Under the pieces are notes generated by a model, which saw only the letters and a program-made list of their open reading frames with translations, searched no databases and had not been told where the DNA came from. This document shows, in pieces, positions 1 through 64,000 of a stretch of DNA of 64,000 bases. The stretch is from assembly GCA_035079385.1 (NCBI GenBank), contig JAVHKY010000018.1, positions 62,001 to 126,000 on the forward strand. The letters run 5' to 3'. Both the position numbers and the translations under genes were made by a program. This stretch comes from Aspidiotus rigidus. Lineage: Eukaryota > Arthropoda > Insecta > Hemiptera > Diaspididae. Every line of letters starts with the position of its first letter. The stretch's first letter is position 1.

Positions 1-1
1 C

Positions 2-244
2 ACTCTAGAAAAATCATCTACTGATGGACAAGGGGGCTTCGAGTACGGACTAAACGATCTAGAAGCTGACTTTGAGTCGCACAAATCGTACTTCTTGTAC
101 GTATTAACGGGTTATGTGCCGGTTTACTGGGCCGTGTATTCCAAAACTGGTAGCAGAGAGGATGAAGGGAATGGTATGGTCAAAATCCTCAAGTCCGAAG
201 AATACGCCTCCGCCTTCGACGGATGGCTCGATTATTTGCTATAG
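2..244 (+). CDS. EcKL-type kinase gene, 3' end only (copy 1)
   Basis: The frame opening at base 2 reads 80 residues without a stop and ends at TAG 242-244. It matches the C-terminal region of the gene at 4633-6119 (shared stretch EYGLNDLEADFE, then YFLYVLTG against HFLYILTG), so it is the last part of a paralogue whose body lies left of the window. It ends FDGWLDYLL and keeps the frame that copy 2 has lost, so it shows the ancestral C-terminus. The family (ecdysteroid-kinase-like, CHK-like fold) phosphorylates small hydroxylated compounds such as ecdysteroids; the substrate here is unknown. The catalytic motifs lie outside the window, so activity cannot be judged. Confidence 0.8.
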   Translation, partial: TLEKSSTDGQGGFEYGLNDLEADFESHKSYFLYVLTGYVPVYWAVYSKTGSREDEGNGMVKILKSEEYASAFDGWLDYLL

Positions 245-590
245 AGTTGAATAGGATGTCGAGGTATCGCACTGACGTTGTTTCTAATCCTATATGATAC
301 AAGCTAAAGAAAATTACTCCTAATATAATGTAAATTGATGTAAAAGATTGGATTTCCCTCCGTTTACATCATTGAATTCATTCAATTTATCCATGCACAG
401 AATAGAGTCTCAGGTAGGAAGCCTTGGCCTCTTATTTTCAAGCTTTTATATTCGACACTTTCTCAGAACAGTTCTGCGAGAGTTTTCACACATTTTTGAA
501 ACGTTTTTCTCGTTCGTACACACTCCAAATCGACTCGCTATTTCGACCAAAAGTCGTAAACTTTCTGCGTAGGTAGAAAACTTTTAACGA
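245..590. repeat. 3' flank of EcKL copy 1, duplicated after copy 2
   Basis: The DNA after the copy-1 stop matches the DNA after copy 2 (about 6120-6400). Both contain GGATTTCCCTCCGTTTACAT, then CTTGGCCTCT and an AACAGTTCT stretch. The duplication therefore covered gene plus 3' flank. The short ORF at 348-572 is not supported as a gene. Confidence 0.7.
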
Positions 591-3500
591 CTTCACTCGA
601 AGTCTACTCCACGATATCGATTTAATTTTGATTTGAAGTCCACCGATCGACTTGAATTTGATCCAATAGATCGGTCGACTTAGATTTGGATAAGCTGACT
701 CGGAATTGACCCCAGATGGACGTCGATTTAAAATCGATTTGTCGTCAAATACAGCGTATTGAAGAACTACAAATCAACTCGAAATCAACCCACTCGGTAT
801 AGTCGATTTCAGATGGTCAAAAAAGGTTCGAGTCGCCTCCAAATTGACGTCAATTTGTGATCGACTTGAAATCAACCCAACTCAGCAGTCCATTTAAGGT
901 CGTTAGAAAAACTTGGAGAAGTCGAGACCAAATCAACTCCATACCGACGTCAATTGGAGGTCCATAGATCGACTTGAAATCAACCCAAACCAACAATCGA
1001 TTTCATCCCCTCGATAGAAACATCTGGAGACGTGTGTACTAGAAATCGACTCCAAATGACGTCGATTTGAGGTCAATTTGTAGACTTCAAATCGGTACGA
1101 AAGAGCAGTTGATTTAAATTTGAAGAAGTGACTTCAGCTTGGTTTAAATTCCACAATCGACCCAACAGAGAAGTAGATTTTAGGTCGATAAAAAGATCTG
1201 AAGACGTTGACTAAAAATTGACTCTAGATGAACGTCAATTTGAGTCTAATTTGATTTCGACTAGTCCACATTCTTTGGAGGACTAAAAATCAACTCGAAA
1301 TCAACCCACTCGGTATAGTCGATTTCAGGTGGTCGAAAAAGGTTCGAATCGCCTCCAAATTGACGTCAATTTGTGATCGACTTGAAATTGACCCAACTCA
1401 GCAGTCCATTTAAGGACGTTAGAAAAACTCGGAGAAGTCGAGACAAAATCAACTCGATACCGACGTCAATTGGAGGTCCACAAATAGACTTGAAATCAAC
1501 CCAAACCAACAGTCGATTTCATCCCCTCGATAGAAACATTTGGAGGCGTGTGTCCTCGAAATCGACTCCAAATGATGTCGATGTGAGGTCAATTTGTAGA
1601 CTTCTAATCGATACGAAAGAGCAATTGATTTCAGGTCGATGGATAAATTTGAAAAAGTCGACTTCAGATTGGTTTGAATTCCACAATCGACCCAACAGAG
1701 GAGTAGATTTTAGGTCGATAAAAAAATCTGAAGACGTTGACTAAAAATTGACTCTAGATGAACGTCAATTTGAGCCTAATTTGAATTCGACTAGTCCACA
1801 TTCTTTGGAGGACTAAAAATCAACTCGAAATCAACCCACTCGGTATAGTCGATTTCAGGTGGTCGAAAAAGGTTCGAATCGCCTCCAAATTGACGTCAAT
1901 TTGTGATCGACTTGAAATTGACCCAACTCAGCAGTCCATTTAAGGACGTTAGAAAAACTCGGAGAAGTCGAGACAAAATCAACTCGATACCGACGTCAAT
2001 TGGAGGTCCACAAATAGACTTGAAATCAACCCAAACCAACAGTCGATTTCATCCCCTCGATAGAAACATTTGGAGGCGTGTGTCCTCGAAATCGACTCCA
2101 AATGATGTCGATGTGAGGTCAATTTGTAGACTTCTAATCGATACGAAAGAGCAATTGATTTCAGGTCGATGGATAAATTTGAAAAAGTCGACTTCAGATT
2201 GGTTTGAATTCCACAATCGACCCAACAGAGGAGTACATTTTAGGTCGATAAAAAAATCTGAAGACGTTGACTAAAAATTGACTCTAGATGAACGTCAATT
2301 TGAGCCTAATTTGAATTCGACTAGCCCACATTGATTGGAGGACTAAAAATCAACTCGAAATCAACCCACTCGGTATAGTCGATTTCAGGTGGTCAAAAAA
2401 GGTTCGAATCGCCTCCAAATTGATGTCAATTTGAGATCGTCTTGAAATTGACCCAACTCAGCAATCCATTTAAGGTCGTTAGAAAAACTCGGAGAAGTTG
2501 AGACAAAATCAACTCGATACCGACGTCAATTGGAGGTCCACAAATAGACTTGAAATCAACCCAAACCAACAGTCGATTTCATCCCCTCGATAGAAACATT
2601 TGGAGGCGTGTGTCCTCGAAATCGACTCCAAATGATGTCGATGTGAGGTCAATTTGTAGACTTCTAATCGATACGAAAGAGCAATTGATTTCAGGTCGAT
2701 GGATAAATTTGAAAAAGTCGACTTCAGATTGGTTTGAATTCCACAATCGACCCAACAGAGGAGTACATTTTAGGTCGATAAAAAAATCTGAAGACGTTGA
2801 CTAAAAATTGACTCTAGATGAACGTCAATTTGAGCCTAATTTGAATTCGACTAGCCCACATTGATTGGAGGACTAAAAATCAACTCGAAATCAACCCACT
2901 CGGTATAGTCGATTTCAGGTGGTCAAAAAAGGTTCGAATCGCCTCCAAATTGATGTCAATTTGAGATCGTCTTGAAATTGACCCAACTCAGCAATCCATT
3001 TAAGGTCGTTAGAAAAACTCGGAGAAGTTGAGACAAAATCAACTCGATACCGACGTCAATTGGAGGTCCACAAATAGACTTGAAATCAACCCAAACCAAC
3101 AGTCGATTTCATCCCCTCGATAGAAACATTTGGAGGCGTGTGTCCTCGAAATCGACTCCAAATGATGTCGATGTGAGGTCAATTTGTAGACTTCTAATCG
3201 ATACGAAAGAGCAATTGATTTCAGGTCGATGGATAAATTTGAAAAAGTCGACTTCAGATTGGTTTGAATTCCACAATCGACCCAACAGAGGAGTACATTT
3301 TAGGTCGATAAAAAAATCTGAAGACGTTGACTAAAAATTGACTCTAGATGAACGTCAATTTGAGCCTAATTTGAATTCGACTAGCCCACATTCATTGGAG
3401 GACTAAAAATCAACTTGAAATTGACGCAACTCAGCAGTCTATTTTGTCCACCGAAAATTTCGAGTCGACTCCAAATAGACGTTAATTTGTGGTCAATTTG

Positions 3501-4290
3501 AAGCCCATCACCGTACATTATTGAAGAACGACCGATCAGTATGAACCCAACTCTAAATCACTCGAAATCGACTCCCGAGTGACGTCCATTCGAGGTCAAC
3601 AAATCGATTTAAAGTCACCCCAACTGAGCAGTCTACTTTAGCTTCATAGACAAATTTGGAGTAGTCAACTCAAAATTGACTTCAGATCGCCGTCGATTTA
3701 AGATCAATTTGAAGTCAATCAGCGTATATTAATTGAAAAATTACACACATGGACTTGAAATCAACCCAACTGGGCAGCTCATTTCAGGTCGGTAGAAAAA
3801 TTTTTGAGAAGTCGTCTTTAAATTAACTCTATAGATTGACGTCGCGTCGATTTGAAGACCATAAATCGATTTGAAATCGACCCAACAGAGCAGTCGATTT
3901 AAGGTCGACAAAAAAATTAGGAGTCGACTCCAAATCGACGTCGATATACAATCCACTACCGGTACTCTAAATTGTTAAGAACTATAAATCAACTTATTTT
4001 AGGTCGCCAGAAAAATTTGAAGAAGTCAACTCGAGATCGACTCCAAGACGTCAATTTTGATCGATTTGAAGTTGACCAGCGCAAATCATCAGAGAACCAC
4101 AAATTGACTGGGTCGATTTCAGGTGGATAGAAGAAAAGTTTCAAGAAGTTTACCCAAAATCCATTCCAAAACGTAGGTAGATTACAAATCGAGCAGTCGA
4201 TTTCATATCGATAGAAAAATTTCGAAAAGTCGCCCGAAAGTTGATCTGAAATGGACGTGGCAAGTAAGTTGAAATTTATCGACACCATGA
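591..4290 (+). repeat. Satellite block A, ~106-bp monomers
   Basis: A continuous field of diverged monomers about 105-106 bp long. Each has variants of AAATCGACTTGAAATCGACC, GAGCAGTCGATTTCAGGTCG, ATTTGGAGAAGTCGACTC and a GACGTCAATTT element. Spacing of the GACGTC element is close to 106 bp where it is preserved. The outer monomers are strongly diverged; the centre is a homogenised higher-order array (1277-3396). Open frames here are by-products of the repeat. Confidence 0.9.
1277..3396 (+). repeat. 530-bp higher-order satellite array, four copies
   Basis: Four near-identical units begin at 1277, 1807, 2337 and 2867, exactly 530 bp apart, which is five 106-bp monomers. A fifth, clearly diverged unit lies upstream (about 760-1276). 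Units 1 and 2 share one 5' variant (GTGATCGACTTG), units 3 and 4 another (GAGATCGTCTTG). Near the 3' end, units 2-4 share GAGTACATTTT while unit 1 has GAGTAGATTTT. Unit 2 is thus a mosaic, as unequal exchange would produce. Confidence 0.95.
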
Positions 4291-4632
4291 ATTTTGCATT
4301 CTTTGCAAAGATTCATCGTACTTAGGAAAAAGTAGGTAAACAGAAAGTCGTTTTGACAATGCAATGTGGATTTTTATTCAGCTGGGTAAGATATACTGTA
4401 CGAGTATGTCTAACAAAAATTCATACAGCTTGACGTTCAAATGAAGTACATATATAGGTTTCAAATTTGAATCATTCAAAAGCTTCTTGCACGTTTCGCG
4501 ATATATGCTGACATACCTAATGTAAAACCTATTCCGTAATTATTACGACCTCCGAATACAGATTTTACTCTCTTACACCATCAATTGATCGTATTGAAGA
4601 AAAAAATGTTTCATAAAACTTTAGAAGGCACG
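4291..4632. other. Upstream flank of EcKL copy 2, promoter side
   Basis: This stretch matches the DNA before copy 3 (about 8700-9041): both begin with ATTTATCGACACCA after the last satellite monomer. It should contain the promoter, but I see no clear TATA box. An in-frame ATG at 4606 would add nine residues, but it is not aligned with the start of copy 3. Confidence 0.5.
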
Positions 4633-6119
4633 ATGGTGATTGTAAATTGGTTAGTATTATTAGGACCCCAAATTGAAGGGTCGCCACCAGAAAATGAGGC
4701 TACTCCATCGCCTGGATCTCATCAGAATTCAGGTACGTTTTTCTCTCCAATTTAAAAAGTTTCCAAAAGGGAACAATAACTCCATTTAATCTCGTTCGGG
4801 ACTAATTTTGAAGACACCACGAAGTTAGAGACGTCCACACATCGATGGGTCATATCTTTTCCTTGACTTCATTTCCCAACTCGACTCAGTAGAGCCTAAA
4901 GATTTTTGCATTCTTAACCTTTCTTTTTTCAGACCCTCTATCATCCATCGCCGATGAAATTGCTCCAGTCATAAAAATATTTCGACGTGAATACGAACAG
5001 CAACATTCGGTCACCGTGCTTGATCATGAACTGGACAAAGAACTAATGAAAGGCTTTATCAGCGGCGCAGTTCGCTTAAATTTCACCTTCAAGAATGAGG
5101 CAGAGGTTGTACTTCGATCTTCGGTTGTCTTGAAAATACCTCAAATGGGTCTGATATACACCTACGGAAAAGAAATGTTATTTTATCGCAAAGAGAGATA
5201 CATGTACGAAGATATCATTCCACGAATGTACGAGAATACGCCCTTCGAAAAAGCGTCCGTAAATTTTTACGGGTCCTCCGAGTCGGGTATACTAGTTTTG
5301 GAGAATTTAGAAGAATCCAGATACCAAACAAAGGCGAAGGATACTTTACTTGATCTAGCGAGCGCTAAAATGGTGTTAAAATCTTTAGCTCAATTCCACG
5401 CATTGTCGACGAGACATCTGCGAGAAATCTCCTCGCAATTAGATTCTTTAACTGTCCGCGGCGGAGGCAAAAGTGATTGGGTGGTTCAAATGTTCCCGTC
5501 AATCATAGGCTTGATAAAGAAAGATCTGCTTCCGAAGTATCCACAAATCACGATAGAGAAATTCGACCGATTTGTCGACAACGTGCGCGAGGCGATGGAA
5601 TTGGGTCATCTTCCGAGTGAACGTTTTAATGTGATTTTGCATGGAAACGCGCATTTTGCGAACATATTCTTTCAGTTTGATGAAGACGATAACATGACGA
5701 AGTGTAAATTTATCGACTTTCAGAGCAGTCGGCGAGGATCGCCTATAGTGGATGTCATGTACTTTCTCATTACCAGCGTCAAATTTGAAGTATTCGAGAA
5801 CCATCGCGATGAAATTTTCCGTTATTACGTGCACGAATTCCAAGATACTTTGGAAAAATCAACCACTGATGGACGCCCGAGCTCCGAGTACGGACTAAAC
5901 GATCTAGAAGCTGACTTTGAGTTGTATAAATTGCACTTCTTGTACATATTAACGGGTCATGTGCCGATCTATTGCCGATCCCACAACTGGTGGAAAGGAG
6001 GGTGTGGGAAATGGTATAAACGTAATCCTCAAGTCCGAAAAATACGTTTCTGCCTTCGAAGGATGGGTAAAATATTTATTATAGATTTGAATGGAAAGTT
6101 GAGGTATCCTAGTTCATGA
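4633..6119 (+). CDS. EcKL (ecdysteroid-kinase-like) gene, copy 2, one intron
   Basis: Exon 1 is 4633-4732, the intron 4733-4932 (GTACGT donor, TTTTTTCAG acceptor), exon 2 4933-6119; the join is phase 1 and gives 428 residues, a normal family length. The start was chosen because ATG 4633 aligns with copy 3. The first ~15 residues are hydrophobic and could be a weak signal or anchor. Visible kinase features are the N-lobe lysine in VVLKIP (about K101), the HGN..N loop at 270-277, and IDFQ with D295, followed by GSPIVDVMYFL. The family norm is HGD, so the catalytic Asp is replaced by Asn. A net 5-bp deletion near 5960-6010 relative to copy 1 shifts the tail; the old frame would end at TAG 6082-6084 after FEGWVKYLL. 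It may be a young pseudogene, a pseudokinase or a diverged enzyme. Confidence 0.85.
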
Positions 6120-6420
6120 TTCAGTCTGAAAAAATATCCTATTTCAAGTCAGGTTTGGAATTTCCTTCATCATTTTAAGACTGATTCTTCGATGACAAAT
6201 TTATGCTAAACATTGGATTTCCCTCCGTTTACATCATTGAATTATTCTGTTTTGGTCCATTCACAGAGTTTGAAACTAAATCGTCAATAGAGAGAAAGTC
6301 TTGGCCTCTATTTTCAACTCCCCCCTCCCCCCTCCGTGAAAATGTGCGTTTGAAACTCTTTCAAAACAGTTCTACAAACATTCTCACACTTTGAAAAAAA
6401 AAATCTCTTTTAATTGACGA
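6120..6420. repeat. 3' flank of EcKL copy 2
   Basis: Homologous to 245-590 after copy 1, confirming that gene and flank were duplicated together. There is a C/T-rich run near 6330. No gene seen. Confidence 0.65.
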
Positions 6421-8700
6421 TGTACCCCAACAACTCCAAATCGAGTCACTGATTTAAAATTCAGAAATCGACTTGAAATCAACCTAACTGAACAGGCGAT
6501 TTAGCTCGGAAAAAAATTCGGAGCTGCCAAACAACGTTGATTTTTGAGGTTAATTTGAAGTTGGTCAGCGCACATTATTAGAGAACTACAAACCTAGTGG
6601 CTCGATTTCAGGTAAATAGAAAAGTTTTAACATGTTTTCCCAAAATCCACTCCACAGAGTCGATTTAAAACTCAAAAATCGACTTCAAATCGCCGTAACA
6701 GAGCAGTCGATAGTACGTTCAAGTCGACTCAGAGTCGACTCCAAGTTGATGTCGATTTGAGGTACACAAATCGATTCGAAATCATCCCTATTGAGCATTC
6801 GATTTCAGTTCCATAAAAATTTTGGAGCTACTCAAAATCAACTTCAGACCGACTTTGATTCAAGGTCGATTGGAATTTTATTAGCAAACATTAATAAGAG
6901 AGCTACACATCGACTTGAAAATGACCCAACTCAGCTGTCCTTTCAAGATCGCTAGAAAAACTTGGAGAAATCGACACAGAATCGACTCCAGATCGACGTC
7001 AATTTGAGGTCCACAAATCGACTTGCAATCATCCCGACTGAGCAGTTGATTTCAGCTCGATAAAAAATTCGGAGGATTGCACTCGAAATCGACTCTACAT
7101 GACGTCGATTTGTAGACCTACGGACTTCAAATCGACGCAACGGAGCAGTCGATTTCATGTCGACAGGAATATTTGGAGAATTTGCCTCAAAATGGACTCC
7201 AGATGGACGTCAATTTAAGCTCGATTTCAAGTCAAATAGCGTATATCAATTGGAGACCTCCAAATTGACTCGAAAATGACCCAATTCGGCAGTCGATTCT
7301 AGGTTTACAAAAACATTCGAAGTTGACTCCTAATTGAAGTCGATTTGTGGCCAGTTTGATGTTCACTACTGTACATTATTATTAAGCTACAAATAAACTT
7401 GAAATGATCCCAAACGAGCATTTTTCAAGTACATGGAAAAATTTCATCAAGTTTACTCAGGATCCACTCCATGAATTGATTCAAGGTCAATTTGTAATCC
7501 ACAAATCGTCTCGAAATGGGCCCAACGGGGCAATCGATTTCAGGCCGACCAAAATCTGGAGAAGTTGACTCAAAATTTTTTCCGGATAAACGTTAATTTG
7601 AGTTCAATTTGAATTCGACTAGCGTATTATTAATTGGAGACCTCCAAATTAACTTGAAATTGATCCAATTTAGCAATCGATTTCTGGTCGACAAAACAAT
7701 TTGGAGTCGATTTGTAGTTAATTTGAAGTCCACCATTCTATAATCATTAAAGAACTACAAATCAACTTGAAATCGGCCCAACGAAGCAATTAATCTTATG
7801 TGGCTACAAAAATTTGGAGAAGTTGACTTGAAATCGACTACAGATATGTCGATTTGAGGTCCACAAATCGACTTTAAATCAACGTACTTGGCAGTCCATT
7901 TCATGTTGATAGAAACATTTGGAGAAGTCTACTCAAAATCGTCTTCAGATAAACGTCAATTTGAGACCAATTTGAAGTCTATCGACGTAAGTATATCGAT
8001 TTCAGAAGCACACATTGACTTGAAATCGACCCAACTGAGCAGTCCACTTTAGGTCGATAGGAAAATTTAAATTGACTCCAGGTTGGTATTGATTTGAAGA
8101 CCATATATCGACTCACTACCGATAACAAATATTCGAAATCGACCCCAAATTACGTCGATATCAGACGTTGATTTGAAGTCTACCACCGTAGATTATCAAA
8201 TAACTAAAAATAACTTTGCAAAATCAACCCAACCAAGCAATTGATTTTACGTCGTTCAGAAAATTTCTAGAAGTCAACTTGAAATTGCCTCCAGAGTGCT
8301 GTCGATTTGAAGACCTCGATTTAACTTGAAATCATCACAACCGAGGAGCGATAGATTTCAGGTTGATAGAAAAAATGAGGAGAGGTAGACTCAAACTCAA
8401 TTCCAGATTGACGTCGATTTGAAAAGCGCAAATCGACTCAAAATTAATTCAACTGAGAAGTCGATTTAGGTCGATTTGAAGGTGACCAGCGAACCTTATT
8501 ACAGAGCTATTCGAATAGACAGATTTTAGGTGGATAGAAATTTTTCAAGAAGTTTACTCGAGATCAACACCACAACATCGATTTGAAGTCCGCAAATCGA
8601 ATTGAAATCGACCCAACTGCGCAATCGATTCAGCCTGATAGGAAAATTTAGAAAAGTCGCCTCGAATTCAATCCAAAATCGACTTGGCATAAGTAAGTCC
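6421..8700 (+). repeat. Satellite block B, diverged ~106-bp monomers
   Basis: Same monomer family and orientation as 591-4290, but without a homogenised 530-bp array. GACGTC elements near 6996, 7101 and 7207 show the ~106-bp spacing. The block sits between EcKL copies 2 and 3 just as block A sits between copies 1 and 2. Confidence 0.88.
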
Positions 8701-9041
8701 AACTAGAATCGAGATTTATCGACACCACGTCGACCTGATATAATTTTGAATATTGCTTAATTTGCGAAGATGGAAAAGTAGGTAGTCAGCACGTCGTCTC
8801 GATATTGTGGATTTTAATTCATCTGGGTTAGACATACAGTAAAGCAATGCAGGCAGCTCGATGTTGAAATAAAACAGATGTTGGTTTCGAATGTAAATTA
8901 CTCTCGCACGCTTTGAAATATTCTGATAAGTAAAAACGTAGTCTATTATCGGGACGTTCAAATATAAATTTTACTTTCTTTCATCGAATTCCTCGTATTA
9001 AAAAAAAAAAGAAGGGGGGTGGCAAAATATTGAAATGCACG

Positions 9042-9482
9042 ATGATGGTTTTAAATTGGTTGGTATTATTTGGAAGCCAAATTAAAGGATCACTACCAGA
9101 AAATGAGGTTACTTCATCGCCTACATCTCATAATTCAGGTACTCGTGCCGTTCCCCCTCTTGTTTCAGATAAGATGAAAAAGTTTTCAAGAAGGAACAAA
9201 AATTCGATTCTATCTCGTTTGAGATTGATTCTCAAGACACCACGGAATAATAAGTGATGTCCATGTTTCTATAACCCATATCTTTTTCTTAATTACTTCA
9301 TTTCCCAGCATCCGTCGTGCCTAAAGATTTTCATATTCCCAATCTTTCTTTTTTCAGATCTTCTATTATTATCCATGGTCGATGAAGTCGCATCAGTCAT
9401 AAAGACATTCCGTGGCGAATACGAACGGCAACATTCAGTCGTTCTGCTCGAGCATGAACAAAACAAAATACCGACAAAAGCC
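9042..9482 (+). pseudogene. EcKL gene copy 3, truncated
   Basis: Exon 1 is 9042-9138 (MMVLNWLVLFGSQIKG, then SLPENEVTSSPTSHNS), with a GTACTC donor at 9139 and a TTTTTTCAG acceptor ending at 9357. Exon 2 starts at 9358 and follows copy 2 through GEYERQHSVVLLEHEQNK. Homology stops at about 9475-9485, roughly 60 codons in, before any catalytic motif. The frame stays open to 9758 through unrelated sequence next to a PLE. The kinase body is not found further right, so this copy is dead or makes only a short N-terminal chimera. Confidence 0.8.
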
Positions 9483-9724
9483 CTTACAAGCTCCATTTCC
9501 CTGCCACCCCTCGTTCAACTAAGAACCCGTGGGTTTTCTTCGTTTAATGGCGATTTTCGAGTCAACGCAGACTCTCATCCTACTACTGCGGATATCATTG
9601 AACAACGAATAATTCGTTTGGATCGATTTTCGCCGACAATTTACGTTGACCTCAAGACTCGAAAAATTTCGAACTTTCATCTACTTACACGAATCCGTTC
9701 CTTTAAGTTACGGCTATCCATACT

Positions 9725-9786
9725 AAACAATAAAGAGGAATACTCCGACGTGGAGTAAAAAATGCAAACCGCAGAAAAAATGAAAA
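9725..9786 (+). repeat. Left inverted repeat of PLE-1
   Basis: This 62-bp segment, starting AAACAATAAAGAGGAATACT, is the reverse complement of 10805-10867 apart from one A in a homopolymer. The pair brackets a PLE 3' portion. PLEs are known to carry pLTR-like ends in direct or inverted orientation. Confidence 0.9.
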
Positions 9787-9787
9787 A

Positions 9788-10723
9788 ATGAAATCTGGTC
9801 ACCCAGATCTCCTTGGTGAGTTTCTGAGGTATCTCAATTCCTGGTACCCTTCCATCAAATTTACGTTGGAAATAGGGGTATTTTCCATTAACTTTTTGGA
9901 TTTATCGATCTCTATAATAGACGGTATCCATAAGTTTGGAATTTACAGGAAAGATACTACGACCGATGTTTTAGTCCACGGTGGTTCGTTCGGTCCTGTT
10001 GCTCACAAGATGGCTGCTTTTCATAGCCTAGTTCACAGACTGACTCGTATTCCTTTGAGTCAGTCTGCCTTCAAGAAAGAGTTAATCACAATAAAACACC
10101 TGGCCAGAGTGAATGGGGTCAATGTTGATGTTGACGTGATGGTTCGGAGGAAAGTTACGAGGGGCCTCCTGGATTCCACCACCTCCCTCCCCCGAGACAC
10201 GATCCGTGATCGCCGTTTGCGTTGGATCAGTCTCCCTTTCTTGGGGAAGTTCTCCCAGCAATTGGGTCGGGCCCTTCGCCCGTTTGGCTTCAGACCCGCG
10301 TTTTACAACCCTACCACAGTCAAGAGGTTGTTTGTGAGACTGAAGGACCCCATACCTGTTGATGAGAGGAGTGGTGTGTATAAGTTGGAGTGTGAGGATT
10401 GTGGAGGCTTTTATATTGGTGAGACCAGCCGCCAAATGAAAGTTCGAGTAGCTGAGCACCTGAAGTCTTGGAAGAAGGGACACCTGGGGGAGTCAGCTTT
10501 CGCCGATCACTTAATAAACAGTGGCCACAGCTTCCGTGAGGGATCCGAAAAGCTCCTCCATAAGGAGAATTCCTACCGTAAGCGTATCGCCCTCGAGAAT
10601 ATAGAGATAATTCGTCATCTCAACACTGACGGCATCACTGTTCTTAATTCGTATATTCCGGAAGATGGCCTGATCGAACTTGTTTATGACTCACACCGTG
10701 ATTTCTCGTTTGGACGATCTTAA
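9788..10723 (+). CDS. PLE protein C-terminus: RT thumb and GIY-YIG endonuclease
   Basis: The 311-residue frame starts inside the RT, after the YxDD region: IKFTLEIG..INFLDLSI and FGIYRKDTTTD are RT palm/thumb sequences. Then comes the connector AHKMAAFHSLVHRLTRIPLS. The GIY-YIG-type nuclease domain lies at about residues 196-280: GVYKLECEDCGGFYIGET, with the PLE-typical CxxC, then RVAEH, GESAFADHLINSGH and KRIALENIEII with its conserved Glu. The domain nicks DNA for target-primed insertion in complete elements. The frame is uninterrupted, unlike all other PLE copies here, suggesting a fairly recent insertion. The Met start is only the first ATG in a 5'-truncated copy. Confidence 0.88.
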   Translation: MKSGHPDLLGEFLRYLNSWYPSIKFTLEIGVFSINFLDLSISIIDGIHKFGIYRKDTTTDVLVHGGSFGPVAHKMAAFHSLVHRLTRIPLSQSAFKKELITIKHLARVNGVNVDVDVMVRRKVTRGLLDSTTSLPRDTIRDRRLRWISLPFLGKFSQQLGRALRPFGFRPAFYNPTTVKRLFVRLKDPIPVDERSGVYKLECEDCGGFYIGETSRQMKVRVAEHLKSWKKGHLGESAFADHLINSGHSFREGSEKLLHKENSYRKRIALENIEIIRHLNTDGITVLNSYIPEDGLIELVYDSHRDFSFGRS

Positions 10724-10766
10724 TACCTCGTTCTTCTCTTTTGTTCGTCAGTTGCTTTCATTTCAG

Positions 10767-10798
10767 GCTCGAAGATGGTTGTTTAACCGAAAGCGCTC
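10767..10798 (+). other. Conserved PLE 3'-UTR stem-loop, hammerhead-like layout
   Basis: GAAGATGGTTGTTTAACCGA at 10771 forms a GGTT/AACC stem followed by GAAA (10789-10792). The same block occurs on the minus strand after the nuclease domain of the PLE at the right edge (62021-62044), so it is conserved between copies. The order GA(A)GAT, stem, GAAA resembles the hammerhead core, but the CUGA half is imperfect, so self-cleavage is doubtful. Confidence 0.35.
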
Positions 10799-10804
10799 GT
10801 CGTA

Positions 10805-10867
10805 TTTTCATTTTTTCTGCGGTTTGCATTTTTTTACTCCACGTCGGAGTATTCCTCTTTATTGTTT
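10805..10867 (-). repeat. Right inverted repeat of PLE-1
   Basis: Reverse complement of 9725-9786 with one extra base in a T run. It marks the right boundary of PLE-1. Confidence 0.9.
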
Positions 10868-13704
10868 CATCTACTTCCTAATCTTTGGGTGAACAGAGGA
10901 AAGAGGGATTGAGTCGCCGCGTCCTTAACTTGAAAGAATGTCCCCGAATGACCTTGACCTCCATTAGGGGAATTGAAAAGTTTCTATTGTGTATCCAACT
11001 TATGGACTGTCGGAAGGGAGGGAATAGGAGCCTTATGATCTTGATTTGAAGGACCCTTAAACTACGTCATTATAGATGAACTGAATCGACACCCCAAAAC
11101 TTCGAAAATTTTCATCTTTTTCATGTGTGTTTACACGACCTTCCAAATCGACGAACTTGCCTTCAAACATAAATACATTTTACTTTGGAACTTAAAAAGA
11201 CTCTCCCACAAAAACCTGATGACGGAGAAGAGGGAGATCGGAGCGCCTAGTGAAACCAATGAGCATATCTTGAACCTCTCCGACATTACGCTTTCGTTTC
11301 TGGATGACCTGAACCTTCACTAGGTACCTCGGAACTCGACCTGAAGTGGGATCAGAGTTAGTCCTAGCATTCAAAGTCCAGACTTAGCACTTATTTAGCC
11401 TCATATAGGCCTCCACTGGCCATCCCTTCGCCCAATTGCGGCTCTCATGGAGGCAGACGCTACGACTTCCAGGACTGAAACTTGTAACCTCCTTATTAGG
11501 AAGTTCACCATTTCGGTCCATACAGACGCGTTCCAGACCTTCATTGTTCGTACATAAATTTCAATCATCCTTCTTGATGAGCCTAAACTCAAATTATGTA
11601 CGCCAGGAAAATGCAAGAGACAGCAGCAGCTTTTGAATTTTTTGCCGTCAAAATGCTGCACTACACGAAATCCTTCTCTCGTTTTTTTCCGCGAAATTCA
11701 ACTTGCACTTTCGACCCCACGCTAAAACCCGTCATTCGTATGCACAAACGAGCGCATGGAAGAAGAAAAAACTTTTCAGTAGCGTGTCCGTAAAAGCGAA
11801 TTACCGGCGTCGTCGTAATAAGTTTTCACTCTCGATTCAGTCTCTCCGCGAATGCGAACGCAAAGCGTCTACGTGAACTTTACCTTAAGCCCTCGCAAAG
11901 GTCACACACGAACGCGTCACTTCCAGTTTCACCACACTGCATTCTAGCGGTACCGATGAGGCGCGCGGCAACGAAAGGGAAACCGTTCCACGAAGGATGA
12001 GTCGGTGAAGCTGCAGCTCGGGGTGAATGTCACAGCGAAATTCGATCGTGGTGGTAATTTAACGGCGTGCAATTTTCGTGTACAGATTGGGCCGGGGCGT
12101 AGCGAGCGTCGAAGCGTGCTGCGATTGCGGTTGTCTTCTAGCACGCTAAATGCTAAATATAGGCCACACACGTCACGTTTTTTTGCACAAGTATCGCCGC
12201 ATTTCGAAAACAATAGGACTGCTAACCGTGTGTGGTATATTAATCGAGTTAATTTTCGCGCATCGATTGTGCCAGCGATATCATGCGATTCATTCGGACC
12301 GGTGAGTGGATGAATTTATGAGCTCGTTCGCTGTGATGGCGTGTGTGGGAATAGACGGCGACTAACACGTTCTTTGGCAATACGAAGACAAGCGAATATG
12401 GAATGTCGATTTCAGCTTTTTCAAAAGTACAACATTTTATGGATATCTAAGGTCGAAAGGAACTTATGAGGATCTCGCTGATTAATTTGTTTAGTTCATA
12501 AGCGTTTCAAAATTCGCGATCTGAACTGAACACATATACTATAACGTATATAAGTATTAGAGCTTGGTTCATATGTAAGCCAGTGCGATATAGATCGTAG
12601 ATAAGAAAGTGCGATTCAACAGAATTCTTGACATTTAAACCAATCTTTGTATGATTGTCGAGCGCACGTGGGTAACTCGAAATTAATTGAAGAACGAATC
12701 TAGCATAAATCTTGAGCGTAGGATCTGAATGGATAATCTTGTAGTATTAACGAGGCGAACTCGCGAATGTAATATCTTTTCGATTAAGCGATGTGTTTGA
12801 TTCATCGTAAATATGTTGTAGGAGAACTGACATTCATACTCAGAACATAAAACAGACATATTTAGCAAACGAGAAGACATTAGATACACATATAATATCT
12901 TGCACAATTTTAGTAATCAAAATGAAATATGAAACACTGTACGCACATGGGCAATGATGGTAGATCTAAGTCCAGCTTATCAGCGAAATCATGTAACGAG
13001 GATGGAAACTATTTTGACCCCACCCCAGTTTACTCAGCAATACTTACATGCTGGTGGGAAGACAATAAGCAAAGAGAAAATAAGTCGGCGTCATCTACCG
13101 AGATTACACTTGAGATGAATCATAAGAAGACTCCTCTTATCCTCGATTTGAGGTTCAATGTGATACCTTCAAAGGCAACTAAAGATAATTAACGATCGAC
13201 AGATGAATTTTCGAGGAGATTTGAGTGAGGCTGGAAACGATTTGCGACATATTCTGGGATCCAAAACGTGATCGCAAGTGAAACCAGTACCAAAAAAGGC
13301 CGAAGGATTTGAGCTCTGATGTTATGAAAGATCAAAGGAGAAATATACTCCATCAAAAGAATCTGAAAGAAGCAGTGCGGTGTTGGTCAGCATAATATTC
13401 GAAAATACCCATTATACAGAATGGCGGTTGGTGACAACCATGAGTCAAATATGAATAACACTTCCATCTTTTCTTTTTTATAAATTAACGACCCTTGCAA
13501 CCAAACTTAATGTTATGGGCTCGGAGAGGCCATGATGATCACGAATATAAGAAATCAGTGGATCGAAGGTAAGTTCCTCGTTCTGAAGATTTTCTTATGA
13601 TTGTTTGAGAGAGATTTCGCGATAGCGGGAGGTAAAGAATTGTGCAGTCAGATGTTTTCGAGAGCTTGGTAAGAGAAAATTCGCAAAAATTGCGTGCCAT
13701 TATG
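10868..13704. other. No gene recognised; CpG-rich part at 11.7-12.3 kb
   Basis: Short overlapping frames on both strands only (longest 102 codons at 12005-12313), none with recognisable motifs or splice context. Roughly 11700-12320 is richer in CG dinucleotides than its neighbours and may be an undisrupted host region or a promoter, but I see nothing to support a specific gene. Confidence 0.4.
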
Positions 13705-13706
13705 TA

Positions 13707-14243
13707 TACCGTGTGAGGCCAAAAGATGTTGCTAGTTGAATGAGAATTTGCACTAAATCTGTTGTGGCGTAAAAACGCGACGTAAACTTCAAATCTACAA
13801 AATTTGTATCTTAATTTTATCTTCCATTTGCGCCCCTACCCAACTTTCTACAACTTTTCTGAGGCGAATTATGGATCAAAATGTGCCAAAAATTGACCAA
13901 CTTGCCAAGATTTCCGAAATAAGAACCTGAAAATTCCCCCATTTTCGAGCTTCCTAAGGTCATTTAAGTATTATTTTCGGAATCAGCGTTAAATTTCACT
14001 TCAAATCAAGTAAAGTATGGAAGTTTGAACAATTTTTTATTTTTGAGAATTTTGGCAAAGTGGTCAAATTTTGGTTCATAACTCGGCTCAGAAAAGTCAT
14101 AAAAAAATTGGATAGGGGCGTAAATTGAAGATAAAATTGAGATACATAATTTGTAAATTTGAAGTTTACGTCCAACGTTTACCTACAACAAATTTAGTCC
14201 AAATCCCCATTTAAAGGGCAACATCTTTTGGCCTCACTCGGTA
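13707..14243. mobile_element. MITE, 537 bp, long inverted ends, TA target duplication
   Basis: Both ends read inward TACCGNGTGAGGCCAAAAGA. The inverted repeats extend for roughly 200 bp with scattered differences, so the element can fold on itself. TA flanks it at 13705-13706 and 14244-14245, the signature of Tc1/mariner-type insertion. It has no coding capacity and would have depended on a transposase in trans. Confidence 0.88.
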
Positions 14244-14689
14244 TAGCCTAGAAGAGAGAAAGTGTCTGACGGCCCTTCAGCATTGCAATTTAAACAGGAA
14301 GGAGGTGGGAGAAGAGTGGGTGATACAGGTATGGTTTTTTCTTTGATAAGTTGGGTAGGTTCTTCAAGTCGGGTTGGGTGGTTTGAAGTGGACCGAGGGT
14401 ACAGCTTTCTAATAGATAGGAGTTCATTGGAGTATGAGGAGGCGCAGAAATCATACCACAAGGAGAGGACGAAGGAGTGATGATAGGATTTGAGATCATA
14501 CGAGAGGAAGAATGAAGAATCCAGTGCCGTAACCAGGGGAGGGAATAAGGGGTATGAAACCCTTTCTTGAGGATCAGAATTTACTCCCGGTGCTAATGAA
14601 CCAAAAGAAAATTTCTGGTCCCTGCCTGAGAACCGTGGTCATCATTCCCGCTATCCCTTCCTTAGAGAAATTTCTGACTACGACCCTGA

Positions 14690-14860
14690 AGTAATCAGTT
14701 ATGTAAGGTGAACGCAGTGACCGCACTTTGTGGCAGGTCGACTGCGTCGTGTTTTTTAAGCTCGATGTGTCCCGGAATCCATACCCAAGAGATGGAGGAT
14801 GAGGAAGACCTGAGTGAGTGTATAAGAATGAGGATTCTTTACCGATAGGAGGAGACGTTG
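14690..14860 (-). pseudogene. Non-LTR retrotransposon RNase H relic
   Basis: One minus-strand frame reads RILILIHSLRSSSSSISWVW then IPGHIELKKHDAVDLPQSAV, ending at a stop at 14695-14697. This matches the end of a non-LTR RNase H domain, where a W(I/V)P(G/S)H motif precedes the last acidic residue. Flanking frames are broken. It could extend left to about 14260, but I see no diagnostic motif there. Confidence 0.55.
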
Positions 14861-15091
14861 AGAACATGGATACACGGAAACGGACAGAAGGATGAGACAT
14901 TATCCTCAATGCATATTCAGTTCTGGATTCTGATTTGGAGCCGTCTAAAAGGAGGCAAGGAAATTCTGAAGAAATTATTTTGTTGATATATTGTTTGTTT
15001 AAAACGTCAGCTGTTTTGAGAATTTATTGGGATAAGTTGCAAATTATGTGGAGAATGGAATTTTTGAGACATTCAATCGTTGATAAAGTTC

Positions 15092-15130
15092 GACCCTGAT
15101 GATGTTCGCTAGGCGGACGAAACGTCGGTC
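15092..15130 (+). ncRNA. Hammerhead ribozyme motif (PLE-type)
   Basis: Elements in order: GACC (15092-15095), CTGATGA (15096-15102), one extra T, a 6-bp stem GTTCGC/GCGGAC with loop TAG (15104-15118), GAAA (15119-15122), CGTC (15123-15126) and GGTC (15127-15130), which pairs with GACC. This is the hammerhead core with a minimal self-complementary ACGT stem III, as in PLE-derived and other dimer-active hammerheads. Predicted cleavage is after CGTC. The T between CTGATGA and stem II is a departure from the strict consensus. No PLE coding sequence remains beside it. Confidence 0.65.
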
Positions 15131-15224
15131 TGTGTTCTTTTGAAAAATTTGTGCGAGGCAGTGCCAAAACTACAGAGTTATGTTCGACCAAACATTTAAA
15201 AAGTAGCCTTACGGAGCAGAATTT

Positions 15225-16250
15225 ACTACGTCGACCGTCAGTTCAACTTCGACAATTGTCAAATCCATTTCGACTCATTTTCCACGTCGATCTCAAACCC
15301 ATTTGAAGTTGACTCTTCCAAATTTTCCAACTGACCTGAAATCGAGTACTTTGTTGGGTCGAGTTCAAGTCGATTTGAAGTTCTCCCTTCATTAACGCTG
15401 GTCGACTTCAAATTGACTTCAAATAGACTTCGATTTAGAGTTGACTTTGGTTCGACTCCTTCAAATTTTTTGTCGAACTAAAATTGGTTGCTCGGTTACG
15501 TTGATGAACACTCGATTACAAGTTTTTTGAGAAGGTATGCTAGTCTACCTCAAATAGATCTCAAATATGAGATCGGTTTAGAGTCGATTTACAGTTACCC
15601 TTCTGTAGTATTTTGTCTCTTGGGTGACTTCGCTACCGGCAGACAGAATGTGTAGGCATCCTTTAATAATGAGAGCCATTGAGATTTTCAATCACGCTTC
15701 ACCAGTGCAGAACGCAATTTCGACGTCGATTTTCAGTCGACATTAAAATCTGATACCAGAAGTCGACTTATTCTTGACCCAAAATCATGCACTTGAAATC
15801 GACCCGAAAATCGACGTTGATTCTTGAGTCGTCTTCTCCAAATTTTTCTACAAGCCCAAAATTAATTGCTCAATTGGGTCGAGTTGATTTGTAGTTCTCT
15901 GGTAACACACGCTGATCTACTTCTGAAGACAATTCGAGTCGAAGTCTCCAAATTTTGTTATCGACCTGAAATCGTCTGTTCTGTTGTGCGTCGATGATAA
16001 CAGTCGATTCAGGAGTATAAATCTAACAGAAGCACTCGAAATCGACGACAACGTTGATCGACGTCGATTTCCGGTCAACATCACTCTACAATACCAGGAT
16101 TCGACTCAATTCCGACGTTGACGATGAGTTGATGGTGAAAAGAAGCGGTTCATTTTGAGTCGATTTGCGGTGGACATCGGCTCAAAATCAAGTCTACTTT
16201 CGTTCAAATTAGCGAGTCGATTTGGAGTCGACATGGTTCATCGGGTTGAA
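15225..16250 (-). repeat. Satellite block C, same family, inverted orientation
   Basis: Monomers here read as the reverse complement of blocks A and B: TTGGGTCGAGTTCAAGTCGA replaces the CGACTTGAA..CGACCCAA order. They are strongly diverged and not homogenised. The block begins about 95 bp after the hammerhead motif. Confidence 0.75.
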
Positions 16251-18699
<2,449 letters not shown>

Positions 18700-20620
18700 A
18701 TATCGAAAATCCCCCGATTTGAGGTTCACTTAACAATTCCAAGACACTTTGAATTTTTCAGCTTTTTCTGGAACTCGACGTTTTTTTCCTAGAAAAAAAA
18801 AAAAAAATACCTGACTTTTCTGGATCACAATGCCCGCCTTCTTTCCTATCTCGAATAACTCCTGTTAATACAATCGGATTTTTTTCCTGAAATTCTTCAT
18901 TCATGAATGCATCGGATGCCTGAAAATTACCTGACCTTAGCAACGTTCCACGACTTTTTCATGAACACTCAAATTCCCTGGAATTTCTCAGTTTTCCAGG
19001 AGTTAGTCATTTTTTTCCCGAAAATATACCCAGACTTTTCAAGGTTTTTCTAGACTATAATCTCCACATTTCTTCCTTCAAAAAAAAAATTATATTTGTA
19101 CAATCGGGTTTTTTAAATAAAATTTTTCATTCATGAATGCATCGAACCTCAGAAAATTGACTGACTTTAGTAGCATTCCTCAACTTCTTCATGAGCACCT
19201 GAATTCCCTGGAATTTCTCGGTTTTCTAGAAATTCGTCGTTTTTCCCCCGCAAAAATATGGCCAGACTTTTTCAGGTCTTTCCGGACTATAATCTTCACA
19301 TTTGTTCCTCTCAAAAAAAAAATCATGTTTACAATCGGATTTTTTAAATAAAACTTTTCATTCATGAATGCATCGAACGTCAGATAATTCCCTCACTTTG
19401 GCAACTTTCCTTGACTTTTTCATGATCATTTGACCTCCCGAACATTTCCCGCTTTCCCAGAAATATAGTCGTTTCATCCTTGAAAAAAATTCCCCGACTT
19501 CTGCAAGTTTCTCCAAATTATAATCTTCACTCCGTTTCCTGTTTCAGAAAAAAATTTTAATTCGTACCTCCAATTTTTTTTCATATTTTTCATTCATGAA
19601 ATTCGTTTTTGTAAATTTTACCTTCTTTCTTCTCAAAAAAGAAAAAAAATAGTTTGTTTTATAATAGATATTTTTTTATGATTTTTCATTCATGTACGCG
19701 GCAAATCTCAGATGATTCATTGACCTCGACAATTTTGATAAATTCTTTATTTAGGTGTCGAATTGAAACAAATTCCTTGACCATGGTAAAATTCCATGTT
19801 TTTTCCGAGTTTTTTTAAACTACAATCGTCACCTTCTTTCTTCTCAAAAAAACAAAAAAAAAGAAGAAATTTAGTTCGTTTCATCCGATTTTATTCGTCG
19901 AATTTCCCAAAAATTTTTTTAGGTTTCTCCAATCTATAATTTTTATTTCCTTTCCTCTCTATCTCTCTCTCACTCAAAAAAAAAAAAAAAAAAATTCAGT
20001 TTGCATCCTTGGTATTTTTTTCTGAAATTTTTTCTTCATGGATAAAAAGTACATCCAATCTCGAAAAATTCCCTCACCCTGACGAAATTTCCTGACTTTT
20101 CCATGAATACTCACATTCTCTAACCTAACCCGGTTTAATATCGAAGGGGAATTTGTGTTTTCTTTCCTAACCCGGTTTGTCAAAGGCTATAGTCGTTCTC
20201 TGATTTTTTCCAAGTTTTTTCAGACCATAATCTCACCTTGTATCCCCTGAAAGAAAAACACTACACGTCATCAGATTTTTTTGTAAAAATTTCCAGTCAG
20301 GGATCTATCTTACAAAATTCTCTGACCTTGACAAAATTCCACCTTTTCCGGTTTTTCAGAAACTAGTCCCCCACCCCTCTGGAAAAGAAATTGCTGAATT
20401 TTTCAGGTTCTTCCAGACTATAATCTAGACTCAATTTCCCGTCAGAAAAAATTCAGTTGCGCTATCACCTTTCTCATCTAAAATTCGTCGTTCATGAATG
20501 AGTTTAATCTCAGGAAATTCCCGAACAATCCGCGAAAATCCTCGACTTTTCCATGAACACTCAAATTCCCTGACTTTTCCCGCCTTCCCAGAAGTTGGTC
20601 ACCTTGCATGTTGAAATTCC
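18700..20620 (+). repeat. Degenerate ~232-bp tandem repeat
   Basis: The landmark CATTCATGAATGCATCG recurs at about 18897, 19127 and 19359, giving a period near 232 bp. Each unit also has TCCCTGGAATTTCTCGGTTT-like, GACTTTTTCATGAACACTCA-like and A-rich blocks. Copies right of 19450 are increasingly degraded and irregularly spaced. No coding potential. Confidence 0.8.
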
Positions 20621-21112
20621 TTTGAATCCCCTCCCTCTATGCACAAAGGCTGATTATTGGAATCTATATATGCAAGTTCCTCTCCCTTCCTCCAAGCCTC
20701 GTGAATCTTGAAAGTCGAAATTTATCCGAATCTCGTGAGAAGATCACAGCCCCCGCTTCTTTGGAGTCATAATTCACTTCTCTTGCCACCCGGTTGTCAA
20801 AATTTTCCCAAATCCCCCACGAATATTTTGCTGAGGCAGGGCCCTTGTTAATAATATATCCTTCGTCTGAGTTCTAGAATTTTAACCTTTGAAGATAATA
20901 AAACTAGACGTCAACTAATATTTTTCTAATTAATGTGTTTCCACCCCATCCCTCTTCATGTGGTTATTTCAATTTAGCAGCAACCGATTCTTCTTAGAAT
21001 ATTGAGACGACTCATTTCACAGGTTAGGCTAGTCTGTCCACTCACAATGGACGACATTAAACCTTTAACCTAAATAAAATATACATCATAGAAAATTATT
21101 AAACTAGTGGTA
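20621..21112. other. 3' side of the Expansion/Rebuff-like gene
   Basis: Lies downstream (minus strand) of the last coding exon and probably holds the 3' UTR and poly(A) site. I could not locate these with certainty. Confidence 0.35.
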
Positions 21113-21316
21113 CTAACTCTGCGGTAATTTTGACTTGAGCATATCCATAGCGACGACGTTAACGATTAGCACCCAAATCGGGCAGTCCAATAATTCTTGT
21201 TCGGATTTGACAAATGCGATCGCGCTCAGACATTGACATTCTAATCTCCTTCGGTCCGGATACGCTCTCGCTAATTCGCGAGTAACGTTATTCTGAAATT
21301 TCTTCATATCGAATAA
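21113..21316 (-). CDS. Expansion/Rebuff-like exon 5 (C-terminal, with stop)
   Basis: Acceptor CTCTGTTTCAG ends at 21317 (minus). The exon encodes 67 residues, starting LFDMKKFQNN and ending DMLKSKLPQS before the stop. It carries the second half of the MH2-like fold (AYPDRRRLE, LDCPIWVLIV). The phase-0 join to exon 4 gives KPMK-LFDMKKF. Confidence 0.9.
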   Translation of the reverse strand, partial: LFDMKKFQNNVTRELARAYPDRRRLECQCLSAIAFVKSEQELLDCPIWVLIVNVVAMDMLKSKLPQS

Positions 21317-24300
21317 CTGAAACAGAGGGCAATTGAAATACATCAGATTAAAACATTTCAACCGGATGGCTACACATGATCTATTAAGATCGTTCTCCAG
21401 AGTAATTTCAGAAGACATAGGTAATGCCCTTGTCAATGAAGATCTAACAGCTGTTTCCACGTTTCGGATTTTTGAGAAAACTGCCACGAGGGATGGCCGC
21501 ATTCCTAATACCGCTGCATTCGCAAGGAGGAGGAGGAAAACTCGTTCTCGCTGTTTACAATTTTCTCGAATAGACTTTCTATAAGCGCATCATCTCGAAT
21601 TGTTTTTTGTACATACGTAGGTACCTCTCGTGTGTGTTGCAATACCGTAAAACATTTCGAGTCAATATAAAAAAAATTCAAAAGATCGCACGAACTCCTA
21701 TTCTTCTTTGTGAGGCCGTTAATCGGCGCCGCGCTCGTCAAAGAAGCTCTACGACATCGACATCGTCGTCTTAGTGAACACGGCGTACTCGCATACAAAT
21801 ACTTCATACGTATACATAGTTCGACTTCGCGCTGCCATAAAACTCTGCATTCAAACGTTTTTCAGCACCGAAGACGCGATGATAATAAACTATAGAAGTG
21901 TACATAAATACGTATTTATTGAAAAAGCGATCTCTTCACATACAGGGACTAGATGAGCTTACGCAATCTTTATTATGCGACTATAGAGTCGTCAGATTTT
22001 GAGAGATAAGACACGTGTATACGCGGAAATAATACCTAATTTGCACCGTTGTGTAAGTGTACCATGTGTGTTCGCGATGTCCCTACACCGCTCGAACAAT
22101 TGATCATAATGATTTTCTATAGACAATCGAATTGCAAAAACCCATCCACGAGTCGCACCATCAAATGTCGCCCGATCGACTGGGACGCCTTCATTTATGC
22201 AATTTCCTTCGCGACTCCACGCAAAACGTTATCTCGCGCAAAATCATCGCTTGAAGTGTCTTTTCCAACTGTCCCCTCTTCTCCTCTTATACACAAAACA
22301 AATTCATATTTGGTTTTCATGAAGCATTCCATCGTGCCCACAGAAGAAGGTGAAATCAACTAGCTACAATTGGCAAGGAAGTGATATGCATTCAGAAATA
22401 GCCAGAAGAAAGTAAGGTGAAGAGATCGACATGAGTGATCGAAAGATTGGCAACAAAATCAAAAACTCACTCCCTCGTCATCATGAGAGTCGACCAATCA
22501 CAAGCTGAGGTAATCCAAGATCAGGGCGAGTATATCAAAAAAGTCACAACAACTTTTTTACGAGTAGCAATGTATTCAATTTTTCTGTTTACGTCCAGCA
22601 TGTGAGGAAAACCATCGATACAAGTGAGCTACTTATTCGTGGTACAATTTCAAAGAATGATTGATGTCGCCTACTCATAAATCCACCGATGCAGACAGAT
22701 AAAATGAAGGGCCAGTTTGTTGTAACTCACCTTCATTGGTTTGTCGACTTCCAGTGCGCAATTGGATAACTTTAATATTTCATTTCCTATACTATTTTCT
22801 CCTTTTTCGCCTCCGTCGTTGGTACATTTTACGTAGACATTGGATTTGGATACGCGCTTAATAAGAATATTACCGTCCGTATCCATCTTCAGTTTTACTC
22901 CCTGAAACAAAATTTTTGAAAATATAAATATCGCAACTACAATAAATAATATGACAGACACGATCGTCTAGATTACGGTACGATATACAAGTCCAGGTCC
23001 AATCGACCGGATTTTCCACAAATCAACATTTGATAGATCTTTCAATCATCTGCTTTGAAGTCTGAGAAATTCTGAGTCTCTATTTGCCATAAGATTGGAT
23101 TGGAATATTGACGGGGTAGTACTTGAGAAGGTAAAAAACTTCCTACAGCGCGAGAAATGAGGATTATGTTTAGTTCTCACGGTAGGTCAAGGCTACACCT
23201 AACTTCTGATATCACCTGCAGAGTTGAAATCGTAGCCTGGCTTCTGGGCTTATGGAAAGACTGTCGCAGGGTATGAGCAAGGTTATAAGTTCTCTACTGC
23301 AGCCGTGATTCGGAAAATTGTCACCCGCGACGATTTTTCAGACCGATAATTCTATCAATTTTTTTACAAAAAGATACAGCAGGAGAAGAATGGTCGATGT
23401 GCTCTCGAAAGGCAACTTCTTTGCGACGTCAAAAATCAATATACGAATATTTTTCATAATTTTTAAGTGGTGCGCTACGGGTAGGATGAGTGGTTCTTCG
23501 TCTCGTCCAGCTCCCCCTCGGGAACTGTGACGAAAGAATGGTTTCACAATATCACATTCGCGTTGTCCCGTTATAGAGCCCGGAAGAGGCCATTCTGCCC
23601 ACGGCGCACCACTCGGAAAATTCTGAAAAAATATCTATACTGGGACCTCTCGAAGGCACATCGAACTTTTTTATTCCGTCACACCCTTTAGTGTTTCTTG
23701 ACAACAGGCGAGAGGAGAAGAGGAGGTGGAAGAAGAGGATTTCCAAGCAATGCGTTTCAAATAGGGAACCTGTTCTACAGCTGCTATATGGAAAAACATA
23801 TCTGGTTCCTGCTGTCTGCTATCGCTGCGAGAAATTGTGATTCTTACAGGAGCAAAGACTATTTAAAAAGTATGGAATTGTTTCATATGATGAACTTCGC
23901 AATTTGAAGCCCACGTAGCCCAAACTTTCACGATCCCTTAACACGCACCAAAGATCTGCACTTTTGGATTATTGGAGTTAAAGTTTGTCAAATGGAAGAA
24001 AACGTTTCCCAGTTCTCTGTTTACTCAGCCCAAAATTAACCTCTTCACAGAATTTTTCGTAGTTTCTCAGACTTTTTCATGAAAACTGAATAGAATCGAA
24101 ATTTATCAAAAGCTTCAATTTGGATACTTGACCTACACTTGTGTCACAATCTTCCTTGAAATACAATTTTCGGTAAATTCTGTATTTTTTGTAAATTTTT
24201 TATTTTTGTTAGTTTTTGTTTTCATTTTTGTAAATTTTCTATTTTTTGTAAATTTTCTATTTTTTGTAAATTCTATATTTTTTAAAAATTTTGTATCTTC

Positions 24301-27300
24301 TGTAAATTCTGTATTTTTTTTGTAAAATTGGCGTTTTATGCACTTTTTGTAATTTTTTCTGCATTTTTTGTAAATTCTGTAGGTATTTTTTTCATTTATC
24401 GTCTATAATTGTAAAATTTTGGTCAACATTTTCTTAATTTTGATTAAAATTCAGCAATTTTGGTAAAAATTGGGGGCAATTTTTTATTCTTAGTTTAGTG
24501 TTGAAAAATTAAAAATTTTGATTGAAAATTCCTGGGATTTTTTATTGATGAGTTTAATCCTCGAAAATCCTTTATTTTGATCGGAATCACGTAATTTTGG
24601 TCGTAAATTGAGTAATTCTGATTGTGAATTTGTAAAAGCACTGAAAACGCATGTTTTCTTCATCTTTTTCTTTTTTTTTTTTAATGCAGAATAATGCCAA
24701 AAATGCAACATTAAGGGCTCATTTTTTTTTTGTAAAATTGGTGTTTTATGCACTTTTTGTAATTTTTTCTGCATTTTTTGTAAATTCTGTATTTTTTGTA
24801 AATTTTGTATTTTTCTTAAAGGAAGAAAATTTTGGCTAGCTTCACGCGGTACAATTGATTTGCTCGACGTTTTGAACAGGTGACTGTTCTGTTGCTCATG
24901 ACCAGATCTTAGATTCCTCGGCATTTGTCAAATCATTTTGCTAAGGGCGAAAAGCTTAAAAATCAGATGGAAGTTCATTTTAGGAGTAGTGGAGCCTGTA
25001 TAACAAATTTCATCTAGCCAAAAAGTGCCAAAAATGGAATAAATGCCGAAAACGGGGTTTAAAGCCAAATATGACCATTTTGTTAAATATCGTCTAAAAT
25101 TGTCAAATTTCGGTTAAAGTTTTCTTAATTTCGATTAAAATTCAGCAATTTTGGTGAAAATTGGGCATTCAAAGTTGAAAAATTAAAAATTTTGATTGAA
25201 AAATTCCTAGGATTTTTTATTGATGAGTTTAATCCTCGAAAATCGTTTATTTTGATCGAAATCACGTAATTTTGGTCGCAAATTGAGTAATTCTGATCGT
25301 GAATTTGTTAAAGCACTGAAAACGCATGTTTTCTTCATCTTTTTTTTTTTTTAAAGGCCGAATAATGCCGAAAATGCAACAATAAGGGCCGAAACTTTTC
25401 ATTTTTAGTGCCGAAAAATCCGGCCTCTGCTCATGACTAAGAAGAGTCCCAAGTTTAAAATTTCGAGTGAATAAATATTGTATAGTTGTATGGTCTGAAG
25501 CTAGCCAAAATTTCTTTCATTTGAATTTAATACTCGTACCTTCTCAAATAAAAACTGGTTATTAATTTTGTATCTTTTGTAAATTTTTGATTTTTCGTAT
25601 TTTTTTTTTTGTAAATTTGGTATAATTTGTATTTTCCGTATATTCTGTATTTTTTATAAATTTTTCATTTTTGTATATTTTGTAAATTCTGTATATTTTC
25701 CAATTTTTAATTTCATACTATTCTTGTATTTTTTGCCCTATAGGCCTACAACTTTTGTTCTGAAGAGTAAATAAACGTTCCTCAAAATTGTGGCCTTTCT
25801 TTCAATGTTTCAAGAGACCGACATTGAATTTTGAACAATTTTTTCCTCTTTCCCAAAAGCCTTCAGCTATTCTATAGTAAGTTATTGAGCTCGAAGTCAG
25901 GTGTAGGCGAGGCTCAAAAGTGTGCAAGGAGTTTTGCATCCAAAAAATATTGAAAATGTTGTCTAGATGTTATGGGAGTGACGAAGAGCTCGGAATTTTG
26001 AATAAAGGACATGGTGAAGGTTAAAGAAAGCAGTGAAATCGTAGCAGATGATCACGTGTGTGATAGTTGGTGTTTCCTGCGTGCTGTGTGGATAGTCCGA
26101 GGAATAGATGTGAGGCATGAGTACATGGCTGATATGTGGGTGATGCGAGATATATCCAATTTTGCCGATGACGACAGGTTTCAAAAGGATTTCAGTTGTG
26201 TTGATTTATTGTCGAAAGTTTTTTGATTTTGTCGAAGTTCATCCCAATTTTGGTTATTGAGGTGATGGATATAGTATGATAGGTCGTTATGTGTTGGTGA
26301 TAGATGTCTTTGAACGATTAGGAGGGTTAGAGTTCGGTGGACTGCGTCTCACACAACCAGGAATCTATATAAAGCTTTGTGGTGTCGGTGGAAGTGCAGT
26401 AGTAGGTGGATGGGTTGAAGCAAGTGGTGATGGGAATGAGTGTCTGGGGAGTGGGCAAGAATAAAAGATGTGGATGTGGAACGCAAATGATATCAAGACA
26501 AAGGAATATGGCTTGAAATCCGGAGGTAGAGGCTGTCGAGCTATAGAATGGGCAAAGCTAGTTACTTTCTGATACGAGGTTCTGAGAATTCATCAATCAT
26601 TTCAGATAGATGAAAGCGATTCATAGATGGGGCAGTGGTTTCTGTCGGATAGTTGGTGAGATCAAAGTTGCGGTCAAGAGTGGAAGATGTGTTGATAATG
26701 ATAGACAGTGAGATTCTCGAGATTTTTTTCGAGGTGTAGGTACGGACAGAACTTTGTGTAGGTGTCTGTAAGAGAATGAAGGGTTGTGAGCGACGGCAGT
26801 GAGAAGTAGAAAGTCTTCCAAAAGATAGGAGGACAAGAGCAGCTTCTGCACAGAGGTTGAAAACGCTAGGCTCGTCTAGGATACAGGAGAGCAAGACGGA
26901 GACTTTCGAGACAATAATCAAAAAGGACGCGATTTCATGAAATCAAGAGGGTGGTAAGCTGGGTCTGAGCCAGGAAGCAATTAAAAATGAGCCATAAAAC
27001 ACTGCAATCAATTCAGCTCATAAACCTATTACCGGAAGCTGTTCTTATTTGTGATGTTTTGCCAACTTGGGTTATCTTTTTACATCTGCGACTTTTAAGG
27101 AGATATGCGTTTCTCGTTTCAACATGATAAATGATGTAATCAACATTTTAACGGTACTTACACTGCCTATTAGTTTTTTAACGTCTTCAGTTTTATGATC
27201 TCTTAATGGATTATCGAATCCGCATAAACCAATTCTGTAACAGAAGAAGATTAAACAACGTTAAAGATATATTGAAATTTTATATACAAGGCTATTGTTG

Positions 27301-30300
27301 CACGCATTCTGTACAGTAATTCGTCTCAATATACGAGCCAATTCCGAATAAATCTATTTAGCGTGCCATCACACGCGCGATTATTTGCGCTCTTAGATTT
27401 CATTGAATATTCCGTACCTACAACACGTACGAGTAATGCACACGTAATTGACATAATTTTATTTATATAATGGCTCGTCGTTTACTGTAAATATTATACC
27501 AGTAATCGCATCTTCATCGTCCCAACCATAGACACGCTCGTTCATGTAAAAATCTCTTCAATCTTCCTAACACTATATTATACTACGTACTCGTCTATTC
27601 ATATAGGCTAATAATTTTTGATTATACGCTACGTATGAGATATCGAAGTCCGAGTAGACATTTTCAGTCTCGTACATAATTCTACCCTCAGCGTGAAAGA
27701 GTTAACAATGAAAGGACATATCATTAATCTGAAAAACGTATTAATATTTTTAATAGACGACTCTTCTTCTTCTTCGTATTTTTTCTCATCACATCGGAGA
27801 TCATTTTGTTCACGTACCAACGTACACACGTATTATTAAAGAGCGATGATGACGATACGATGTCGGTGGATGAGCGCGGGCGACATCGTACGCGACCCCT
27901 TCGTGTCCTAATTTCTCTTCGTGGCCGATCCCGGCGTAGAGTCGCGAATCTTTCGTAAGTCGTTTCAAAAATTGACGCTCATTACAGTAATGTTATTGCC
28001 AATATTGCGACAGTATGTATCGCGGATAATAATTCGATGTGGCGACGTAAAAAAAAAAACTGTAATTACGAATCCAGAGGGTGTTAACAAGCGAAAAACA
28101 GGTCGCAAAACCAATTTCCACATATTATAAACACTGAGAGGTGTATGTACATTATATACGTCGATAATGTACAATATTTTCATCCACGTATATGTATGCA
28201 AATGACAAAAAAAAAAGAAAGAAACGAAGGCAAACAATAATGTCTCTTGAGCACCGATAGAGATCAAATAGTAATCGTCCTATGTTTATTTTGTAATTAT
28301 AATACGAAATTGTTACGAAATGCATTCCGCGCTTCGTTAATAATTGTATTAAAATCGCGAATAAAATACGATTCCGAAGAATGAGAAAAAAAAAATGAAC
28401 AATAAGACTTATTTATGTATACACGGGGTTTTTGAATTACGATATACTTATTCTATAGCATCTGACTATAATTCTCTGATATATTATACAAAAAAAAAAA
28501 TGCTTGTACATTTTATCTCGACCTCTTGGTTATTTAAAGGACACATTGGGGACGCCGTACGCGTGCATTCGGTATTCCATTCGTGCCCCTTTTCTTCTCA
28601 CTTTTCTTTGTATACTCTAGCTGTAAACTTTATTACGAGTGCGTAATTTACTCAAAATTGAATTAATAAGAACGCCCTCGCCCCATTCCTATTGGTGATC
28701 GTTGCAAGAACCCTGTCGTTCGCACGTTTTTTTTTTTTTTTTTTTTTTTTCGCATAGTTAAGAGATCGACGACCTCCTCGAGAGATGCGGTTTGCACGAG
28801 GAGGAAATTTCAATGAGATCCATTCGAGGGGCTTTTCATCCTTCGATAAAATTTTGTACACTCGCACTGCAGTGATGAGGTCAAGAAACTCTGGAGGGTA
28901 TGAATTTTACCTCCGAGCAGGATTTTTCTATTTCGCTCCCAGAATAGGGTAAATGTTTTTAAGGTAGGGAAATAGGTAACTAGTTTTAATTCAGTCATTG
29001 CGGAATACAGTTGTAAACGACTGGAGGTCGGAAAAGCTAAGACTCGTTCGGAAACTTTAAAAAGCTTAGCGCAGAAGCTGACATGTCTCCTCCAGAGACA
29101 CTTTACTTCACCTCAGGGTCTGGCTTACGGGCTCACTTGCTCTGCCCGTACGCCCCCTCCCCCTCTGGCCCCAGTTTACCGCATATTAAGAGGGTATTGG
29201 GCTATGGTAGCCCAACATAGTAGACTGTATTTTAGGCCGAGTAAAAAAATTTATGAGACATACCCTATCTGGTTCTCGGGATGGCGAATTATTGGAAATG
29301 AAGAATAAGATTCATTCATTTAAACGATACAAAACCGGAACGTTTTCCGTTGAAACCTCATAATCAAAAGTTGGAAGTTGGAGCAGAAACGACGATGGCA
29401 CAAACAAACCAGTGAATCATGGAACGGCACGATGAGTAAAAGAGTATGAGTCAAGAGTGTAGCGTAATGGTGAGAAGACAGGAGAGGAAGAAGATAAGAA
29501 CTAGAGGATTAGAAAGAAAAAGGATATCCAGGATAACAATGTCAAGGAGAATCATTGTTGAAAGTCGACGGGAAAAGTTTCTTAACCGAAGCAAACTCGG
29601 GAACGATTTCATTGAGCAGAACGCAATCATTAGCAAGGTGATGCTGGGTGATTTCTCACGGATTTTACCATGCTCAAAAGCTACCAATCTGAACGTTCGA
29701 TGTGGAGAAAAGTTTCACTCCCTTTGAGGAAGTTATGATTATTTTTTATGAGATGCCATCTCGATATGTTCTCCAAATCTCATATTATTCAACTCTCGTT
29801 TGGTTTCGTAGGTATAAATGGTGGTGCAATTATTGCATTTTAGTTTGTAGACTCCGCTTCTATCATAGGTGGGACGGAACCTAAGGGAGTTATATCCCGG
29901 AACCTGAAAGGCTTCAGAATACGGACAAGTTCCAAGAAGAATTAACCCAAATTTACATTTGTCTCCGAGATCCAAGTTCTCGAAAGAGAGGTTATGGAAA
30001 GTCGACACTTTACGGCCGAACTTTCTCTAAACGAGCACATCCACGTCAATCTTCCCCTCATTGGCCTGAGTTGACTGTCGGATAATAGCCTTCTCGCAAT
30101 TGAAGGCGGTTCGGCTCAGAAATAAACGTTCTGGCGAAGCCAAATAAATAAAGATCATTTTTCAATGTCTTTTTATGGTAGTTGCTCAATCCAGCTACCA
30201 GTTAAGACAAAATAATTTTTGATAGCAGATACAGGCACAGTAAACACATCAACCAGCTTAAATCTGTTTGTGACGTCATTGATATCCGTGACGTCTAGTA

Positions 30301-33300
30301 CACCTATTTTAATCAAACTAGCTGAAGACTCGCTCGCCTCGCTCCTTCGTCCTCATTCTTGGCTAACTCTTCTGGATCAAGTGAGAGATTCCTCGCAAAT
30401 TTCCTGGGAGGGAATGGTAGGGAAAGAGGATTTTAAACTTGGGCATGCAGATTTCCAACAGATTTGAACCTGCGGATTTCTAATAGACAATTGGGGTGCC
30501 GATGTCGGTGAAGATATTAGTCCCGAATTTGCGAATTTTCGATAGCGGATAAAAGGACGGTAGGATATCAATCAGTTTAAACCGCCTTGCGACGCCATCA
30601 CCATCAGTCGAATCTACTGTGACGTCATTAGTTTGCGAAGTCATCAACATTCACGGCTTAGTATAGCCTAGTAGGGGGGGGGGGGCAAACCAGCCTTGCG
30701 GATTTCCAATAGTAGCCTATTTTAAAGCTCATACAGTCCAATATAATATATTTTCGGACTAGGGAACTCCAACGCGGACTAGCGGATTTTTGGATTAGGT
30801 CGCGGGGACAACGCCTAGGAATCTAGTATATTGTATGCTAAGCATAGTATAGTCTAGTATCAATTTTGGAGCACAGTATAAACCTAGTTCAAGGCTAGTA
30901 CAGCATAATATGTATGCTACTCTAGAGGATAGGGAGAAATCCACGGATGAGGCTGTAGGAAAGCGGCGTTCTTGTGGGCAGAGAACCTGAAAGAGGACCC
31001 ATGGATGGTGATTTCGAAAGACTAGAATTTTCGATAAATATACTAACGTCATGGCAACCTTTAGCAATGGAGATGGAAAGATCGAGAAAATTTAGATCGG
31101 ATGGTGGGAAACTTGTTGTTTAAGAAATTAAAAAAATCAAACCTGCCCACAGGCAAATAATGTCGACGTACGGGTACCAATACCGGATGTGGCGGATTAA
31201 GTAATTCCCTACCTGGATAATATCATATTCGACCAGCTTTAGAAATAGCTGGGAGGCGACAGAGCTTAGAGGGAATCCAATTGGAATTTTAACGCTTTTG
31301 GAGAAACGGTAAAATTACCTGCATCGAACTTGCAGAAATTTTCAGGAAAGCAATCGTTCAGAAGCCTAGGCTAAAAATTCAGCGGCTATCTCGAGGGGGA
31401 TTTTGGCTTCGCCAAACAGTTTCATTAAGTAAAGGAGTGGTACACCAAGGTAAGGGGGGAGGGCGTTAGAAAAGAGATCACTGACGTTGATAGGAACAGG
31501 AGGTTTAATATTATGAAGTTTCTGAGTGAGATGCAGAGAGTTCTGAGTAGTCAATTTGAGTCATTAGTCGAGAAACTAGACAGGTTTGTAGAGGGAAGAG
31601 GGTATAGTAGGATACGACAGGACTGAGTTTTACGAAGCTCATGAAGATGGTGTGGAACAGGATTAGGAACAAGAATAGATTTCTCGAGAGGTACATAACC
31701 TTACATGCTGGACATACATAGAGAATTTGACGATGATTGTTACTCGTCAAGAAGTCATTGACCTTTCCTCGACCTTGGATCGCCACAGATTGCAATTTTA
31801 CTGTGTTTTTTCAGTCAATATTTTGATAACCTCGTCGATAAAGGATTTTCAGCTGAGAAATTTGATAGCGGGAAACTGTTCGTTCAAAAAGTCGAGAAAA
31901 TCATGAAGGATGGGTAACTAACTGACCTGCCTAGGCCGCAGACAAGGAATGTCGTCGACGTACATGTACCAATACCAGATGTTGGTGTTGAAGTCATTCT
32001 CTACCCGGGAGATCTCAGAACTGAAGAGTTTCTAGAACGACTGGTGCCCAGAGAAGATCCGATATGGATTCTAACGTCATTAGGTAAATGGTATACAAGT
32101 TCCCATCGAACCTGCCGAAATTTTTTCTAAAATAACTCTCTGTTCTTTATTCTCTTCTATTCTCGGGGTCAGTCACTCTGCTTGTAAGCCTCCCAACGGT
32201 CTCCATTATAACAGGCCTAATAGCGATACTGCTCGAGTCTTCCTTTTACTAGGCCTCCGAATGACGGCTGATAACAAGATACTTGCAGATTTTAGGATTG
32301 AGTGCTACTACTTAGTCTCCATTATACTGAGCTATTCAGTATACTAAACAATACTAGGCCTACTATTAACCTTCAAGAAGTCAGTTTTACCAGATGGTGA
32401 TGATAAAATATCGCCTATTCCTTTGGCCGAAGGAGCCTAAAATCGCCAAGTACAAAATTGCTGTCGCTGAACCCATGAAGTAGCCCAAAGTCGCCAACAA
32501 TCGCCAGATTTGATTGTCAAAGCGCCCAATTGGCGACAAAAAATCGCCAAGTTTCATGTAGCTCAATTGGCTTGTAGGAGCCAAAATATCTTTTGTGAAG
32601 CCCAATTGGCGCTTTATAGCGTAACCTGGCAACACTGCGTGAAGCCAGACCTAACATAAGACTTACATACAGCAGTAAAAGCCTTTAAATCACTTACAGA
32701 TTACGAAGACGATGAAAGGTGGTTTGAAATCTTTAGAAATAGGATCGGAATCAAGGTTGATGACGTCATAGTTTATGGTAAAGAAAGAGTAGGGATACAG
32801 TATACAGGATTATTATGAGTGGGGGGAACTCGCGGGGTGGTGTGAACTCGCAAATTTTGGAATTACGGGTCAAGATTCGAGACTTGTGAAACTAGCAGAT
32901 TTTCAGGATCATATTTAAGGTTCTTTTCCATGGGGTGGGAGGGGGAGTAACCGGTGGGAAGGGTAAATTTCGGAATTAGGAACTACGATTCAGGAAACTT
33001 CTGGAGGGATGTATTTTTTTGGGGGGGGAGCCCAATTCGAAGGTGTTGTGTGAACTTGCAAATTTTGGGATTAGAAGCTAGGATTCAGGAAAGATATGAA
33101 ACATGTTAAAAGAGAAGTAAAGAGAAGAGAGGGAGAGTAGTGAGAAAATCAATGGACCGCCTATTATCCGTACATGGCTCCTTCTGAATTTTCATACGTA
33201 CACGATTTATTCTTTCTAAGGAGACACGAGTAAGTCGAATTCTTTCTTTCAGTATGTCGAATTTTTCCTAAGTCGAATTATTATATTATTAAAAGAAAAT

Positions 33301-36300
33301 TTCGCGCCGCCAAAATTCCGGGTCTTAGGCTACAGCGTAGTCAGCGTATAGGGAAATCCGGCGCTGAAAGAGTGAAAAATTCAAGCTGCTACCTCGATGA
33401 GGACATTGGCCTCGCCACAAAGATTCACTAGGAGCAAGGAGGACGTTAAGAAAGAGATCATCAACGTCGAAAGAAATCAAAACAAAGTGAGAGGGATGTT
33501 GAGTATTTCGAAATTTCTCCGTGAGGTCGAGAAAGCTTTGAACGGATTAAGCCACTGGTCGAGAAACATAGCGAGTTTGTAGGAGGGAGGGGATAATATG
33601 TAGGGTTTCAGGAAGCCCATGAAGAAGGTGTGCGATGGAGTTCGGAAAAAGGGCGGATTTCTTGAGAGGCACAGTCACTCGCATTGATGGCTTCCCTCAC
33701 CCGCAGGATTCCCTTTCTTTCTAATCCTCTAGTCCTTATCTTCTTCATCGTTTCCTTCTTCTTGCGCAGACACAGTTTCAGTTGGTGTATATTATGCGTA
33801 TGCCGTTCCACGACTCATCAGTTTGTTTCTGCCAACATGTTCCTGAAAGTTCAGTTTATTCCAAACTTTCTTCGAACACAGTTTTTCACTCAAAAACGTT
33901 CTGAATACATACGAATTTAGCTAGATTGAAATATGTACCATAACAAAGGGAATCGAAACTTTCACAATGATCGAGTATTTCTCAACCTCATCCGGTCTCA
34001 TTAATTCGTCTATGCAAACTAAGAACTTTGAAACTCAATACCTGAACCAATACGTAGGACCACATTACCCAAAGCAGAAAGAAATTGGACCAGGCTCCAA
34101 TGCACTATACGACACTAATTCCACTCTGTCTTAATCGTGGGCAACTATTCAACTCGACCATTGCAAGTCATCGTGACGGTTTGCTGCGACATTATGGTTC
34201 TTCTCGACGAGAGTAAAGGAAACTCGAGAGCCGAAAACCTGCAATCGATTCGAAATAAATCCACGATACCACCCAAGATCGATGACCCACACCTTGTCCA
34301 TATTGTACAGCTTAATTGACACGATTCGAGCGATATTATATTCGCGTAAAAAAACGCTATCGTCTATCTCCTACTCGCATTCTCTATCTCGTTTCAATGA
34401 TAATCAGTTAGAAGAATAGAGGTCGCATCGAGGGTACGTGCGGGCATTCATTATTATTTACCTCTATTTGTTGCTGTCATATTTTATCAATTGCACGAGA
34501 ACAGCATTAATGCGTTCAGATGTTGCGTTCACCGTTATACAGCAAGAGTCATTCGCGTAAATCATCTTCTTTTCGCGCGGACTCCGCTCCGTTTGAAATT
34601 GATACATGCCAAGACAAATAATGGATTTCACAGATATAGCCTCCATATGTATGCAGAATAGAACGATCTTCTACGGTACACTTCCTGGTCAACCTCGTTG
34701 TTGTAGTTTTATCGTAATATTATATTATATGCGCGAGATAATACGATACATATAATACGCGTATGCGCGCTACGAGAGTGTATTTTGTCGGAATGCGACA
34801 CGTTGCGCTGATTTGCAGGGTGGCGGCGCTTCGTGCCAAATGGGTGTGTGTGACATAAGCGTGCACGTTTCATGAATTCGACCTTAATAATAATAAATAT
34901 TATGAAAGAGAGACGCCAAGTGCTCTCGGTCGCAGCGAGAAAATGCCTACGGTTTTGTCGCAATCGAGAAAGCGCATTCGGTGTTGTGTTCGCGATATTC
35001 TCGCTGGGCGCGACGATACCGAGATGCGCGCGACCCTCGGTCCGGAAAGCGAAGGATGAAATCAAGGTAATGTTGATTTTGAATTTTTTCTAAGTTGAAA
35101 GGAAGAAGAAGCACAAATTCAAGGCAGACCTTCGGAAGAGGGTCCAAAGCATTCTTTCTCTTTCACCTGTACACTCACGAAATTCCAATGCAAACAAATC
35201 GAGGAGACAGGAGTTTGATTGAAGACCCCCTATTCCAAAACTTGTTCGAATTTCTTTGCTCATACCATCATTTCGGTTGTTCCATCCATTCTTTAAAGGG
35301 TCCCAAACTCAAATTCCAATGTACCGTACATAAGCTCAATGAACTCTGTCCCGTGTTTATACATGTGTATAGACATATCTTACACGCATTACGCTATAAT
35401 AAAGTATTATATCGTATGAAATCCACGCACGTAAAATACTGTAACGTTTCTTTATTCGCGATCAACACGACTCTTTTGGCCCCATGTTTACATTCGGGTT
35501 GGACAATGGCCAACAGATGTCCGCGAACTGAGACCGACCATAACATTAACATCATAAAGCGCGCGTCCTGCGCGTAATAACGGCATCAAACAGGGCGGAT
35601 TCACGACGATCGCATTGACGCGTTTGGTCCGCCGCGCGAGTGTCAAAACTGCAATACGTCTAACCGTAGGCACGCGGTACATATGCGCATTCTGTATCAT
35701 TGGAACATAGTAAATAAACTCTTCACAATATTTAGTTCAAACATTTCAAAGTGCAAACATGCAACGCCTTCGTATTTCATTGATAATCGTTTTAATCGTG
35801 CAATAATACAAGTATACCCATGCGGGAGAGTTGATAAACCATCAGCGAGATTCTCCCGGTCATTCGGCAAAATTATGCACAACAATAAGAGTAAGTTACA
35901 ATACTCGCACGACCGTATTCTCGGTTCGAATAATAAAAATAGTACGTCCTACAAACCGTTATTTTGTGACGACCGTATAACCTACACTTTTCAGCCTTTT
36001 AGTGTGCTCGAATAAAGAACAGGGACGGTGTGGGTGGTTGGTCGATTGTGGAACTTTCAACGGATTCGATGGGCGAGATTAGTGTTAACGGATTTGCAAT
36101 AAAGTGCAGCGAGAATTCTGCGCTTAGATGACTGCCACCACGCGCGTTACCGTTTGTCGATATTTCATGACTCATGAGCAATAAATGTATGGTAGGAAAA
36201 AGAGAGCCATCGCGTGGACCGATCGAGATTACTGCTTCATTTTTGCTGGTGTACATAAGTATATGCACGCCGAGGAAATGGAATTACACGTTAAGAAAAA

Positions 36301-39300
36301 TATGACATGTCTTGTTAGTGCCGTATACATACTGGTATACAATAGTTAAGCATCGAACAGTGATCATTATTATTTGTCGAAGAAAATTATAATGAGATAT
36401 GTGTATCTGGTTTGTTGATAATGGTGCACACGCCCAGCTAACAGGTCGCGTTAATGGGTTGCGAGTGCGCGTAGGTGAAATATTTTCAAATATTATGAAT
36501 GAAGAGGAGAACTGATGAGGTCGATTGAGGTAGTCATAAAAACGCGTCAAGAATAGCTTCCCGTTACCCGATGAAAGCTGGAAGTCTGGAGAAAAGAGCT
36601 CTGAAGTATGACCCACATGGTGACGAGCGTGACTTCTTAGAGGCAAAGGCATCTCCAGCACCGGGAGATTCTGCTCGAGATATTTTCACAATTTTGCAGA
36701 AATACACTAGTGACCGAGGATAAGAAAAAGGACCTAGACGGGAGTTTTTCTGACGACATCACATTTTGTATTTTTAAGGTTGAGAATACTCTTGCAAAAA
36801 CTGTCTCGAAAAACTGTCACGGGAAGTCATCAATTCTCCTGACCTACTCCAGCAGGGACTTGAAAAAATTTAGGCTTCGCTATTTATGAACCTGGTCCCT
36901 TAGCCCTCATACTACTCGCCCAAACCGAAAGTAAACTACGCCATACTAGACCTAACATACAATTTACTAGGGCTTAGAGCTGCATGCGGCATTTAAGGCT
37001 AACTAGCTCATCCTACTCCCTGTATGCAGCGTCACGTCACGGTTTTATTGCTATGACGTCATGAAGACCTTGATCTTGGGAAGTGAGAATTTCAAGTCCC
37101 TAAAGTAGGTCAGAGACTCCGCCCCATCGTAAACCAAAATTTGTCCGAAAGGCAACGGAAACACACATCTCGCCCATGAGACGGATTCCGGTTGAGAACA
37201 TTCTCAAATTTTTCCAACACCTAATGATTCAAGGACTCTCGCATAGGCAGAAGATTCCAGGTAGGGCCTCAACCGGAAATTTGTCCATTCTCGTTATCTC
37301 ATAAGCTCCCGTTTTAGTAATGCACCCACAATTTACTTTATTTGGGGGAGGGTACATCCTCAGGAAAAGTGAGTATCCGCTTCCAACTTTGCTGACTTCA
37401 TCAACCTAAATCAAGTTAGGTTGCATAGATGGGGTGCATTCTCAGAAAATGTCCATTTCTGATTTTGATGACTTTATCAACCTGAATCACGTCAAGTCAT
37501 TTTGCATAGAGGAGATGCATCCTCAGAAAACGTACCTGTCCCCGGCCGAGTTTGATGATGTCATCAACTCGTGACGCCATAAACCTCAGACACGTTAAGT
37601 TATTTTGCCGAGAAGGGGTGCATCATCAGAAAACGGCCATGCCCGAATTTGATGACCTCATCAACCTGAGTTAGGTTTTGTTCCATAGAAAATATTAGTG
37701 CTCGACTTCTATGACGTCATCAAACCGAGTCTCATGTTAGGTCATGTTGCATAGACAGGGATCGTTTCTCAGGAAACGTCCATTTCTGACTTTGATGACG
37801 TCATCAACCTGAGTTAGATTTCGTTTTTTGGATAATTGACCTGTCCAACTTCGATGACGTCATCAACTTGAGTCATGTTAGTTGCATAGAAGGGATGCAT
37901 CCTCAGAAAACGTCCATGCCCGACTTTGTTGACGTCATCAACCTGAGTTAGGTTCTGTTTCGTCGAAGGGGTACATCCTCAAAAAACGGTCATGTCCGAC
38001 TTTGATGACGTAATCAACCTGAGTTAGGTTTTGTTTCATAGAAAATATTTGTGCCCGACTTCGATGACGTTATCAAACTGAGTCTCAAGTTAGGTTTTGT
38101 TTCGTCGAAGGGGTGCATCCTCAGAAAACGTCCACGTCCGACTTTGTTGACGTCATCAACCTGAGTTAGGTTCTGTTTCGTCGAAGGGGTACATCCTCAA
38201 AAAACGGTCATGTCCGACTTTGATGACGTAATCAACCTGAGTTAGGTTTTGTTTCATAGAAAATATTAGTGCCCGACTTCGATGACGTTATCAAACTGAG
38301 TCGCAAGTTAGGTTTTGTTTCGTCGAAGGGGTGCATCCTCAAAAAACGTCCACGTCCGACTTTGTTGACGTCATCAACCTGAGTTAGGTTCTGTTTCGTC
38401 GAAGGGGTACATCCTCAAAAAACGGTCATGTCCGACTTTGATGACGTAATCAACCTGAGTTAGGTTTTGTTTCATAGAAAATATTTGTGCCCGACTTCGA
38501 TGACGTTATCAAACTGAGTCTCAAGTTAGGTTTTGTTTCGTCGAAGGGGTGCATCCTCAGAAAACGTCCACGTCCGACTTTGTTGACGTCATCAAGCTGA
38601 GTTAGGTTCTGTTTCGTCGAAGGGGTACATCCTCAAAAAACGGTCATGTCCGACTTTGATGACGTAATCAACCTGAGTTAGGTTTTGTTTCATAGAAAAT
38701 ATTTGTGCCCGACTTCGATGACGTTATCAAACTGAGTCTCAAGTTAGGTTTTGTTTCGTCGAAGGGGTGCATCCTCAGAAAACGTCCACGTCCGACTTTG
38801 TTGACGTCATCAACCTGAGTTAGGTTCTGTTTCGTCGAAGGGGTACATCCTCAAAAAACGGTCATGTCCGACTTTGATGACGTAATCAACCTGAGTTAGG
38901 TTTTGTTTCATAGAAAATATTTGTGCCCGACTTCGATGAAGTTATCAAACTGAGTCTCAAGTTAGGTTTTGTTTCGTCGAAGGGGTGCATCCTCAGAAAA
39001 CGTCCACGTCCGACTTTGTTGACGTCATCAACCTGAGTTAGGTTCTGTTTCGTCGAAGGGGTACATCCTCAAAAAACGGTCATGTACGACTTTGATGACG
39101 TAATCAACCTGAGTTAGGTTTTGTTTCATAGAAAATATTTGTGCCCGACTTCGATGACGTTATCAAACTGAGTCTCAAGTTAGGTTTTGTTTCGTCGAAG
39201 GGGTGCATCCTCAAAAAACGTCCACGTCCGACTTTGTTGACGTCATCAACCTGAGTTAGGTTCTGTTTCGTCGAAGGGGTACATCCTCAAAAAACGGTCA

Positions 39301-42300
39301 TGTCCGACTTTGATGACGTAATCAACCTGAGTTAGGTTTTGTTTCATAGAAAATATTTGTGCCCGACTTCGATGACGTTATCAAACTGAGTCTCAAGTTA
39401 GGTTTTGTTTCGTCGAAGGGGTGCATCCTCAGAAAACGTCCACGTCCGACTTTGTTGACGTCATCAACCTGAGTTAGGTTCTGTTTCGTCGAAGGGGTAC
39501 ATCCTCAAAAAACGGTCATGTCCGACTTTGATGACGTAATCAACCTGAGTTAGGTTTTGTTTCATAGAAAATATTTGTGCCCGACTTCGATGAAGTTATC
39601 AAACTGAGTCTCAAGTTAGGTTTTGTTTCGTCGAAGGGGTGCATCCTCAGAAAACGTCCACGTCCGACTTTGTTGACGTCATCAACCTGAGTTAGGTTCT
39701 GTTTCGTCGAAGGGGTACATCCTCAAAAAACGGTCATGTACGACTTTGATGACGTAATCAACCTGAGTTAGGTTTTGTTTCATAGAAAATATTTGTGCCC
39801 GACTTCGATGACGTTATCAAACTGAGTCTCAAGTTAGGTTTTGTTTCGTCGAAGGGGTGCATCCTCAGAAAACGTCCATGTCCGACTTTGTTAACGTAAT
39901 GAACCTGAGCTAGGTTTGGTTTCATAGAAAATATTAGTGCCCGACTTCGATGACGTTATCAAACTGAGTCTCAAGTTAGGTTTTGTTTCGTCGAAGGGGT
40001 GCATCCTCAAAAAACGTCCACGTCCGACTTTGTTGACGTCATCAACCTGAGTTAGGTTCTGTTTCGTCGAAGGGGTACATCCTCAAAAAACGGTCATGTC
40101 CGACTTTGATGACGTAATCAACCTGAGTTAGGTTTTGTTTCATAGAAAATATTTGTGCCCGACTTCGATGACGTTATCAAACTGAGTCTCAAGTTAGGTT
40201 TTGTTTCGTCGAAGGGGTGCATCCTCAGAAAACGTCCATGTCCGACTTTGTTAACGTAATGAACCTGAGCTAGGTTTGGTTTCATAGAAAATATTAGTGC
40301 CCGACTTTGATGACGTCATCAAATTGAGTCACAAGTAAGGTTATGTTGCATAAAAGGGATCGTTGCTCAGAAAACGTCCATTTTGGATTTCGATGACGTC
40401 ATCAACCTAAGTTTGGTTAGGTTATATTGGATAGAACGGATGCGTCCTCAAAAAAGTCTATATTTGAGTTTGTTGCGCAATCTGAGTTAGGTTTTGTTTC
40501 ATAGGAAATGCCCGTGCTGACTTTGATGAAGTCATCAACCTGAGTCAAGTTGGGTTCTGTTGTGTCCGAGTAGTGCATCCTCGGAAAACGTCAATTTTTG
40601 ATTTTGGTGACGTCATCAGTGCCCACCTTTTAGAAACGAAGAAAAACAAGGCTTTACCCGCACAAGCCTTGTTTTTCTTCGTTTGAATTATTCCTTGCAC
40701 GTATAAAAATTCCTTTCACCTTTTAGAATATTCTTCTATGCTCGAAATGTATTCAAAGAGAGGAAACAGAAGAAAGATGAAGTAGATCAAGAGCTTGAAG
40801 AGAAAAAGTTTTCTTCATCAAAAAGAGAGAAGGTGGTACCGTGCTTTTTCATAAAATTTAGTGTACTTTGGTACTTCAAAAACGTGCATAGTTTGAGGCT
40901 AGCTGTTTTCTGGAGAACAGAACAGAGGAGCTTGTGGATTCCCCGCTGCCGTCGTAAGCCTCTAAATTTTTGGGGGCGTTGTTTCCTCTTTTCCTTCACC
41001 ATTCAAAATGATTTTATTGTCATAAGCTCAGCTTTCAACAGAATTTTCTTTTCCAACGTTCATTATTTTAATGTTGAGCGCTTATAGATTTTTGCAACCT
41101 ATATCCCCCTTCTTCTCATTCAATAAAGCAAAATTTTGTTCCCTAAAGTCTTCCATTGCTATATATCCTTCAGTGATCAGTGCTCAATTTTTTCCGCATG
41201 CATTTTCCTCTTTGACTTTCGGTATCGATGGAATTATTAATGTACGAAGTTTCTTTTCAACTCATCACTCGAGACGACGAGAGTTTCCTCGCATTTTCCT
41301 TTTTCTGGTCAAACTAGGAGCTGGCATCGATCTCTCATCGCGAGGACACGACACAGGAAACGAGCTTCTTGGTAACAAGCCACAGAGTGAAAGCAGCGAG
41401 CACTAATTAACATACGTTCCATCATCAATTCACAATCGATCGAAACATACATTGAGCCATACCTTTTTCTTACAACTGTATTGAACGCATTGCCAGTAAT
41501 TCCTCTGCAGTCCGGTCGCATTGCTAAGTTACTCTCGATCGTACAATTATGAATTCTTTCCCTTCGAAACATGAAAACAGAATTAAGTCACTCTGAATTT
41601 CGCAATACCCGAACCCTTCAACCTCATCGCGAGTATAATTATCACGATTCCGAGCTCTTGCAACGAAGATTTTTAAAAATATGTACGCATTCTATACCCG
41701 CTCGCATCGGGTAATGCACTTTACTAATAAGCTGCACGCATAATCTGACCGTTTATCAACAGATAAAATCACGTACTCCGTTTCAGAACCGCGCGATGCC
41801 TCAGAGCAGTAGCCTCTGACGTGGAATACGGAGCGCCTAATTGACATAGTTCGAAATAATGAAATACCTCGTCAGAGGATAGAGAATCGACATCTACACG
41901 TGAAATCGTATCGAACGAAGAATTTTTCTATCGCACCTCTTGTGTAAGATACACGCTACAGCTTCGCGTAGGTTATCTCCACGCTCTCTCGTGTCACATA
42001 ATGTACAATCTTCCGGAATCTAGTTTTTAAATCCGCGCGAGATACGCGAGAAACGTTTCAATTAGGTACGCGTCTCTCTCGGTCTGGCGTTCGAATGTGA
42101 CCGCGGCGCTAACCCGTTCGTGTCCGTCCGATCACGAAAAAACTGATCGACTGAAGTCGGGATGTCACGGTTAAATTGGTGGCCAGCGGCTAAGTACCAG
42201 CAACGGACCTAACAAGTTGTTAGCCACAATTTATAATGATAAGCGTCGTATATACAAATATACATTCGCTGTTTAATAATGTGCGCCTCAATTTTCGATT

Positions 42301-45300
42301 TCCATTTCCGTCATTTATTGACGGGCGCGCGTCCAAGGTATAAAATGAAACCCATATTGTACTCGGCGTGTAAACATAATATTATACAGATGGGCATTAC
42401 TTTTGCATGAGAAGAAGTTACGTAAAAATTCCACTCGTCGTCGCGGTAGCCAAATTTCTACACATATACATGTACGGTACCGGCCACTTCTGGACCGACG
42501 CTGTTGATTGTTTCGTAATCTCCAGATGCGGAACAGTATTACAGAGAACATAGAAAGTCTTACAAGTAGAGTGTGTATCGAAAAGATTTTGAGAAGAGCT
42601 TCGGGCAGGAAAGTCGGAGAGAAATGTACTAGTTTTGATGAGCACAACTAATTTCCAATTGAAACTGGTCGTTGTTGTCCGTTCATCTTGAAGGTTGAAT
42701 CACGTTCATGTTCACGTATGGTAAAAATATTCCTCGATATGTGCAGCCGATTTATCAATCAGGTTATCACTGCCTACGTACCCGAAAATTTGCCTTCAAC
42801 CTTGATCTTCTACATCTGTCAAGTATGCGGACTTCTAAACAGGTGTGGTATGTGTACGCGGGTTACACTTTATTAGCTTTAGATGCGCTGTGGATGTATT
42901 TTTATCCTAATGGACGTACCTAAGATAGCATGTGAATTTTGACGTTTAACTGATATGATTGTATAGAGTGAGCTTTCTCCGCAGCAAATCATCTGTCCTA
43001 GAATTTGACAACAGGAAAAGCTACAAACTTTTTCTTTTAGCGGGGAACCCGCTATCCATTTTGTTAGGAGATTACACCCTCAGAAAACGTCCGCGTCCGC
43101 GAAGTTAGTAACCTAAGGTTAGGTTAGGTTACGGGACTTTGAAGAATTTCGAGTCTCGAGCTATATATGATAGGAGGGGGACTTAGAAGAATCTCGAGTC
43201 TCGAGCTATATATGAAAGGAGTGGGACTTAGAAGAATTTCGAGTCTCGAGCTATATATGATAGGAGGGGGACTTGGAAGAATTTCAAGTTTCGAGCTATA
43301 TATGATAGGAGGGGAACTTGGAAGAATTTCAAGTCGTGAGATATATATGATAGGAGGGGGACTTGGAAGCATCGTGACTTTCGAGCTATATATGATAGGA
43401 GGGGGACTTAGAAGAATTTCGAGCCTCGAACTATATATGATAGGAGGGAATGTAGAATGATATTTCGATTTGAATTATATGACAAGATTATCAACTCAGT
43501 TCCACACCACCTGAGAGGTCGAGTTAAGGAATTGCGGGTTCCCCACTGCCATTGCAACGTCTGCAATGGCTTCTAATTTTTTTTTCCCCTTTTTTTTAAT
43601 AAACCGTTTATTAGAAAAAAAAAAAAAAATACATGAAGAAAATACGGTTTCTGAATAGGGCTTCGACCGAAGAGTCATTTCGCCCGATGATGTACCATAA
43701 TTGTGAGGTAGAAGACAGGGAGAAGCAAGTGGATTAGATAGTGAGGGCAGGAGAGAGAGAATTTATGAAGGAGTACAGAGCAGGAAAGACAGAGAGGTTG
43801 GTGATATGGAGGCAATTGAGTGCAGCGAAAGGGCGTTGAATATTAGAGTTGACAAGTGAAGAGTGGCGTGTTTTTTGTTGAGTGGTAAGATGTGGACATT
43901 GAAAAAGAATATGGTTTAAGTCGGCCGCTATCTTGTCTTGCGTATGAAAAGGACAATCAGGAGATATGTTTGGTAAAATTTTGCTAAATTGTACGGGAGC
44001 CTGTTGTGATTGAATCGAAGTCTGCAAATTGAGACAGTGAATTTTCGGTTGACGTAGTTTGACAATATGTACCAGGGATGAGTGAGGATTGAGTTTTCTA
44101 GATGGAAGTATTGGGATGAGAGGGAAATGTTTTCCAAGTAGTGTCTTTGCCATCTTTCTTCGTTTTCTTCTCGGGCTATGCCTAAGAGGAAATTTGCACT
44201 AATGAATGAGTATTTAGCGGCAGACTGCGAGGAGCAAGCCGCTTTAGCTGCCGAATCAACTCGTTCATTGCCCTCCATTCCCTTGTGGCTGGGGATCCAC
44301 ATAAAAGAAGTGCTGATGTTCTTAGAGTGAAGTAGATGTTGAAGGAGGAAGCGAGTGTTAATGATAGTGGGGCTGATATTGTGACTGTAGGGTGATTCTA
44401 TGATTGCATGAAGGGCCGAGAGAGAATCTGAAGCGATAAGGATTTGGTTATGCGGAGAAGAAGAAGGATTAGATTGAGATACGAAGTTAAGAGCCATGAA
44501 AATAGCAGCAACTTCGCAGTCATAGGACGAGGATCCGGGGCAAATATGGAAGTTCCTTACAACTCCCGAAAAGGAGTCGCGTAGAAGGCCGCACCGCAAC
44601 CGGAAGTCATCTTTGAGCCATCGGTGTATATGATACGATAATCACGGAATTGAGTTTCAATTAGTTCGGCAAATTGTAGAGGTATGGCAACCTTATGTTT
44701 CCGTGTCAAAATTTCTAACGGCCAACGATGAAAAATTTCGAAATAGGTGAGGTATTGGTAAGGATAGCCCTCTATCGATGGGAACGAGTGTAGGAGTTTG
44801 GAATATTTTTTTATAATGCGAGATAACAAAGGTTTTTTGGAGGGAATGAAGCGCCAATTACGAGAAATATTCGAAAAGGAGAGAATGAGCTTTCTATTTG
44901 TCCAGGAGGCCAAGCGAGTACAATATTTTTGTGTAAGATATATTCTACGGAGTTGTAAGGGAGGAATTTTTGTTTCAGCTTCCATAGCAACAATTGGTGT
45001 CGTTTTTATGGCTCCTAAAATGTAGCGAAGGGCCTGATTTTGAAGTACGTCGAGTTTTTTCAGACGAGAGGGAGCAGCGGAACCGAAGAGGAAGGCCCGT
45101 ATTCCATTTTACTACGAATAATGGCTTTGTATAGCATCGACAGGATGATGGGATCACCACCCCATTCGGTGCTAGACAAGGCTTGAAGGATGTACATGGC
45201 CTGAGAGCATTTGGTACGAAGGAAGGAAGTATGAGTGTTCCATGTAAGACGACTGTCGAGGTTGGTGCCTAAGTACTTGAAGAAGGAACAATTTGGGATT

Positions 45301-48300
45301 TGTTCGCCCTTGAGGAAGATACAAGCATCTGCAAGTTTGTAGGGTCTGAAGGAAAACAGAACAGAAACGCATTTTAGAATGGATAAACTCAGGAGTAGTT
45401 GGTCTAGTTTGTTTTGGAGGATTTTGAGGCAGTAGGCCTACTTTGAAGATCGAAAAGAGTTGAGAAGAGGTCGAAATAATGCGATTTTAAATATTCGTGA
45501 TACGTTAGTGATCCTACCGATAATTTTGTGCAGATGAAAGCGAGAACTCGTCACTGAAACATAGCGTAATGGAGGATTGTAGGGAACAACGCTGTACTTT
45601 ATTGGAAGACAAGAGGGGGAATTAATGATAAGCTTTAGTTTCCAAAAATGCCAACGTCGGCATAATGAGCGCTAGAAAATGACTAAAAAGATAAACTTAT
45701 GACGAAGAAATGATTTTGAAGGGCAAAGTAAGACGGGAAACATTATTTCCAAGTTGTCCTAAAATTAAGCTCCTTTTTAAAATATCACGCCGAAGCGGAC
45801 TGGTTTCTTGTTACGATTTCACAAGGGAAGAGGAACGGATACTCTTGCCCACGAGACGGTCGCAGAATCGTTCTAACACTGAGGTGTGTCGAAAATTTTA
45901 GAACGTCTTGATGAGAAACCTGTTTTATGGGCATGAGGGTTATCCTTCCGACGAATTTTGGTTCCCGAGGGGGCGAAGGCTCTTACCTATTCCAGGGGTT
46001 TCGAAAATTTCCACTTCCGTGGGTCAAGTTCTTCGAAGACGTCATTGTTGACTTTGTAGCGATACAATGAGGACTAAGAATACCGGTTCAGATGTAGAAA
46101 GGGCCGAAATTTTTCCCTACTTGCTAAAGTACGTAAGGGCACTGATGAAGTCACCAAAATCAGTACGTTTTCTGAGGATGCATCTTCTTTAGCGATACAA
46201 CCTAACTTGATTCAGGTTGATGACTTCATCAAAGTCGGGCACGGGCATTTCCTATGAAACATAATTTAACTCAGATTGATGACGTCAACAAACTCAAATA
46301 TAGACTTTTTTCGAGGACGCATCCGTTCTATCCAATATAACCTAACCTAACTTAGGTTGATGACGTCATCAAAGTCAGAAATGGACGTTTTCTGAGCAAC
46401 GATCCCTTCCATGCAACATAACCTTACTTGAGACTCAGTTTGATGACGTCATCGAAGTCGGGCACTAATATTTTCTATGAAACAAAACCTAACTCAGGTT
46501 GATTACGTCAACAAAGTCGGACATGGACGTTTTCCGAGGATGCATCCCTTCCAGTATGCAACAGAACCTAATTTGAGACTCAGTTTGATGACGTCATCAA
46601 AGTCGGGCACTAATATTTTCTATGAAACAAAACCTAACTCAGGTTGATTACGTCATCAAAGTCGGATATGACCGTTTTTTGAGGATGCACCCCTCCGACA
46701 AAACAGAACCTAACTTGACTTAGGTTGATGACGTCAACAAAGTCGGACATGGACGTTTTCTGAGGATGCATCCCTTCTAAGCATAATCCAACTTGACTCA
46801 GGTTGACGAGTCATAAATCAAAGTTGGACTCGGACATTTCTCTAGAAACATAACTTAATTTAGATTGATGACGTTAATAGTTGATGACGTCAATGAAATC
46901 AGATACTGATGTTTCCCATAAAACGAAACCTACGTTGGGTTGACGATGTCAAATGGAGGTTTTTGGAAAATGCACCCCTTCTATGCAATATAATGTAACT
47001 TGACTCAGGTTTATGACGTCACAAGTTGATGACATCATCAAAGTTGCACGCGGACGTTTCTTATGAAAGATAATTTAACTCAGGCTAAAGATTATCAAAC
47101 GTTGATGACGGCGTGAAAGTCAGACATCTACGTTTCCTATAAAACATACCCTAACTTACGGTCATCAAAGTCAACCGTGGATATTTCCACTTGAATTACA
47201 GTAATGTCAAACTTCGATGACGTCATCAAAGTTGGACATAGACGTTTTAACTAAAAGTTTTTCAACCATGAATACGAATTATTAAATATTAAATAACGAT
47301 ATGGCTCTGCTATTCACAATAGTTTAATCACAAGAATAAACCCTTGTGATTAAACTATTGTGAATAGCTGAGCCATCTCGTTATTTAATATAGACGTTTT
47401 ATTTTTTTGCTAACAACAGCAAGCATTTCCGCGGGTTTCTCTCCGATCTACAGGAAACTTGACGATACAACCCCGCACAAATGATTCCATTAACATTTGT
47501 CCTAAGAATCCACCAATTGAGCAAATTAGGTCTTACATGTCTATAGTCTCCCAGAGGTGAAAAGGAGAGAGCCCAGTACAAACAAAAAAGTCGATAGAAC
47601 AATGCAACACAAAGGTAGCTCGATTCTACTCAATCCAACTTTGGAGAGGGGGGGGGGGCGAGGCGTGACTAAGGATATGCAGCTGTTGGAAGCAGTGGCG
47701 CAATTAATTTCATCGTTTTTCTCAAGCCCATTTATTTCCTTAGATAAAAAAATAATGATGTCCGAAAAACAAATCCTCCCTCATCGAGGAATGGTGTAAA
47801 AAATTTCGCTTCTCTCGATTAAAAAATCCGAACCACGTCATTGGTTGAGAGTGTAGACTGCGATGGAAGACATCTAAATAAAAGGGTCATCACGATACAA
47901 ATCTATTTCTCCAGCAATACTTTTTTCCTGATTCACTAAATATGATTTATCAGTTGACGAAGGCGAGCGCCTACAGAAGCATTTTCGGATGGCAACTTTC
48001 CTTGCAAGGAAGATAAGATGAAGTAGCTAGTAGCACTTCTCAAATTGTCTTTAATTCATAAAACAACAAATTTGTGCACAATATCTATACACGTTGACAA
48101 ATAATGCGGCCCTTTCTACATGAAAAACCTTCTTACGAGCCTCATTCCGAAGTTATGCTTTTTACAAAAAACTAATAAATCAACAGATTCACATAATTCT
48201 GGCTGTATTCCTTCATTTTTCGCTCTGTCAATCGACCTTGCCAGATAAATAGACTCGATTTACGATAGTTCCAAGTTCAAATCGGTCATTTGTCAGCATC

Positions 48301-51300
48301 CGCTAATACGGTATCAGTTTCTCCTTTCAGCGTTACTCCAACATATAACAAAGTTTGAAACCACTCGCTCCGAGCATTTTTCAAATTGCAGACGCGTGAG
48401 TTTTCTCGATCCGAGTCAAGAAGAGCAATAGTTCACAGAATTTTCACATTGATCGTCTGACATTGCGACGCGCAATTGCCGAGGTATTTCTGTAAGAAAA
48501 CAAAGGTCAGGGTCGTACTCGGTACGTCACATTAGGACGATGGTATTTCTAGAAAAATGGGGAAGAGAAGATGAAGTCATTGCAGCGGATAGACGAAGTA
48601 AGTTAATTACAGAGAGGCTGAAAACCTACACGTAAGAAACTATCCGCATAATACTCCGCATGATTAATGAGTTTAGAAACGGGTGATGAGTGCTTCGAGT
48701 GTAAGCATACATGAACTGTATGTACAGCAAGCTACAACTAGTTTAGTCTCTTGAAGAATGCGCGACCATCTTCTTCCTCCAAAGGTGATCGATTGCATTC
48801 GAAGACGGTTTTGCAGATACATACATGCAATTTAAAAGAAGAAAAATCGTGTAGGTATTTCAGTTAATATTGAATGCGTGATAATGTACGCAATTTCAGC
48901 ACAACCGATACAGAAGTCTTTTACGCAAGTTTATCTATTTATCTGGTCGATCTATATAGGTAGTGAATAATGATGAGCGCCTCATAAATGCATCCTCAAA
49001 ACACTTCTCTGTAACAATATTGTTCGCACTATACGAATACATTATCCACTGTCACCGTGAGAACAGCTGAATAACAATGTGCGTATTATACGGAGGCAGA
49101 GAGCCTTTTCAATCAGTTTGGCGATTGGTTATTAAGATCGGCAAACTTCCTCTGCTTGAGGAAATATCGCTGCTCATCAATGCTTCTCAAGGTCCACGAT
49201 ACTATAATATATTTACTCCGGACCATCAGCCGTATCTATTGAATACTCCACTTTGGGTCGTGAACATTCTTCTCTCTCAGGAGCAAAATAAACAAAAAGC
49301 GAGAAAAAAGGCGAATAATGCTCGTAAATACGTGTGCGTGTACACACTGCACCGGAGTGCACGCTGACCAACATTCGTGTCTTCGAGCTTATGCATGCAC
49401 GCCTTCATTTTCAATAGTTTACACACCATCATCACGACGTTCATTGACAATTTTATAAACCTCGCCGAACAATGTTAACGAACTTTATTATTTTCGTCGT
49501 CTCGAAAAACACACAAGACCGGCACTCTTAAAGAAGGCTCGTTTAGGCGTCGCGTGTCCGGAAAGATATGGTCGGTGCTCCTGTCATCTTCGCGCGAACA
49601 GAGGTCTCAATAAGGATCACGAGATAGAGCAGCGCCGGCGCACCGTACCCATAAATAGAGTACAATTGTAAACGCTGACACGCCAGTAAGTGCAGTTACA
49701 AATACAGACATCGACATCGATGTTAACACAATCATCTAACGAGGCTGGACAACAACAACATTATCGCACAAATATTTATTCGTATGCTGGTACAAAAGCC
49801 GTATACGAACTTATCTGTGGGTCTTTCGCTGCCTCCGTGTATTTGCTTTCGCACTAAGTTAAAAATAATTCTACGGTAGATTATTTATTACGTCCACTTC
49901 GGAGAGCGCAAAAAAAAACGGACTCAACGCAGCGGGGTGCTGTTGTAGGCATGCATAATAACGCCAAATAGCGTGCGTACTGTTTGGCGAGACTTAAAAC
50001 CCAGTCAACTAGTTCAAGTGTGCGCGAAATGGCTGAGATTCTCCCGGAATCTTTGAACTCATCCTGTTTCTCATGTACGTGGTATTTTTATCTAGATACT
50101 CCTTTTTCGGTCATTTTCATCTACGTAATGCTTCTATGTTTTAGATTTAGGCTCTTGTCCAGCTCGGAGAATTCTTGCTTGTTGTTCCCATTTGCGATGT
50201 GCAAATATCAAGCAGTCTTCCTTGTGTTCAGCACTTATCTCTTTTGCACCTATAACGACTTCTTTAAGTCATTTGCACTTACAAAGCCTACAATACTGAC
50301 GTTGGACCCCACCTTTACTCGTGAAATTCTTCGCATCGAAAGAAAGTTTTCAGAATCTGCAATTTGTCGCCGCATCATCACTGAAAAACAAGGCCTTGGG
50401 TACTTCTACAATAGTGCACCGTGATTGGTTCACTTGCCTATATACTGCGTTTCTATTGGCTACCAGGTTTGCTGTCATCCTATTGATTGGTTCTGTTCTT
50501 CCTGTCTCGTCCAATCATCAAACTAAATTATCTTTCACCGACGAACGTGATTACATTGTACCAGAGTCTTCTTCTCTTCATGAGATTTTCTACATCACGT
50601 GTGACTTCAAATGATCCTCTGCTATTCAGTGGAGTATTTTCCGAAAAAAGACTTGCCAGCTTCTTTTTCCCTTGATATTTCGTACTCCTCTTTTTCTGAT
50701 GTCAAACTTCCTCTCAGTCGATACCTTCACACTGTTCAAAATTGAGCTCGTATACTCCGCTGAAGCTTCCCTCATTCTTTTCCTCCATCTGGTCCTTGCT
50801 TATTCTCTTCACCATTAGTGGCTTTTGATGGATGCTCACGTCCACATCATAACTATAGAACGTCTTTATCACCTGATCTGAAGTATATCCTTACTCTACT
50901 GTCTTGGGTTTCCTTCTATGCTTTCATATTCCGAAGGACTCTCTCAACCACGCTTCTAGAGTGTCCATTGGCTACTGCGACCTGATTTACAATCTCTATT
51001 GCTCTCCTCTTCTCTTCATTATTCTTCAGCATGGAAATTGCGTGGTAACCATAGTTCTGAAATGACGCCAGCTTGTGCCTCAGGTGGTGGTAGAAGTGCC
51101 TCACAAAGATTATGTCGGTGTTCGTCAGCCTCCACTAGATTTCGTACTCTATCCTGTTGCTCTCCAGCGTGAGTGTTGAATCCAAATAGTTGACGGTCTC
51201 ATTGCGTTTCCCACGGTTAATTTGATGCCTTCATTCATCACAATCGTTTGCAGAAGGAATTGGTCCACCTATCTGTCAGTGCCTGACCACACACGTATTT

Positions 51301-54300
51301 AGGGTTGAATTAGCTGCCTTTTAATATCTTAGTCTCCATGTCATTCATGAATACTCCGCCAGTATCGGTAACCAGAGTGATCCCATCCCTAGTTCTTCTC
51401 ACGGGCAGGAGAACTTGTTGTTGAATTGGAAGTAGTTTTGGCTATTTTGGCGTACTTAAGCCCGTCGTGGTCTCTGTTCTTTTATACCAGAAAGAGAAGT
51501 TCCTTCTTCGATATTGTATCATGATCGTCACCCGTTCATTTTTATTCTCGATTTCCGCCTCGTCCAATCTGGTTATCAGCTTCTGATACTTTGTCTACTC
51601 GCTAACTGGTAGTCAATACTCTTTGAAGCTAACTAATAAAGTAGAATTGTACACTCAAGATCTTTTCGATTTCTAGTGCACTACTTACACCTCACTGCGA
51701 GCAACAAACGAAGTGGGCTACGAGTTTTTTCCGAGTCCATAAAGCCAAGTTCTGAAAGTAGGTACCATTTTCCCAAATAGCTCTCATCCTCCTCAAAACC
51801 AAAATCTCCTATTTGCAGTTTCTAACACTAAAATTTGATTGATCTGAAGCCGTACTTTTGATTATTTTCTTCCACATCTTCTATATGTACAGGTTAAAGT
51901 TCAAAATTATTCCGAGTTTGAGGAATGGAATATCTTCGACTTCTGCACTCCTTCTCACACACAGAACAAAAGAAACCAAAATTTTAGTTCGAGGACAATT
52001 CCTGCACCACTATTTGCCAAAAAAGCGACGTGACGAGAGCGGACAATTTTTCCTCAGTGACACCCCGTAAAACAGATTCTCTGTTAAATTATATTCTTGT
52101 TATGAAATCAAGTGGGAAACGGAGAAAATTAAGATGGAGCAGACATCGCCTCATCTTTCCAACATTAAAGGGTATACGAAATCGAACTAGATCATCCAAA
52201 TCAGCAGTTCTCAATGTTCTCAATGACGCCTCATGGTCATGAATGTTCTGACAGAGGATGTAGGAAAGTGTAAACTTCAGTTTCCAAGGTCAGTATGAGC
52301 TCAACGCTCAAAATATCATAGAAGCTCTCAATCCTTCCTCTCTCTTCCTCCATATTTGATACCCTGCGAAGTCTAGATGGGAACCAATTTCCAGAATCTT
52401 TAACACATCGCCATGATGAGGTAATCTTTTCTCCCTTACTCCTTCCCAACTTCTTACTAATTAATATATTTTCTTACCTGTAACCATCAAAGCCGTCTTC
52501 TGATCCACTTATGGTGAGCACAGGAACACGCGCGTAAGCTTTGGCTACTCTTCTGTTCCTTTCGAATACAATAACCTTTGCCCAAATTTCATCGTCTATT
52601 TGTGTCCACTTATCGAGCACCTCTTGTATGTGATCCTGTAACAAATAAGAATAATGATACAGTATTATTTTTCACATCGTTGTCCATGAAATATAACTCA
52701 AAATCAACAAATTTTATTCTTGGACTAAGATCTGATGACGTACTATAGACAGAAGTTCCAGAGTTTATTTATAATATACAGATCAAAGACGTTCGAAGTT
52801 ACTGAAGCATAAGCAGTCACGCGAAAAGATTCGAATCGCGGAAATTTTGGTAATTCGGGGCCGGGACAGCGCTACCTTTGCGGAACAATTGTGGGGTGCA
52901 AGGTCGCTTCGTTCCCAAGTTACTCCAAGAACATTCAATGAACATTCAAATGGGAAAATGGCCTCGATCCCATTTTCAATTTCGGCGATCATAACGCGCT
53001 TAGCGAATATCGTTACTGCAGGCTCTACCTTTTAGTCCAAAAACTGGAAGTAAATAAACATTTTCGTACATACAGGAGCCTTCAAACCTGTTGCATCATT
53101 TGCTGTCAAAACTGCACACCGCGAGTACTATTTTCTCCGCAACGATTGATTCTATTTATTTACACGACACGACGTGTATTTTAGAGATGCCGAATTGTCC
53201 AAAAGCGTACATAGTGAAAGTATCGGTACCTAAAGAGGCACTTAATATCTACTGTGCACGAAGGTAGGCGTTATTTCTTTCTCTCGAGCCCTTTCACGCA
53301 GCAGTTTCCATTCAAACGGGAACAATTTACTAGCTGAGTAATTGTTTCCGATTAACGCGTATATGAGTTTCAAATTTCAATCGATAACCTATATTTAACA
53401 ATACTCGTATTTATAGCGCTATACCTAATAAATACATATACTCATGGTGTTTACAAATAACCTGCGGGCAGTTTTTTAATGTACCCCCAATCGTACCGCA
53501 CTCTCGTAATCTATAAATAGTTAGCGCCTCGCTTGTTACATATTCCACTTGATGTATTTCTTATATGCATGCAGTTTCTTATTAAAAGATTCATCCACTT
53601 ATTATTGTTATTTTCTTCTTGAGATTCGATACATGTCTGCCCGGGGAGGACGAAAGGTTTTCATCGCTCTACACCATTCATTTTCAGATTCTTGGAGACT
53701 TTTCCCAGCCAGAAATCTATTTTTATTGTCCCTCCTCCTGGTTGCTGGGTGGCTTTGTTTTCTTTTAGAATGTTATATACTTTAACAAAAAGAAGTAGCT
53801 TTGTGTAAGCATCGATGTACATCAATACCTCACTCGCATCCATTTATGGAAGTGCTTCATTTGTATAATTGTTTTCCACACCTTTTCATTTTGTCTGTAA
53901 TTTTCTTGGAATGGATTTTTTTTTCAGGTTCTAAGCGGCCTCGTAAGTATAGGGAGAGAGGGCCTCCCTGGAATTTTATTTTACCATAATAAGGAAACTT
54001 GCTTTCATGAGCGAGGACTCTTTGTGCAATAAACTCACTGAACTTTCCAGTGGAGAGGAGATGATCAGAAAAAGTTGGGCGCGAGGTTTACCAAGGTAGA
54101 GAACTTAAAGGCATCTACCACCCCCGCGCCTACCAGAGCCATGGAAGGAGGTGGTAAGATTGAGGCTAGCGACTCTAGATCACCCTCTTAATGTTTCAGT
54201 CAATGCCATTCATTTTGGCCAAATACGGAGTTGTAAGGGAGGAATTTTTGCTTCAGCTTCCATAGCAACAATTGGTGTCGTTTTTATGGCTCCTAAAATG

Positions 54301-55329
54301 TAGCGAAGGGTCTGATTTTGAAGTACGTCGAGTTTTTTCTTATTTAAATACGCATCAGGTCAAACTCATGCATAAATAAAACTTTCTGTCGTGTGTACCC
54401 TTCCTAAACGAGCTGCGATATTATTCGATGAATGGCGATTGATAGCAATTTGTTTGGGAATTTCAGTATTCATAATTTAGCCTCTCACCCCGACGTTCTT
54501 CTCTCTTTCTCCCTCGCTCTAAAGGATTATGTATATTGCCGTTCGAGTCAATCCCTGACCTTAATTATGGGTTCGCTGTAAATGCTTTCGAGTACGTTTG
54601 AATTTTGCCGCTGCGGTACAGGCATTCGATTATAGGAGGACATAAAACTCTTATAAAGTCGAAACAATCTACATTAAAACCTTTTACAATACAGATTCGA
54701 GCTTTTGTGTCAACTTGCAATGTTTATAGCGCGAGGAAAAGAAACTGGTACATCACGTAACTCTATCGTAAAGCGATAAATAAAACGCTCTTACGCATTC
54801 AATCTATTCGCTATGTTGACACTTTTTGCAGCGCGTTCTTTGATTTAAAAGGCGACAGCTACCCGCCGAGTAAATTATGTATTAAAAAGCGCGTCACACG
54901 AACCGATTACCGGCGTACGTATGCATTTACACGCGGAGCTGGCGAAATGCGCATAATTCTTATGCACTCCGGAATACGAGAATGAGTCGTCGTAATAAAT
55001 TGGACCCGTTCGCTATTTTGCATTTGTTGCAGAAGGCGAAACAATTATCGCGTATCATAGGTATCTTATTTTGCTGCCTATTAAATTTTTTCCTCTCGTC
55101 CTTTGAAGATCGCGTACACTCTTGCCATCCGCGATGCGCGAATGAAACGCGAAGAAGTGAAAACGTACACGTGATTTCTGGCGGAGTTGTCGTTTACCTT
55201 CGAAAGGTGATCTGGAAATCGTGAACGTTTATACGTACGAATAACTGCGGCAGACTCACTTACGCTGAAGCTGTCACTTTCGCGCAGAGACGAATTTAAC
55301 GAACCGGCCGGTAAGGTGACGTTCGACAT
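21113..55329 (-). CDS. Expansion/Rebuff-family MH2-like gene, five coding exons
   Basis: The join 55329-55264, 52635-52478, 27234-27162, 22901-22731, 21316-21113 (minus) gives 672 nt and 223 residues. Every junction has GT-AG sites and keeps frame across phase 0, 2, 0 and 0 joins. The protein starts MSNVTLPAGS, has an alpha-helical lead-in (DEIWAKVIVFERNRRVAKAY), then an MH2-like fold: GFDGYRIGLCGFDNPLRD, GVKLKMDTDGNILIKR, SKSNVYVKC, NSIGNEILKL, LFDMKKFQNN, RAYPDRRRLECQCLSAIAFV and CPIWVLIVNVVAMDMLKSKL. I recognise this as the insect Expansion/Rebuff family: MH2-type without a DNA-binding MH1. In Drosophila it is needed with the chitin synthase Krotzkopf verkehrt for chitin deposition in trachea and epidermis. 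Introns are 2.6, 25.2, 4.3 and 1.4 kb. An R-/I-Smad is the alternative, but the short N-terminus and lack of MH1 argue against it. Confidence 0.85.
21317..22730 (-). other. Intron 4 of the Expansion/Rebuff-like gene
   Basis: 1.4 kb with GTGAGT donor and CTGTTTCAG acceptor. Mostly unique-looking sequence with no recognised element; the small ORFs inside have no motif support. Confidence 0.75.
22731..22901 (-). CDS. Expansion/Rebuff-like exon 4
   Basis: 171 nt, 57 residues, phase 0 at both ends. Acceptor ATTTTGTTTCAG, donor AAG/GTGAGT. It encodes GVKLKMDTDGNILIKR, SKSNVYVKC, a variable loop with NDGGEKGEN, then NSIGNEILKL and LEVDKPMK. Confidence 0.92.
23389..23670. mobile_element. Foldback/MITE-like imperfect palindrome
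   Basis: About 23389-23500 and the reverse complement of about 23574-23670 share GATGTGC..TCGA, a TATTTTTTCA(G)AATTTT run and AGTGGTGCGC followed by GGG.AG.ATG. Identity is moderate and the ends are unclear, so no target duplication can be named. Confidence 0.45.
24150..25740. repeat. AT-rich repeat field with a ~300-bp direct duplication
   Basis: Many TTTTTTGTAAATTCTGTA-type units lie at 24170-24390, 24730-24820 and 25570-25700. A longer segment is repeated directly: 24390-24720 matches 25080-25395, including ATTGATGAGTTTAATCCTCG and AAAACGCATGTTTTCTTCAT, with a few per cent differences. Non-coding. Confidence 0.8.
27162..27234 (-). CDS. Expansion/Rebuff-like exon 3
   Basis: 73 nt: the third base of an Arg codon plus 24 codons (IGLCGFDNPLRD, HKTEDVKKLIGS). 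Acceptor CTGTTACAG, donor AGT/GTAAGT. It supplies the first MH2 strand after a 25-kb intron. Confidence 0.9.
29440..30140 (-). mobile_element. PLE relic with GIY-YIG domain remnant
   Basis: The minus frame up to 30008 reads RSGVYKLKCNNC, then IYTYET (cf. YIGET) and a GEH motif, the start of the PLE nuclease domain with its CxxC. Frameshifts follow, and the tail near 29485-29530 matches the reverse complement of the tail of the relic at 33.4-33.8 kb. No intact ORF. Confidence 0.7.
30150..30840. other. Low-complexity, loosely repeated sequence
   Basis: Contains two related ~150-bp passages (about 30220-30300 and 30540-30620), each with TTTGATAGC/TTCGATAGC, AACCAGCTTAAA/ATCAGTTTAAA and a CTGTGACGTCATT-like element. 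A G run occurs near 30674. No gene. Confidence 0.4.
30850..32110 (-). mobile_element. Two overlapping PLE relics (RT portions)
   Basis: Two separate copies of the RT motif-C region occur on the minus strand: YVDI at 31159-31170 (inside YWYPYVDIICLWAG) and YVDD at 31951-31962 (inside YWYMYVDDIPCLRP). Between them is the N-terminal RT part (SLHLTQKLHNIKPPVPINV). Near 30950-31010 one frame reads HKNAAF, the connector after the RT. All frames are broken, so these are nested or tandem dead copies. Confidence 0.7.
32383..32640. mobile_element. Small MITE-like element with GTTGCCAG-type ends
   Basis: The right end reads CTGGCAACACTG and the left end CAGTTTTACCAG, a matching inverted pair with two differences. 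Inside are repeated CGCCAA and TTGGCG words in both orientations, allowing extensive folding. The same end sequence occurs on the element at 57765-58006. Target duplication unclear. Confidence 0.5.
32820..33090 (+). repeat. Degenerate ~100-bp tandem repeat
   Basis: Three loose copies of a unit with AACTCGCAAATTTTGG(G)A, TTAGGAACTACGATTCAGGA and G-rich runs, at about 32850, 32960 and 33050. Non-coding. Confidence 0.5.
33380..33830 (-). mobile_element. PLE relic (RT motif A region)
   Basis: Minus frames read FVLISFDVDDLFLNVLLAP (cf. SFDV..LFPNVP, RT motif A) at about 33430-33490, then sequences matching the relic at 58.1-59.2 kb. The left end (from about 33690) matches the tail of the relic at 29.4 kb. 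Broken frames. Confidence 0.65.
33840..37330. other. Intronic stretch, no gene recognised
   Basis: Parts (about 34740-35060, 35450-35700) are CG-richer and look like host sequence. The longest frame, 35095-35577 (160 codons), has no motif or splice context I can recognise. No repeat structure seen. Confidence 0.4.
37340..40620 (+). repeat. Left arm: CRE-containing subrepeats
   Basis: Subrepeats of about 60-85 bp each contain TGATGACGTCATCAACC or a variant, then GAGTTAGGTT, a TTTCATAGAAAATATT or TTTCGTCGAAGGGG segment and ATCCTCAGAAAACGTCC. The outer (37.34-37.92 kb) and inner (40.30-40.62 kb) subrepeats are diverged; the middle is a homogenised array. Confidence 0.92.
37925..40300 (+). repeat. 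218-bp higher-order repeat, about eleven copies
   Basis: The CGAAGGGGTGCATCCTC landmark occurs at 38110, 38328, 38546, 38764, 38982, 39200, 39418, 39636 and 39854, exactly 218 bp apart, then at 39996 (a copy lacking 76 bp) and 40214. Each unit is three subrepeats of 76, 59 and 83 bp. Variants GATGAAGTTATC (38935, 39589) and CATGTACGAC (39081, 39735) recur 654 bp apart, so a three-unit block was itself duplicated. Confidence 0.95.
40636..40728 (+). mobile_element. Hairpin-plus-tail insertion 1, 12-bp direct repeats
   Basis: CACCTTTTAGAA occurs at 40624-40635 and again at 40717-40728. Between them is a perfect 21-bp stem (40634-40654 with 40664-40684, 9-nt loop) and a 32-nt AT-rich tail. The direct repeats look like a target-site duplication. 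No coding content. Confidence 0.6.
40729..43080. other. Central region, left part: no gene recognised
   Basis: Unique-looking sequence, CG-richer at about 41750-42180. The passage near 40935-40985 resembles the 3' flank of the non-LTR relic at 43.5 kb (CCCC.CTGCC, then TTCTAATTTTT), so a second relic may end here. A piece of arm subrepeat (CCTCAGAAAACGTCCGCGTC) lies at 43078-43098. Confidence 0.4.
43130..43455 (+). repeat. 45-bp tandem repeat, about seven copies
   Basis: Unit: GGGACTTAGAAGAATTTCGA, GTCTCGAGCTATATATGATA, GGAGG (45 bp). Because 45 is a multiple of three and the unit lacks stops, both strands stay open as repeat peptides; this is not evidence of coding. It follows a short TTAGGTTAGG word at 43118. 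Confidence 0.93.
43500..45440 (-). mobile_element. Non-LTR retrotransposon, 5'-truncated, frameshifted
   Basis: Minus-strand order, 5' to 3': RT end (LQNKLDQLLLSLSILKCVSV, then FFKYLGTNLDSRLTW), connector, RNase H starting IIYTDGSKMTSGCGAAFY at about 44640-44600, then CEVAAIFMALN, IASDSLSALHAI and WIPSHKGMEGNERVDSAAKA, giving the D, E, D, D set. The C-terminal knuckle follows: CPF, then DLNHILFQCPHL near 43870-43930. Frameshifts at about 45080 and 44580 disable it. A 3' UTR with AATAAA and an A/T-rich end lies at 43560-43640. Architecture fits RNase H-bearing clades such as R1/Jockey. Confidence 0.88.
45441..46140. other. Central region, right part: no gene recognised
   Basis: Lies between the truncated 5' end of the non-LTR element and the right arm. 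A 63-codon frame at 45710 has no recognisable motif. I see no transposase. Confidence 0.4.
46141..47237 (-). repeat. Right arm: inverted CRE-containing subrepeats
   Basis: Same subrepeats as the left arm in reverse complement (GGTTGATGACGTCATCAAAG, CTATGAAACAAAACCTAACT, GGACGTTTTCTGAGGATGCA). Not homogenised into the 218-bp unit, so it looks like the ancestral, unexpanded arm. Confidence 0.9.
47250..47401 (-). mobile_element. Hairpin-plus-tail insertion 2, 12-bp direct repeats
   Basis: ATAGACGTTTTA occurs at 47238-47249 and 47390-47401. Between them: a 48-bp stem with two mismatches (47287-47334 with 47343-47390, 8-nt loop) and a ~37-nt AT-rich tail on the other side. The layout mirrors insertion 1 in reverse orientation: hairpin touching one direct repeat, tail touching the other. 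It could also resemble a small-RNA precursor. Confidence 0.6.
47402..50639. other. Intronic stretch, no gene recognised
   Basis: Mostly unique-looking sequence with a G run near 47649. Frames at 49077-49367 and 49984-50424 lack recognisable domains; the latter has hydrophobic segments but overlaps the edge of a PLE relic. The part at 49400-49700 is CG-richer. Confidence 0.4.
50640..51620 (-). mobile_element. PLE relic of a second family
   Basis: Minus frames read GMGSLWLPILAEYS (RT motif B-like) near 51360, LTLTLESNRIEYEIW then TNTD near 51130-51180, RHKLASFQNYGYHAISML near 51050-51090, and VAVANGHSRSVVERVL near 50930-50980. These are RT palm, thumb and connector blocks of a PLE clearly different from the other copies here. 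Many frameshifts and stops. Confidence 0.65.
51621..52477. other. 5' part of intron 2 (minus sense), no element recognised
   Basis: AT-rich, short frames only, running up to the exon 2 donor at 52477. Nothing supportable. Confidence 0.45.
52478..52635 (-). CDS. Expansion/Rebuff-like exon 2
   Basis: 158 nt: 52 codons plus two bases of an Arg codon finished by exon 3. Acceptor TTTGTTACAG, donor CAG/GTAAGA. Encodes DHIQEVLDKWTQIDDEIWAK, then VIVFERNRRVAKAYARVPVL and TISGSEDGFDGY: the N-terminal helix and entry to the MH2-like domain. Confidence 0.92.
52636..54223 (-). other. Intron 1, right-hand part, no element recognised
   Basis: Part of the 2.6-kb first intron (52636-55263). Only short frames without domain motifs. 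Confidence 0.6.
54224..54339 (-). mobile_element. 116-bp fragment of the non-LTR element
   Basis: Identical to 44946-45061 except for two substitutions, with no indels and the same orientation. It covers part of the RT connector region only. The fragment lies inside intron 1. Confidence 0.92.
54340..55263 (-). other. Intron 1, 5' part; CG-rich toward exon 1
   Basis: The CG content rises from about 54880 to the exon, as expected near the 5' end of an insect gene. No separate gene is supported; the frame at 54982-55224 is on the opposite strand without motifs. Confidence 0.5.
55264..55329 (-). CDS. Expansion/Rebuff-like exon 1 (start codon)
   Basis: 22 codons from ATG 55329-55327: MSNVTLPAGSLNSSLRESDS then FS, followed directly by a GTAAGT donor in phase 0. 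An in-frame TGA lies nine bases upstream of the ATG, supporting this start. The Ser-rich peptide joins exon 2 at DHIQEV. Confidence 0.82.
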
Positions 55330-56189
55330 TTCGTGTCAGCGTAACCCACTTGATAAATTTTCCTCACTCTGTAGCTGACGATAATTCACGATCTTCGAAC
55401 GAGTGAGAGCCCTTGGGTCGGGTGCACCACGCCCGCCTATTTTCCTTGCTAAAGGCTTCAAATTAATACTGCAGAGAAGTGCTTGTAATATAATTCCCTG
55501 ATTGCAATCAAATGAAAACATGCTTCTACAAATATAGCTCAAGTATGCCTCGCTTCAAAATGATACAATTTGACCACTTGAAAAAAGTGCTGCCAGTTTC
55601 TCTCCGTCAGTGAACCACAAAATCAACAACGGATCTATACAGACTTCTTGTTTGCATTAACCTTGATCGCGTGATTTGAATTTGTATACTCGCGGTTGCG
55701 TCTTTAAGAGGGCCACCTACACGCGCCGCTCTTACTAATCTATCGCGTAAAAATATTTACTAATTCAGGATACATGTTTATAAATCCGCGTCGAAAGATG
55801 CCGCCTAAGGTCCGAGAGGGAGAAGAAATGACCCGGATAAGAGAAAAAAAGAAAAACAACAGAAATTTCAATACTACCTACTAGTAAGTATCAGATTTAC
55901 GACATATTTGTCTAAGACACTGGATCCTACAGCCATAAATTCGTAAAGTACGTTGGTGCGCCAATATACGCGAACGAAACAAAAGGTCGATGAGAAAAAT
56001 ATAGAAATATTTTAAATGTACTCTAAAATATTACTAAATTATGCCGGATCTCAGTGACCAAGATGGAAAAACTGTTGAAATTCTGGAAATTCTTTTTTTT
56101 TTTTTTTGTGAACAATATTCCGAGATAAATTAAGGTAATTCGATACATATGCATATGGTGGATAATTTGTGCCGCGAGTGTGAATATAA
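55330..56189. other. Upstream of the Expansion/Rebuff-like gene; promoter side
   Basis: Should contain the 5' UTR and promoter of the minus-strand gene. I see no clear TATA box or other motif. No ORF of note. Confidence 0.4.
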
Positions 56190-56430
56190 ATATATGTAAG
56201 AACGCTCTACCGATCTCACGAATTTTCGTGTTGGTAGCGTCGCATCGGCACTCGCACATAAGTTACCGAGCTCTTATACCCTGGTGCTCATCGAGTTTGC
56301 TGTAAAGTGGTAGGATATTTCAGTGGTATGATTTTTGATATTGATTGTAGTAAGACCACCTCTTGGCTACCTCAACGGCGTAAGAACAAGTTCGGCCGAC
56401 GAACCTCTGAGTCTTACAAATCGATAAGTT
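56190..56430 (+). repeat. Duplicated block, left copy
   Basis: Shares GTAAGAACGCTCTAC, ACGAATTTTCGTGTTGG, CGTCGCATCGGCACTCGCA, ATTTTTGATATTGATT and GAACCTCTGAGTCTT, in the same order, with 57636-58100. The right copy is interrupted by a MITE, so this left copy represents the empty site. Confidence 0.8.
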
Positions 56431-56754
56431 CTGGCTAAGAGCTGGAATACATACGCGATGCTGCGCAAATGGTCGGCGGTGATTGGTTCATCTTGTCAAG
56501 TGACTCTTGCTGAATGCACGAACTTTTCTGAGTGCAGCGTATGTATTACAGCTCTAATTTCGCTGCCGTATTTGACATTCATTGCTTCTTCGTGTACGAT
56601 TCTTTGGTACGTTACAGAATCTGCCATGTCTCTGGATCTATATGTCCCAGAGAGAACGCCAAACATTTTCTCGTAAGCATGATACGGGAGAATTTCATCC
56701 AAACTAGTATCGATTATAACTTCAGACTTATTTTCTCACCATACCAATATGAGG

Positions 56755-57040
56755 AGTGAACATCGCCACTTGCTACGGCGACGCATCGCCAACCCATTTA
56801 TTTCTGAATAAGTAGCGGGCATAACGGGCAGCAACCGTGAGTTTGTGACTTTGTACAAGAAAATTAAAAAGTATTGTCCATATTTGGAAAGGCGCCAGGC
56901 GGAGTGGCAGCGAATGTATATCGCCATCCAATATGGCGAGGTGCATTTCAAAAAAAATTCCAAGTTGTCTCGCAATTCCATGTGGCGAGTAAACATCGTC
57001 ATCTAATGCGGCGATGTACATTCGCCACTCATCCCATGTG
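56755..57040. repeat. Three related hairpin-forming segments
   Basis: ATCGCC/GGCGAT words occur three times in inverted pairs: ACATCGCCACTTGCTACGGC near 56762, ATCGCCATCCAATATGGCGA near 56919 and ACATCGTCATCTAATGCGGC near 56993. Each can fold into a short stem. Function unknown. Confidence 0.5.
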
Positions 57041-57406
57041 GAATTTTACGCTTGATTTTGATAACTGGTTTCTATTTCGAAATATGTACATGACAAAGCC
57101 GAAGACTTCGGTTTTCCTCTTGAGCATCTTTGTAGTCCCTCCATGCTCTACGATATAGTCTAAATCTGAGTATATGTATCTGAAACCAATGCCCCACGCA
57201 TATTTATCGAATTTCGAAATCTCGTTCCGCGCAACTTTACAATACTTTATGTAATTATAATTTTTAAGATGTTCTTTTAAACGGCCATTTTCTTCTACGA
57301 TACGAGTGTAGTCCTGTAATGACGCAGTCTCCGACATCTGACGAGCAAAGGCAGAAAGGAGAAAAGTATAATCGTGTAAACGTATGTCGTAGGGTCGTAT
57401 GATCAC
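57029..57406 (-). CDS. Unrecognised 126-codon ORF between duplicated blocks
   Basis: The frame encodes, after a possible acceptor (CTTTGCTCGTCAG), MSETASLQDYTRIVEENGRL followed by KEHLKNYNYIKYCKVA and a mixed hydrophobic/charged stretch with WGIGFRYIYSDLDYIV, ending FHMG. The first part could be a short coiled coil. Residue composition looks like a real protein rather than a repeat by-product, but no family is recognised and no second exon is evident. It lies between the two copies of a duplicated block, so it may be a captured gene fragment. Confidence 0.3.
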   Translation of the reverse strand: MIIRPYDIRLHDYTFLLSAFARQMSETASLQDYTRIVEENGRLKEHLKNYNYIKYCKVARNEISKFDKYAWGIGFRYIYSDLDYIVEHGGTTKMLKRKTEVFGFVMYIFRNRNQLSKSSVKFHMG

Positions 57407-57635
57407 CAGAAAATGATCTCATTAATAAAAAATTAAACTACTAGCAAGATCTCCCTCCTGTTCCTTGCAAGAAAAAAAGAAAAAATTGATCGATAAGGCG
57501 ACACGACCTAGAGTTGAGGTGTCGGGAAAAACGGAATGCCTAAGTTAAGTCATTGAACTTCTGTACTCGGGTAAACGATCAGTCCGACATCCTTCTCTGG
57601 TGGTGGGGTCCCCGTGACGGGGGGGGGGGGGGAGA

Positions 57636-58100
57636 TGTAAGAACGCTCTACTGTTCTGACGAATTTTCGTGTTGGCCGCGTCGCATCGGCACTCGCAGTC
57701 GAAGTTGCGAGTTGCGAGTACATAAGCTACCGAGCTCTGCTATAAAGTAGCCGAATAGTTGAGGGCAGCGTTGCCATATGTACGGGAATTCCGTACAAAT
57801 ACGGATTTTCAAAGTTGTACGGAAAAACAATGAAAACGGATTTTTTTTTCCGTACGCTTAATATCGTTCTGGAGCCAGTATAAACCGGCACCGCAGCCGT
57901 TATTCTAGCTCCGGAGCCGGATCTAGAGGCGTTATTTTGCTCCGAAGCCGGTACGAATTCTTGCAACACCATAAAATAAGGAATTTTTGAAAAAAAATCT
58001 GGCAACACTGGAAGTGGCATAATTTTTGATATTGATTATAGTAACTTACTATCCTAGAGGCATAAGAACAAGTTTTCTTGTCGAACCTCTGAGTCTTTGA
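57636..58100 (+). repeat. Duplicated block, right copy, split by a MITE
   Basis: Matches 56190-56430 in two pieces (57636-57764 and 58007-58100) around an insertion. A G run precedes it at about 57619. Confidence 0.8.
57765..58006. mobile_element. MITE with CAGYGTTGCCA ends
   Basis: Left end CAGCGTTGCCAT, right end CTGGCAACACTG, inverted with few differences. Inside are several GTACGG/CCGTAC inverted words and an A/T run. It interrupts the duplicated block, so the other copy shows the empty site. CAG-initial ends suggest a hAT-like class, but no clear 8-bp target duplication is seen. Confidence 0.6.
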
Positions 58101-58923
58101 CATTTTAAGTCCATCAATCGGAGGCGGGGAAACTCGTCCTCGTGGATTCCTATCAGTGGAATCGGGTGGGATACCAGTAAAGACATTAAAAATATCAATA
58201 AGTCTATGGATAAGACTTTGAAAGATGGCGTTCTTTTCGGCAGAGGGGTAAGAACAGAAGTCGTTACGTGCCTGTGTGTTCATTCTACTATCTATTTATG
58301 GAAGTCGTGGATGGTAATATCGGCAGACGTGGGTTTTAGGTAACTAATCAAGTCATGGCGTCCTCAGAAATAAAGATAGAGAGATCAAGAAAATTCCTTC
58401 ATAACTGTTCGCTTGAAAGACGAGAAAATCATGAAGGATGAGTAATGGACCTGGCCATAGACAAAAAATGTCGTCGACGTACCTGTACCCCATACTGGAT
58501 GCTGTTAATGAAGTAACTCCTTACATGGAAGATGTCAGACCCGAGCAGTTTCATAAACAGCGCCGAGATGACTGAGCCCGGCGAAAATCCGATAAGGACT
58601 CCAAAGCCTTTGGGGAAGTGGCACAATTTCCAGTCGAACTTGCAGAAATTTCTAGAAAGGCATTCGTCCAGAAGGGTGAATCAGTGGCTATCTCGAGGGG
58701 ATATTGGCCTCACCAAAAGTAAGTAAGAAGTGGTAGGAGCAAGGGAGACGTTAGGAAAGAGTCCAATAACGTCGAATGAAACCAAGACAGAGTGAGAGGG
58801 AGGTTTCATATTTCGAAGTTTCTCCTGTAGATCGAGAGAGTTTTGAACTGAGAACAGAGAAGACCAATTAATATCACTGTTCTTCAGCCATTGGTCGAGA
58901 AATTCAGCGAGTTCGTCGGGGGG

Positions 58924-58999
<76 letters not shown>

Positions 59000-59210
59000 T
59001 ATAGGATACGACAGAGTACAACCTGTTTTATGAGTTTTAGGAAGCTCATAAAGAACATGTAAGGGATGATGCATCTCCTGAGAAGATTCAATGTGCGAAT
59101 AAATCGACCCTTGTATTGCTCTTCAACGATCTTTCGTTCATGAAAAAGAAAGAGAGATTGCACAAAAATAGGGCAGCACAAGGAACAGAAGGAAGAAATT
59201 AATATCAAAG
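58095..59210 (-). mobile_element. PLE relic with RT motifs A, B and C
   Basis: Minus-strand order: EKLRNMKPPSHSVLVSFDVI then GLFPNV (motif A), GVLIGFSPGSVISALFM (motif B), and YRYVDDIFCLWPGP (motif C; YVDD at 58470-58481), then the connector SAEKNAIFQSLIHRL near 58220. Several frameshifts separate these. The element carries a GA microsatellite in its N-terminal part. No nuclease domain remains. Confidence 0.82.
58927..58996 (+). repeat. (GA)n microsatellite, about 70 bp, inside a PLE
   Basis: Pure GA repeat at a position where related PLE copies have a short purine-rich stretch (33585-33600, 31590-31610), so it grew after insertion. Confidence 0.95.
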
Positions 59211-62005
59211 CATAATTAATTCTGAAGCAATACCGGCTAAATTCATGTGGCCATCAAAGAAATCTCTTCCGCCCAACACTGTCTACAATAATAATGATAA
59301 TGACTACAGAAAAAGTAACCGCCTCCAAAAATTGGAATCCTTCAGCCGTCAATTGAGAGCCCAGGCTGTCAAAATTTCCATAGAAACCGGATGAAATAAT
59401 TTTTGGCAAAACATTCAAGGTCATTCGATATATTATCAGGGAGAAAGAAAAGAAAAACACGCGATTAAGAATTACGAGACTGTAATTGGAAAATCGTATT
59501 TCAACTACTTATTTGGTAAATAACGCGATGTTTACATTAGGATACAAATGGTCATTCTTTATACCCGGTACGCAGTCCGAACTGTCTAGTGCTGGAGAAA
59601 AACCACACGCAGCGATAGTGGACAGGATGGTAAAAAATTTTTCGTACTATAAATTTCTCTCTATGGTTCCGGCTATTATACGCAGCGATACGATAAAGCA
59701 TACTCGTAATTTGCCATTCGTTTTTTTTTTTTTTTCAAGTAGTAAATCGCACAGTATTTTAAAGCTGAAAAAAAATCCTTCTCCCGATGTAAATCAACCA
59801 ATTGACCTAGGAAGTACGCTAATGTGTTATATTTCGTGCACGTACGTGGGCATGTACAAATTATGCGATATTGAACTTGAGCCAGCCCAAACCAACCGAG
59901 TTAGACAGATGTTTGCCCAAATATTACGTCAAGGAACTAAGAAGAAGAGGATAATGAGCTCGACGAGGTGTCTTCTCGAGGCTCCCTCTGCAAAATATTT
60001 CGACTCTCGTTCATGAAGCTCTCGAGGAATGATTAAAAATTACCGTATTATTTCGCAGGTCATTGAACTCCGAAAGAAAGACAGTAGGTATTACCAGGTA
60101 ACTTGATCTGTTTGGGCACCTAAAAAAAACTACATTTTAAGAAAATATGGTTAGAATGTGGAGGAAGAAAGTGTACATACGTAGTACGTACAAGCTTGGC
60201 AACTTTACTCGTAAGATACTCGTGGGTTTTAATCGGGATTGTCTTGTCGCATTATTGACCGGTGGAACTTCTACATTATTTTTGAATGATGTTATTAGAG
60301 TAATAGAATTTAAAACACGTTAGACGTGGTACAAAAGTCCGATGCGGATGTAATCTACTTTGTAGAAAGACAAGATAACATGATGTGCGCCGAGTTACTT
60401 CTAACGCGTATACGGATCTGATATAGATCTGCATACCGTGCTTTTGGTATAAATGATTAGGCAAAGCTGAGTGTAGAAAATACTGCAGGCTAAAAAATTA
60501 ACCCATTTTTGCTGTATCAATGTCGAAAAACTGATGAGCCAAACATAAGTAAACTTCACGTAGATCCGACGTGAGCCAATTTCGGGAACATCATTTTCTG
60601 AAGTGTTTTGCGATGAGATTAGGAAAAAGAATTTCCGATCAATGATTCGAATTTAGAAAGAAAGAATAATCTCAAAATTTCTCCTTGTGTGGCAACTTTA
60701 TCGATTAGGATCAATTTCTTGATAAAGTTGAAATTTTTCTAGCACTAGTCTCTGTCTTTCTTTTTTTTAAGCCTTATTTATTCATTTAGTCGGTGAGTAC
60801 AATTTTTCTTGTTTCTGTTCTCATCATACGCGCTTAGGTCACTTTTTCTCATCATTTTCTATTCAGTGTGACTTTCCGCTCTTGGAAACTTATGGTCATC
60901 CTTGAAAATATTCGAAGTCTGAAACTAAATTGACAGCGAAAGCAAACAACCTAGCAGAGAGGAGAGTCCTCTTCTTTAGTGTTATTCCATGCTCCCGATC
61001 TGGTGGCCTATGAAAATAAGGAGAGCTTTTGCCCGCGTTTCGTCCACGAAGAAGATCGTCATCTACCTTCAATCTCGAGGAAACCTACTTGAAATGAGAA
61101 CTTCGCAAGCCGAGGAAAGAGCTATGTAATCTCATTTCGCCTTTGTGAGTTTCTAAGACGACCACATATTATCAGCATTTCATTCGGATGCGACCAATTA
61201 AGTTTAGTGACCCGTGTTGATGGCTACTTGCTCGTACCAGCTTACCACTCGAAGAAAGGAAATGACCTTCACGAAATGATCGGCTGAAGAACCAAGTACA
61301 TCACAGCATTTACATCGTGTACCTATTTGTAGATCTCGTTGTTTTCGGATGTTGTACGTACGAGTAACACAACTTTTCTTTCTTTCATCTTTCCCTCGTA
61401 TAGTTAGTGCGTAGAGAAGCGTTCGTTCCGCGTGGCGCGCCATCGACATAATTTTCCTTTTCTCTCACTGCGTACACTCTCTCGGTTAAATGAAAACGAT
61501 TTTCATTTAGCGCATCACGAGAAATACGCATCGGTGTTGGTAATTACCCGCAAGAATTCACTGTCGAATGTATAAACGAGAGTGACCTTGGAAGTATTTA
61601 TCGTTCTTCCTCTCTCGCGCACTCATGCTTTTGTTGTTCATTCTCTCTATATATACGCATAGTCGCGTACCTATAAGAAATGTTCGTGCGCAAATGTTTA
61701 TAAGATGGGGTTATTTTCTGAGCGCCCACCTTATGTCTGAACTACTGTGAACACGTGCGCTCAAAGTTCTTGCAGCATCATCGTCAGTATCTCCCTTATC
61801 AATCACTTGATTGTCATGACCACGAGCATCCCTAGTGTAAATACGATTTCACTGATTTTTTACTCCCTCTTTCTTTCCCCAAGTAAAGATACTTCGTAAG
61901 GATTTTCGATTCCTGATTCTTTGAATTGATACGTTCTTGTATGTTACAATTATGGTTGGTCATATTGATACAAAAGTTGTAGCGAAATATTAAAACCACA
62001 CTAAT
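59211..62005. other. No gene recognised
   Basis: The longest frame, 59486-60016 (176 codons, plus), has no recognisable motif and a Phe run from a T tract; I do not support it as a gene. Rest is AT-rich with a CG-richer segment near 61380-61500. Confidence 0.4.
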
Positions 62006-62009
62006 CAAC

Positions 62010-64000
62010 GCCGCTAAGATCTTTCGGTTAACCAACCATCTTTAGAGCACAGACGAAAGCGACTAATCCAACAACAACGAAGACAGAGAAAACCAACTTG
62101 AGGATCATGATTCAACCAGCGAGTCATCGAAGTGTGAGTCATTCTCACAGAATAGCTCAACCAGACCCTCATCAGGAGTATACCTCATTACTCCGATGAC
62201 GTAAGATTCCAATATTTTCTAAAGCCATACGTTCATAGTATGAGTTCTCCCTATGGAGGAGGGAACCAGACCCCTCTTTGACTCTGTGGCCACTTTCGAT
62301 AAGGTGATCGGCAAAGGCCGACTCACCTAATTTACCCTTCTCCCAAGGTTTTTTATGCTCATGGCCCGTATAAACTCCAGGGCAATCGTTGCAGGCCTTA
62401 CTGTAAACACCACCTCTCGGCTAGAGGAATGGGGTCCTTTAATTTTACAAATAAACTTTTTACCGTGTTAGTATTATAATATGCCGGACGGAACCCGAAA
62501 GGACTGAGAACACGGCTCAACTTCAACGAAAATCTACCCAGGTAAGGAAGTCTAATCCAACGTTTCTTCCTATCTAGGCGTGAATCCCTCGGGAGGGAGG
62601 TGGTAGAATTGAGGCTTCTTTTGGTAAGCCTCATACGGACCATTAGGTCGATATCCACGCTAGCCAGGTGCTTAATTGTTCCTAGTTCCTTTTGGAAAGC
62701 GCCCTGACTCAAAGGAATACGAGTCAGACGATGGATCAAGCTATTGAAGGTAGCGATCTTATGTGCAGCTGGACAGAAGGAAGACCCCTTGGATTGTAAT
62801 ATCGGTCGACGTTTCTTTTCTATAAATTCCAAATTCATGGACGCCATCTCTAACCAAAATGGACAAGTCCACAAAATGTATTAATGAGCCACCAACTTCT
62901 AGGGTGAATTTTATGCAAAGGTATTGGCTACTTAAGTAAGTGAGAAACTCACGAAGGAGTTCCACTGGACCGGTCCACGCACAAAGTATGTCGTCCACAT
63001 ATCTCTGCCAGTAAAAGACATGATTTGACAGCACCTGGCCTGAGGAAAATGAGTTGATCTCATATTTGGACATGAATACCTCAGATATCAGAGAGCCCAA
63101 GGGAGAACCAATGGAGATCCCATCCTCATCCGCGAACTCGAAAAAATTTCTCTTTAAATTTTCAGAAGTTGAGGGTCCAACAACCCCTCAGAAGATCAAA
63201 GAATTCCTCCATCTCCTCATGAGGGACACCCGGTTTTACGAGCAATTCGCTCATGTGTTGGATAGTAACAGCCTTAGGGATGTGAGGAAAAAATCCTACA
63301 ACATGAAAGGACCATAAGGTCGTTTCCGGAGGAAGGTTTACGTCCTTCAACCTAGCTGCCAAGAAGCCCGAGTTCTGTACTGAATACGGAGGGGTACAAT
63401 CTACTCGTCATTTAAACCATCGTTCAATAAATTTATCTAATATGTAACTTGGTGACGAGACAAACGACACAACCGGCCGCATGTACTTTAGACAACCCGT
63501 ACAGGAGGGGGGGGGGGGTACCGGGTTAGGTTCCAAAATGGCTTTCATTATAAGTGGACTCTTGATAATAAATTCACTTTTATTAATGATTTTCCTCACC
63601 TCTTCAACAAACTGAGGGAAACAGAAAAGGCTATTTTCCTTGGCCCCACATTGTTTTAGCACATCATGAACACCGGAAACTTAGGACTTTTCCATAATTA
63701 CTACAGCGTTGCTTTGATCTGCCTTAGTAAGGAATAATCCTTCCTTCCTGACCTCCTCTTCAAGTCTTTTATCACCTCAATAAAGGTATTACCCATATAA
63801 GGAAGAGAGGCACTGCCTACTATTTCGGCGCACTTTTTTTGGATGTTCACGCCAGGTCCAATCTTGATTGTCAAGTCAGCCACAACATTAGCAAGAGTCT
63901 CTTGATTCTTAAGAGGGGGGAGGCTAAATTTCAACCCTTTCTCCAACAGGTTCACTTCATCAGAATTATCGCGGCTGGAACTGCTGGACTATTTTACCTC
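62010..64000 (-). mobile_element. Near-complete but frameshifted PLE, runs off the right edge
   Basis: Minus-strand order: N-terminal LEKGLKFSLPPL (63.9 kb), LRQIKATL-KADQSNAVVIM (63.7 kb), RPVVSFVSSPSYILDKFIER (63.45 kb), motif A as FHVVGFFPHIP with His for Asp (63.28 kb), motif B GSPLGSLISEVFMSKYE (63.08 kb), motif C YVDD at 62990-63001, thumb IKFTLEVGGSLIHFVDLSI, connector AHKIATFNSLIHRLTRIPLS, then the nuclease domain with GESAFADHLIESGH and ENSYYERMALENIG near 62210-62330. Several frameshifts, and a deletion removes the YIGET block. The 3' stem motif lies at 62021-62044. It belongs to the same family as PLE-1. Confidence 0.88.

What the first reader, a model, noticed from the sequence alone, without database searches (positions are those of the whole stretch)
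37340..47237. Foldback-like structure with CRE-bearing satellite arms
Two inverted arms of the same subrepeats share an exact inner boundary (CAGTGCCC) and matching subrepeat order at their inner ends, around 5.5 kb of other DNA. The left arm has expanded threefold. This matches the architecture of foldback transposons, yet no known transposase is visible in the centre. It may be a new foldback family or a hairpin-forming segmental inversion.
Basis: partly seen in the sequence, partly recalled or inferred. Interest (0 to 1): 0.75.

Follow-up and report, generated by a model that had tools for sequence, protein, structure and literature searches.

The report
Mobile-element repeat copied in reverse
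The mirror-image repeats are real, but they look like an old, scattered mobile element carrying a long internal repeat array, part of which was copied nearby in reverse, rather than a new kind of foldback transposon.

Summary
Two inverted arms of the same CRE-bearing (TGACGTCA) subrepeats lie at 37388-40623 (+) and 46137-47237 (-), largely in the same unit order, sharing an exact CATCAGTGCCC at their inner ends; the left is three times longer. The foldback reading fails. The subrepeats are dispersed (70 matches), and among those matches only the window has arrays in both orientations side by side. In 14 of 20 fetched loci the array runs into a conserved 3' module. Copies show palindromic subterminal inverted repeats, a 3' hairpin and oligo-T ends: the plan of HINEs, non-autonomous Helentrons. 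The left arm plus the first ~350 bp of the "centre" is one such copy (A, 37312-40971). A second copy (B, 43035-43582) and a LINE fragment fill part of the centre. The right arm is array only and closest to A (89%, against 71-79% at the best-scoring other loci). Best reading: HINE-like insertion, partial inverted local duplication of its array, then recent array growth in A (99.1% identical 218-bp units). No Helentron with matching ends and no clear empty site was found: the class name is probable, not proven.

The parts
37312..40971 (+). Copy A: HINE-like element with 5' module, CRE array and 3' module
   Evidence: 5' end score 53 against shuffled maximum 37; 3' end score 63 against 34; 3' module by blastn to L054 (3e-29), L060 (1e-21), L066 (1e-15) and others
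37312..37387 (+). 5' module of copy A (diverged subTIR, TTTTAGTAATGCACCCAC...)
37388..40623 (+). Left arm: array of 59/76/83-bp CRE units; 37925-39886 is nine 218-bp higher-order copies (mean identity 99.1%)
40624..40728 (.). 81-bp hairpin insertion (40636-40716) between direct repeats CACCTTTTAGAA (40624-40635, 40717-40728) inside copy A
   Evidence: sequence
40712..40971 (+).
   Evidence: (in one search copy A was among the sequences the model was built from)
43035..43582 (+). Copy B: second element with clear ends, carrying 45-bp repeats in place of most CRE units
   Evidence: 5' end score 92-94, 3' end score 83; hairpins at both ends z -3.62 and -3.66; 45-bp array 43133-43448
43583..45437 (-). 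Non-LTR retrotransposon (LINE) fragment, frameshifted, with RNase H domain; right end approximate
   Evidence: Pfam RNase_H E 2.7e-8; ORFs; homologue 51% identical over 83% of the frame
46137..47237 (-). Arm C: inverted CRE array, 13 units, no 5' or 3' module detected at its edges

Best explanation
The left arm is the internal tandem array of one old copy of a dispersed, non-coding transposable element built like a HINE (non-autonomous Helentron): oligo-T end, palindromic subTIR, variable CRE-bearing minisatellite, conserved 3' module with inverted subTIR and hairpin, oligo-T end. Such elements are thought to move by rolling-circle replication driven in trans by a Rep-helicase protein. The right arm is a partial inverted duplicate of that array made at this locus, probably by template switching or strand invasion within the repeat-rich, self-complementary array. 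The left array later expanded by unequal exchange or replication slippage of a 218-bp unit. Between the arms lie a second HINE-like copy, a LINE fragment and other unassigned DNA. Shown: the arms, the modules, the dispersal, single-orientation arrays elsewhere, recent array growth. Inferred: rolling-circle movement, the inverted-duplication event and its order.
For: 3' module downstream of the array on the same strand in 14 of 20 CRE loci; 9 of these 14 were used to build that model, 5 (L053, L062, L063, L064, L069) were not. Blastn without a model shows the same sharing, copy A included. The 3' module alone gives 40 scored matches of 205 candidates genome-wide, 71-81% identical apart from the query itself. 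In one search a 5' end scored at least 48 in 23 of 43 sequences and a 3' end in 22 of 43; 10 carry both in order, 9 of them within 2 kb and copy A over 3.7 kb (null maxima 37 and 34 from 15 shuffles of one locus; the two end strings were hand-made from these copies). Copy B folds into strong hairpins at both ends. Helitron_like_N: 151 matches here, open frames up to 1786 aa, 0 of 14 control genomes. Arm C is 89% identical to A over 648 bp, against 71% over 447 bp and 79% over 191 bp among the best-scoring of 40 loci. In one search the 218-bp unit matches arm C at 88% over its whole length; outside the window the best are 73% over 191 bp and 81% over 106 bp (stretches of 37-71 bp reach 95%). 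218-bp copies are 97.7-100% identical against K2P 0.073 between the arms, so growth followed the duplication.
Against: Copy A's ends are decayed: its 3' end does not fold better than shuffles, nor do those of L076 and L085. No autonomous element with the same ends was found; none of the 40 tail matches lies within 200 kb of a Helitron protein match listed (lists compared by eye). The one empty-site comparison was inconclusive. Outer left units 37388, 37572 and 37850 are as close or closer to units of other loci than to arm C (0.75, 0.76, 0.83 against 0.74, 0.73, 0.81). Arm C stopping at the same array/module junction as A is not explained by a random breakpoint. The genome search with the right arm itself did not complete, and only 20 of the 38 places outside the window were read.
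Confidence: 0.7

Rival explanations
1. Two independent insertions, in opposite orientation, of copies from one subfamily source; the right copy later lost both ends.
For: The family is mobile and dispersed; three family-derived segments sit within 10 kb here; small opposite-strand scraps lie near other copies too (L063, L055, L069).
Against: No other match carries the 218-bp unit at comparable identity over its whole length; the ATCAGTGCCC junction is inside no array of the 40 fetched loci; arm C lacks both end modules.
Confidence: 0.2
2. A true foldback transposon whose long inverted arms are the CRE arrays and whose centre is 40624-46136.
For: Inverted arms, matching inner boundary, unequal arms built of ~220-bp repeats as in Tetris.
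Against: No shared outer terminus; no target duplication: best shared word 7 bp, reached by 6-8% of shuffles and not abutting; arrays elsewhere single-orientation; the centre holds a second element and a LINE fragment, and the rest recurs at 0 of 40 loci; the centre ORFs of 110 aa or more show only RNase H in Pfam (8 of 8 scanned).
Confidence: 0.05
3. Same dispersed element, but a different class: a TIR DNA transposon or other repeat whose ends happen to look HINE-like.
For: Inverted end repeats also occur in TIR elements; no autonomous partner linked by ends; empty site inconclusive.
Against: Subterminal rather than terminal inverted repeats, a 3' hairpin beyond the subTIR, oligo-T at the ends and an internal tandem array in fixed orientation match the published HINE plan (PMC4067079, PMC7492417).
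Confidence: 0.15
4. Assembly artefact (false inverted join).
For: Arrays are hard to assemble.
Against: Arms differ by 7% and in unit number; this contig is 6.1 Mb long.
Confidence: 0.02

Closest known systems
HINE / DINE-1, non-autonomous Helentrons (Thomas et al. 2014, PMC4067079; passages and one section seen)
   Same: Non-coding; palindromic subTIR a few bases from the 5' end and its inverse about 40 bp from the 3' end; 3' palindrome within 8-35 bp of the end; T-rich ends; internal tandem repeats in some copies.
   Different: Internal units carry a CRE core; autonomous partner and empty sites not shown here.
Cg_HINE elements of the Pacific oyster (PMC7492417; passages seen)
   Same: Dispersed satellite-like arrays carried between HINE left and right modules, arrays in fixed orientation to the modules.
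   Different: Units of 59-83 bp in a 218-bp higher order rather than 140-180 bp; here one array also has a nearby inverted copy.
Foldback-type elements: Tetris (PMC4079207; passages seen) and Galileo (search listing and abstract starts only)
   Same: Inverted arms made of tandem repeats (about 220 bp in Tetris).
   Different: Tetris has 8-10 bp target duplications and whole-element copies; here neither was found, and arrays elsewhere are single-orientation.

Membership tests
HINE (non-autonomous Helentron) | Palindromic subTIRs near both ends | tested here: met
   AGCGGGGAACCCGC at 5' and its inverse at 3'; 10 of 43 sequences show both end modules in order; 13 of 14 bases inverse-match in copy B (by eye); copy A diverged
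HINE (non-autonomous Helentron) | 3' palindrome close to the terminus | tested here: met
   Copy B hairpin z -3.66, 12 bp from the end; 1 of the 4 3' ends folded beats its shuffles, the others (A, L076, L085) do not
HINE (non-autonomous Helentron) | Oligo-T ends, insertion at TT, no target duplication | tested here: inconclusive
   T runs at the ends of many copies; only one empty-site comparison, unclear on the right side
HINE (non-autonomous Helentron) | Internal tandem repeats between conserved modules, fixed orientation | tested here: met
   14 of 20 CRE loci have the 3' module on the same strand downstream (9 of the 14 were in the model)
HINE (non-autonomous Helentron) | Autonomous Rep-helicase-endonuclease element sharing the last 60 bp | not tested
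Foldback transposon | Shared outer termini of the inverted arms | tested here: not met
Foldback transposon | Target site duplication outside the arms | tested here: not met
Foldback transposon | Other copies with paired inverted arms | tested here: not met
   0 of 20 fetched 9.5-kb loci; none among the other matches (40 of 108 candidates scored)
Foldback transposon | Transposase of its own or of a partner | tested here: inconclusive
   8 of 8 centre ORFs of 110 aa or more scanned: RNase_H in one, nothing in seven; the two shorter ones were not scanned, and the genome was not searched for transposases

The most novel reading that the evidence does not exclude
The element spreads dense clusters of CRE sites as mobile bZIP (CREB/ATF) binding arrays whose core is kept by selection, and the inverted pair of such arrays here acts as a local regulatory or double-stranded-RNA-forming locus. 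The CRE core is the best conserved stretch of the unit (about 1.65 against 1.10 bits per column, means worked out by hand from the table, 155 units from 31 loci), though units were found by similarity to the window's own units, which biases this.
Probability: 0.08. Interest if true: 0.6.

Novelty: new member of a known kind. Interest (0 to 1): 0.3.

Why it matters
It explains an apparent foldback as a HINE-like satellite carrier plus a local inverted duplication, and shows how a mobile element can seed a satellite-like array that then expands on the spot (nine nearly identical 218-bp units). The dispersed CRE-bearing family is a ready set for testing whether such arrays bind CREB/ATF proteins.

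Tried and rejected
Foldback family: rejected (no shared outer ends, no TSD, single-orientation arrays elsewhere). Right arm as a complete element copy: I first read its outer edge as a decayed 5' end and its inner edge as the start of the 3' module; neither passed (inner edge 34 against a null 95% of 38; on the minus strand no 3' end at 42 or more, and one partial 5'-string match of 43 inside the array, not at its edge). A tidy empty site for L077 inside a Penelope-like element: left flank clear, right flank not. Virus and prokaryote collections: IMG/VR scan gave 0; 29 bacterial or archaeal stretches matching an 18-mer were taken as chance and not used. Rfam: no match in 30000-50000. Organism not identified: the only named hit of the EcKL protein is a chironomid at 24%. 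Papers searched; no claim is made that this family is unpublished. None of the 20 papers listed holds the motif word.
Full report
Check of the observation. The window is C18:62001-126000 of a 441-Mb genome in 102 contigs. It is of an animal, probably an insect, judged by an ecdysteroid-kinase-like gene and a SMAD MH2 exon. Self-comparison shows inverted similarity between 37.4-40.6 kb and 46.1-47.2 kb, best 89.4% over 648 bp, far above shuffles (793 against 25 bits). Splitting both arms at the TTTGATGACGTCATCAA core gives 44 units left and 13 right, mostly of about 59, 76 and 83 bp. Eight of ten right units scored pair with left units in order, once a block of nine 218-bp repeats in the left arm is set aside; the innermost two scored best elsewhere, although the base-level alignment runs through them in order. 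The inner ends share CATCAGTGCCC.

What the arrays are. A 218-bp query gives 70 matches across many contigs (40 of 108 candidates scored, so a lower bound). In all 20 the array lies in one orientation with no inverted partner array in the 9.5 kb held; arrays L053 and L055 have only about 2-3 kb on one side. Opposite-strand scraps exist: in L063 two weak units (10 and 19 bits) and a tail piece (32 bits), in L055 and L069 tail pieces of 23 and 18 bits. Downstream of the units, on the same strand, 14 of 20 have a conserved module of about 280 bp (L050 only weakly; not in L051, L052, L059, L065, L068). Nine of the 14 were used to build that model, five were not; blastn without a model shows the sharing too, copy A included. 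The module alone is a dispersed repeat with 205 candidates, 40 scored. Twenty further copies were fetched.

The element has defined ends. Copies begin with TTTTAGCGGGGAACCCGCTATCTG and end with GCGGGTTCCCCGCTGCC-ATTGCAAAGTTTGCAATGG-CCTCTAAATTTTT (hand-made strings). In one search a 5' end was found in 23 of 43 sequences (some partial) and a 3' end in 22 of 43; 10 of 43 have both in order, nine within 2 kb and copy A over 3.7 kb. Many fetched stretches were too short to hold a 5' end. The two ends are inverse palindromes, the 3' end carries a further hairpin, and T runs bound the element. Copy B in the window folds strongly at both ends (z -3.62 and -3.66), but the 3' ends of copy A, L076 and L085 do not fold better than shuffles. 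This is the plan described for HINEs, the non-autonomous Helentrons: palindromic subTIRs two to four bases from the 5' end and 38-60 bp from the 3' end, a palindrome near the 3' end, T-rich insertion, optional tandem repeats (PMC4067079; oyster HINEs PMC7492417). The genome has 151 matches to the Helitron replication-initiator family with long open frames, and 14 control genomes none, so suitable enzymes exist; a link by shared ends was not obtained.

Anatomy of the window locus. Copy A runs from 37312 to 40971 on the plus strand: 5' module (decayed), array (the left arm), 3' module. The left "inner boundary" is therefore the array/3'-module junction, interrupted by an 81-bp hairpin insertion with a 12-bp direct repeat CACCTTTTAGAA. 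The first ~350 bp of the supposed centre belongs to copy A. Copy B (43035-43582) is a second element with 45-bp internal repeats. A LINE fragment with RNase H follows on the minus strand. All 8 centre ORFs of at least 110 aa were scanned against Pfam; only RNase H was found. The rest of the centre (40972-43034, 43583-46136) and 1 kb of each flank match none of the 40 fetched loci. Arm C (46137-47237) consists of units only; neither end module is detectable at its edges.

How the arms arose. Arm C is closest to arm A: 89% over 648 bp, against 71% over 447 bp and 79% over 191 bp among the best-scoring of the 40 loci. In one search arm C matches the 218-bp unit at 88% over its whole length, while the next loci reach 73% over 191 bp or 81% over 106 bp; stretches of 37-71 bp reach 95%. 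For three outer left units (37388, 37572, 37850) units of other loci are as close or closer than arm C. The junction word ATCAGTGCCC, one mismatch allowed, occurs in no array of the 40 loci (six hits outside arrays). Arms differ by K2P 0.073 over 620 aligned sites, but the nine 218-bp copies in the left arm are 97.7-100% identical (mean 99.1%). The order inferred is: insertion of A, local inverted duplication of its array, divergence, then growth of the left array. The genome search with the right arm itself did not complete, so a common source elsewhere cannot be excluded. That arm C ends at the same junction as A remains unexplained.

Foldback test. No common outer terminus, no target duplication (longest shared word 7 bp, reached by 6-8% of shuffles and not abutting the edges), no paired arms at the loci examined, no recurring centre. 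The claim of a new foldback family fails.

CRE core. Across 155 units from 31 loci outside the window the core columns are the most conserved (about 1.65 against 1.10 bits, means worked out by hand from the table). Because units were found by similarity this is suggestive only.

Changes made on checking: odds lowered slightly (0.72 to 0.70; two insertions 0.18 to 0.20) because of the opposite-strand scraps and the outer units closer to other loci.

Noticed in passing
40636-40716: Small hairpin insertion flanked by 12-bp direct repeats CACCTTTTAGAA inside copy A; not identified.
   Followed up: partly
47286-47391: Near-perfect palindrome, 49-bp arms with an 8-bp loop, just outside arm C; MITE-like; no match in the 40 fetched loci.
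   Followed up: partly
9734-10723 and 62398-63187: Penelope-like element remnants (name by eye): the first has a sub-threshold GIY-YIG match, the second is similar on the minus strand.
   Followed up: partly
845-2274: Direct repeat of about 520 bp (starts seen at 845, 1361, 1891) with a repeated 126-aa open frame (1364-1744, 1894-2274).
   Followed up: no
9725-9786 / 10805-10867: 63-bp inverted repeat 98% identical, about 1 kb apart, around the Penelope-like remnant.
   Followed up: no
G000 C12:7409470/7414103, C66:19244/23777, C71:3477035/3481568, C65:1480345/1484909/1489330, C24:5518322/5522936: Helitron_like_N matches recur at about 4.4-4.6 kb spacing on one strand, which looks like head-to-tail tandem Helitron arrays.
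   Followed up: no
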